In this document: positions 1-55,706 of the stretch, one piece after another | Numbering within the stretch: position 1 is the first letter of the stretch | Layout: each line of letters opens with the position of its first letter | Source of the DNA: Betaproteobacteria bacterium | GTDB lineage: Bacteria > Pseudomonadota > Gammaproteobacteria > Burkholderiales > UBA3065 | Length of the DNA: 55,706 nucleotides | Direction of reading: 5' to 3' | Assembly (NCBI GenBank): GCA_009927815.1 | Contig: RFMI01000032.1 | Location: 1-55,706 of the forward strand | Position numbers and translations under genes: made by a program | The notes under the pieces: model-generated | Told to the model about the DNA's origin: nothing | What the model saw: only the letters and a program-made list of their open reading frames with translations | The model's database searches: none

Positions 1-210
1 TCGTTCAAGGGCGCGGCGTTCGGTCTGGAGCCTGTTCTCACCCAGAGTGCGTGGTTCCGTCCGCACAACCGCAGCGAGGACATCCGTGGTCTCTACATGG
101 TCGGCGCCAGCACCCACCCGGGCGCGGGCATGCCGGGCGTTCTGGCCTCGGCTAAGGCGCTGGAGTCGGTTCTGCCTGAGGCGGCCGCCGTTTTGGAGGG
201 ACGCGCATGA
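1..210 (+). CDS. crtI: phytoene desaturase CrtI, C-terminal fragment (truncated by window edge)
   Basis: Frame 1 translation SFKGAAFGLEPVLTQSAWFRPHNRSEDIRGLYMVGASTHPGAGMPGVLASAKALESVL ends at TGA 208-210; CrtI C-terminal motif; ATGA overlap with crtB. Confidence 0.93.
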   Translation, partial: SFKGAAFGLEPVLTQSAWFRPHNRSEDIRGLYMVGASTHPGAGMPGVLASAKALESVLPEAAAVLEGRA

Positions 211-1262
211 AACGCGAAGACCTGCCCCCGGCGATGCCCCACTACGATGCCTCGGCCAGTTGCCGCGAGATGTTGCGTGGCGGCTCGAAGTCGTTTTTTG
301 CAGCGTCGCGTTTGCTAGGCCGCGATTACCGCGAGCCGGCCACTGCGCTCTACGCGTTTTGTCGGGTGGCAGACGACGCGATCGATTTCGCCGACGATCC
401 CCATCAGGCTCTGGAGCAGCTGTGCCGGCGGCTCGACGCGATCTACGCGGGTCATCCTGAGCAACACACTGCCGACCGCGCGTTTGCGCCGGTCGTGGCG
501 CAGTACGCCATTCCGCGGGCTTTGCCGCAAGCGCTGCTGGAGGGGTTCGCTTGGGATGCGGTCGGTCGTCGGTATGACACGCTAGACGATCTGCTGGACT
601 ACGCGGCGCGGGTGGCGGGGACTGTGGGCGCGATGATGGCCTTGATCATGGGTGCGCGTTCGCCACGGACCCTCGCCCGCGCCTGTGAGCTCGGGCTGGC
701 CATGCAACTCACCAACATTGCTCGCGATGTCGGCGAAGACGCCCGCAATGGCCGGGTTTACCTGCCGCTTGACTGGTTGCGCGAGGCCGGTGTCGATCTG
801 GACGCTTGGCTTGCTGACCCGCAGCCGCTGCCGGCGATTCGCGACATCACACGCCGCCTGCTCGAGGAGGCCGATGTCTGCTATCAGCGCGCCGAATCCG
901 GGATCGCCGACCTGCCGCGCAGTTGCCGGCCAGCGATGATGGCGGCGCGGCTGGTCTACGCCGAAATCGGACGCGAAGTCGAGCGTCGCCAGTTCGATTC
1001 GGTGAGCCAGCGCGCGGTGGTGTCGGGGCAGCGCAAGCTGGCGCTGCTGGTGCGGGCAATGCGTGCAGGCGCCTTGGCGCCGCAGCGGGCACACAGCCAC
1101 CCAGCGCTGCCAGCGGTGCGGTTCTTGGTCGAATCCGTGCTGGATGTGCCCAATCCAGAGCGCCGTCCGCAAAGCTTTGTCGACCGTACGGTGGGCATCG
1201 TGCAGATGTTCGAACGGGTCGCCGAGCGGGACCGCCGTCAGCGCACCCTGCTCGCAGGTTGA
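207..1262 (+). CDS. crtB: phytoene synthase
   Basis: 351 aa; squalene/phytoene synthase motifs (SFFAASRLL, YAFCRVADDAID, QLTNIARDVGEDARNGRVYLP). Confidence 0.96.
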   Translation: MKREDLPPAMPHYDASASCREMLRGGSKSFFAASRLLGRDYREPATALYAFCRVADDAIDFADDPHQALEQLCRRLDAIYAGHPEQHTADRAFAPVVAQYAIPRALPQALLEGFAWDAVGRRYDTLDDLLDYAARVAGTVGAMMALIMGARSPRTLARACELGLAMQLTNIARDVGEDARNGRVYLPLDWLREAGVDLDAWLADPQPLPAIRDITRRLLEEADVCYQRAESGIADLPRSCRPAMMAARLVYAEIGREVERRQFDSVSQRAVVSGQRKLALLVRAMRAGALAPQRAHSHPALPAVRFLVESVLDVPNPERRPQSFVDRTVGIVQMFERVAERDRRQRTLLAG

Positions 1263-1266
1263 CCCT

Positions 1267-2199
1267 CTAACGCACCCGCGGCATCCGCCAGGGCAGCATC
1301 AACCGCGTGCTTAGCCGTTCGAGCTTGCCCACGTCCAGGCTCTCGTGAAACGTGGTGGCGCGCTCGCCGCAGACCGTCGCGTCCAGGACCGCGCGTTGGT
1401 AGAACGGCGTGTCCTCGAGCGTCTCGACAACCTGGGGTGCATCGGCGCTGCGCATGTGGCGCGGCACTCGCCAGAAGGTGCGCGACAAGGGGTGGCGGGC
1501 GTCGGCAGCAAAGGATTCCACAGCGCCGTCGGGACGGAAACGCAGGGCCAGCAGGCGGTCGGCCCCAGCCTTCTGACGCACGTCGTAGACCACCGCGCTG
1601 CTGCCATCAGCCAGCGTGCTGCGCGACCAATCCCAGCTGGAGAACGGCCGCTCGATGGGTTCGCTGCCTTCGTTCGAATCAAAATAGCCGGCGCCTTCCC
1701 AGCGCAGGTCCGGATGGTCAAGATCCACTTCGACTCGCGATGCGGGTGCCAGTGGCCCCCAGTGATGCCGGGCATCGTCGTCCAAGGGCCAGGTCTGGTT
1801 GAATAGCGCACCCGGATGCAGGCGAATGCGACCGCGCACCCGCTGCGGCAGCGGATTGGACCACTCGTCGACCGTGATGGTCAGCGCGCTGCCGTCCCAG
1901 TGAAGCGCGCTGGGACCCACGGCAAAGTGGTCCACCGAGCGTGACATGCTGGCGCGCGAGCGCTCGGTCATGGTCCAGCGTCGCACGCCTGGTCCGTAGA
2001 GGCAGACATTGATGCAGCAGTGATTCTCGGGATCGGCGTGGCCGCGTTGGCGGGCCCAGTGGTAATACGAGGAGAACACGCTGCCGACAAAGGCGATCAC
2101 GGTCAGGCCGTAGCGTCCGCAATCGCTCAGGGCATCGACGTACCACCAGAGATAGCCACCCGCCGCGACGGGCTGGTCGAATCGAGGTGAGCCATCAGC
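1267..2199 (-). CDS. crtC: hydroxyneurosporene synthase (carotenoid 1,2-hydratase) CrtC; start codon unresolved
   Basis: RFDQPVAAGGYLWWYVDALSDCGRYGLTVIAFVGSVFSSYYHWARQRG is a CrtC N-terminus; overlaps the crtD 3' end; no ATG/GTG/TTG in this frame close upstream, so the 5' boundary is approximate. Confidence 0.85.
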   Translation of the reverse strand, partial: ADGSPRFDQPVAAGGYLWWYVDALSDCGRYGLTVIAFVGSVFSSYYHWARQRGHADPENHCCINVCLYGPGVRRWTMTERSRASMSRSVDHFAVGPSALHWDGSALTITVDEWSNPLPQRVRGRIRLHPGALFNQTWPLDDDARHHWGPLAPASRVEVDLDHPDLRWEGAGYFDSNEGSEPIERPFSSWDWSRSTLADGSSAVVYDVRQKAGADRLLALRFRPDGAVESFAADARHPLSRTFWRVPRHMRSADAPQVVETLEDTPFYQRAVLDATVCGERATTFHESLDVGKLERLSTRLMLPWRMPRVR

Positions 2200-3677
2200 G
2201 TGGCGGCCGCCAGTCGGCCGGACATGGCTGCCATCGGAACGCCCGGGCCCGGGTGAGCGCTGCCTCCCGCCAGGTAGAGCCCCGGGATCGCCGTCGACGA
2301 CGCAGGTCGCCGGAACGAGGCCATCCAGCCATGGCACGCTTCGCCATATAGGGCTCCGCCCGTCGCCGGAAACAGGCGCTCGAAATCCTGCGGCGTGGTC
2401 AGCACCGTCTGCTGGGGATCGTGCTCCAACTGCAGGCCACAGCGTTGCATTAGGGTCATGGCGTTGGTGTGACATTGCTCGATCTCCTCGGGGTCCAATT
2501 GGCGGAGGTCGCCGATTGCCGGCGCATTAACCAGAGCCAGCAGGCGTTCGCGTTGATGGATGTCGGCATCGTCGTCGTGGCGATCTTGCGCACACAGGTA
2601 GACCGTGCCTTTTCGCGGCAGACGGCCGTGGCCGAAAATGTCGCGGAATTCACTGCGGTAGTCGTCGTCGAAAAAGACGTTGTGGTGAACCAGCGGGAGC
2701 CCGCGCGTCTGTGCGTGCAGACACCAGGTCATGGCTGACAGCGACCGCGCTTGAGGGGTGATCGCGGGCGCCGCGCCTTGAACACCAGACCCCAACAAGC
2801 CTTGTGCCAAGGCGGCGACATCGCCATTGAAGACCACAGAATCTGCCGGAAGCCGCTCACCACCAGCCAGCACCACTGCACTGACTTTGCCGTGGTTCAG
2901 CTCGATCGACTCGACCGGGCTCGCAGTGCGAATCTGGGCGCCGTTGCGTTGTGCCAGTCGCGCCAACGCCCGTCCGATCTCGACCATTCCACCGCCGACG
3001 GTCCAGACGCCTTGTTGCTCGACATGGGCTACCAACATCAATGTGGCGGGCGCCGCAAATGGCGATGAGCCGCAGTAGGTGGCGTACCGGCCGAATAGTT
3101 GTTGCAGGCGTGGGTCGTGGAAGTGCCGAGACAAGGCGCTCCAGAGGTCGCGGAACGGCCCCAGCCCGAACAGCACGGCGGAGCCGTGGAGCCCAAGGTC
3201 GCTCATCATGCTGGGCAGACTCGGTCGCGCCGAGCGAATGTAGGGGCCCTCGAGGGTGTTGTAGACCTCCCGCGACTGAGCGGCAAACGCGAGATAACGC
3301 CGCGCTTCGGCGGGCCCGGCAAATACGCCGATCGCCTCGGCAGACCGTTGTGGATCGGCGAACAGGTCGAGTTGGCCGCCGCTGCTCCACGCATGTCGGG
3401 CAAGGGTTCGTACCGGCGTGAGCACGAGTTCATCCTCAAGGCGCAAGCCTGCCTCGGCGAACAGTCCCTCGAACACCCAGCGCATGGTGAACACCGTCGG
3501 TCCGGCGTCGACGCTGTGACCACCCACAGACACCTGCCGCAACTTGCCGCCGACGTCGTTGGCACGCTCAAGCAGCGTGACGTCAAGACCTTGGCGAGCC
3601 AGTGCGGCGGCTGCCGTCAGACCGCCGACGCCGCCCCCGACCACCACGACGCGGTGCGTTCGCAAGGCTGGCGTCAT
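2127..3677 (-). CDS. crtD: methoxyneurosporene (carotenoid 3,4-) desaturase CrtD
   Basis: 516 aa; FAD-binding N-terminus VVVVGGGVGGLTAAAALARQGLDVTLLERANDVGG, C-terminus HPGPGVPMAAMSGRLAAATL; position between crtC and crtA. Confidence 0.92.
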   Translation of the reverse strand: MTPALRTHRVVVVGGGVGGLTAAAALARQGLDVTLLERANDVGGKLRQVSVGGHSVDAGPTVFTMRWVFEGLFAEAGLRLEDELVLTPVRTLARHAWSSGGQLDLFADPQRSAEAIGVFAGPAEARRYLAFAAQSREVYNTLEGPYIRSARPSLPSMMSDLGLHGSAVLFGLGPFRDLWSALSRHFHDPRLQQLFGRYATYCGSSPFAAPATLMLVAHVEQQGVWTVGGGMVEIGRALARLAQRNGAQIRTASPVESIELNHGKVSAVVLAGGERLPADSVVFNGDVAALAQGLLGSGVQGAAPAITPQARSLSAMTWCLHAQTRGLPLVHHNVFFDDDYRSEFRDIFGHGRLPRKGTVYLCAQDRHDDDADIHQRERLLALVNAPAIGDLRQLDPEEIEQCHTNAMTLMQRCGLQLEHDPQQTVLTTPQDFERLFPATGGALYGEACHGWMASFRRPASSTAIPGLYLAGGSAHPGPGVPMAAMSGRLAAATLMAHLDSTSPSRRVAISGGTSMP

Positions 3678-4366
3678 CCGAAAGCGCGACCCTTGTAGCT
3701 GCCCTCGGGGGCTACAGGAATGAAGCGGGCGAACATCGATTCGGCGAAGAAGCCCGACTTGTGTGCCGCTTTAATGGCGTCGAGATGGGCGCCAGTGCGC
3801 GCGTAATGGTCCATGTCGTCGACCTTGTTCCAGATGCTGAAGGTCGCCTGACGGAGCAGCGGCGCTTCGCCCAAGCCGGTGGCGAGCAGGCAGCCGGGTG
3901 CGTCGGCCAGCGCGTCCTGAGCGGGAGGCGCTTTGCGCCAGAATGCTGCGGCCCGTGCCGGCTTGATCGAGGCCCGGGTGAGGGCGGCTATCGGTCCAGT
4001 CAGGGGCGTTTCGGCAACAATCGGCAGGCTCATGCCGGACCAGCTGCCGCGGCACGAGTAGGTGTGCAGCCGAATACTGAAGAACTCGCGGGCGTGGCTG
4101 CGGTAACGCTCCACCAAGGGGTGCGATCGCACAAACTCTGCGGCCTCGGCGTCGCTGGCAAATACGCAGAACAAGCCTTGTCGGGTGGCGCTGGGTCGCA
4201 GTCCGAATCCACCATCTTCGCCACTGCCCAGCACCTTGAAAAACTGCAGCCCGGGGATGTCGTCCATGTCAAAACGGCCGACAACAAAGCGGGAGAAGCC
4301 CCACATCCGGGACTGCTCTGCAATGTCGAGCAGAATCAGCGTCGCGACCGGACCCTCGGTCGCCAT
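3674..4366 (-). CDS. crtA: spheroidene monooxygenase
   Basis: 230 aa; MWGFSRFVVGRF, GLQFFKVLGSGEDGGFGLRPSATRQGLFCVF, FSIWNKVDDMDHYARTGAHLDAIKAA typical of CrtA; ATGA overlap with crtD. Confidence 0.94.
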   Translation of the reverse strand: MATEGPVATLILLDIAEQSRMWGFSRFVVGRFDMDDIPGLQFFKVLGSGEDGGFGLRPSATRQGLFCVFASDAEAAEFVRSHPLVERYRSHAREFFSIRLHTYSCRGSWSGMSLPIVAETPLTGPIAALTRASIKPARAAAFWRKAPPAQDALADAPGCLLATGLGEAPLLRQATFSIWNKVDDMDHYARTGAHLDAIKAAHKSGFFAESMFARFIPVAPEGSYKGRAFG

Positions 4367-4368
4367 CG

Positions 4369-5808
4369 CTAGCTGTCCAGTCGCTCGCCGAGGTCGCCCA
4401 GGCCGTACTGACGGAGTTTGACGTACAGGCTCTGACGCGACAGGCCGAGCATCTCGGCTGCGCTGGCGCGATTGTCGCGGGTCAGTTCGAGGGCGGCTTC
4501 GATGCAGAGCTTCTCGATCAGTTCAGCGGTCTCGCCGACGATGTCCTTCAGCGGGACACGGCCCACCAATTCGGTGAGTTGGCTTGCGCTGCGGGTCAGT
4601 CCATCGGGCGTGGCCGGCTCCTCGAGTCGGGTGGCGACGTCGCGGACGCTGAAGCACAGGAAATTCCGCCCGTTGACATGCAAGGCGCGGGCCGACATCT
4701 CGACCTGGGTCTGCAAGCCGTTTTCGCCGCGCAGGGTCGTGGCAAACAGTCGAACCGAGCCGCGTTGGCGCAGGTTGGCCAGCAGCACCGAGAGGTCTAC
4801 CCCCGAGCGGCCGAGCCAACGGTCCAAGGACTCGCCGAGGAGAGCATTGGGGTGCGCCAATTGCGCCAGATCGGCGAACGCTTGATTTGCGCTGACGACG
4901 ATGCCGCTCGCGTCGGTGACGACAAAACCATCTGGCAATTGGCCGAGCGCCTCGAGGGTCAGCGCCGTGTTGTCTTGGGCTTCCTGGCTCGACGCCAAAC
5001 CTCGGCCAACCAGGCGGATCAAAAACAGGCTCTGGTTGTCTTGGCGGAACACGCTGGCGCTGACTTCGGTCTCGTTGCCACCAACGGCGAGGCGTGCGCT
5101 GCTGGCCTGCCCGCGGCCGGTGCTCAGCACCGAGGTCAATACGCTGTCGAGTTCGTTGCGGTTGGCTGCGTCAAAACAGTCGTTGAACGCTCTTCCAGTG
5201 GGCTTGCGGCCACCGGCCGTCAGCAATTGCTCGGCTGCAGTGTTGGCCTCAAGGATGCGACGACTGGCCGCATCGACCACCAAGGTCGGTTCGGGCGCGG
5301 TTTCGAACAGCAGCCGGTAGCGGGCTTCCATCTGGCGCATGCGTTGATAGTCGCGCTCCATCGCCTGATGCGAATCGACCAGGCGCTGTTGCAATTCGGT
5401 GACGCTGCGCAGATCACGGCCATAGGCGAGGATGCGGCCATCGCTCAAGCGCGCCGACCCATATTGAATGGGCAGCGACTGGCCGTCGCGATCGACATGG
5501 TTGATGTGGCGCCATTTGCGTTGACGACCCACGCGGGCGTCTTCGAGCAGTGCGTCGACCTTGTCGCGGCATTCCGGGCTGACGACATCAACCAGCAAGC
5601 GACCGATCCAGGCCTGGGCTTGCTCAAGCTGCGAGTCGGCTTGGGTCAGTCGCGCGCGCTGGATCCGACCCTCATCGTCGAGGATTAGCGAAATGTCGGC
5701 TGCGGCAGCCAGCAGCGAGGCAGCCGCCAGCGGTTCGACGGTGCTGACGACGTCAACTGCATCGGGGTAGCCGTTCTGGGTGACCTGTCCGGTGGGGCTC
5801 TTGCTCAA
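4369..5808 (-). CDS. ppsR: PAS-domain transcriptional regulator PpsR/CrtJ
   Basis: 479 aa; multiple PAS domains and C-terminal Fis-type HTH (LTRDNRASAAEMLGLSRQSLYVKLRQYGL); adjacent to aerR in a photosynthesis cluster. Confidence 0.92.
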   Translation of the reverse strand: MSKSPTGQVTQNGYPDAVDVVSTVEPLAAASLLAAAADISLILDDEGRIQRARLTQADSQLEQAQAWIGRLLVDVVSPECRDKVDALLEDARVGRQRKWRHINHVDRDGQSLPIQYGSARLSDGRILAYGRDLRSVTELQQRLVDSHQAMERDYQRMRQMEARYRLLFETAPEPTLVVDAASRRILEANTAAEQLLTAGGRKPTGRAFNDCFDAANRNELDSVLTSVLSTGRGQASSARLAVGGNETEVSASVFRQDNQSLFLIRLVGRGLASSQEAQDNTALTLEALGQLPDGFVVTDASGIVVSANQAFADLAQLAHPNALLGESLDRWLGRSGVDLSVLLANLRQRGSVRLFATTLRGENGLQTQVEMSARALHVNGRNFLCFSVRDVATRLEEPATPDGLTRSASQLTELVGRVPLKDIVGETAELIEKLCIEAALELTRDNRASAAEMLGLSRQSLYVKLRQYGLGDLGERLDS

Positions 5809-6689
5809 TTCGGCTGTGCTCGTTCTTGGATCAGGCGGTCGGCCGCTCGCAGGGCGTCGAGGGCGTCACCGGAGTAGGCTTCAGCGCCCAACATGGCACG
5901 AACGCTGGCATCAAAGACCAGCGGACCGCCGACCATGATGCCGAGTCCCGGGTTCAGCGACGCGCTGCGCACTTCGCGAATCAGTTGGCTCAGCGCATCG
6001 AGGTGGGCGCTGTTGCTGACCGACACGGCTGCGACGTCGTACCAGTCCGAGCGCACCGCGTCGATCAAGGCCGCGGGCTGCGCCTCGATTTCGGCACAGG
6101 CACTCCACCCCGCGCGGCGGAAGAACTGCGTCAGCATGTAAAAGCCCAAGGTGTGCTGACTGCCAGGGGCCGGTGAGAGCAGGATGCGTCGCTGCGGCTG
6201 GCGGAACTCGGGCTCTGCGCAAAACTCTTCGGCGAGCGATTGCACCAGGCTCTGGATACGCCACAGCGCTAGGGTGACTTCGGGGAACGTGCAGTCGTCG
6301 GTTTCCCAAAGTCTGCCAATCTGCCGTGCGGCCGGCGCCAGCAGCTCAAGATAGAGCGCAGGCAATTCGTGGCCCAGCGATCGCAAGCGGGCGAACTCGG
6401 TCTCGTGCGCCGCAGCGTCGAGCGCGAGGCAGGCGCATACATAGTCCTGGACATCGGCGGCGCTCACCGGCGCGGGGATGTGCTGAGGCAGGTCCATCGG
6501 CGGCCGCCGATGCGACCGGAGCAATTGCGGAATGATCTGTGCGCTGAGCGTTTGCATCAGTTGTGATCGCGCGTCGAGACCATCGTCGGCCCGCAGCTCT
6601 TGCCGCTGGCCTGCGGTCGCGGATGAGTTCCCGTGATCGCCGGACGAGGTGCCCTGAAGGCGCTTTGCAGACATCGAATTTGCGCCCAT
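5805..6689 (-). CDS. aerR: B12-binding-domain photosynthesis regulator (AerR/PpaA family)
   Basis: 294 aa; cobalamin-binding fold motifs (SPAPGSQHTLGFYMLTQFFRRAGW, GIMVGGPLVF); ATGA overlap with ppsR. Confidence 0.88.
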   Translation of the reverse strand: MGANSMSAKRLQGTSSGDHGNSSATAGQRQELRADDGLDARSQLMQTLSAQIIPQLLRSHRRPPMDLPQHIPAPVSAADVQDYVCACLALDAAAHETEFARLRSLGHELPALYLELLAPAARQIGRLWETDDCTFPEVTLALWRIQSLVQSLAEEFCAEPEFRQPQRRILLSPAPGSQHTLGFYMLTQFFRRAGWSACAEIEAQPAALIDAVRSDWYDVAAVSVSNSAHLDALSQLIREVRSASLNPGLGIMVGGPLVFDASVRAMLGAEAYSGDALDALRAADRLIQERAQPN

Positions 6690-6802
6690 GGCGCCCTCCG
6701 GTTAAGTGGATGTGATACCGGACGTCTGTTTTTATGCACTGCTCTTTTTTGCTGATGGTGTCCCCGGAAGCGCCCTGTGTCAATCAGCAAAGCGGATTTA
6801 TG

Positions 6803-6847
6803 TGACACCCCACCCTGACAGTTTGCAATTGTCAACGCTAGAGGACG
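6803..6847. promoter_or_regulatory. degenerate PpsR/CrtJ-like operator pair in the aerR-bchF divergent intergenic region
   Basis: TGAC-N10-GACA (6803-6820) and TGTC-N10-GACG (6830-6847), each one mismatch from TGTC-N10-GACA, 9 bp apart. Confidence 0.5.
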
Positions 6848-6857
6848 TACAGTTTAG

Positions 6858-6886
6858 TTGACACTTTGGCTTCGGCGCTCTAGATT
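6858..6886 (+). promoter_or_regulatory. sigma70-like promoter for bchF
   Basis: TTGACA (6858-6863), 17 bp spacer, TAGATT (6881-6886), 36 bp upstream of the bchF ATG. Confidence 0.6.
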
Positions 6887-6922
6887 GGGTTGCACAAGCC
6901 ACTGTAAGGCGGGGCAACGGAC

Positions 6923-8751
<1,829 letters not shown>

Positions 8752-8752
8752 C

Positions 8753-10361
8753 ATGCAACTGACACTGTGGACCTACGAAGGCCCGCCGCACGTGGGTGCG
8801 ATGCGGGTCGCGACTGCGCTGGAAGATGTTCACTACGTGTTGCATGCGCCACAAGGCGACACCTACGCCGATCTGCTCTTCACCATGATCGAGCGACTGC
8901 CCAAGCGCCCGCCGGTCACCTACACCACCTTTCAGGCGCGCGACCTCGGCGGCGATACCGCGGAGCTGTTCAAGAACGCTGCCCGCGAGGCCCATGAGCG
9001 GTTCAAGCCGGCGGCAATGATGGTCGGCGCCTCGTGCACCGCCGAGCTGATCCAGGACGATCCAGGCGGGCTCGCGGCGGCACTTGACCTGCCGATCCCG
9101 GTGGTTGCGCTGGAGTTGCCCTCGTACCAGAAGAAAGAGAACTGGGGCGCGGCCGAAACCTTTTACCAGATGGTCCGTGGCCTGGCTGGACCGCATGCCC
9201 CGGCGCCGGGTACGCCCCGCCCGCCGCGAGTTGCTGGAGCGCAGCCGTCTTGCAACATCCTCGGTCCGACCGCGCTGGGATTCCGCCACCGCGACGATGT
9301 GCGCGAGATTCGGGGCCTGCTGGAGTCGATCGGGGTCGAAGTTCGGGTGGTCGCGCCGCAGGGTGCCACGGCTGCCGATCTGGCCCGCTTGGGCGAGGCC
9401 GATTTCAATGTTGTGCTGTATCCGGAGACGGCGGGCAGTACCGCCAATTGGCTGCAACGCAATTTCGGCCAGCAGTACACCCGCACCATTCCAATCGGCG
9501 CAATCGCCACTCGCGAGTTCATCGCCGAGGTGGCTGACTTGGCTGGCATCGACCCAGAGCGGGCTCAAGCAGCGGGACGCTCGCGTGCGCCGTGGTACTC
9601 GCGATCGGTGGATTCGACCTACCTCACCGGCAAGCGAGTGTTCGTTTTTGGCGACGGCACCCACGCCGTGGCTGCGGCGCGAGTGGCCGCTGAGGAGTTC
9701 GGCTTCACCGTCGTCGGCATCGGCACTTACAGCCGCGAGTTTGCACGTGAGGTGCGTGCTGCCGCCGACAAGTACGGCGTCGAGCCGCTGATCACCGACG
9801 ACTATCTCGAGGTCGAGGCGCGTGTCGCCGAGTTGCAGCCCGAACTGGTCCTCGGTACGCAAATGGAGCGCCACATCGCCAAGCGTCTGGGCGTGCCCTG
9901 CGCGGTGATTTCAGCTCCGGTCCATGTGCAGGACTTCCCCGCCCGCTATGCCCCGCAGATGGGATTTGAAGGCGCCAACGTGCTGTTTGACACGTGGGTT
10001 CACCCGCTGATGATGGGGTTGGAAGAACACCTGCTGGGCATGTTCCGTGAGGACTTTGAGTTCCACGATGGCGCGGCCGCATCGCATCTGGGTCATGGCA
10101 GCTCGCGGCCACAACCGCCCGAGGCGATTTCGCCGATCGCGATGGGCGAGGCTGCCGCGGCGGCAGCGGGTTTGGCCACCAGCGCACCGGCCGGCGAGCC
10201 GGTGGCAGGCGAGCTGGTCTGGGCCGCCGACGCCCAAAAAGAGCTCGGCAAGATCCCCTTTTTCGTGCGCGGCAAGGCTCGCCGCAACACCGAGGCTTAT
10301 GCCAGCCAGCACGGCGTCGCCCTGATTACCGTCGAAACCCTCTACGAGGCCAAGGCCCACT

Positions 10362-10372
<11 letters not shown>
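8753..10372 (+). CDS. bchB: light-independent protochlorophyllide reductase subunit B
   Basis: Starts [49 protein letters not shown]; the ORF-track start at 8156 is a spurious upstream extension. Confidence 0.97.
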
Positions 10373-15037
<4,665 letters not shown>

Positions 15038-15045
15038 GCGGCTGA

Positions 15046-15796
15046 TTGGATAAGGGGAGGCCAAGCGTGCACGTCGTCAAGGACCATCTGATCTCTGAGG
15101 CGCCGTCCTATCGGGAGCGGCGGCGGATGATCCAGCACTACTTCGATCGCACCGCCGTCGAGGCTTGGGCGCGGCTCACCTCTACTGCGCCGGTCAGCGG
15201 CATCCGCGCGACCGTACGCGCCGGCCGCGAGACCATGCGCAATCACCTGCTGTCCTATCTGCCAGACGATTTGTCGGGGCGGCGTGTGCTCGACGCAGGG
15301 TGTGGGACCGGCGCGATGGCGGTGGAGATGGCTCGGCGCGGCGCCGAAGTGGTCGCGGTTGATCTGTCGCCGACGCTCATCCAATTGGCTCGCGACCGCA
15401 CACCCACGGACCTGGGCGGCGGTTCAATCGAATTTCGCGCCGGCGACATGCTCAGTCCGCAACTGGGGACCTTCGACCACGTGGTGTCGATGGATGCGCT
15501 CATCCACTATCAGAGCCGTGATGTGGTCCGCGTGCTTGAAGGGCTCGGTCAGCGCACACGGCGCAGCGTGGTGTTCACGTTTGCACCGCAGTCTTTGTTT
15601 CTGGCGGGAATGATGATGGCGGGCAAACTCTTCCCGCGCGGTGATCGCTCGCCGGCGATCTATCCAGTGCGCGAACGTGCCCTGCGCCGGATGATCGAGC
15701 GCGATGCGGCCATGCGCCATTGGCAAGTCGGTCGCACCGACAAGGTCTCGCGGGGGTTTCTACATCTCGCAAGCGTTGGAGCTGACACGCCGATGA
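15046..15796 (+). CDS. bchM: Mg-protoporphyrin IX methyltransferase, with an apparent 1-nt frameshift near its 3' end
   Basis: SAM methyltransferase motif GRRVLDAGCGTGAMAVEMARRGAEVVAVD; removing one G from the G5 run at 15752-15756 restores SRGFYISQALELTRR* ending at TGA 15794-15796, in ATGA overlap with lhaA. Confidence 0.9.
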
Positions 15797-17227
15797 ACCC
15801 GTTCAGCAAACAGGGTCGTCAGATGTGGCTGCGAATCAGCCCAAGGCTGCTGCCGTTCGCCGACATCGCCACTGCCGACCTGCCTTTGGCGCGCTTGTTG
15901 CGGCTGTCGTTGTTCCAGGTGTCGGTGGGGCTGGTGACGGCTCTGTTGGTCGGTACCCTCAACCGGATCATGATCGTTGAGCTGGGCGTGGGTGCGTGGC
16001 TAGTGTCGCTGATGGTCGCGGTGCCTTTGCTGGTGGCGCCGTTTCGCGCCGTGGTGGGGTTCAAGTCAGATGTTCATCGGTCAGTTCTAGGGTGGCGGCG
16101 GGTGCCGTACATCTGGTTGGGGACCCTGATGCAGTTCGGCGGCCTGGCGATCATGCCGTTCGCCCTCATCTTGTTGTCGGGGGACTCGCATTGGCCCGCC
16201 TGGTTCGGTCAAGCCTCTGCGGCGCTCGCCTTCCTGCTGGTCGGAATGGGTGTGCAGACCACGCAGACCGCAGGTCTGGCGCTGGCCACCGACCTCGCTG
16301 CCGAAACCACCCGGCCGCGGGTTGTGGCGCTGATGTACACCATGCTGCTGCTGGGCATGATGACCAGCGGCATCGTCTTCAGCCTGCTGCTACAGGATTT
16401 CAGTCCGGTCAAGCTGATCAAGGTGGTGCAAGGCGCCGCCGCCTGCACCCTCGCGCTCAATCTCATCGCTTTGTGGAAGCAGGAGCCGCGGCGGCCGCAT
16501 CTGACCCATCCGAGTCTCGAGCGACCGACCTTTGCCGCCAGCTGGAACGCCTTCGCCGCCAATCCGACGACGTTGCGTTTCCTGGTCGCGCTGGGATTGG
16601 GTACGGCGGCATTCAATATGCAGGACATCGTCCTTGAGCCCTACGGTGCCCAAATTCTCGGACTCAGCGTGGCGGAGACCTCGTCGCTGACGGCGCTGAT
16701 GGCTGGCGGTGCGCTGTTCGCCTTCGCGCTGGCGGCGCGCGCTCTGGCGGCGGGCGTCAATCCCTATCGCCTGTCGGCGCTCGGGCTGGTGGTGGGGCTT
16801 TGGGCTTTTGCCGCGGTGTTGTTCGCAGATCCGCTTGAGTCGCCCTTGATGTTCCGGGTCGGTGTGGTGTTGATCGGTTTTGGCGGCGGCTTCTTTTCGG
16901 TGGGCACCCTGACATCTGCCATGGGGTTGGAAGAACGCGGTTTCACGGGCATGGCTTTGGGGCGCATGGGGTGCGGTTCAGGCCAGCTGCATGGGGCTTG
17001 CAATCGCGATCGGTGGCGCCCTGCGCGACTGGGTCTCCGCGCTGGGCGTGCACGGCTTGTTGGGCGAGGCCATGAATTATTCGTCCTCGGGGTACGCAAC
17101 GGTCTACGGACTGGAGCTGGTGCTGTTGTTTGCAGGGCTTGTAGTGATCGGGCCACTGGTTCGCAATCGCAGCGCATCGAGTCAATCAGAGGTTGGCAAG
17201 TTCGGTCTGGCTGAATTCCCCGGCTGA
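15793..17227 (+). CDS. lhaA: LhaA/PucC-family major facilitator, with an apparent 1-nt frameshift at 16959-16962
   Basis: Starts MNPFSKQGRQMWLRISPRLLPFADIATADLP; BCH2/PucC family TM protein; C-terminus continues in another frame as GAWGAVQASCMGLAIAIGGALRDWVSALG...EFPG*. Confidence 0.88.
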
Positions 17228-17250
17228 CCGACGACATAAGGGAGACAACA

Positions 17251-18018
17251 ATGGGAACTGGAGCGATTACCGGATTTTTCGATGTGGCGCAGTTGGCCAT
17301 CTACATGTTCTGGCTGTTCTTTGCCGGCCTCTGTTATTACTTGATCTTCGAGAGCAAGCGAGAGGGCTTCCCCTTGGATTCGGGGCTGCGCAATGGCCGT
17401 CGCGACCCAGGCATCATCGCGATGCCGAAGCCTAAGGTTTACCGCTTGCAGCATGGCGGCGAATACTTGGCCCCGCACGACCGTGACTGGCAGGATCCGC
17501 CGCCCAAAGCCCAAGCCATCGCCGGCTTTGCGGGCGCCCCCATGGAGCCCACCGGCAATCCGATGCTCGACGGCGTGGGTCCTGGTGCCTACACCAACCG
17601 CGCTGATCGTCCCGATATGACCTATGAAGGGCTGCTGCGCATCGTGCCGCTGCGAATCGCTGCCGCCGAGGGCTTCGACATCGAGCATGGTGAGACCGAT
17701 CCGCGCGGATTCGCCGTGTTGGGCGCCGACGGGCAGGCCGGCGGTACGGTGGTGGACCTGTGGGTCGACCGTTCCGAGCACCTGTTCCGTTACATTGAAG
17801 TTGACGCTGCCGGCCACCGCGTTTTGGTGCCGATGAACCTTGCACGGGTCGGCAAACGTGACGTGCGCGTGCAGTCCTTGCTCGGCAGCCAGCTTGCCGC
17901 GATTCCCAAGACGGCCAATCCTGAGCAAGTGACCTGGCTTGAGGAAGAGAAGATCTTCGGTTACTTCGGCGGTGGCACGCTATACGCCGAGCCGAGCCGT
18001 CAGGAGCCACTGTTTTGA
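17251..18018 (+). CDS. puhA: photosynthetic reaction center H subunit
   Basis: 255 aa; MGTGAITGFFDVAQLAIYMFWLFFAGLCYYLIFESKREGFPL and PRC-barrel-like C-terminal region. Confidence 0.97.
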   Translation: MGTGAITGFFDVAQLAIYMFWLFFAGLCYYLIFESKREGFPLDSGLRNGRRDPGIIAMPKPKVYRLQHGGEYLAPHDRDWQDPPPKAQAIAGFAGAPMEPTGNPMLDGVGPGAYTNRADRPDMTYEGLLRIVPLRIAAAEGFDIEHGETDPRGFAVLGADGQAGGTVVDLWVDRSEHLFRYIEVDAAGHRVLVPMNLARVGKRDVRVQSLLGSQLAAIPKTANPEQVTWLEEEKIFGYFGGGTLYAEPSRQEPLF

Positions 18019-18704
18019 GCGGCATCGACCACAAGCATTTCCCGGGGCCGGAGCACGATTTCGAGCCGGAGCCCGGGCTCCCTGAGCGGCTGCCAGAGAC
18101 CGAGCAACTGCTGTGGCAGGGGCAGCCTGACACCGCCGCTGTCGCCCGTTCGGTGTTCCACATTCGTGCAGTGGCGGCATATTTCTTGGCGCTGTTGGTC
18201 TGGAAGCTGGTGGCCGATTGGCACGATGGCGCGAGTCTCGGTAGCGCGGCATGGGAGACCCTGAAGGTGGCGCCGTTGCCGATGGCGGGTCTTGGGCTGC
18301 TGTACGGGCTGGCGCATCTGACCGCCCGTAGCACGCTCTACACCATCACCAGCAAGCGAGTGGTGTTGCGCATTGGCATCGTTCTGAGCGTTACATTCAA
18401 CCTGCCGTTCAGTCGCATCGCCGCAGCCGATCTGCGTCGTGATGGCAGCGGTCATGGCGATGTCTCGCTGCGTCTCGCCGAGGGCGAGCGCATCGCGTTT
18501 GCCCACCTATGGCCACATGTCCGGCCGTGGCGTTTCGCACAGCCGCAGCCGACGCTGCGCGGGCTTGCCGACGCGGCCAGCGTCGCCAAGGTGTTGGCTC
18601 AGGCGTGGTCGAGCGCCCGACAGCAGCCGGCCTCGGCCATCGTCGACCGGGCCAGCGTGTTCGATCCGTTGGTCTCGCCGGTGCGTGGGGTGAGCGTCCA
18701 ATGA
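18015..18704 (+). CDS. puhB: photosynthetic complex assembly protein PuhB (TTG start)
   Basis: 229 aa; PH-domain-like membrane protein directly after puhA; TTGA overlap. Confidence 0.92.
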   Translation: MSGIDHKHFPGPEHDFEPEPGLPERLPETEQLLWQGQPDTAAVARSVFHIRAVAAYFLALLVWKLVADWHDGASLGSAAWETLKVAPLPMAGLGLLYGLAHLTARSTLYTITSKRVVLRIGIVLSVTFNLPFSRIAAADLRRDGSGHGDVSLRLAEGERIAFAHLWPHVRPWRFAQPQPTLRGLADAASVAKVLAQAWSSARQQPASAIVDRASVFDPLVSPVRGVSVQ

Positions 18705-19240
18705 GCCGCGGATTCCGGCATCTCCGCCGCCAGACTCCGGCCCTGTTGCGAGTGATCTCGCCATGGCTGCTCCTGGCGTTGGCGGTGTTGCCGGCCCTCG
18801 GTTTTTGGCTGGGCCTGACAGTCAAAGGCGAACCGCAACCGCAGTCCGCCGCCAAGGCTGACAGTCAACAGCGTCCGCGTTCGGTGGTTCGAACCGGAGG
18901 TGACGACCCGCGGATTGTCCGGTACGTCAACCATCGCGACCTGCGATTCGTTGACCGCAGTGACGGTTCGGTGTCGGTGATTGACGCACTCACTGGTCGT
19001 GAAGTGCACCGCGTGGTGGGCGAGGCGGGCTTTGTTCGAGGCGTGTTGCGGGCGATGGCGCGGGAGCGTCGGCGCTTGGCGGCGGACAGCCAGATCCCTT
19101 TTCAGCTCAGTCGAGGCCGGGGCGGTCAATTGACCCTCAGTGACCCGGCCACCGGCGAGTCGATACCGCTCAACTCGTTCGGCTCGACCAATGTCGCGGC
19201 CTTTGCCCGTTTTCTCGAGACCCCGGGAGGCGCGTCATGA
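18701..19240 (+). CDS. puhC: photosynthetic complex assembly protein PuhC
   Basis: Starts MSRGFRHLRRQTPALLRVISPWLLLALAVLPALGFWLG; TM anchor; position after puhB. ORF-track start at 18509 is spurious. Confidence 0.88.
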   Translation: MSRGFRHLRRQTPALLRVISPWLLLALAVLPALGFWLGLTVKGEPQPQSAAKADSQQRPRSVVRTGGDDPRIVRYVNHRDLRFVDRSDGSVSVIDALTGREVHRVVGEAGFVRGVLRAMARERRRLAADSQIPFQLSRGRGGQLTLSDPATGESIPLNSFGSTNVAAFARFLETPGGAS

Positions 19241-19602
19241 GCGCACGCGCAGCTGAGGCCGTTAGCACCGTGCCGTGTCGCGTCGAATTGGCGCACACCG
19301 CCCACGATTGCTACGCCCACGTCATCTTGCAGGGCATCGACGTGGGCCCTGGCGACGAGGTGCTGGTGCACAACCCGCCGACCCGCATCGCCTGGGGTGA
19401 GCAGTACGCGGTCGAGCGCCGCGCCACGGTGTCGCGTGCCTCGTGGTGGGCGCGCGCCAAGACCTTCCTGCTGTCGCGATTCGAGCTCGATCTGCTCTAC
19501 GAGGTCAGCTTCTCGGAGCGCCGCTTTTCGTCCACTCGCAAGTATCCGCGGCCGCACGCCGCCCACGTCAAGACCCTGGTCGCGCAAAGGAAACAGCCAT
19601 GA
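19237..19602 (+). CDS. small soluble protein encoded between puhC and acsF, function unknown
   Basis: 121 aa; ATGA overlaps with both puhC and acsF. Confidence 0.8.
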
Positions 19603-20684
19603 ACGCCATGACCGACGCCGAGCAACTCCAGCAGGAGCATGTGCTCAACGATTCGACGCAGCGCGCGCAGAAGAACACCTTGCTCGATCCGCGCTTCTAC
19701 ACCACCGACTTCGATGCCATGGACCGCATGGACATCGGCAGCGTCCGCGGGCAGTGGGACGCACTCATGGCGGAGTTCAAGGCCGACCCGAATAACGGGC
19801 ACTTCGAGCGACCGGTCGACATGCTCGGCAAGGACTACTCGCACCTGCCCGACGAGCTCTACCAAGAATTCGTCGATTTCCTGATCAGCTCGGTCACCGC
19901 CGAATTCTCTGGTTGCGTGCTCTACGCCGAGATCCGCCGCCGCGTGAAGAATCAGGACATGAAGGACCTGTTCGGTTACATGGCGCGCGACGAGTCGCGC
20001 CACGCCGGGTTCATCAACCAGTGGCTCAAGGATTTTGGCATCGGCGTCGATTTAGGCTTTTTGGTTAAAGCCAAGAAGTACACGTACTTCAAGCCCAAGT
20101 TCATTTTCTACGCCACCTACCTCTCGGAAAAGATCGGGTACGCGCGGTACATCACCATCTACCGACAAATCGAGCGGCATCCGGAGCGCTGCTTCCACCC
20201 GATCTTTCAATGGTTCCAAGAGTGGTGCAACGACGAGTTCCGCCACGGCGAGGCGTTTGCCCTGCTGATGCGCGCCGACCCGACGCTCACCAGCGGCGTC
20301 AACCGCTTGTGGATCCGCTTCTTCACCCTGGCCGTGTTTGCCACCATGTACGTGCGCGACCACGCGCGGCCGGTGTTCCACGAGGCGCTCGGGCTTGAGC
20401 CGGCTGCCTACGATATGGAAGTGTTCCGCGTCACCCGAGAGATCTCGCAACAGGTGTTCCCGGTCACGCTGGATTTTGAGGCGCCGGCGTTCCGCGCCGG
20501 TCTCGAGCGCTTGCGAGTCATCGCCGAAGCCATCGACACGGCCAAGCGTGAGGGCGGCGTACTCAACCGGGTCCGCCGTGTGGTGTTGCCGCTGGCTGCT
20601 GCCGCGACTTTCGTCCGCATGTTCTTTTTGCCGACGCGCAGCCACGCTCTCCCGCAAAACCCGCGCCTCGAGCCGGTCTGGTAA
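19599..20684 (+). CDS. acsF: aerobic Mg-protoporphyrin IX monomethyl ester (oxidative) cyclase
   Basis: 361 aa from MNAMTDAEQ; di-iron carboxylate protein motifs ([52 protein letters not shown]). Confidence 0.97.
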
Positions 20685-20693
20685 GGGCCCCCG

Positions 20694-21494
20694 ATGTCTG
20701 AGATCGTTCTGCCGGCACTGTTCACCCTGTTCGCATGGTGGATCAGCACTGGCGTGATCATTTGGCTCAACCGTTTGCCGAGGCGCACCTACCGGCTCAC
20801 CTTCACCCTGGCGAGTTGGGTCATGGTGGCGGCGTTCTGGGGTCTTGCGGCGGCTCGTAACGACCAGACCATTGCCGGCGCGTATTGCGGCTTCAGTTGT
20901 GCCCTGTTGATCTGGGCTTGGCAGGAGATCGCGTTCTTGCTCGGCTACGTTACGGGTCCTCGCCGTGTCGACTGCCCGGCGGATGCGGTCGGCTGGCGCC
21001 GGGTCGGCTTCGCGCTCCAGGCGGTGCTGCATCACGAGCTGGCGCTCTTACTGTTGGGCTTCGGGGTCTTTGTGGTTAGCTGGGGCGGCAGCAACCAGGT
21101 GGGGCTCGCCACCTATCTTGTGTTTTGGGTGATGCGGCAGAGCGCCAAGCTCAATGTGTTCCTGGGCGTGCGCAATCTGTCCGAGAGTTTTTTGCCGGCC
21201 CATCTGCGCTACCTGCAGACCTATTTCAGCCGCAAGCCGATCAACGCCCTGTTCCCGCTGTCGGTGACGCTCCCTGCGGCGATCGCCTTCGTGTTGTGGG
21301 AGTCGGCCGCGCGCGCCGGCGCGTCGCCATTTGAGACTACGGCCTGCAGCCTGCTGGGAATGCTGCTGAGCCTCGCCATCCTCGAGCACTGGTTCATGGT
21401 CCTGCCACTGCCGTTCGAACGGCTCTGGCAGTGGGGTATGGGTACACCGGTCGAAGCGCGGCCGGCCACCCGTCTGGGAATGGAGGTCACATGA
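20694..21494 (+). CDS. puhE: PuhE-family (DUF3623) membrane protein
   Basis: 266 aa polytopic protein; [52 protein letters not shown]; follows acsF. Confidence 0.88.
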
Positions 21495-23452
21495 ACTCAT
21501 TCGATCGCAGCGCAACCATCGAGGCGCTGGATAGCGCACAATTCGCGCCCATGGAAGAGTTGGAATCAATCTTGGAGCGGGTCAACAGTCCGGCGCAGGT
21601 GCGTGCGCTGGGTCGTCCCCAACTCAAGCAGCTGGCCGATGAGTTGCGCGAGTTCTTGTTGCGATCGGTGGCCAGCACGGGCGGGCATCTGTCGTCCAAT
21701 TTGGGGACGGTCGAACTCACGGTGGCCATCCACCACGTGTTCAACCTGCCGTATGACCGTCTGATTTGGGACGTGGGTCATCAGAGCTATCCGCACAAGA
21801 TCCTCACCGGCCGCCGCGAGCGCATGGGGAGCCTGCGCCAGCTCAACGGCTTGTCCGGGTTCCCGAGGCGTTGCGAGAGCGAGTACGACCACTTTGGTAC
21901 TGCTCATTCGTCGACCAGCATCTCCGCGGCGCTGGGCATGGCCATCGCGTCGCGCCAGAAGGGCGAGCACGAGGGCCCTGACCGTCGTCGTCATGTCGCG
22001 GTGATTGGCGATGGTGCGATGAGCGCGGGCTTGGCCTTTGAGGCCCTCAACAATGCGGGCATCGAGCGCGACATCGATCTGCTGGTCATCCTCAATGACA
22101 ACGAGATGTCGATCAGCCCGCCGGTGGGCGCGTTGTCGAAATACCTGACCCGCTTGCTCTCGGGGCCGCTGTACACCACCGCCAAAGAGATGGGCAAGCA
22201 GGTGCTCAGCACCATGCCGTCGATGCGCGAGCTCGCGCATCGGGTGGAAGAGGCGGCCAAGGGTTTTGTGACGCCGGGCACGCTGTTCGAGGAGTTCGGA
22301 TTCAACTATGTCGGGCCGATTGATGGCCACGACCTTGACGCGCTGGTGCCGACCCTGTTGAATCTGCGCCGCCTCAAAGGACCGCAATTTCTGCACGTGG
22401 TCACCAAGAAAGGCGCCGGCTACGAGCGCGCCGAGGCCGACCCGATCCTGTATCACGGGCCCGGCAAATTCGATCCGGCTGCGGGCATCAAGCCGGCAGT
22501 CGCGCCGGCCAAACCCACCTACTCGGCGGTGTTCGGCCGTTGGCTGTGCGACGCCGCAGCGGCTGATCCGCGGGTGGTGGCGATCACTCCGGCGATGCGC
22601 GAGGGCTCGGGCATGGTCGAATACGCCGAGCGCTTCCCCGATCGCTACTACGACGTGGGCATCGCCGAGCAGCACGCCGTGACCTTCGCTGCCGGCATCG
22701 CCTGTGAGGGCCTGCGCCCGGTGGTGGCGATTTACAGTACTTTTTTGCAGCGGGCCTACGACCAGCTGATCCACGATGTCGCCTTGCAGAAGTTGCCGGT
22801 CGTGTTCGCGCTCGACCGTGCCGGTCTGGTGGGCGCCGATGGCGCGACCCACGCTGGCATCTACGACTACAGTTTCCTGCGCTGCATCCCGCACATGCTG
22901 ATCATGGCGCCAAAGGACGAGTTGGAATGTCGCCGCATGCTGAGTACGGGCCTCGCCTACGACGGTCCCAGCGCCGTCAGATACCCGCGCGGCGCGGGCA
23001 CGGGTGTTGACGCCACCAATACGCTGGAGCCGCTGCCGATCGCTCGCGCCGAGACGCTGCGCAGCAGCGGCGCCGCCGAGGGCGCGCGGGTGGCTGTCCT
23101 TGCATTCGGGTCGATGGTGGCGCCGGCACTCAAGGCAGCCGAGGCGCTCGACGCGACGGTGGTCAATATGCGCTTCGTCAAGCCGATCGACCTCGAGATG
23201 ATCGAATCTGTGGCGAACAGTCACAGTCTGATTGTCACTGTCGAGGAACACGTCATCCCGGGTGGTGCGGGGTCGGCGTGCGCCGAGGCGCTGGTGGCCT
23301 TGGGTGATCGCATCCCGATGGTGCCGATCCATCATCTGGGCCTGCCCGACCGGTTCATCGACCACGGCGATCACGCGACGCTGTTAGCGATGGAAGGCCT
23401 GGACGCGGCTGGCATCGAGGCCAGCATTCGCCGGCTGCTCGCCGGCGACTAA
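21491..23452 (+). CDS. dxs: 1-deoxy-D-xylulose-5-phosphate synthase
   Basis: 653 aa; [68 protein letters not shown] overlap with puhE. Confidence 0.97.
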
Positions 23453-23477
23453 GCGTTTGCCCGCGACGGTGCGTGGC

Positions 23478-24596
23478 TCAGATCAACTGAGCCAGCGTTC
23501 CGGCAGGCATGGGCTGGCCTAGCAGGAAGCCCTGGCCGCAGTCGCAGCCAAGATCGATCAGCACCTGCAATTGGTCGTCGGCCTCGATGCCCTCGGCGAT
23601 GACCAGCATGTCCAGTCGATGGGCCAAGCGGATGATGGTGCCGACCACTTCGCGCGAGATGCTGTCGGTGGCAATGTCGCTGACGAAACTGCGGTCGAGC
23701 TTCAGCGTGTCGATGCGGTAGTCCCGGAGCCGTGACAGTGAGGAATAGCCCACCCCGAAATCGTCGATGGCGATGTGCATGCCCAAGGCTCGCAGCTGTT
23801 CGAGCTTGGACGCTGCGCTCAGTTCGTCGTCGATCAGCGCCGATTCGGTGATCTCGAGGCGCAGCCAGTCCGGGCTGGCGCCGGAGGTGTGGATCGTCGC
23901 GGCGAAGCGCTCGACCAGTTGGCTGCAACGCAACTGGTGGGCCGAGACGTTGACTGACAGCGGCACGATTCTGCCGATGTCGCGCTGCCAAGCTGACAGT
24001 TGTTCGCAGGCGCTGCGAAGCGCGAACAGGCCGAACGCGTCGATGTCGCCGGTGAGTTCGGCCAGTGGGATGAAATGGTCCGGCGTCAAGGTGCCGTGCT
24101 CCGGGTGCTCCCAGCGCAGCAGGACTTCGGCAGAGATGAGCTGACGATCGCGCAATGCGAAGACGGGCTGATAGAGCGCGCGAATCTCTTCGCGACCAAT
24201 GGCGCCCGCAAGCGTCTCGATCAGTCCGGTGGTTTCCAGGGCGTGGGTCGCAGGTGCCCCCAGTGTCAGCGGCCGCAGGATCTCCGACCAGCCGATGACG
24301 CAGCCCTCGGCGTCAAGGATGACCGAGGCGCCCGCATGAATGTCCAGCAAATGGCCGTTGCGGTGTCGGCGTTGAATCCGGCTTCGACCTTCCCTCGGCA
24401 TCACCGGCTGTGCGCTCAGGTGCGGTGCCAGGGCGCCCATCACTTCGTCCGCCGAGAACCCGAGCAGCCGTTCGGCCGCCGCATTCCAGCTGGTGACACG
24501 GCCATCCGCCGAGTAGCTGACGATGGCGTCGCCGGCGCTTTGGATCAGCGCGGAAAAGAGAGCGTCGTCAGGTCGCTGATAAGCAGGGTGGTTCAC
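23478..24596 (-). CDS. PAS-EAL domain protein (putative cyclic-di-GMP phosphodiesterase)
   Basis: 372 aa; N-terminal PAS, EAL-domain motifs SAEVLLRW, LEITESALIDD, IDDFGVGYSSLSRLRDYRIDTLKLDRSFV, AEGIE, GFLLGQPMP. Confidence 0.92.
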   Translation of the reverse strand: MNHPAYQRPDDALFSALIQSAGDAIVSYSADGRVTSWNAAAERLLGFSADEVMGALAPHLSAQPVMPREGRSRIQRRHRNGHLLDIHAGASVILDAEGCVIGWSEILRPLTLGAPATHALETTGLIETLAGAIGREEIRALYQPVFALRDRQLISAEVLLRWEHPEHGTLTPDHFIPLAELTGDIDAFGLFALRSACEQLSAWQRDIGRIVPLSVNVSAHQLRCSQLVERFAATIHTSGASPDWLRLEITESALIDDELSAASKLEQLRALGMHIAIDDFGVGYSSLSRLRDYRIDTLKLDRSFVSDIATDSISREVVGTIIRLAHRLDMLVIAEGIEADDQLQVLIDLGCDCGQGFLLGQPMPAGTLAQLI

Positions 24597-24652
24597 CCGG
24601 CCATTGTTGGGGCATTGACGGCATGGGGCAAGGCCCGGGCAGCCGTGCCCGC

Positions 24653-24666
24653 TTGATCTGCATCAA
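24653..24666. promoter_or_regulatory. FNR/Anr box
   Basis: TTGATCTGCATCAA, exact match to TTGAT-N4-ATCAA. Confidence 0.7.
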
Positions 24667-24767
24667 ATTCCGCGTTGGCTGGACAGCGAGGCCCCGCCTC
24701 GATAGAGTCGAGGGATGTGGCTCAGGCCACCCCGCGATGGTCGAGATTGGCCGTGGCGCGCTCTTTT

Positions 24768-24863
24768 GGCGGGCCTCCCCGCATTGCAAGGTGGTGAACT
24801 TGGTCAGGGCCGGAAGGCAGCAGCCACAGCCGCTCACTGCAAGTGCCGGGGGCAAGGCTCGCC
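24768..24863 (+). ncRNA. ffs: small bacterial signal recognition particle RNA (4.5S)
   Basis: Core GGTCAGGGCCGGAAGGCAGCAGCCA; 5' GGCGGGCCT pairs with 3' AGGCTCGCC; near dnaX. Confidence 0.92.
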
Positions 24864-24905
24864 ACCCTCGCTTGTCGATCTCGCAATATCTGTGAAAGGT
24901 CCAAC

Positions 24906-25451
24906 ATGACACTGTCCGTCCTCCACCGCCGCGCCTTGGTTGCTCTCGCTGCCCTTTTGGTGTCTGCCCCCGCTGCTGCAGTCGATGGCATCTCGTTCAT
25001 TGCCGGAACCGGAGACGACGCCCAGATGGGTTCCGTGGGGCTGGTCTGGAACTGGGACAAGCAGTGGTTCAAGACCGGTGATTGGGCTCTGGGCGGCTAC
25101 TGGGAGGCTGATGCCTCGTACTGGCGAGGCGACGGCGGCGCCGATAAGAATAGCTTCGGCGGGATCGGCTTCACGCCGGTGTTCCGGTTCCAGAACTCGG
25201 GCATGGGCGGTTTGAGCCCGTACGTCGAGGCCGCTGTCGGGATCCACTTCTTCTCCGGGGTGAATCTGGCGGGCGGCAACAAGCTCGGCACGTCGTTCGA
25301 ATTTGGCGACCACGTGGGTGCGGGGTTCACCTTCGGCGACAAGCGTCAGTACGATCTTGGCTACCGTTTCCAGCACTATTCGAACGCGGGCATCTCGGGC
25401 AACAACGGCGGCGTGAACTTCCATCAACTGCGGTTGGGCATCGGTTTCTGA
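24906..25451 (+). CDS. pagL: PagL-like lipid A 3-O-deacylase / acyloxyacyl hydrolase family outer-membrane protein
   Basis: 181 aa with signal peptide, beta-barrel pattern and C-terminal YRFQHYSNAGISGNNGGVNFHQLRLGIGF with the family HxSNAG-type motif. Confidence 0.82.
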   Translation: MTLSVLHRRALVALAALLVSAPAAAVDGISFIAGTGDDAQMGSVGLVWNWDKQWFKTGDWALGGYWEADASYWRGDGGADKNSFGGIGFTPVFRFQNSGMGGLSPYVEAAVGIHFFSGVNLAGGNKLGTSFEFGDHVGAGFTFGDKRQYDLGYRFQHYSNAGISGNNGGVNFHQLRLGIGF

Positions 25452-25474
25452 GGGCTGTTCTCTGCCGGACCCGA

Positions 25475-25496
25475 GGGGCGCTGCGGCGCCCCTTTT
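25475..25496 (+). terminator. rho-independent terminator after pagL
   Basis: GGGGCGC-TGCG-GCGCCCC-TTTT. Confidence 0.8.
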
Positions 25497-25535
25497 GCTT
25501 ATGCGGGGAGCGGACGGCGGGCGCATAATGCCGGC

Positions 25536-27196
25536 ATGCAAGAGCATCGCGTCCTCGCCCGCAAATGGCGTCCAACCTCGTTCGCTGATGTGGTCGGTCA
25601 GGGCCATGTGTTGCAGGCCCTGCGGCATGCCCTGAGCAGTGGGCGACTTCACCATGCGTACCTGTTCACTGGCACACGCGGGGTCGGCAAGACCACGCTG
25701 GCGCGGGTTCTGGCGCGCGCACTCAACTGCGAGACGGGCGTTACGGCCGATCCCTGTGGGGTGTGCGGCGCATGTCAAGCGATCGACCAAGGGCGCTTTG
25801 TCGATCTGATCGAGCTGGACGCGGCCTCCAATACGCAGGTCGACCGGATGCGTGAGTTGCTCGAGAACGCCACTTACGCGCCGGCGGTCGGGCGCTTCAA
25901 GGTGTACGTCATCGATGAGGTGCACCAACTTTCGGGATCGGCGTTCAATGCGATGCTGAAAACGCTCGAAGAGCCGCCAGAGCACGTCAAGTTCGTGCTC
26001 GCGACCACCGACCCGCACAAGATTCCGGTCACGGTACTCAGCCGCTGCATGCAGTTCGGCCTGAAACCGATCGCGGTACCCACAATCTCTGCGCGCATGA
26101 GCCATATCTTGCGGGAAGAGGGCATCACCGCCGAGCCGGCCGCCCTCGACCTCCTGGCCCGAGCGGCGCGCGGCAGCCTTCGCGATGGTCTGTCGCTGCT
26201 GGACCAGGCCATCGCCTTTGGCGGTGGTCAGGTGTCGGCGGGGCCAGTCGCGGCGATGCTCGGGGTGGCCGACACCGATGCGCTGATGGCCGTGCTCGAC
26301 GCAGTCAGTCGGGGAGACCCCTGCCGCTGCGCTGACTGCTGCCGACGCGGTGGTGGACCGTGGCGTGTCGCTCGATGGGGCGCTGCAAGAGCTGGCGCGG
26401 CTGATCAAGCAGGCGGCGCTGCTCAAGGCGCTACCGAGCGGCGACGAGCCTGTTCCCCAGGGGCTGCCCGAATTGGCCGAGCGATGGTCTGCGGCCGATT
26501 TGCAGGTGCTCTACCAGATCGCTGTGCACAGTCGCGCCGACCTCGACTGGGCACCCGACCCCGAGGCGGGTTTCGTGATGGCGGTGCTGCGGATGCTCGC
26601 ACTGGCCGGACCGGCGGGCGATGCCTTGCAGGCCGGCGGCACAGTGACCCGCGCATCGGCACTCCCCACCGCCCGCCTCGTCGGCGCGCGCCTTGGCGTC
26701 GCTGAGCGCATCGCAGCCTGTCGCTGACCTTGCGCCGGTGGTTGTTGACGTCGTCGATTCGCCGCTGCCCCGTGCGGATGCACTTGCGTTCGACGGCGAT
26801 TGGCCAGCCTTGCTTGCGCGCCTCAAATTGGGCGGCCGGGTTCGTTTGTTGGCAGACCGCTGCGTGTTGTTGACGAGCGACAACGCTCATTTGCGGCTAG
26901 GTCTGGCGGCCAATCACCGCCATCTGCTGGACGATGAGGCACAGCAGCGGCTCCGCCGCGAGGTCCAGTCGGCCTTGGGCGAGCAGTGGTCGGTCGGCAT
27001 CGAGGTCAGCGAGCACATGGTGGCGGCTACAACGCCCATGCAACAGCGCGAGTCGGCCCGACAGGAGCGTCAGGCGCAAGCACTCGAATCAATCCACGGC
27101 GACCCGTTCGTGCGTGGACTGGTTGAACAGATGGGCGGTGTGCTGGTGGACGCCAGTGTCCGGCCTTTGAAGGATTCTTCGCAAACCCAACAGTGA
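25536..27196 (+). CDS. dnaX: DNA polymerase III subunit tau/gamma, interrupted by two apparent 1-nt frameshifts
   Basis: N-terminus [59 protein letters not shown]; reading moves frame 0 to 1 near 26311-26321 and 1 to 2 near 26664-26667, ending ...[12 protein letters not shown]. Confidence 0.92.
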
Positions 27197-27197
27197 G

Positions 27198-27539
27198 GTG
27201 CTTGACGTGATGAAGGGCGGATTGGCCGGGCTGATGAAGCAGGCGCAGCAGATGCAAGAGAAAATGAACCGCGCACAGGAGGAACTCGGCGCGATCGAGG
27301 TTGAGGGCAAGGCGGGCAATGGCGCGGTCTGTGTGGTGATGAGCTGTCGCCATGAGGTGCGCCGGGTACGCATCGATCCGTCCTTGATGGGCGACGCCGA
27401 TGACCGTGAGATGCTAGAAGACCTCATCGTGACCGCCTGCAACGACGCGCTCAAGCAAGTCGAGGCCACCACGCAAGCCAAGATGTCCGGGTTGACCGCT
27501 GGCTTGCCCTTGCCCCCCGGCATGAAGTTGCCGTTCTAA
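27198..27539 (+). CDS. ybaB: YbaB/EbfC family nucleoid-associated protein (GTG 27198 or ATG 27210 start)
   Basis: [40 protein letters not shown]...[12 protein letters not shown]. Confidence 0.95.
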
Positions 27540-27558
27540 GCGGCGGCAGTCTCGGGAC

Positions 27559-28155
27559 GTGGACGCTCCTTCGGCCTTGGGTGCTTTGATCGACGCGCTG
27601 CGTTGCCTGCCAGGCGTCGGGCCGAAGTCGGCGCAACGGATGGCGTATCACTTGCTGCAGCGAGATCCGACCGGGGCCGACCGCTTGGCTGCTGCCATCG
27701 GCCACGCCCGTGAGCACATCGGCCATTGTCAGCTCTGCAACACCTTTACCGAGGACGACCTGTGCGGCTTGTGCGCCAACCCCGGCCGTGACCGCAGTCA
27801 ACTGGCGGTGGTCGAGACGCCCGCCGATCTGTTGCGTCTGGAGCAGACTCACACCTACCGCGGCCTCTATTTCGTGTTGTTGGGCAAGCTGTCGCCGCTC
27901 GACGGCGTCGGGCCGCGACAGCTGGCGCTCGATTCGCTGAAGCGCCGCGTGATCGACAGCGAGGTGCGGGAGGTCATCCTGGCGACCGGCTTTACGGTGG
28001 AAGGCGAGGCGACATCCCAGTACATTGGGGCTTGGCTGGCAGACCGCGGCGTTCGGCTGACCCGTATCGCCCGTGGCTTACCGGTGGGCGGCGAGCTCGA
28101 GTTCGTCGACAGCGGCACGCTGGCGCAGGCGCTGCTTGATCGGCGGGACATTTAA
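27559..28155 (+). CDS. recR: recombination protein RecR
   Basis: 198 aa; [25 protein letters not shown]4 zinc finger, Toprim; follows dnaX-ybaB. Confidence 0.97.
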
Positions 28156-28182
28156 ACGCGGGCGCGGCCCGCACAGAGGAGA

Positions 28183-28812
28183 TTGCGGATGCGCAGCATT
28201 TTGGTGGTGAATCCCAAGGGCGGTGCCGGCAAGACCACCTTGTCGACCAACGTTGCCGGCTATCTGGCTCGCGAGGGCGAGCGAGTGGTCATCGGCGACC
28301 TCGATCGTCAGCAGTCGGCGATGGCCTGGCTGGATTTTCGCGCCGAACATTTGCCGCACATCAGTGGCTTCGATGCCCGCGACGGTTGGGACAAAGGTCG
28401 CCCCAAGGGCTCGACCGCGTTGGTCATCGATGCGCCGGCGGGGATTCATGGCAAAGGCTTGAGCGAGGCGCTGAAGCAGGCTGACAAGGTTCTGGTGCCG
28501 GTACAGCCGTCGCTGTTCGACATGGCTGCAACGGAGGAATTTTTGCGCTTGGTGGTCGAGGAGAAGGCTGTGCGTAAGCAAAAGACCTTCGTTGCGCTGG
28601 TTGCGATGCGAGTCGACCCGCGCACGCGCACCGCCGCCATGTTGGAGCGGTTCCTCTCACACTTCGAGTTGCCGGTGCTCACCTATCTGCGCGATACGCA
28701 GATCTATCCAGCGGCGGCGGCAGAGGGAAAAACGCTGTTCGATCTCGCGCCCAGTCGCACCCGACGCGAGCTTGAGAACTGGCAGCCCTTAGTCGATTGG
28801 ATTCGGGCCTGA
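28183..28812 (+). CDS. ParA/MinD-family ATPase
   Basis: 209 aa; deviant Walker A VVNPKGGAGKTTLSTNVAGYLA; no ParB alongside. Confidence 0.9.
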   Translation: MRMRSILVVNPKGGAGKTTLSTNVAGYLAREGERVVIGDLDRQQSAMAWLDFRAEHLPHISGFDARDGWDKGRPKGSTALVIDAPAGIHGKGLSEALKQADKVLVPVQPSLFDMAATEEFLRLVVEEKAVRKQKTFVALVAMRVDPRTRTAAMLERFLSHFELPVLTYLRDTQIYPAAAAEGKTLFDLAPSRTRRELENWQPLVDWIRA

Positions 28813-28815
28813 GGC

Positions 28816-28938
28816 TTAGTGATGGCGCTCGCTGATGATGCGGCGCAGGCGCGCTGCTTCACACTCGAAGTGGACCCACAACACCAGTCCGTTGAACGCC
28901 GCGATGCTGCAGATGAAAAAAAGGGTGTGGCTGGTCAT
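28816..28938 (-). CDS. small putative membrane protein, 40 aa
   Basis: MTSHTLFFICSIAAFNGLVLWVHFECEAARLRRIISERHH*, preceded by a purine-rich GGAGAG; below the ORF-track length cutoff. Confidence 0.55.
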   Translation of the reverse strand: MTSHTLFFICSIAAFNGLVLWVHFECEAARLRRIISERHH

Positions 28939-29054
28939 GCCGGTCTCTCCAAGGATTTGTCCTAGACAATAGGCGAGTCGACCGCAGTTGTCGATAGCCT
29001 GGCCTCCAGGTCTGGAGTTCTTCGGTCGAATCAGATAGACTCTCGAATCTCAGA

Positions 29055-29130
29055 CGCGGGGTGGAGCAGTTGGCAGCTCGTCGGGCTCATAACCCGAAGG
29101 TCGCAGGTTCAAGTCCTGCCCCCGCAACCA
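29055..29130 (+). tRNA. initiator tRNA-fMet (CAT), CCA encoded
   Basis: CGCGGGGTGGAGCAGTTGGCAGCTCGTCGGGCTCATAACCCGAAGGTCGCAGGTTCAAGTCCTGCCCCCGCAACCA; C1xA72 mismatch and GGG/CCC anticodon stem pairs. Confidence 0.97.
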
Positions 29131-29136
29131 ACAGCA

Positions 29137-29166
29137 GCCCGTTGATCATCGATCAGCGGGCTTTTT
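29137..29166 (+). terminator. rho-independent terminator after tRNA-fMet
   Basis: GCCCGTTGATC-AT-CGATCAGCGGGC stem followed by TTTTTG. Confidence 0.85.
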
Positions 29167-29287
29167 GTTTTGGGGTGGGGCGGGTTGAAAACACCGCGAC
29201 TGCTGGTAGTGTAGGAGCTGGTTGGCTCTATGGCCGGTCCGCCCCGGGTAAGCATCGGCGGAGGGCCCACATTGTCAGGGGGGTGTT

Positions 29288-29530
29288 ATGGGTTCGTTCA
29301 GTATCTGGCACTGGCTCGTCGTTCTTCTGCTCGTCGTACTTGTGTTCGGCACCAAGAAGCTCAAGGGTGTGGGAACCGACCTCGGCGAAGCGGTGAAGGG
29401 CTTCAAGAAGGGCGTCCGCGAGGGAGAGCCTGAGCAAACGTCAACTGACGATGCGTCGGTCAAACGTATCGGCGGCGCTGATGCCCAGTCCGCCCCGAGC
29501 GGCTCCCGCCAGCACCCACCGCCGGCCTGA
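29288..29530 (+). CDS. tatA: Sec-independent translocase protein TatA
   Basis: 80 aa; [38 protein letters not shown]. Confidence 0.95.
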
Positions 29531-29532
29531 CC

Positions 29533-30000
29533 ATGTTCGACATCGGTTTCGGCGAACTCGTCGTGATCGGCGTGGTTGCGCTGCTGGTGCTCGGCCCCGA
29601 GCGCTTACCGCGGGTGGCGCGCGACGTCGGGCGGTGGATCGGTCGCGCCCGCCGGTACGTTGAGCGGATGCGCGAGGAGATCGATCGCGAGGTCGAGCTG
29701 ACCGAGTTGCAGCGACTGCGTGACGAGATCGAGACCAAGGTTCGCGCGGCGGCCGAGAGTGTCGACGAGGCCGCTGGGGCAGTCCGACTCAGCCTCGATG
29801 ATGTCGCTCAACCCCGCCCAGAGGCAACGGCCGTTGCTGCCGTCGAGCCAAAACCCCACGAAACCCCATCCAGCAAGCCGGCCAGGACGCGGGCCCGCAC
29901 CCGCAAGCCCGCGGCCACCGGTGATGGGGCTCAAACGGGCGGGGTGTCCGCCCCGTCTGCGCCGGCTCGACGTCGGCGTACTCCAGCCAAGCTCGACTGA
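29533..30000 (+). CDS. tatB: Sec-independent translocase protein TatB
   Basis: 155 aa; MFDIGFGELVVIGVVALLVLGPERLPRVARDVGRWIGRARRYVERMREEIDRE. Confidence 0.94.
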   Translation: MFDIGFGELVVIGVVALLVLGPERLPRVARDVGRWIGRARRYVERMREEIDREVELTELQRLRDEIETKVRAAAESVDEAAGAVRLSLDDVAQPRPEATAVAAVEPKPHETPSSKPARTRARTRKPAATGDGAQTGGVSAPSAPARRRRTPAKLD

Positions 30001-30045
30001 GCCCCGGCGCACCTTCGGTGCACCCAATACCCTAGACGATTTCAA

Positions 30046-30060
30046 AAATCTTTTAGATTT
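30046..30060. promoter_or_regulatory. AT-rich inverted repeat upstream of the metallophosphoesterase-cytochrome-HiPIP block
   Basis: AAATCT-TTT-AGATTT in an AT-rich island within GC-rich DNA. Confidence 0.4.
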
Positions 30061-30208
30061 AATCTCTTATAGACAATATGAAATTCATGCCCTATTTTTG
30101 ATCGTGCTGCGGAATTGGCTGGCGGATAGACACCCTAAAACAACCCGATGCCGTTCTATACACACGTGGCGCACTGGCTGCACAACGACAAAAAACGGAG
30201 GAGGAGTT

Positions 30209-31219
30209 ATGGATCACAAGAAGGATAGACGCGAGTTCCTTCAGCTCACCGGCAAAGCCGGATTGTCGACTATCGTCGGCAGCGCTGCAGGCATCAACCT
30301 TGGGGTGTTCGATCTGGCGCACGCACAACCGGGCAATAAAGTTGCCCCGTTCCGCTTCGCCATGATCACCGATTCGCACCTTTTCAGCGGCGACGACCAC
30401 AAGTTCGACCGCCAGCTCGAAGACGCTGTCGAGCAGGTCAACAGCATGGAAATCAAGCCTGATTTCGTGCTGTACGGCGGCGACATTGCCCAGAACGGCA
30501 CCGAGGATCAACTCGTCAAGGGCCGCAAGTTGCTCTCCAAGCTCGACACCAAACTGGTGTTGATTCCCGGCGAGCACGACTGGTATGTCGATATGGGCGC
30601 GGCTTGGAAAGGCATGTTCGGTCAGGACCACTGGTCGTTCGACCACAAGGGCGTGCACTTCATCGGCATGAATTCGATTTTGGTGAAGGATTTCTGGACC
30701 GCCAAACAGATGTCCCCGCGTGAGCGGATGGCCGCCATGGAGATGCTCGAGGGACCGATCGGCGGCCTCTGGGGCGTCGGTGAGAAGCAACTCGAGTGGC
30801 TCAAGAAAGACGTCGCGAAGCTGTCTCCGGACACGCCCATCGTCACCTTCACTCACTCGCCGCTGTGGGACTACTACCCGCGCTGGAACTTCCAGACTGT
30901 CGATGGGCCGCAGATCCGCGAGATTCTCTCCAAGTTCGAGAACTTCACGTCGATCCACGGCCACGTGCACCAGACGGTCTACAACAAGGTCGGCAACATG
31001 ACTTCGATCGGCGCGATGAGCACGTCGTGGCCGTGGCCGTACCCGCCGGTCACGTTGGCGTATCCGGGTTCGCAAATGAACCGTCACGATCCGGGCAACG
31101 AAGTCGATGGCATGGGCACCCTGGCGGTGAGCGTCAAGGCCGGTGGCCAGAAGCTCGCCGAGTACCAGCCTTTCGGCGATTCGCTAACCCCGTACCTTAA
31201 AAAGGGCCTCAAGGCCTAA
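30209..31219 (+). CDS. Tat-exported metallophosphoesterase (calcineurin-like)
   Basis: 336 aa; Tat-like RREFLQLTG signal; FAMITDSHLFSGDDH, VLYGGDIAQNG, VLIPGEHDW, FTHSPLW, IHGHVHQ. Confidence 0.9.
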   Translation: MDHKKDRREFLQLTGKAGLSTIVGSAAGINLGVFDLAHAQPGNKVAPFRFAMITDSHLFSGDDHKFDRQLEDAVEQVNSMEIKPDFVLYGGDIAQNGTEDQLVKGRKLLSKLDTKLVLIPGEHDWYVDMGAAWKGMFGQDHWSFDHKGVHFIGMNSILVKDFWTAKQMSPRERMAAMEMLEGPIGGLWGVGEKQLEWLKKDVAKLSPDTPIVTFTHSPLWDYYPRWNFQTVDGPQIREILSKFENFTSIHGHVHQTVYNKVGNMTSIGAMSTSWPWPYPPVTLAYPGSQMNRHDPGNEVDGMGTLAVSVKAGGQKLAEYQPFGDSLTPYLKKGLKA

Positions 31220-31232
31220 TCGGGAGACAGAT

Positions 31233-31742
31233 ATGAAAGCGACATTCAAGCCTACGCTCGCCATCGCCGTCCCCCTGTTTGTTCTCACCGCTTTGGCGTC
31301 TGGAAGCGCCTCGGCGCGTGAGCCATTCAGCAAGGAGGAATTGGACAAGCAGCAAGCCAAGTTGCTCGAGCTGGTGGAGCAGGGCTACAACCTCTGGCAC
31401 GGTAGCAACCCCGAGATGTCTGGCAACGGTCTGGCTTGCGGAAATTGCCACCCGGATGCCGGCGCCTCTAACCCGCAGACCTTCCCCAAGTACATCCAAA
31501 ACATGAACCGGGTTGTGCAGTGGGGCGAAATGGTCAACTGGTGTATCCAGAATCCGCAAGCGGGTAAAGCACTGGCGCTCGAAAGTGAGGACATGACGGC
31601 GATGTATGCCTACGCCATGAACCTTCACCGCGGCTTGCCGATCCAGCCGGGACTGGCTTCACTGCAGACCAAGCCGGTTCCTGTTAAGTACGGCAAGGGT
31701 TTCCCGTCGAAGCCGTCCGGCATTGGTTTTGACACCAAGTAA
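31233..31742 (+). CDS. periplasmic c-type cytochrome (one CXXCH)
   Basis: 169 aa; signal peptide; GNGLACGNCHPDAGASNPQTFP, later NWCIQNPQAGKAL. Confidence 0.85.
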   Translation: MKATFKPTLAIAVPLFVLTALASGSASAREPFSKEELDKQQAKLLELVEQGYNLWHGSNPEMSGNGLACGNCHPDAGASNPQTFPKYIQNMNRVVQWGEMVNWCIQNPQAGKALALESEDMTAMYAYAMNLHRGLPIQPGLASLQTKPVPVKYGKGFPSKPSGIGFDTK

Positions 31743-32325
31743 GTCGGTGTGGCTGCCAGTTGTTATGGCAGCCATGTTGCCGGCTGTCGCAGTACACGCG
31801 CAGTCCTGCGTCGACCAGTTCGTCCCGAATTCGTCGATGCAGGATTTCGCAGACCACGGCGACGGCACCCTGACCGACCGGCGAACGGGGCTCACCTGGT
31901 CGCGATGTTCGGCCGGACAGTCTTGGCAGAGCGGGTCTTGCGTTGATAAGGCCGCCGAATTCGATTGGACGGCCGCCGAGTCGTATGTGCGCGAGGTCAA
32001 CGAGCGGGGTGATCTGTTTTACGCCGATTGGCGTTTGCCGAATCTGCGTGAGCTGGCAACCATCAGTGAAGTGAACTGCCAGGATCCCCGCATCAACCTC
32101 GAGGCGTTCCCGGGTACGGCTCAAGGATTTTATTGGACGGCGTCCCGAAAGCTGATCGAAGGCCCGGAACTCGCTGCGTTTGCGATGAGTTTTGGTGCTG
32201 AGGGGATGCGCGTCAGTCGTTCGGTCGAGACCCACCACGTGCGACTGGTTCGTCGTAGCGACCATGCGCTGTCGGACTCAGGAGCACAGTTTCAGATTCT
32301 TACATCCATCAGGAGCATTCGATGA
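31723..32325 (+). CDS. secreted DUF1566 (Lcl C-terminal-like) domain protein; start codon uncertain
   Basis: Signal peptide; DHGDGTLTDRRTGLTWSRCSAGQSW...DWRLPNLRELATISE...FYWTAS. Confidence 0.75.
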   Translation: MVLTPSKSVWLPVVMAAMLPAVAVHAQSCVDQFVPNSSMQDFADHGDGTLTDRRTGLTWSRCSAGQSWQSGSCVDKAAEFDWTAAESYVREVNERGDLFYADWRLPNLRELATISEVNCQDPRINLEAFPGTAQGFYWTASRKLIEGPELAAFAMSFGAEGMRVSRSVETHHVRLVRRSDHALSDSGAQFQILTSIRSIR

Positions 32326-32639
32326 AGCAATCCCGCAGAACCTTCATGATCCGGGCAGTGGCCGGTGTCGCCGCAGCGACCGTGCTGCCGCAAGTCGCTC
32401 ACGCGACGACGGAAAAACTGTCCGAATCCGATCCCTATGCCAAGTCGATGGGCTTCAAGCTCAACCACGAGGAAGTTGATCCGGCCAAGTACAAGCGTTG
32501 GACAGCCGAGCAGCAGTGCAATAAGTGCCAACTCTGGGGTGGTAAGGCCGGAGATGAATACGGCGAGTGTTCGTTTTTTGAGCGCTACACACCCTCTGGT
32601 GGCTGGTGCAAGAATTTCAAGGCGGTCAAAAAAGCCTGA
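32322..32639 (+). CDS. high-potential iron-sulfur protein (HiPIP), Tat-exported
   Basis: 105 aa; SRRTFMIRAVAG Tat motif; QQCNKCQLWGGKAGDEYGECSFFERYTPSGGWCKNF with the HiPIP cysteine arrangement. Confidence 0.92.
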   Translation: MKQSRRTFMIRAVAGVAAATVLPQVAHATTEKLSESDPYAKSMGFKLNHEEVDPAKYKRWTAEQQCNKCQLWGGKAGDEYGECSFFERYTPSGGWCKNFKAVKKA

Positions 32640-32667
32640 CGCTTTTCAACGCGCTAAACGTTTCTCC

Positions 32668-32695
32668 CTGTGGGCCTCGATGTCGAGGCCCACAG
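32668..32695 (+). terminator. strong hairpin after HiPIP gene (candidate terminator)
   Basis: CTGTGGGCCTCGA-TG-TCGAGGCCCACAG perfect 13-bp inverted repeat; only a weak T tract follows. Confidence 0.6.
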
Positions 32696-32706
32696 TTCAT
32701 TCTGAA

Positions 32707-32750
32707 TGTCATTTTTTATAGACATTAATGATAGTCAGAGTAAAGTGACA
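32707..32750. promoter_or_regulatory. paired PpsR/CrtJ operator upstream of pufC
   Basis: Perfect TGTC-N10-GACA (32707-32724), 8 bp gap, AGTC-N10-GACA (32733-32750, one mismatch). Confidence 0.75.
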
Positions 32751-32849
32751 CTCATGGTCGGGCGGCGTCCGTCGTTCGAGGATGGGGTCAGGTGTCGTGT
32801 CCTCCGTTGTTTGCATTCGAATGGCGGCGCGGTGCTTGGGGGGGGTTCG

Positions 32850-33995
32850 ATGATGCGCATCTTTGCCGTCTTGGCCGCCGGCCTTGCAGGCGTGCTGTTC
32901 TTCGCTTTCATGATCACGGACTCGACGCAGGCAGTGCAGCGCGGTCATCGAGGTACAGGCATGGCGCTGATGTACAAGCCCGCAGCACTGGAAGCGCTCA
33001 AGCCTCTCAATGCCATCCCCGAAGCCGAAGACCCGGCCGACCCGCCGATCATCGGGCAGCCGACAATCACCGAGCGCTACAAGAACATCCAGGTTCTTAA
33101 AGATTTGAGCGTCAACGAACTCTCGCGGGTGATGGCTGGATTCGTGGCTTGGGTCGCGCCCGAAGAAGGCTGCGTCTATTGCCACAACACGCAGAACATG
33201 GCGTCGGATGAGAAGTACACCAAGGTCGTCGCGCGGCGCATGCTGCAGATGACTCGAACAATCAACAATGAGTGGACCCAGCATGTGGGTTCTACGGGCG
33301 TGACTTGCTGGACTTGCCACCGTGGCCAACACGTACCCAGCGGGGACTGGTTCTCTGCGGCGCCGCAGAAGGCGCGAATGCTGGGCAACCGCGACGGCCA
33401 GGACACGGCGGGCGTTGCGACCAATGGCAATACCTCTTTGCCGTACGACCCCCTGACCACCTACCTCACCACGCCCGATGCGAATGTTCGCGTTCAGGGC
33501 ACGCGGCCGCTGGCGGGTAGCAACCCAACCTCAGTGAAAAAGGCTGAGCACACCTACGCGTTGATGATCTACATGGCGAAATCTTTGGGTGTGAACTGTG
33601 ATTATTGCCACAACACCCGGGCCCTCGCGCGATGGGAACAGAGTTCACCGCAGCGCGTCACGGCTTGGTATGGCTTGCGCATGGTGCGCAGCCTCAACAT
33701 CAACTACCTGGTTCCGCTAAAGCCCTTGTTCCCGGAATATCGGTTGAGCCCCGAGGGTGATGGCCCTAAGGTTGCCTGTGCGACGTGCCACAAGGGCACC
33801 TACAAACCACTGTACGGGGTCAGCATGAAGGCTGACTGGCCGGAGTTCTGGCGGCGCGGCGGTGTCGACACCAGCAATGAGGTCCGCACCCTCCCAGTCA
33901 ACCATCCTCGGCCCGATCCGCAGCTGGCCAAGGCGGGCTTGCCGGACTGGGAGACGGGTTACGCGCCTGAGCCAATCCCAGCCGAGGAAGACTGA
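32850..33995 (+). CDS. pufC: photosynthetic reaction center tetraheme cytochrome c subunit
   Basis: Four CXXCH (CVYCH, CWTCH, CDYCH, CATCH) in RC-cytochrome arrangement; start MMRIFAVLAAG. Confidence 0.93.
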   Translation: MMRIFAVLAAGLAGVLFFAFMITDSTQAVQRGHRGTGMALMYKPAALEALKPLNAIPEAEDPADPPIIGQPTITERYKNIQVLKDLSVNELSRVMAGFVAWVAPEEGCVYCHNTQNMASDEKYTKVVARRMLQMTRTINNEWTQHVGSTGVTCWTCHRGQHVPSGDWFSAAPQKARMLGNRDGQDTAGVATNGNTSLPYDPLTTYLTTPDANVRVQGTRPLAGSNPTSVKKAEHTYALMIYMAKSLGVNCDYCHNTRALARWEQSSPQRVTAWYGLRMVRSLNINYLVPLKPLFPEYRLSPEGDGPKVACATCHKGTYKPLYGVSMKADWPEFWRRGGVDTSNEVRTLPVNHPRPDPQLAKAGLPDWETGYAPEPIPAEED

Positions 33996-34012
33996 GGCTC
34001 TACCCCGAGGCG

Positions 34013-35098
34013 CTAGTTTGACAGGGTCGTGGCCGTCGGGTAGTCGGTGTAACCGGCCTCGTTGCCACCGTAGTAGCTCGCCGCGTCGCCGCCGGCCAGG
34101 GCAATGCCGAGCCGGACCCGCGTGACCAGATCGGGATTGGCGATGAACGGCCGACCAAAAGCCACCAGATCGGCGCGACCGCCACGCAGAGCCGCTGCGG
34201 CCTTGTCGGGCGTGTAGTTGCAACAAGCCATGTAGGTGCCACCAAACGCCGAACGCAGCTTGGCGTAATCGACGCGCGCTTGCGCCAGGTCGTTGCGGTC
34301 TTCGCCCTCAACCACGTGCAGATACTCGACGCGCCCTTTGAGCATGGCGGCCACCGCCGAGAACAGTGCTTGCGGGTCGCTGTCGTCAATGTCGTTGAAC
34401 GTGTTCTCCGGCGAGATGCGCACGCCCACGCGGCCTTCGCCGGCCACTGCTGTAACCGCACTGACCACTTCGTCCAGCAAACGCACGCGGTTGGCGATCG
34501 TGCCGCCGTACGCATCGGTGCGATGGTTCGTTTTGTCGCGCAGGAACTGGTCGAGCAGGTAACCGTTGGCGGCGTGAATCTCGACACCGTCAAAACCGGC
34601 GGCAAGCGCGTTGCGCGCCGCTTGGGCGTAGGCCTCGACCAGCGGCGGAATCTCGGCGAGTTCGAGCGCTCGCGGCACCGGCAGCGGCTGAAATCCATCG
34701 AAGGTGTAGGCTTGGCCATCAGCAGCGATGGCCGACGGCGCCACTGGCGCTACGCCGCCCGGCTGGAAGCTCGCATGCGAGATGCGGCCGACGTGCCACA
34801 GTTGCAGAAACATCCGGCCGCCGGCGGCATGAACCGCTTCGGTCACCACAGTCCAGCCGTTGATCTGGGCTGGACTGTGGATGCCGGGCGTCAGGATGTA
34901 GCCCTGACCCTCTGGCACGATCTGCGTCGCTTCGGAGATGATCAGGCCGGCACTGGCGCGCTGTGCGTAATAGAGGGCTGTCAGCGGGGTGACTGCGTTG
35001 TCGCGGTTGGCACGGCAGCGGGTCAGTGGCGCCATGACGATGCGATTGGGCAGCTGCAAGGCGCCGAGGCGCAGCGGCGAGAACAGGTCAGTGCTCAT
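34013..35098 (-). CDS. Old Yellow Enzyme family alkene reductase (NemA-like)
   Basis: 361 aa; LFSPLRLGALQLPNRIVMAPLTRCRA, GFDGVEIHAANGYLLDQFLRDKTNHRTDAYGG, FGRPFIANPDL. Confidence 0.93.
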   Translation of the reverse strand: MSTDLFSPLRLGALQLPNRIVMAPLTRCRANRDNAVTPLTALYYAQRASAGLIISEATQIVPEGQGYILTPGIHSPAQINGWTVVTEAVHAAGGRMFLQLWHVGRISHASFQPGGVAPVAPSAIAADGQAYTFDGFQPLPVPRALELAEIPPLVEAYAQAARNALAAGFDGVEIHAANGYLLDQFLRDKTNHRTDAYGGTIANRVRLLDEVVSAVTAVAGEGRVGVRISPENTFNDIDDSDPQALFSAVAAMLKGRVEYLHVVEGEDRNDLAQARVDYAKLRSAFGGTYMACCNYTPDKAAAALRGGRADLVAFGRPFIANPDLVTRVRLGIALAGGDAASYYGGNEAGYTDYPTATTLSN

Positions 35099-35256
35099 GG
35101 GTCTCCGGGGTGGGCGAACAAAAACGAGCGCTAGTCTCCCACAGCCGACGCTGCATTCGTTGCGTGACCGGTGCGCGGCAGCGCAAAACAGACATCGCCA
35201 CGCTACCGGGCTTGTGTACCATCTGGACTAAGCACTCCGCTGCCCCATCACACACC

Positions 35257-35700
35257 GTGTCGACAACCGCCGTGACTGCCCAAGACGATGTGCAATTCTT
35301 GCACGACCGCGAAATCGCGCAGATGAAGGCGACGATCGCCGCCATGCGCGATTCGCTTGAAGAGCAGCGACGGCTCGAGGCGGTACACGTTCAAGAAGCG
35401 GTGCAAGCGCAAGCCGATGAGATGCGGCAGATGAAAGACACCGTTCAGGCACTGCGCGACGCGTTGGAGCAGGCGCATCGCGCCACGGACGAGGCGGTGC
35501 AGGCAACCACTCAGCGGTTTGCCGCTGAATTGGCGCAGATGCGAGAGATCGCGCAAGCCATGCGGGACAAACTGGACACTGAACGCGGTGAGCTCAATCA
35601 ACGCGTTCAAGCGGCGGTACAACGTCTGGAGGCCGAGAACGTGCAGCTGCGCTCGACCATCCAGACCATGCGTGACTCGATGGAGAACCCCAAGCAATGA
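35257..35700 (+). CDS. coiled-coil repeat protein, unknown function (probable GTG start)
   Basis: Four degenerate repeats of QMKxTIxAMRDSLE type; ATGA overlap with the downstream cyclase. Confidence 0.7.
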   Translation: MSTTAVTAQDDVQFLHDREIAQMKATIAAMRDSLEEQRRLEAVHVQEAVQAQADEMRQMKDTVQALRDALEQAHRATDEAVQATTQRFAAELAQMREIAQAMRDKLDTERGELNQRVQAAVQRLEAENVQLRSTIQTMRDSMENPKQ

Positions 35701-38019
35701 CCGTCGCCAAGCCCGCCACTCGCGCTTCAAGGGCCAAAAAACCCGGCCAAAGCGTCCGCTTATTCGGTTGCCATGGTCGGCAAGACCTGGCAAGAGAGCC
35801 TCCTGCGTCTCTTGCTCTCGATTTCCGAAAAGGTCGCGGCGCTGGATTCGCTCGACGACATCCTGAACCTTCTGGTCGAGGTGAGCACCGAGCAACTGGG
35901 CGCCGACCGTAGCACGCTGTTCCTGAACGATCCCGGTACCAACGAGCTGTACTCGCGGGTGGCGCAAGGCAATCTCAGCCAAGAGATTCGGCTGATGAAC
36001 GATCGCGGCGTGGCCGGCTGGGTCTATCAAAAGGGCGAGCCAGCGATCATTCACGATGCCTACAAGGACAAGCGCTTCGACAGCTCGGTTGACCAGCGCA
36101 CCGGCTACACCACGCACAGCATCCTTTGCGTACCGATCCGCAACGCCAAGGGTGAGTTGATTGGCGTTGCGCAGGCGCTGAACAAGAAGGACGGAAAATT
36201 CAGCAAGGAAGACCAGGAGTTGCTCGCCGCCATCACCACCCAAGGTGCCTTGGGTCTGGAGAGCATGGCGCTGGTCGAGCGGATGAAAAAGATCCGCGAG
36301 CAGGAACTGGAGTTCTTGGAGGTGGTGAGCGACCTCACCTCCGACATCAAGATCGACTCGCTGCTCAACAAGGTGATGGCCGAAGCGACGCGCATGCTCA
36401 ATGCCGAGCGCAGCACGTTGTTTCTAAACGACGAAAAGACCCAGACGCTGTGGTCGCAGGTGGGACAGGGGCTCGGCTCGCTGCAGATCCGCCTGCCCAA
36501 CACGGCGGGCATCGCCGGCGCAGTGTTTAGCAGCGGCAAGACCATCAACATCCCGCACGCGTACGCCGATCTGCGCTTCAACCCGGCCTTCGACAAGAAA
36601 TCCGGCTTCTTCACCCGCAGCATCCTCTGCGTGCCGATCATCAACCAGAAGGGCAAGGTGATCGGCGTCACCCAGGTGCTGAACAAAAAGAATGGCGTAT
36701 TCACGCTTGAGGACGAGTCGCGCCTCAAGGCGTTTACTGCACAGATCGCTATCTCGCTGGAAAACGCCAGCCTGTTTGCCGACGTGCAGAACATGAAGAA
36801 CTACAACGAGTCGATGCTCGAATCGATGAGCAACGGCGTGATCACGCTCGACGACGAAGGGCGCATCGTCACCTGTAACACGGCGGGTGCCAAGATTCTG
36901 CGTCTGCGGGTCGAGGAGATCATTGGTACCAAGGCGGAGGTGTTGTTCAACGAGGCCAACGCTTGGATCATGGACAAGATCCGCAAACTGGCCGACGACC
37001 CGACGCCGGACATCACGATGGACGCCGAGATGACGGTGGTCGGCGAGACGGTGTCGGTCAACAGCACCATCCTGCCGCTCTCCAACACCGAGGGCGAGCA
37101 CCTCGGCAGCATGTTCATGTTCGAAGACATCTCGTCCGAGAAGCGGATGAAGTCGACGATGTCGCGCTACGTCGATCCGGCGATCGCCGACCAGTTGCTG
37201 TCGAAGGGCGGCGAGGCGATGGGCGGCCAAAGCGTCAACGCGACGCTGCTGTTCTCCGACATCCGCGGCTTCACTACGCTCACCGAGGCGCTGGGCCCGC
37301 AGGCGACCGTGACCCTGCTCAACGAATACTTCGAGATCATGGTCGATTGCATCACCCGTGAGGGCGGGATGCTCGACAAGTTCATCGGCGACGCCATCAT
37401 GGCGGCCTTCGGCATCCCGCTGGCGCACGACGACGACGAAGACCGTGCGGTACGGGCGGCGGTGGCCATGATCAGCGAACTGCAAACGTGGAACACCGAG
37501 CGCGAAGCCGAGGGCAAGCTGCCGGTCAACATCGGTATTGGGCTCAACACCGACATCGTGGTGAGCGGAAACATCGGCTCCAAGAAGCGTATGGACTACA
37601 CCGTGATCGGTGACGGCGTGAACCTGGCCGCACGTCTGGAGTCCGCGTGCAAGCAGTACTCAGCGAAGATCCTGATCAGCGAGTTCACGCAGGCCAAGCT
37701 GCGCGGCATCTACCGCATGCGCGAGGTCGATCTGGTGGTGGTGAAGGGCAAGACCCAGCCCGTGAGCATCTACGAGGTGCTGGATTACCACACGTCCGCG
37801 AGCTTCCCCAACATGATGGATGTGCTGGGTAACTTCACCGAAGGCCTGTCACGCTACCGTGCCGGCAACTGGGACACCGCCATCGCCTCTTTTCAGAAAG
37901 CGCTGTCGCTCAATCCCAAGGACAAACTCACCGGCACCTACATCGAGCGTTGCGAGCTGATGAAGGCGCATCCACCCGAAGGCGAGTGGGACGGCGTCTG
38001 GGTGATGACCGACAAATAA
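35697..38019 (+). CDS. GAF-GAF-PAS class III adenylate/guanylate cyclase with C-terminal extension; apparent 1-nt shift in the A6 run at 35736-35741
   Basis: Cyclase motif ATLLFSDIRGFTTLTEALGPQATVTLLNEYFEIMVDCITREGGMLDKFIGDAIMAAFG; two GAF domains; PAS; main ORF begins MVGKTWQESL at 35773. Confidence 0.92.
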
Positions 38020-38064
38020 GCGTCTGGTGCGGCTTGGTGGGCGCCAGCTTTAGGGCTGGCGGCG

Positions 38065-38496
38065 TTACTGCCCTTGCCGGTACCGCGCCTCGACCGCGGC
38101 GCGCTGGGCTTCGCTGAGTTCCGGAACATCGGGCACTTGGGCGCGCGCTGCGATCATGCGGCGGGTGATCCACACGCCCGCGACCACCAGGATGAACGGT
38201 CCGACCCACAGCAGTGCGTTGCTGACCGAAAACGGCGGGTCGTACAGCACGAACTCGCCATAGCGATCGACCATGTACTGTTTGATCTCGGTATCGGTTT
38301 TGCCCTGGCTCATCAGCTTGGCGACCTGATTGCGCAAGTCGACGGCCAGTCCGGCGTTGGAATCGGCGATGGTCTGGTTTTGGCAGACCAAGCAGCGCAA
38401 GTCGCTGGCGATGTCCTTGAGCCGCACGAGGTCGGTGCCTGGTGGCAGTCCGTTGGCAGCCGCGGCGGTGTCGCTGGAAGTCACATCGGTGGCCAT
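38065..38496 (-). CDS. ccmH: cytochrome c maturation protein CcmH
   Basis: LRCLVCQNQTIADSNAGLAVDLRNQVAKLMSQGKTDTEIKQYMVDRYGEFVLYDPPF. Confidence 0.94.
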   Translation of the reverse strand: MATDVTSSDTAAAANGLPPGTDLVRLKDIASDLRCLVCQNQTIADSNAGLAVDLRNQVAKLMSQGKTDTEIKQYMVDRYGEFVLYDPPFSVSNALLWVGPFILVVAGVWITRRMIAARAQVPDVPELSEAQRAAVEARYRQGQ

Positions 38497-38497
38497 G

Positions 38498-39030
38498 TCA
38501 GTGTGCCTCCTGGGCTAGCAGCGGTGCCACGTGCTCGGTAAAGAATGCCTCGTCGACCGGTCCGACCTGTTTGTAACGGATGACGCCGGCGCCGTCGATG
38601 ACGAAGGTCTCCGGCACGCCGTAGACCCGTAATCGATGCCGACCAGACCGTTGCGGTCGATGGCGATCTGCGTGTAAGGATTGCCACGCTGTGCCAGCCA
38701 TTCGCGGGTGTCGGCGGGCTCGTCCTTGTAGGCCAGGCCGACCAGCGGCACGGCGTTTTTGGCCGCGATGGCGAGCAGCAATGGGTGCTCGGCGACACAG
38801 GCGCCGCACCAGCTGGCGAACACGTTCATCAGCCAGACCTTGCCTTTGAGTGCGTCCGGGGTGACCACGGTCTGGCCCTCACTCAGAGCCGGCAGGCTGA
38901 AGGCCGGTGCCGGCTTGTCAACCAGCACTGAGGGCAGCTTGCGCGGGTCGTGCTGCAGGCCAATCACGAAGACCACTGCCAGTGCAATGAGCACCAGCAG
39001 CGGCAGGATGATGCGCAAGCGTCCGCCCAT
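38498..39030 (-). CDS. ccmG: thiol:disulfide interchange protein CcmG/DsbE, with an apparent 1-nt deletion near 38626-38628
   Basis: WLMNVFASWCGACVAEHPLL; adding one C (+ strand) gives GIDYGVYGVPETFVIDGAGVIRYKQVGPVDEAFF...QEAH*. Confidence 0.92.
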
Positions 39031-39032
39031 GC

Positions 39033-41074
39033 TCAGGCCTGCGCGGGCGACGAAGCCGATGCTGCATCGGTGGCCGGCGCAGCGGCGCGACGCAGGCGGT
39101 AGCGCCGATCGAACAGGGTGGTGCCCCGCCGATGGCCATCATGAGGCAGGCGATCCAGACCCAGGCCATGAACGGCTTGACGTAGATGCGCACACTCCAG
39201 CCTTGGTCGCTGGCGGCCTCGCCGGGCTTCGGTTCGACCGGTTCACCCAGCGAGACATACACGTCACGGAACATGCCGTAGTCGATCGCGGCTTCGGTCA
39301 TGACCTGCCGGCCGGCTTGGTACATGCGCTTTTGCGGCTCCATCAAGTAGATGACTTTGCCCTCACCCTCGGTGAGCTCGAACACCCCGTGTTGGGCCAC
39401 GTAATTAGGCCCGCTGCCCTGATCGACGCCGATGAAGGTGATGCGATTGCTGCCGACCTGCACGGTCTCGGCGGGCTTCATCACCAGGTCGCGCTCAAAC
39501 TCGTACGATTTGACCATGCTGACGCCGGCGACGAAGGCCGCGACGCCAAGGTGCGCAATGACCATGCCCCAGTAGCTCGCGCCGAGTTTGCCGGCCCTGG
39601 CTCCCAACGATCCGCTATCGCCATTGGTGGACAGCTTCGCCAGTTGCCGGCGGGCGTGGTCGGCGGTGCCCCAGGCGAGGATCAGCGCGCCGGTGAGGCC
39701 TAGCACAGTCAGCCACTTGAACGGTCCGAGCCACAGCACCGCCGCAGTGGCGAGCAACAGCGCCGCCAGCGTGGGCAGTAGCATCGGCCGCAACACTGCA
39801 GGCAGTGTCGACTCTTTCCAGCGTAGATTCGGCGCGACCGCCATGAGGTAGGCGGCAGGCAACAGCAGCGGCACGAACACCGCCTCGAAGTAGGGCGGTC
39901 CGACGGACATCTTGCGACCGCTGAGCACCTCGGCGAAAAGCGGATAGAGCGTGCCGAGCATCACCGCGCCCAATGCGGCGCTCATCAGCACGTTGTTGGC
40001 GAGCAAAAAGCTCTCGCGCGAGACCTTTCCAAAGCGCCCGCCGAGGCCAATGTCGCGCGTGCGCAACGCGTAAAGCACCAGCGAGGCGCCCACGATGAGC
40101 ATGAGCATCGACAGGATGAAGATTCCGCGCTTGGGGTCGGTGGCAAAGGCATGTACCGAGGTGAGCACACCGGAGCGAACCAGGAAGGTGCCGAGCAGCG
40201 ACAGTGCGAACGCCACCAGTGACAGCAGGATGGTCCAGCTCTTCAGCGCATCGCGTTTATCGGTGACCGCCAGCGAGTGGATCAGAGCGGTGCCGGCCAG
40301 CCAAGGCATCAGCGAGGCATTCTCGACCGGATCCCAGAACCACCAGCCACCCCAGCCGAGTTCGCGGTAGGCCCACCACGATCCCAGCAGAATGCCGATG
40401 GTCAAAAACGACCACGCGGCGTTGGCCCACGGCCGGCTCCAGCGCGCCCAGGTCGGGTCGAGGCGCCCCTCCATCAAGGCGGCCACGGCAAACGCGAACG
40501 CCACGGCAAAACCCACGTAGCCCATGTAGAGCATCGGCGGGTGGATGACCATGAACGGGTCTTGCAGCAACGGGTTCAGGTCGCGGCCCTCAGCCACCGC
40601 CGGCAAGAGGCGCTCGAAGGGATTGGAGCTGCTCAGCAGAAACAGCAAAAAGAAGGCTTGCAGCACCAGCAGCAGCGTCAGTACTCGAGCGCGATACCCC
40701 GCCGCCAGCGCGTTGGAGGCGAGTGCCACGGCTGCGGTCCAGCCGCACAGCATCAGGTTCCACAGCAGGAACGAGCCTTCGTGCGAACCCCAGGTGGCGG
40801 CGAATTTATATTGCAGCGGCAGCAGTGTGTTCGAGTTCTCGGCGACATTCAGCACCGAAAAGTCGCTGCCCATGAACAAGGTCGCCAGCAGCCCGAAACT
40901 GGCGGCGACCAGTACGAAGGTCAAGAACGCCGTGGTGCCAAGAATGCGATTGGCGGCAGCGAGGTCGACGCCCGGAGCCGCGACGCGGCGCAAGCCCCAC
41001 AAGTGCTGAAGGCCGATGACCAAGCTGGCGGCGAAGGCCAGCGACAGCAGCAGTTGTCCGATTTCAGCGATCAC
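39033..41074 (-). CDS. ccmF: heme lyase CcmF, with an apparent 1-nt insertion near 39124-39127
   Basis: WWAYRELGWGGWWFWDPVENASLMPWL; removing one C restores MMAIGGTTLFDRRYRLRR...AQA*. Confidence 0.95.
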
Positions 41075-41484
41075 TTTGCGTCCTTGCCCAGCTTGGGCGG
41101 CATGTAGTTCTCATCGTGTTTGGCGAGGATCTCGCTGGCGGAGAACACGCCAGATTTCAGCTCGCCCTGCGCCACCGCGCCCTTGCCCTCGCGGAACAAG
41201 TCAGGCAACACACCGGTGTAGCTCACCGGCACGCTGTGTTTGAGGTCGGTCATGCGGAAGCTGATGGTCAGGCCTTCGCGCTGGACGCTCCCAGTCTCAA
41301 CCATCCCGCCAATGCGCACCGACCGGCCGGACGGCGCCTCGCCAGCCAGCACTTGGGTCGGGGTGTAGAAAAACACCATATTGTCGTTGAAGGCCCGAAT
41401 CACGCCCCACGCGGTCGCAACGACGGCGACGGCGATAGCAACGATCCACAGCAGGCGTTTGCGGCGGGTGGGCGATTTGATCAT
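41071..41484 (-). CDS. ccmE: heme chaperone CcmE
   Basis: 137 aa; VFFYTPTQVLAGEAPSGRSVRIGGMVETGSV ... VLAKHDENYMPP-type C-terminus (ILAKHDENYMPPKL). Confidence 0.96.
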   Translation of the reverse strand: MIKSPTRRKRLLWIVAIAVAVVATAWGVIRAFNDNMVFFYTPTQVLAGEAPSGRSVRIGGMVETGSVQREGLTISFRMTDLKHSVPVSYTGVLPDLFREGKGAVAQGELKSGVFSASEILAKHDENYMPPKLGKDAK

Positions 41485-41612
41485 TCGGGCGCGGCGTCTT
41501 CTTCAATGAGGGCGCGAGCAGCGGCCTCGAGCCGTCGGGCTTGCCATGCGTCAGCCGCCAGCGCGAACAGGCCTAAGGCGTAGCTGATGACAATGGCGGT
41601 CAAGGCGGTCAT
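41481..41612 (-). CDS. ccmD: CcmD
   Basis: MTALTAIVISYALGLFALAADAWQARRLEAAARALIEEDAAPE; single TM between ccmC and ccmE. Confidence 0.8.
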   Translation of the reverse strand: MTALTAIVISYALGLFALAADAWQARRLEAAARALIEEDAAPE

Positions 41613-41613
41613 G

Positions 41614-42340
41614 TCAGATCTCCCGAACCCATTTGGCGCGCGCCTCGCGCAGTGCAAGCAGCCAACGGCCACGCACTAGAACAATGGCAGCGCAGGCAAA
41701 CCAAACGGCGAACGTGCATATCAGCAAAGTGATCTTCATCTCCGGGGCCATCCGGGCAGCTCCGGGTGCACCTATAGACATGCCCTGATGGAGGGTGTTC
41801 CAGAACACCACTGAGAAATAGATCAAGGGAATGTTGACCATGCCGACCACCGTGAACAGCGCCAGCGCCCGATCGGTCTTGTGTTCGTCCTCCACCAAAC
41901 TGGAGAGCGCCATCAATCCCAAGTAAATAAAGAGAAGCATGAGCTCCGAGGTGAGACGCGCGTCCCACACCCAGTAGGTGCCCCAGGTCGGCTTGCCCCA
42001 CAGCGATCCGGTAACCAGTGCCACCACGGTCATCCAGGCGCCAGTGGGCAGCAGGGCGCGCATCATCACCGCTGACACCGGGCTGCGCCAAATCCAGAAC
42101 AGCACCGCGTAGCCCGTGGCTACCGAGTACAGGAACATCGACATCCAGGCTGCAGGAACGTGCAGGTAGATGATGCGATACACCTCGCCCTGCTGGGCAT
42201 CGGTGGGGGTGCCCGCCAGCGCCAGCCACAGACCGGGAATCGCCAGCAGGACTGGCCGCGCGGGCGAGCCATACGGCGGCCGGCCCGCTCAGGCGAAAAA
42301 AAACCGGCGGTGAGCCGAGTTGCTTAAGGAACGTCAACAT
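41614..42340 (-). CDS. ccmC: CcmC, with an apparent 1-nt frameshift near its N-terminus
   Basis: MLTFLKQLGSPPVFFRLSG start; body QQGEVYRIIYLHVPAAWMSMFLYSVATGYAVLFWIW...LWGKPTWGTYWVWDARLTSELMLLFIYLG in another frame. Confidence 0.9.
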
Positions 42341-42391
42341 GACTCATATTCTAGCGTCCCTCGCGGGCTTGGCCCGGACAATCGCCAGCCA

Positions 42392-43756
42392 TCACTCGAT
42401 GGCAAGGTCGAGCACGCGACGCGCCATCGGCGGCACCAGCAGCAGCGACAGCGCGCTGATGCCCACCAGCGTCGCGAGGGGACCGGTCAGACTCTGGTCG
42501 GCTTGCGCCGCCGTCACCGTCGTCACGCCGAAGATCAGCACCGGGACGAACACCGGAAAGCTCATCAGGCTGATCAGGACCTGTGCTTGCCGCGCCATCA
42601 GCGCCAGAGCGCTAAACAGCACGGTGAAGGCACCCAAGGCCAACGTACCCGCCGCCAGCGACAGCGCCAGTGCGGCAATGCCGGCGGTGTCGAGGTTGTA
42701 GAGCAGTGCCAATGGCACGCTGTAGAGCGCCATTGGCAGGCCGAACAGCAGCCAATGGGCGATGACCTTGCCAGCCAGCAATGCACTGAGCGGAAAGCTC
42801 ACGGCCTTGAGTTGTGACAGGATGCCGCTGCGGAAATCCGCTTCCAGATGGCGGCTGGCCGAGAGCAGGGTCACCAGCAGGGCGCTGACCCACACCATCC
42901 CTGGTGCGATGCGAGCCAGTTGTTGCGGGTCGGTGCCGATACCGAACGGGATCAGGCTCAGGATCATCCAGTGGAAGATGCCGGGCCACACCAGTTCGCG
43001 GGGCGCGGCCATGGCCAGGCGCAGTTCGCGGCGCAAGGCCCAGCGCAGCGGCGTCGGGCTGGTTCGGGTGCTGAAGGCGCCGGTAGCGATCGGAGCTGCC
43101 GCGGCGATTGCGGCCACCGGTTGCAGGGTCGCCGATCGGCCGCTCAACTCGACGCGGGCGTGGCACAGCGGCTCGAGTGTTGGGTCGAGTTCGGACAGCC
43201 GGCGGTGGGTGGCGACGACGGCGATGCCGCCAGCCGCCAGATGGTCTTTGAGCAGCTCGATGAACAGTGCAATGCCGGCCGCATCCAGCGCGTTGACCGG
43301 TTCATCAATCAGCCACACGCGACGCTGGCTCGCGGCCATCACCGCCAGCACCAATCGCCGCCGCTGGCCCTCAGAGAGCTGCTCGACTCGCTTGTTGGCT
43401 GCGCGTTGCAGACCGACCCGCTGCAGAGCCATGCGAGCCTCATCGGCGCCGAGTCGTACGGCCATTGGTTCGAGCGCAGCGTGCAAGTGTTCGCCCGCAG
43501 GCAACTCGCCACGCAAAGCCGGGTTCTGTTCGAACAAGAAGATCTCGCCATCGGCCGGCCAGACCGAATGCAGCGACAGCCGGGGCTGCAATCCCGCAAG
43601 CGTTCGCAGCAGCGTGCTTTTGCCGCTGCCATTCGGACCGACCAGTTCGACGAAGCGACCTGCGGGCAGGTCCACCGACAGGGACTCGGCCAAAGTGCTC
43701 TGGCCCCGGGTCAGCCGCAGGTCGCGGATCTGCAGGGTGTCGGTGCGGCCGGTCAT
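42392..43756 (-). CDS. CcmA-CcmB fused in one ORF (heme exporter ATPase plus permease)
   Basis: 454 aa; CcmA part ELVGPNGSGKSTLLRTLAGL, QLSEGQRRRLVLA, LIDEP; CcmB part ALRRELRLAMAAPRELVWPGIFHWMILSLIPFGIGTDPQQLARIAPGMVWVSALLVTLLS. Confidence 0.88.
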   Translation of the reverse strand: MTGRTDTLQIRDLRLTRGQSTLAESLSVDLPAGRFVELVGPNGSGKSTLLRTLAGLQPRLSLHSVWPADGEIFLFEQNPALRGELPAGEHLHAALEPMAVRLGADEARMALQRVGLQRAANKRVEQLSEGQRRRLVLAVMAASQRRVWLIDEPVNALDAAGIALFIELLKDHLAAGGIAVVATHRRLSELDPTLEPLCHARVELSGRSATLQPVAAIAAAAPIATGAFSTRTSPTPLRWALRRELRLAMAAPRELVWPGIFHWMILSLIPFGIGTDPQQLARIAPGMVWVSALLVTLLSASRHLEADFRSGILSQLKAVSFPLSALLAGKVIAHWLLFGLPMALYSVPLALLYNLDTAGIAALALSLAAGTLALGAFTVLFSALALMARQAQVLISLMSFPVFVPVLIFGVTTVTAAQADQSLTGPLATLVGISALSLLLVPPMARRVLDLAIE

Positions 43757-43770
43757 GGCGGAAAGGCCTA

Positions 43771-45087
43771 TCAGCGGGCCGGGGCAGGCTCGATCTGCAA
43801 GGGTACTGCCTCCTTGCCTACAGTCACCGGCGACTTCGCCGCCGACCAGTCACCGGGCTGGCGGATCGCGTTGCCGTTCATCGAGATGCGCGCTTCGACG
43901 GACACTTGCCGGAACTTCGACAGCTGCAATTGCGGACTCATGGCCTGCGTGTCGTCGAGTTGGAAAGGCAGCATGCGGCCGGCCACCAGATCAGCAACCG
44001 GGAGTCGCAGCACCGCCAAGGGCATCGGTGGGCCGTCCACCGCCTTGGCGAGAATGAAGAGCACGGCGGCGTCCGGGAGCGGCTGCTTTTTGAGCTGCTG
44101 GAGCGCTGCTGGACTGAGCGCCACTTGGCCGCGCACCACGGCGCTCGGGTCGGCGGGGCTGGCAGCTTGGGGTCTTGCGCCGGTGGTTGGTCCGGAGGCG
44201 GCAGGTTCGGGAGCGCCGGCGGGCGGTTGTTCGCCGAGTTGCGCGAGGATGTTGCCGATCTGTTGGTAGTCGGGCGACGCCGGCAGGAACTGGCTTTGCA
44301 GGGCTCGCCAGAGCTTGACAGCGTTGTCACGCTCGCCGGCCTGCATCGCTGCCGTTGCGGCAAGCGCCAGAGACTTTTGATGCTTCGGGTCGGACTTGAG
44401 TGCTTCCGCGACCAGTTCCATCGGCCGACCTGCCAGCTTTTCGCCTTGCATCATGGCCGTCGCGTCAGCCAAGTCGGCCAGCAGATCAGGGTGCCCGGGC
44501 GCCAGCCGCAGGGCTTGCTCCAACGCTTTTACGGCTTCGGGGTAGTTGCGTTGCAGGCCTCGCGACCGGGCCAAGATCACCCAACCCTCGAGGTTGTCCG
44601 GCTGCTCTTTAAGTTTGGCCTCGAGCGCTGCGATGCGCTCTTCGATCGAACCTTGCCCGCCGGGGTGGTTCTCGCCTGCTTTCGGCGGAGCTTCCCGAAT
44701 CAATACAGACGGCGTGCTGAAACCCCTAAACGCCAGCTTCATGGCCGGTTCATTGGGGTTGCCGATAAAGGCGTAAACGCTACCCGCGATGAGTACAACC
44801 GCCACCGGTATCCACGCAGAGTGGACCGTAATCCGGGTTGGTGCGGTCGACGGTGGGTCGCTGCGCTGGGCGGCGGCTTGGGATTGCCACTCCTCGATCA
44901 AGGTGGCACGCAGCGCCGGGTCGAGACTGGCGTCTTCGTCGATCTCTCGACGTCGCGCCACCATCACGGCCCACTCGGCAGAGTCATCGTTGGCGGGCAC
45001 ACGGCGTCCAGCGCGCGTCAGCGTCCACCACAGCACACAGGCGACAGCGGAAGCGATGAGGACGGTCAGGAGAATAAAGAGGAGCAT
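43771..45087 (-). CDS. ccmI: cytochrome c maturation protein CcmI (TPR)
   Basis: 438 aa; two N-terminal TM segments, TPR-like EGWVILARSRGLQRNYPEAVKALEQALRLAPGHPDLLADLADA. Confidence 0.85.
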   Translation of the reverse strand: MLLFILLTVLIASAVACVLWWTLTRAGRRVPANDDSAEWAVMVARRREIDEDASLDPALRATLIEEWQSQAAAQRSDPPSTAPTRITVHSAWIPVAVVLIAGSVYAFIGNPNEPAMKLAFRGFSTPSVLIREAPPKAGENHPGGQGSIEERIAALEAKLKEQPDNLEGWVILARSRGLQRNYPEAVKALEQALRLAPGHPDLLADLADATAMMQGEKLAGRPMELVAEALKSDPKHQKSLALAATAAMQAGERDNAVKLWRALQSQFLPASPDYQQIGNILAQLGEQPPAGAPEPAASGPTTGARPQAASPADPSAVVRGQVALSPAALQQLKKQPLPDAAVLFILAKAVDGPPMPLAVLRLPVADLVAGRMLPFQLDDTQAMSPQLQLSKFRQVSVEARISMNGNAIRQPGDWSAAKSPVTVGKEAVPLQIEPAPAR

Positions 45088-45181
45088 GGGGTCAGGCGAA
45101 GATAGTGAGCCCGAACTCTAGGCATTTGCCCGACGACTGTCCACGCTGCGGTCGCGAAATTTTTTGGAACTTTTTTACGGG

Positions 45182-45204
45182 TGTAACAGAATCTTTCTGT
45201 CACA
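45182..45204. promoter_or_regulatory. near-perfect inverted repeat in the ccmI / multiheme operon divergent region
   Basis: TGTAACAGAA-TCT-TTCTGTCACA; 10-bp arms with one mismatch. Confidence 0.5.
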
Positions 45205-45301
45205 TCGGGTAGATTTGAATTGGTTGTAGTGCACGAGGCGCGCGAGCTTTGTCGGCGCGGTGTCCAGAAAATCCGGCATTTTGAACATCCAGGGTAAGGC
45301 C

Positions 45302-46165
45302 ATGTTGCAAGAAAGCGTTTTGAGTCTTGGGGGGTTTCGTTACCTCAAGCTCGCGGCTTTGGTCGCGTTGGCCAGCCTGATCGCCTACATCGGGGACGAC
45401 CCGCGGACGGTGGCCTATGGGGGTACCGTTCTCGGGTACGCGCTCGGCATCATTGGTGCGCTGCTCATCGTTTGGCTGATCCTCTTCGGCGCTCGCAAGC
45501 GATCCTACCGTTCGAGTCTTGGAACCGTTCAGGGCTGGCTGTCTGCCCACATCTGGTTGGGTTTGTCGCTGCTTGTGGTGGCCACCTTGCATACCGGTTT
45601 CCAGTTCGGTATCAACCTTCACACCTTGGCCTACGCCGTGATGGTGGTGGTGATTGTTAGCGGCATCTGGGGTGTGACGGTGTACATGCGCAACCCCTCG
45701 CTGATGAGCGGTTTGGTCGGCGGGAAATCGCTGCAGCAGCACGGCGTGATGCTCGCCGAACTCGACGCCGAATCGCGGAATCTGTGTAAGGACATGGGCG
45801 ACGACATCAAGCGGCTGGTCGAGGCATCGGCGCACACGCCCATCGTTAATGGACTATTTGGCCGCTTTGGCGGGCCTGGCCGTTGTTCGACCGGCGTTGC
45901 GGTGGAGGCACTCAAGGCGATCGGTCTCCGCGGTGACAAAGCGGTGCGTGATTTGTACGCGGTGCAGGTGAAGCGCCAGGCGCAACTGCAACGCATGCGC
46001 GACTTCCTGCGGGTCAAGGCATGGACCGACGTATGGCTGATGTTTCACGTGCCGTTGTCGGTTGGCCTGATTGCTTTGCTGGCGGCGCACATCGTCGCCG
46101 TCCTCTTCTATTACAACGGCAACGTGCTGTTTGACGGCAGCACATTCTCCTGGAGCAGGGGCTGA
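45302..46165 (+). CDS. integral membrane protein, predicted diheme b-type cytochrome
   Basis: 287 aa from MLQESVLSLGG; HIWLGLSLLVVATLH and HVPLSVGLIALLAAH, both HX13H inside hydrophobic segments. Confidence 0.75.
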   Translation: MLQESVLSLGGFRYLKLAALVALASLIAYIGDDPRTVAYGGTVLGYALGIIGALLIVWLILFGARKRSYRSSLGTVQGWLSAHIWLGLSLLVVATLHTGFQFGINLHTLAYAVMVVVIVSGIWGVTVYMRNPSLMSGLVGGKSLQQHGVMLAELDAESRNLCKDMGDDIKRLVEASAHTPIVNGLFGRFGGPGRCSTGVAVEALKAIGLRGDKAVRDLYAVQVKRQAQLQRMRDFLRVKAWTDVWLMFHVPLSVGLIALLAAHIVAVLFYYNGNVLFDGSTFSWSRG

Positions 46166-46167
46166 GC

Positions 46168-47760
46168 ATGAGCGGTCACACGCCTGAAGATCCGATTACG
46201 CTAGAGGTCCGCCGGCTGCAGCGTCCTATGGCGGGCCGCAGGCTGCTGTCGTGGCTGTTGTTTTTGGCGGGCGGTCTGGTCTTTCTCGTTGCGCCGCTTT
46301 TGGCTTCCTTGCACGGCGGTGATGCGGCGGCTCTGCGTGATCTGCCGGTGCTGGGGGCGATGTTCGCCGACGCGGCTGTCCAGGACGAGGCTCGCACCCT
46401 CGGCCGCCGCCCTGATCCGCACGCCACGCCCGACTTTGCCAAGGGCGATGCGGCCGGCAGTTATCAGCTTGCCGACCTGAGCAACTATCAAGCGGCGGCG
46501 CCCACGCTGATGGCGCTGGACCGCTGGTGGAATCCCGGCCCGCTGGCGTCTGCCCACCAGCCCTGGGCCAATGACTGTCGCGTTTGCCACAGTGCCGGCT
46601 TTGCTCAAGTCAAAGACGCCGATTGCCTGAGTTGCCACAAGGCGGTCAGTGATCACGTCGACCGTAAAGTGGTGCACGACGCCCGCTTGGATGTGCGGTG
46701 CGCCACCTGTCACCTTGACCACCAGGGCGCTTTTGCCTTGGCGGAGCAAAACAAGCACGCCGCCGGTCGCGATTGCGCCGACTGTCATGGCGATATCAAA
46801 AAGAGTTTTGCCAAGACCGAGACCCAGAACGTTCGCGATTTCGCCGACGAGCATCCCAACTTCCGGGTGCAGATCGCTCAGTCAGGCGAGCCAGGTGCTG
46901 GCGTTCGCGAGCTGCGGCGCGTGCGTTTGCCTGCCAAAGGGCAGCTCACAGAGCCGTCCAATCTGAAATTTCCGCATGATGTGCACGTCGCCAAGAAGGG
47001 CATCAGCAGCCCCGAGGGCAAGGTGGTGATGAAGTGCGCCAATTGCCACGAGCCCGACGCTAACGGCGTGGACTACAAGCCGGTCAATATGAAAGACCAT
47101 TGCCAAAGCTGCCACGCACTCAAGATGGAACCCAATCTGTCCAACCGTGAAGTACCGCACGGATCGGTGACCGAGGTGCTGAGCACTTTGGCCGAGTTCT
47201 ACAGCTTCGTCGGTAGCAGCGGTAGCGTGCCACGTGGCCCTGAGCCGCTGACCAAGACGATCGCCATCCAGCGCCCTGGCGAGCCGGATCGCGCGCCACA
47301 AAGCTTTGTACGGACTGGCGGCAGCGCTCAAGGTCGGGCCAGCGCCGCTGCGGTGGAGCTGTTCGAGAAGACCAGCTGCGTGATTTGCCACGAGGTCAGT
47401 CGCGTGGCTGGCCCGGGCAAGGCGGGCACGCCGGGCCGCGATTTGCCGCAGTGGAAGATCGCGGCGATCGCTCCCACCCACGTGTGGATGCCGAAATCGC
47501 CGTTTAGCCACGCCGCGCACACCAGTGCCAAGTGCGAGAGCTGTCACGCCGCGACTGAGTCCAAGAAGTCGAGCGATGTGCTGATGCCGGCTATCGACGG
47601 CTGCCGCGACTGCCATGCAGGCGCCAAGCCGGTGGCCGACAAGATCGTCTCCAATTGCAGCCTGTGCCACGGCTTCCATATTCCGGTAGCTAAACCCGAG
47701 GCTTCGCCAGCGAAGCCCTTGCAGAAGGTTGCTGCGGCAGCCGCCGGGGCGCGCCCGTGA
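46168..47760 (+). CDS. N-terminally membrane-anchored decaheme c-type cytochrome
   Basis: 530 aa; TM segment near the N-terminus; CRVCH, CLSCH, CATCH, CADCH, CANCH, CQSCH, CVICH, CESCH, CRDCH, CSLCH. Confidence 0.9.
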   Translation: MSGHTPEDPITLEVRRLQRPMAGRRLLSWLLFLAGGLVFLVAPLLASLHGGDAAALRDLPVLGAMFADAAVQDEARTLGRRPDPHATPDFAKGDAAGSYQLADLSNYQAAAPTLMALDRWWNPGPLASAHQPWANDCRVCHSAGFAQVKDADCLSCHKAVSDHVDRKVVHDARLDVRCATCHLDHQGAFALAEQNKHAAGRDCADCHGDIKKSFAKTETQNVRDFADEHPNFRVQIAQSGEPGAGVRELRRVRLPAKGQLTEPSNLKFPHDVHVAKKGISSPEGKVVMKCANCHEPDANGVDYKPVNMKDHCQSCHALKMEPNLSNREVPHGSVTEVLSTLAEFYSFVGSSGSVPRGPEPLTKTIAIQRPGEPDRAPQSFVRTGGSAQGRASAAAVELFEKTSCVICHEVSRVAGPGKAGTPGRDLPQWKIAAIAPTHVWMPKSPFSHAAHTSAKCESCHAATESKKSSDVLMPAIDGCRDCHAGAKPVADKIVSNCSLCHGFHIPVAKPEASPAKPLQKVAAAAAGARP

Positions 47761-49613
47761 TGAGTCGCGGTCTCAAGGGTGGTCTGGCGCTGATGCTGGC
47801 CTTGGCGGCGTCGCCGGCGTGGTCGGCGGCATGCCACTCGGTGAGTGCTGAGCCACAGGCGCTTTCGCAGACGGAGGTGGACGGCTTGGTCAAGACCACC
47901 GCAACGGTGGCGCGGCAGCTCAACCAAACCAAGGCCACCATTGCGGTCGTCGATCGCGTCGGCAATGTGCTGGCGGTCTGGCGCACTGGCGATGCGTTTG
48001 ATGTACGCATCCGCAGCGGCTTGGTCGCTAGTACGGCGTTTGGCGGATTCGGCTTGGAGAATGCGGTGTTGCCAAGTGCAGTGGGTGGCGATGCTCTGGC
48101 CGCCATTGCCAAGGCCGTCACGGGGGCCTATCTGTCGTCATCTGGCAATGCGTTCAGCACGCGTACGGCGAGCTTTATCGTGCAGAAGAACTTCATCCCG
48201 ACGATTCGCAACTTTCCTTCAGGGCCGCTGTTTGGCGTGCAGTTCAGCCAGCTGCCATGCGGCGATCTGGTGCAGAAGGGCGATTCTCTCGGCATCGGGC
48301 CGCGCCGTTCGCCGTTGGGCCTGTCGGCCGATCCGGGCGGATTCCCGCTGTACAAGAACGGTCGCGTGGTCGGTGGCATCGGCGTGGTGGTTGACGGCAG
48401 CGATTACGCACTCGACTTGAACCCGATTAACACTGATTACGACGTCGAGGAGGTGATTGCACAGGCTGGATCGAAGGCCTACGCCGCCCCAACCTGCATT
48501 CGCGCCGATCACATCACCGCCGGTGGCTTCAACCTGCGTTACTCGGACGCCGATAAGCGCCTGCCCAAGGCCCCAGCGATACAGTCCTTCGCAGGTGCGT
48601 ACATTGCCGTCACCGGTTATTTACCCACCGCGGCAGCGCGCGCGGGTCAGGCCTACGGCACGGCTTCGTCCGGCTATCAGTTGCAGGCTTCAGGGGACTT
48701 CGCGTCGCGCAGTGGCATGCTTTTGGTGGACAGCGGCGGGGCCAATCGGTATGCGCCGCGGGCCTCATTGGCACCGGCGAACGCCAGCGGTGGCTTGTCC
48801 GCGGGCGAAGTCACGACCCTCCTACAGCAGGCGCTAGGCGTTGCCAACCAGGCCCGCGCCCAGATTCGTCGCGCGCTCAACTCGCCGGCCGAGGTCACCA
48901 TCTCGGTGATCGACCGCGACGGTAACGTGCTTGGCCTGGTGCGCACGCCAGACGCCCCGGTGTTCGGCACCGACGTGTCCTTGCAGAAAGCGCGCACGGT
49001 GGCGTTTTTCTCTCGCACTGACGCCGCGACCCGCTTGCAAGCGCTTGGACAGTCCGCCTACGCCAGCAACGCCGTGGCCTTCTTTGGCAGCGGTGCATTG
49101 AGTGATGGCGTCGCCTTCTCCGACCGGGCCATCGGCAATATCGCTCGGCCGAATTTCCCTGACGGCATTGCCGGGCGTCCTCCGGGGCCTTTGTCCAAGC
49201 CTGAAGGCACGTGGAGCCCGTTCAATGACGGCCTGCAACTTGATCTGGTGGCGGGCAAGGTGCTCGATGCGCTCGTTGCAACTGGAATCAACAGCTGCAC
49301 AACGACAGCCGCCGGTATCGATAACGGCATCCAGATTTTCCCGGGAGCGGTGCCGATCTACCGCGGTTCGACTTTGATTGGCGCTATCGGTATTTCGGGT
49401 GACGGTGTCGACCAAGATGACATGATCGCGTCGCTCGGTCTGCAGCGTGCCTTCCTGGCACTCGGTGGCCGCTTTGGCACCGACCCCGGTCATGCCCCGC
49501 CGGCTATTCGCTCAGATCGGTTGGCGGTGCCAGGCCCGGGTACGTTGCGCTACGTGCAGTGCCCACAATCGCCCTTTATCAGCAGCCAGGCCCAAAATGT
49601 CTGCAACTTCTAG
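47757..49613 (+). CDS. secreted protein with two GlcG/HbpS-like (DUF336) regions
   Basis: 618 aa; signal peptide; ATIAVVDRVGNVLAVWRTGDAF and VTISVIDRDGNVLGLVRTPDAPVFGTDVSLQKARTVAFFS, each followed by IGVVVDG/IGISGDGVDQDD-type motifs. Confidence 0.72.
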   Translation: MMSRGLKGGLALMLALAASPAWSAACHSVSAEPQALSQTEVDGLVKTTATVARQLNQTKATIAVVDRVGNVLAVWRTGDAFDVRIRSGLVASTAFGGFGLENAVLPSAVGGDALAAIAKAVTGAYLSSSGNAFSTRTASFIVQKNFIPTIRNFPSGPLFGVQFSQLPCGDLVQKGDSLGIGPRRSPLGLSADPGGFPLYKNGRVVGGIGVVVDGSDYALDLNPINTDYDVEEVIAQAGSKAYAAPTCIRADHITAGGFNLRYSDADKRLPKAPAIQSFAGAYIAVTGYLPTAAARAGQAYGTASSGYQLQASGDFASRSGMLLVDSGGANRYAPRASLAPANASGGLSAGEVTTLLQQALGVANQARAQIRRALNSPAEVTISVIDRDGNVLGLVRTPDAPVFGTDVSLQKARTVAFFSRTDAATRLQALGQSAYASNAVAFFGSGALSDGVAFSDRAIGNIARPNFPDGIAGRPPGPLSKPEGTWSPFNDGLQLDLVAGKVLDALVATGINSCTTTAAGIDNGIQIFPGAVPIYRGSTLIGAIGISGDGVDQDDMIASLGLQRAFLALGGRFGTDPGHAPPAIRSDRLAVPGPGTLRYVQCPQSPFISSQAQNVCNF

Positions 49614-51723
49614 GACCTTCGCCGGGGTGCGCCCGCGTTCAGCAGCGAGCGCCGTCGCGGCGTTGATGGGTCTCGCGGTCCAACCGCTGTGGGCGGACGA
49701 GGTCGCGCCAGCGCTTGGCCCCAACGACCACAACCCGGCCTATATTGCGCGCAAGACGGTCGAGCAGATCCAGGTGGTGGCTCCCATCCTGCGCCTCCGG
49801 CTCGAGCCAGATCTGGGTTCTTTGGTGGTTGGCGAGGCCGATCGGGGTCAGCTGTTCACGGTGCTCGAGCAGCGTGCTGACTGGTTCCGCGTGCGTATCA
49901 AGTCAGATCCCGAGACCTCGGCTTGGGCTTTGCGTGAGCCGGCTGAGTACGGCGACTCCACCTTCGACCTCATCTACGCCGCTGGCGACACCGGCTTTGC
50001 CGCCGAGGCGATTGGCGCCACTGAGCCGGGAACCCCGGCCATCGACGCGGCGCGACCCGCTGTTCCGCGTCGCGTGGTTACGCTGCCGCCGATCGACCCC
50101 GAGCAACTGCCGCCCCCGCAGGCCAATTTGCCGCGAGAGTCGGTGCCCATCCCCGACCGCTGGCGGCTGATGCAGGCACTTGGTTTCAAGTTCCCGTGGT
50201 ACGACCCGTACAACCAGAATGTGCTGAAGGGCGATATTCCGGTGCACGAGATCGGCGAGGAGTGGTTCTTCACCTTCACTGGCATCTCGGACTCGCTGGC
50301 GGAATTCCGTTCGACGCCGTTGCCCGTGTCGCAACAGATCGGCTTTCGCCCGGACGCCAACAACATCTACGGCCGCTATGACCAGCGGATCCTCGCGCAG
50401 AACCTGATCTTGAGTTTTGGGCTGGTCAAAGGCAACACAACCTACAAGCCGCCCGAACTGGAATTCCGGTTCGTCCCGGTGATCAACTACGTCAACGCAC
50501 GCCTGCCCGAGTCGGGTTTGTTGCGGGTTAATCCGCAAGAAGGCCTGTCGCGCGAGACCAGCTTCGTCGGCATTCAGGAAGCGTTTGTCGACTACCACTT
50601 GCGCAACGTGTCGGATCGCTACGACTTCGATTCGCTGCGCGTGGGCATTCAGCCCTTCACCAGCGACTTCCGCGGATTCCTGTTTCAGGACACGCAGTTT
50701 GGCGTGCGCCTGTTCGGCAACCGCCACAACAACGTCTACCAGTACAACCTGGCGTGGTTCCGACGCGTCGAGAAGGACACCAATTCGGGGCTTAACGACA
50801 TCACCCGACGTCTGCGGGACGATGACATTTTTGCTGCCAACGTCTACCGCCAAGACTTTCCGTTCACGGGCATGACGTCGCAGGGCACGGTTATCCACAA
50901 CCGCAACAATGAGGATTCGTTCCGCTACGACACGAACGGCTTCTTGGTGCGGCCGTCGCTGCTGGGCGACGCAAGGCCGCGCAAGTACCAGGTGACCTAC
51001 CTCGGGGCGACTTTTGACGGCCACACCGGCTTCGTGTTGCCCAAGCTGCGTCTTAACGTCAGCAGTTCGACCTATTTGGCGCTGGGCCATGACGACCACG
51101 GCGCGATCGCCGAGAAGCCGCAGGACATCCGCGCCTTCTTCCATGCCACCGAGGTGTCACGAGACTTCAGCTGGATCCGCCTTCGGGGCAGTTTCCTCTA
51201 CGCCAGCGGCGACAAGAACCCGTACGACGGTCGTGCGACTGGGTTCGATGCCATCTTCGAGAACCCCCAATTTGCCGGTGCCGACACCAGCTATTTCATT
51301 CGCCAAGGCATTCCGCTGATTGGCGGGGGCGGGGTTGCCCTGTCGGGCCGCAACGGCTTGCTGGTGTCCCTGCGCTCGAGCAAAGACCAAGGACAGTCAA
51401 ACTTCGTCAACCCAGGGCTACTTTTGCTGGGCATGGGCGCCGACTTTGACGTCAAACCGGAGCTGCGCCTGACTGCCAACGTTAACCACTTGCGCTTCGA
51501 CGAGACCGCCGTGTTGGGCGCCCTGCGCAATGAGCGCAACCCTGACAACTCGATTGGCATGGACTATTCGGTTGGCGCTCAGTGGCGGCCGTTCTATAAC
51601 CAGAACGTGATCATCAATGCCTCAATGTCGATGCTCTCGCCAGGCCAGGGCTTGAAAGACCTCTATGGCGACCGCAAGACACCGTTCTACTCTGGCTTCA
51701 TCAACGCCATCCTGACGTACTGA
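49597..51723 (+). CDS. putative large outer-membrane beta-barrel protein with N-terminal SH3-like domain
   Basis: 708 aa from MSATSRTFAG; signal peptide; SH3-like VVAPILRLRLEPDLGSLVVGEADRGQLFTVLEQRADWFRVRI; C-terminal half rich in alternating polar/aromatic strands, ends FINAILTY. Confidence 0.65.
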   Translation: MSATSRTFAGVRPRSAASAVAALMGLAVQPLWADEVAPALGPNDHNPAYIARKTVEQIQVVAPILRLRLEPDLGSLVVGEADRGQLFTVLEQRADWFRVRIKSDPETSAWALREPAEYGDSTFDLIYAAGDTGFAAEAIGATEPGTPAIDAARPAVPRRVVTLPPIDPEQLPPPQANLPRESVPIPDRWRLMQALGFKFPWYDPYNQNVLKGDIPVHEIGEEWFFTFTGISDSLAEFRSTPLPVSQQIGFRPDANNIYGRYDQRILAQNLILSFGLVKGNTTYKPPELEFRFVPVINYVNARLPESGLLRVNPQEGLSRETSFVGIQEAFVDYHLRNVSDRYDFDSLRVGIQPFTSDFRGFLFQDTQFGVRLFGNRHNNVYQYNLAWFRRVEKDTNSGLNDITRRLRDDDIFAANVYRQDFPFTGMTSQGTVIHNRNNEDSFRYDTNGFLVRPSLLGDARPRKYQVTYLGATFDGHTGFVLPKLRLNVSSSTYLALGHDDHGAIAEKPQDIRAFFHATEVSRDFSWIRLRGSFLYASGDKNPYDGRATGFDAIFENPQFAGADTSYFIRQGIPLIGGGGVALSGRNGLLVSLRSSKDQGQSNFVNPGLLLLGMGADFDVKPELRLTANVNHLRFDETAVLGALRNERNPDNSIGMDYSVGAQWRPFYNQNVIINASMSMLSPGQGLKDLYGDRKTPFYSGFINAILTY

Positions 51724-51745
51724 CCTGATTCGGCGACCCCTAAAC

Positions 51746-54700
51746 GTGTTCAAGCTGCCCCTTCGATCCCTGCCGACCAACGCCCTGATGCGCGGAGCCC
51801 TGTTGCGCGGCGCGTCCGTGCTGGCCTTGCTAGTGCCGGCGTTGCTGGGCGCAGCTTTGATGTACGAGCCGGCGAGTGCCTCCGAACGCAAGCTCACCGA
51901 GCGTCACTACGTGATGGCCCCCTCCGCGCCCAAGGCGCAGACCTGGGCGCAGGCCAAATCGAAGTCTGATGGCTGCATGACCTGCCACACCGAGACCGAC
52001 CAGCACACCATGCACGCCAACCCTGGCGTGGTGCTGGGCTGTACCGACTGTCACGGTGGCGACAACAGCATCCGCCGTGCTGAGAAGGGTCCCGAAGCCG
52101 AGCGCAAGCACCCGGCCTACGAGCGGGCGATGGAACTGGCGCACATCCTGCCGCGCGACGAGCATCTGTGGCAGGGTTCGCGCAACCCGGAGGGCAGCTA
52201 CGCTCGTCTCAACAAGGAGCACGCGGCTTTCGTTCGCTTCATCAACCCGGGCGATTTGCGCGTGGCGCGCGAAGCCTGCGGCGCCTGCCATCTGCCGATC
52301 ATCCAGGCGCAAGAACGCAGCTTGATGAGCACGTCCAGCATGCTCTGGGGCGGCGCTGCCTATAACAACGGCATCCTGCCGTTCAAGCGCTACATGCTCG
52401 GCGAGGCCTACACGCAAGACGGCACCGCAGCGGCCATCGTCAACCCGGTCAAGCCTGACGAAGATCTTTACGTCTTCAAGGGCGTGCTCGAGAAGCTCTA
52501 CCCGCTGCCGGCCTGGGAGACCATCCCGCCGGGCGATATCTTCCGTGTGTTCGAGCGTGGCGGTCGCGTCATCAACAGCAGCTTCCCCGAAATCGGCCTG
52601 CCCAACAGCAGCGGCACGTTGCAAAAGCTCGACGAGCCGGGCCGTCCCGACATCAAGCAGAGCAACCGCGGCCCGGGAACTGGCAACCGCATCTCGGTGC
52701 CGGTCATCAACCTGACCAAAACTCGCCTCAACGACCCGCACCTGTGGTTCCTCGGCACCAACGACAACCCGGGTGACTACCGCTCGTCCGGTTGCACCGC
52801 GTGCCACGTGGTCTACGCCAACGATCGTCAGCCCGAACACAGCGGGCCCTACGCGCAGTTCGGCAACATGGGCCGCACGCAGACCAAAGATCCGACTATC
52901 CCCAGGGATGAGTCCGGACATCCGCTCAAGCACGAGTTCACTCGTGCGATGCCGAGTTCGCTGTGTATGAACTGCCACATGCACCAGCCGAACATTTACA
53001 TCAACTCGTTCTACGGCAACATCCAGTACGACTACGAGCCGGACGCGCCGCGCATGTTCCCGGCCAAGCAGCACTATCCGACCGACGCCGAGATTCGCGA
53101 GGTCAACCAGCGCAATCCGGAAGAAGCGGTGATTCGCGGCAATTGGCGCGACCGTGACTTCCTCAACGACCTTTGGCTCAAAAACGGCGAGATGAAGGAC
53201 ACCCAGTTCGCCGACTACCACGGCCACGGCTGGGCGTTCCGCGCAGTGTTCAAGCGCAACCGGAAGGGCAATCTGCTGGACAAAGTTGGCAACATCGTCA
53301 GCGACGATGATCCGGACAAGTTCAAGAAGGCGGTGCACATGGCCTCGATCCACATGGATCTGGGTATGCACTGCGTCGACTGCCACTTCTCGCAAGACAT
53401 GCACGGCAACGGCCACATCTATGGCGAAGTGGCCGCCGCGGTAGAGATCGATTGCGCCGACTGCCACGGCACCGCCAAGAACTACCCGACCCTGCACACC
53501 AGCGGTCCGGCGTCGCGTCCGGGCGGCATGGACCTGACCCTGCTCAAGACCCAGGATGGTCGCAAGCGCTTCGAGTGGCGCGACGGCAAGCTGTATCAGC
53601 GCGCTGCGCTCGACCCCAACAAAGAGTGGGAAATGTCGCTGGTGAAGGACACGGTCAATCCCAAGCACCCGCAGTACAACGAAAAGGCGGCGCGGGCCAA
53701 GCTCATGGCTGCCGGTGAGGACGGCCGCAACGGCAAGTGGGGTCAGGGTGTCGACAAGCTGGCCCACGACAACGACAAGATGTTGTGCTTCACCTGCCAC
53801 TTGAGCTGGACCACCAGTTGTGCGGGCTGTCACTTGCCGATTCAGGCCAACTGGAAAACCGAACGCAACCACTTTGAGGGCGGCGAGACACGCAACTACG
53901 CCACCTACAACGTGCAAGTCGCGCGCGACGACATGTTCTTCCTTGGCAAGCACGGCCCGGTCAAGAACAGCCGCATCGCACCGTTCCGCTCGAGTTCAGC
54001 GTTGGTGCTGTCCTCCATGAACAGTAACCGCGAGCGCATCTACTACCAGCAGCCGCCGATCGCTGCCAGCGGCTTCTCCAGTCAGGCGTTTGCGCCGCAT
54101 TACCCGCACACCGAGCGCAAGGAAGAGACCAAGACCTGTACCGACTGCCACGTCTCGCGTGACAACGACAACAACGCAATCATGGCGCAGCTGCTGTTGC
54201 AGGGTACTAATTTCGTCAACTTCGTCGGCCGCTATGCTTGGGTTGGCGCCGAGAAGGACGTCGAGTCGGTGGGTGTGACCGAGTGGGATGAGCCGCAGGC
54301 GGTGCTGGGTTCCTACCTGCAGAAGTACGCCTACCCCGACTGGTATGCGGAGCACCAGGCGGCCGGTCGCGAGATCGTTGACACCCCGCGCCACGAAGCG
54401 GCCAATCACTTGGCGACGCCGAGTGGGGATGCGGCGCGCTGTCTGCAGATGCGCGGCGAGTACCTGTTCGTTGCCGAGGGCAAGGGTGGCTTCCGCGTGT
54501 ACGACATCGCCGGCAACGGCAACAAGGGTGTGAGCCAGCGCATCATCACTGCGCCGTATTCGCCGCTGGGGCAAGACACGCATGTGCCGTCGAAGAACGC
54601 CACCTGCGTTGCGCTGCCAACCAACCAGCCGATTGCGCCGACGCGCAACGAGGGCGACCTGATGCGCAAGGTCAACCTGGAGCAGCCGTTCCATCCGATC

Positions 54701-55618
54701 TACCACTACGCCTTCGTGGTCGATGCCGAGGAGGGTCTGTACGCAGTCAACCTCGACACCTTCGCCGACGGTGAGGCGCGCAACAATTTCCTCAAGCGTG
54801 CCGTGACGTGGAATCCGAATGGCATGCTGAACGGCGCGCGGCACATCGTTGTGGCGGGCCACTACGCCTACATCACCACGCCGAAGGGTCTTGAGATCGT
54901 CGACCTTGACGACCCGCTGCACCCCAAGCCCCTCGCCTCCATCCCGCTGAACGACGCCCGGGCGAGCGCGGTGCAGTTCCGCTATGTCTACGTGACGACT
55001 GCGGAAGGCTTGCGCGTGGTCGACATCACCAATATGAAGCCGAAGCTTTTGCCGGCGGTGGTACCGCTTAAGGATGCGCGCCGCGTCTACCTGGCCCGTA
55101 CCTATGCCTATGTGGCGGCCGGCGCCGAGGGTCTGGCGATCGTCGACATCGAGAAGGCCGATAAGCCGCGCGTGTATCAAATGTTCGACGCCGACGGCAA
55201 GATCAACGATGCCCAGGACGTGATTGTCGGCAGCACCAACGCATCGTTGTTCGCCTACATCGCTGATGGCCGCAATGGCCTCAAGGTGCTGCAACTGACC
55301 TCACCTGAAAGCCAGCCCGGCTTCTACGGTTTCTCGCCAGAGCCCAAGCCTGAGCTGATCGCTTGGCGCAAGACCACCTCGCGGGCCTTGGCGCTGAGTA
55401 AAGGTCTCGACCGTGACCGTGCCGTGGACGAGACCGGTGGGCAGATCGCCATCGTCGGCCGTATCGGCGCACGGCCGTTCACCCGCAAGGAGATGGACAA
55501 GATGTACTTGAATCCCAAGGGTGAGCTGTGGACGGTAACCGACCGCGGCCAGTCGGGCGACTATGTGCCGCGCAAGGCGCCAACCGCCGGGGCCAGTGAC
55601 AAACGAGGCAAGCCATGA
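51746..55618 (+). CDS. giant decaheme c-type cytochrome with C-terminal LVIVD-like beta-propeller
   Basis: 1290 aa; ten CXXCH (CMTCH, CTDCH, CGACH, CTACH, CMNCH, CVDCH, CADCH, CFTCH, CAGCH, CTDCH); repeats such as GHYAYITTPKGLEIVDLDDPLHPKPLASIPL, RYVYVTTAEGLRVVDITNMKPKLL, TYAYVAAGAEGLAIVDIEKADKPRVY. Confidence 0.88.
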   Translation: MFKLPLRSLPTNALMRGALLRGASVLALLVPALLGAALMYEPASASERKLTERHYVMAPSAPKAQTWAQAKSKSDGCMTCHTETDQHTMHANPGVVLGCTDCHGGDNSIRRAEKGPEAERKHPAYERAMELAHILPRDEHLWQGSRNPEGSYARLNKEHAAFVRFINPGDLRVAREACGACHLPIIQAQERSLMSTSSMLWGGAAYNNGILPFKRYMLGEAYTQDGTAAAIVNPVKPDEDLYVFKGVLEKLYPLPAWETIPPGDIFRVFERGGRVINSSFPEIGLPNSSGTLQKLDEPGRPDIKQSNRGPGTGNRISVPVINLTKTRLNDPHLWFLGTNDNPGDYRSSGCTACHVVYANDRQPEHSGPYAQFGNMGRTQTKDPTIPRDESGHPLKHEFTRAMPSSLCMNCHMHQPNIYINSFYGNIQYDYEPDAPRMFPAKQHYPTDAEIREVNQRNPEEAVIRGNWRDRDFLNDLWLKNGEMKDTQFADYHGHGWAFRAVFKRNRKGNLLDKVGNIVSDDDPDKFKKAVHMASIHMDLGMHCVDCHFSQDMHGNGHIYGEVAAAVEIDCADCHGTAKNYPTLHTSGPASRPGGMDLTLLKTQDGRKRFEWRDGKLYQRAALDPNKEWEMSLVKDTVNPKHPQYNEKAARAKLMAAGEDGRNGKWGQGVDKLAHDNDKMLCFTCHLSWTTSCAGCHLPIQANWKTERNHFEGGETRNYATYNVQVARDDMFFLGKHGPVKNSRIAPFRSSSALVLSSMNSNRERIYYQQPPIAASGFSSQAFAPHYPHTERKEETKTCTDCHVSRDNDNNAIMAQLLLQGTNFVNFVGRYAWVGAEKDVESVGVTEWDEPQAVLGSYLQKYAYPDWYAEHQAAGREIVDTPRHEAANHLATPSGDAARCLQMRGEYLFVAEGKGGFRVYDIAGNGNKGVSQRIITAPYSPLGQDTHVPSKNATCVALPTNQPIAPTRNEGDLMRKVNLEQPFHPIYHYAFVVDAEEGLYAVNLDTFADGEARNNFLKRAVTWNPNGMLNGARHIVVAGHYAYITTPKGLEIVDLDDPLHPKPLASIPLNDARASAVQFRYVYVTTAEGLRVVDITNMKPKLLPAVVPLKDARRVYLARTYAYVAAGAEGLAIVDIEKADKPRVYQMFDADGKINDAQDVIVGSTNASLFAYIADGRNGLKVLQLTSPESQPGFYGFSPEPKPELIAWRKTTSRALALSKGLDRDRAVDETGGQIAIVGRIGARPFTRKEMDKMYLNPKGELWTVTDRGQSGDYVPRKAPTAGASDKRGKP

Positions 55619-55706
55619 CAACCGCCATTCATTCCATCCTGACGTCCGTACTGGGCGCTGCTGCGGCGCTGATGCTGGTTGCAGCGCCGGTGCAGGCCCG
55701 GACGAC
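55615..55706 (+). CDS. start of a secreted protein, truncated by window edge
   Basis: MTTAIHSILTSVLGAAAALMLVAAPVQART signal peptide; ATGA overlap with the preceding cytochrome gene. Confidence 0.65.
   Translation, partial: MTTAIHSILTSVLGAAAALMLVAAPVQART

Follow-up and report, generated by a model that had tools for sequence, protein, structure and literature searches.

A conserved seven-gene multiheme operon related to the proposed PCC3/PCC4 conduits as a candidate trans-envelope electron pathway

In the window, the whole analysed stretch of 55,706 nucleotides of contig RFMI01000032.1 from a Betaproteobacteria bacterium, we found most of a seven-gene operon (g1–g7) that is real and widely conserved. 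Judged by the signature residues of its inner-membrane gene, the operon is related to the conduits proposed for iron oxidisers, PCC3 and PCC4. We put the probability at roughly one half that its products form a trans-envelope conduit of this lineage, most likely directed outward, fed by NAD(P)H and switched by signals.

Operon layout and conservation

Five complete genes and a truncated sixth are located on the plus strand: g1 (45302-46165, 287 aa), g2 (46168-47760, 530 aa), g3 (47757 or 47760 to 49613, 617-618 aa), g4 (49597-51723, 708 aa), g5 (51746-55618, GTG start, 1290 aa) and the first 30 codons of g6 (55615-55706), which resemble a signal peptide. The ORF calls agree with the short gaps and overlaps given by the sequence-only reading at all junctions but one: the g2/g3 junction reads GTGATG, with the stop codon TGA overlapping the ATG, and not ATGA. 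The contig breaks within g6, at position 55706. The remainder of g6 (10394-11635, minus strand) and g7 were found at the end of another contig of the same genome, C50, and a genome of the same genus holds all seven genes in one place.

Divergent from the operon, on the minus strand, lies a ccm cluster (38918-45087) comprising CcmF (38918-41074), CcmE (41071-41484), CcmC (41614-42183), a CcmA-CcmB fusion (42392-43756) and a CcmH/CycH-like gene (43771-45087), whose family (f6) is a neighbor in 28 of 98 loci. We regard this cluster as accessory; it makes c-type cytochromes.

The g5 family is represented by 494 stretches in GTDB contigs, and homologues were found in alpha-, beta- and gammaproteobacteria. 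Of 98 loci, 32 have the full set of seven genes side by side and 58 have six or more; many of the loci are truncated by a contig end. The genes thus co-occur in other genomes, as the earlier reading required. In alphaproteobacteria the unit is divided into g7-g1-g2 and g6-g3-g4-g5, which is the split anticipated if one part served as inner module and the other as outer module. Most named carriers, among them Sphingobium, Brevundimonas, Caulobacter and Limnobacter, belong to genera generally known as aerobic heterotrophs. Apparent g6-g7 and g3-g4 fusions (L039, L040, L049, L063, L109, L119, L134) turned out to be over-long ORF starts or runs of N.

Predicted inner and outer modules

g1 encodes a predicted diheme b-type inner-membrane protein with the two HX13H motifs noted earlier, and carries the PCC3/PCC4 "IMP" signature. 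The signature residues (W79-X3-H83-X13-H97; S120-G121-X2-G124; W245-X3-H249-X13-H263) show no or almost no variation among 28 homologues. Its match to Ferric_reduct (PF01794) is weak (21.7 bits, below the Pfam cut-off of 28 bits), and a search by sequence found no PDB relative. g2 is predicted to be a periplasmic decaheme cytochrome c anchored in the inner membrane. Most of its relatives have an additional N-terminal FHA-like cytoplasmic domain that has been lost in this genus; a role of this domain as phosphothreonine reader is doubtful, because its binding motif lacks conservation at the Ser and Arg positions.

In g7, a TrxR-type FAD/NAD(P)H domain is joined to a pair of cyclic-nucleotide-binding domains, and four [4Fe-4S] clusters are predicted. 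The FAD (GxGPxG) and NAD(P) (GxGDA) motifs were found, whereas the conserved CXXC of disulfide reductases is not present. Both cNMP domains have the invariant Glu and Arg, all 16 ferredoxin cysteines are invariant, and the match to Fer4_11 reaches 37.2 bits. PDB relatives are PKA/PKG regulatory domains, TrxR-like FNR and HycB-type ferredoxins. In two genomes (L165, L166) g7 and g1 form a single ORF, the only fusions left standing; these natural fusions support the reading of an NAD(P)H-fed system with built-in regulatory domains.

Neighboring genes point in the same direction in a minority of loci: a CHASE2 cyclase is found in 20 of 98 and a CpdA/SpdA-like phosphodiesterase in 23 of 98. Where a genome has a single CHASE2 gene, that gene adjoins the operon in 8 of 13 genomes examined, which were selected partly because of this neighbor. 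The operon appears to be under cyclic-nucleotide control. Upstream regions showed no convincing enrichment of FNR, CRP, Fur, PpsR or LexA-like boxes; FNR/Anr boxes with two mismatches numbered 16 against 8.1 expected, and no Fur box was matched.

The outer module is predicted to consist of g3 to g6. g3 encodes a tandem secreted protein of the HbpS/GlcG/EfgA family, in line with the earlier reading (PF03928, 76 bits, two stretches), and 61 of 79 relatives have a lipobox-like motif, often followed by poly-Gly. g4 has an N-terminal SH3-like domain (about 49759-49977) and a beta-barrel (about 50263-51723) of 18 strands in the structure model, for which AlgE was the top structural match (E 2.8e-16); OprD-type substrate channels were also among the structure matches. 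A PDB relative was not found by sequence, and the C-terminal residue is aromatic in 92 of 92 homologues. The product of 49597-51723, which had been called barrel-like, is accordingly modelled as a predicted outer-membrane barrel.

g5 joins a decaheme cytochrome (CXXCH between residues 77 and 802) to an LVIVD beta-propeller at its C-terminus (about residues 829-1222; LVIVD repeats at 61 bits), which agrees with the fusion proposed previously. The decaheme part gave neither a confident fold model nor a PDB relative by sequence. A lipobox is lacking in 94 of 96 relatives, and g5 may therefore be periplasmic. g6 is cytochrome c554-like, with four CXXCH and one CX4CH motif, predicting five hemes. 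The earlier count of 20 c-heme motifs was reproduced as 10 CXXCH in g2 and 10 in g5. The number is exactly 10 in 67 of 69 g2 homologues and in 97 of 98 g5 homologues, and hardly any cysteine or histidine of the motifs varies in either alignment. Such constant counts and invariant residues indicate that the motifs are not due to chance.

Relation to known systems

The conduit had been put forward as a candidate new one. This needs revision, since g1 carries the signature defined by He et al. in 2017 (PMC5566968) for PCC3 and PCC4, proposed conduits whose homologues first came to attention in Fe(II) oxidisers. PCC4-type loci share the two WX3HX13H motifs and SGXXG with g1, as well as homologues of the g2 decaheme, the g6 tetra-CXXCH cytochrome and the cNMP-FeS part of g7; the latter is homologous to the PCC4-type FeS/cNMP protein, and a 4Fe-4S protein (pfam13247) next to the IMP gene is a shared feature. 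The authors also reported a porin in the PCC4 cluster (PMC5566968), where we find the barrel g4. The flavoprotein of PCC4-type loci, however, is a separate NAD(P)H FNR with 2Fe-2S, whereas here it is of the TrxR type and fused to the FeS protein. PCC4 has three periplasmic multihemes (4, 5 and 10 sites) and no extracellular one; our operon has 10, 10 and 4 CXXCH plus one CX4CH, no separate 5-site CXXCH cytochrome, and a g5 that may be either periplasmic or extracellular. It adds the HbpS tandem, the SH3-barrel and the decaheme-propeller.

PCC3-type loci (PMC5566968; PMC10734462) likewise share the IMP signature, a porin with inner and outer multiheme cytochromes, and the order of an IMP gene followed by an anchored or periplasmic cytochrome. 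Their cytochromes have about 21 and 34 hemes (reported medians) in comparison to 10, 10 and 5 here, and no g7 homologue was found adjoining the IMP gene in the PCC3-type loci L171 and L172. In the accessible part of PMC13264449 (June 2026), unnamed "group 1" porin-cytochrome clusters are described in which a large decaheme gene (4-5 kb) adjoins the gene for a porin with some 20 strands; 7 of 11 have a ferredoxin-NADP reductase in the vicinity. Matched by description alone, this anatomy fits g5 (3.9 kb), the 18-strand model and the TrxR/FNR-like g7, and these are probably the same clusters; for this group the accessible part of that account mentions neither signalling domains nor a fusion, and neither an HbpS/propeller anatomy nor homology to PCC4.

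MtrCAB, MtoAB and PioAB follow the same outline of inner donor, periplasmic decaheme, barrel and candidate outer decaheme. However, g2 is not a member of the MtrA/DmsE family (TIGR03508, 32.7 bits against a cut-off of 192.2), no MtrB was among the 50 structure matches listed for the AlgE-like g4 model, and g5 has no family match to MtrC/OmcA. A Methylobacter study (PMC13322032) was rejected as the same system; it describes an MtrAB-type pathway. In the NADPH oxidase/ferric reductase superfamily (PF01794) an NAD(P)H-flavin module similarly feeds a transmembrane diheme b protein, but here the flavin fold is of the TrxR type, 4Fe-4S clusters lie in between and the chain goes on into multihemes. 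No match to a functionally characterised system was found, PCC3 and PCC4 being named predictions only.

Proposed electron path and its alternatives

The gene parts fit a conduit leading from the inner membrane outward. From them we infer, as follows, the cofactors, the order and direction of electron flow, where g5 and g6 are located, the gating and the acceptor. Cytosolic g7 would accept hydride at its FAD, and its four [4Fe-4S] clusters would relay electrons to the b heme pair of g1. Through g1 they would cross the inner membrane and reach g2, the anchored decaheme. The next carriers would be pentaheme g6 and the decaheme-propeller g5, leading to an outer-membrane module of the 18-strand barrel g4 and HbpS-type g3, which is predicted to be a lipoprotein in the majority of relatives. 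At this module an outer acceptor, or one on the surface, would be reduced. The flow may be switched by intracellular signals, as suggested by the two cNMP domains of g7 and the FHA-like domain of most g2 relatives. A barrel of 18 strands may not be wide enough to enclose a wire of the MtrA kind, which leaves the outer-membrane step unproven. The quinone pool, previously proposed as inner partner, gives way to g7, an NAD(P)H-type flavo-FeS protein fused to g1 in two genomes; a quinone site on g1 is possible.

Alternatively, the operon could encode a reductase, at the surface or in the periplasm, that acts on a single soluble substrate such as heme, chelated iron or an oxyanion, with g4 as channel, g3 as binding protein and no wire through the outer membrane. 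The resemblance of g4 to AlgE and OprD-type channels and the family of g3 would suit it, and the g5 propeller could bind substrate. The Geobacter operon extHIJKLMNOPQS, proposed to reduce the oxyanions selenite and tellurite, also contains several multihemes, a porin (ExtI) and a b cytochrome (PMC5877670). It has, however, a Rieske/bc-type b subunit and a rhodanese, neither present here, and the g5 match to ExtM is weak (63.3 bits), far under the curated cut-off of 800. As a catalytic heme site was not identified either and Fur-box matches are missing upstream, we consider this reading rather unlikely.

Electron uptake, in which the same chain would run inward and draw electrons from Fe(II), Mn(II), minerals or a cathode (in this phototroph as photoferrotrophy) with g7 or quinone as cellular acceptor, is improbable: the iron-oxidiser origin of the first PCC3/PCC4 homologues and carriers such as a biocathode MAG (L079, Biocath_Alpha_33) and FeB_7 (L109) speak for it, but most named carriers belong to genera known as aerobic heterotrophs, and moving electrons inward from a donor at mineral potential to NAD(P)+ would oppose the membrane potential. 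A further point against uptake, and the reason why the suggested link to photosynthesis is not supported, is that outside this genus reaction-centre genes are no commoner in carriers (1 of 16) than in non-carriers (41 of 378).

For the outward, NAD(P)H-fed conduit we tentatively suggest a more specific form: an exporter across both membranes gated by cyclic nucleotides, comparable to a bacterial NADPH oxidase extended by multihemes to the surface, through which aerobes, when signalled, might get rid of reductant or work on substrates at the surface, as opposed to performing dedicated mineral respiration. Most discussion of proposed extracellular electron conduits has concerned metal-cycling specialists, and the usual models link such conduits to quinone. 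Our analysis places a conduit-like machine in numerous ordinary aerobes among the alpha-, beta- and gammaproteobacteria, one of them this phototroph with its draft genome of 1.76 Mb. The operon ties the candidate conduit to NAD(P)H and cyclic-nucleotide signalling and connects PCC4-type clusters with the same logic at the inner membrane. With cultured carriers such as Sphingobium, Brevundimonas and Limnobacter, its function is directly testable.

Completion and distribution of the operon

The sequence-only reading had described five complete genes (g1 to g5) and a truncated sixth with short gaps or overlaps, and all were found at the claimed places in the window, contig C34 (55,706 b) of a 1.76 Mb draft genome that is 94% complete. 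The junctions also read as described, except that g2/g3 is GTGATG and not ATGA. Ten CXXCH motifs each were counted in g2 and g5, and the five ccm genes tested beside the operon are all real. g6 is interrupted by the end of C34. A profile search located the missing g6 and g7 at the extreme end of contig C50 (11,638 b) of the same genome, at 10394-11635 and 7931-10339, respectively. In a genome of the same genus (G096, locus L037) g1 to g7 follow one another uninterrupted in numerical order. Elsewhere in the window, a single ORF at 15046-17214 joins a BchM-like Mg-protoporphyrin IX methyltransferase to a PUCC transporter domain; it may be a genuine fusion or may have arisen in assembly.

Full or near-full g5 occurs in about 20 of 399 genomes of the same order (64-91% identity), and a pattern scan of GTDB contigs yielded 494 stretches encoding a g5 relative. 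Going by the submitters' record titles, the best 80 of these belong to Alphaproteobacteria (56), Gammaproteobacteria (13) and Betaproteobacteria (7), with 4 unplaced. The genes co-occur in other genomes as expected of one system: of 98 loci, 32 have all seven and 58 have six or more, and incomplete loci are often truncated at a contig end or at the limit of the 10-kb flanks taken. In alphaproteobacterial loci the set is divided into g7-g1-g2 and g6-g3-g4-g5, a split that points to an inner module and an outer one. The suspected link to photosynthesis was not borne out: with the window's genus set aside, reaction-centre genes are found in 1 of 16 carriers versus 41 of 378 non-carriers. Most carriers belong to genera usually regarded as aerobic heterotrophs.

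Several loci showed further features. One genome (G279:C116) holds two complete operon copies in opposite orientation (L043, L044), their g5 genes lying ~14 kb apart and each ~68% identical to that of the window. A public MAG titled Klebsiella pneumoniae (L055, CAMDGF010000001.1) contains a contig of the window's betaproteobacterial genus with a 91% identical g5 and is evidently mislabelled. About 15 loci, among them the sphingomonad loci L101, L106, L107 and L113, carry an acetolactate-synthase-like TPP enzyme (PRK08322, 882 bits) together with a lactaldehyde-dehydrogenase-like aldehyde dehydrogenase, in most cases immediately before g6. In 8 alphaproteobacterial loci a conserved secreted-looking protein of 150 aa (family f13, e.g. 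L069:5545-6003) directly precedes g3; it has no match in NCBIfam.

Proposed inner module and electron entry

The predicted diheme b protein g1 agrees residue for residue with the inner-membrane protein signature of the porin-cytochrome conduits PCC3 and PCC4, two WX3HX13H motifs plus SGXXG (He et al., PMC5566968). g7 combines a TrxR-type FAD/NAD(P)H domain with a pair of cyclic-nucleotide-binding domains and sixteen invariant ferredoxin-type cysteines, predicted to hold four [4Fe-4S] clusters. Alignment of its homologues revealed no conserved CXXC such as disulfide reductases have. In both cyclic-nucleotide domains the phosphate-binding cassette retains its invariant Glu and Arg (FGE...RRRTATV; VGE...PRSATV). 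Two genomes from a single family have g7 and g1 joined in one reading frame of 1118-1123 aa (L165:3052-6423, L166:7850-11206), direct evidence that the two proteins function together. There the fusion is followed by a g2 with nine CXXCH, a reduced variant with the inner module only; the 18-20 kb of sequence covered at each locus contain no g3-g6 homologue. A candidate TonB-receptor-like ORF is located nearby in L165.

The anchored decaheme g2 carries exactly ten CXXCH in 67 of 69 relatives. In most of them an FHA-like cytoplasmic domain precedes the membrane helix and the ten hemes; of 27 members, 20 match PF00498 and about 24 have the domain by alignment. It is missing from the window's genus and from Limnobacter, and where present it does not conserve the Ser and Arg that bind phosphothreonine. 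PCC4-type decahemes (L168, L169, L173, L174) have an N-terminal Cys-rich stretch (RPNxxWxCGxxxxxxxCxxGP-like), a candidate for another cytoplasmic domain.

The simplest reading of the operon's anatomy is a path from NAD(P)H to the outer membrane. Electrons would pass from NAD(P)H to the FAD of g7, through its four [4Fe-4S] clusters to the two b hemes of g1, on to decaheme g2 and from there to g6/g5 and the outer-membrane module. Export is favoured over inward flow by inference: electrons from NAD(P)H that leave the negative cytoplasm go downhill in redox potential as well as membrane potential, which is not true of the opposite path from mineral-level donors. This NAD(P)H-fed route differs from the quinone-linked model of He et al. 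(PMC5566968).

Genes of possible cyclic-nucleotide signalling lie close by at a minority of loci. A CHASE2-type nucleotide cyclase is found at 20 of 98 loci, a CpdA/SpdA-like phosphodiesterase at 23, and one or both at 33. Genomes have one to seven CHASE2 genes; where there is a single one it lies at the operon in 8 of 13, a fraction that is not unbiased because genomes were picked partly for having the neighbour. Mapped onto the g5 tree, either neighbour requires 10 changes of state, so the association recurs, the count being inflated by missing sequence. In the genome of the window, g7 on C50 has a CHASE2 cyclase nearby. A possible source of a cyclic nucleotide for g7 to bind is a GAF-GAF-PAS protein with a class III nucleotide cyclase domain, encoded on the + strand of the window at 35773-38019, with the bch genes on one side and the ccm/electron operon on the other.

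Proposed outer module

Exactly ten CXXCH occur in 97 of 98 relatives of g5, a decaheme with a C-terminal beta-propeller whose heme part gave no reliable structure model. g6 resembles cytochrome c554 and has four CXXCH and one CX4CH, every one invariant. The tandem HbpS/GlcG protein g3 has a lipobox-like motif in 61 of 79 relatives, often followed by poly-Gly. That g4 is a barrel, as proposed from its sequence, agrees with its model, which predicts an SH3-like domain and 18 barrel strands (pLDDT 72.6) and is nearest to AlgE (E 2.8e-16), then to OprD-type channels; the last residue is aromatic in 92 of 92 homologues. The modelled barrel may surround a heme wire, a role for which it is small at 18 strands. 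Failing that, the operon may encode a reductase whose substrate enters through g4 and binds to g3.

Relation to known systems

The operon has no known match among functionally characterised systems, and by membership tests it is neither MtrCAB, PioAB, PCC3 nor Ext. Its inner module is akin to that of PCC4, but it does not have PCC4's cytochrome set, and its flavin and outer modules are different ones. Searching 398 genomes from across the phylum with a g1 profile brought up clusters with content fitting PCC4. L173 encodes a 5-heme cytochrome, a 459-aa protein, an FNR-type flavoprotein with 2Fe-2S, a 4-heme cytochrome (g6 homologue), the inner-membrane protein, a decaheme (g2 homologue) and a cNMP + 4Fe-4S protein homologous to the C-terminal part of g7; L168, L169 and L174 have overlapping sets. 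Loci L171 and L172 look like PCC3.

A literature search, outside which most subscription papers lay, found no report joining an FHA domain to multiheme cytochrome electron transfer, and none joining LVIVD, multiheme cytochrome and porin. A metagenomic study of June 2026 (PMC13264449) describes eleven porin-cytochrome clusters with a 4-5-kb decaheme gene and a ~20-strand porin, often with a ferredoxin-NADP reductase. By that description they are probably the same system, which stands there unnamed and undissected. The proposed design of the operon, both regulatory and NAD(P)H-linked, is unusual.
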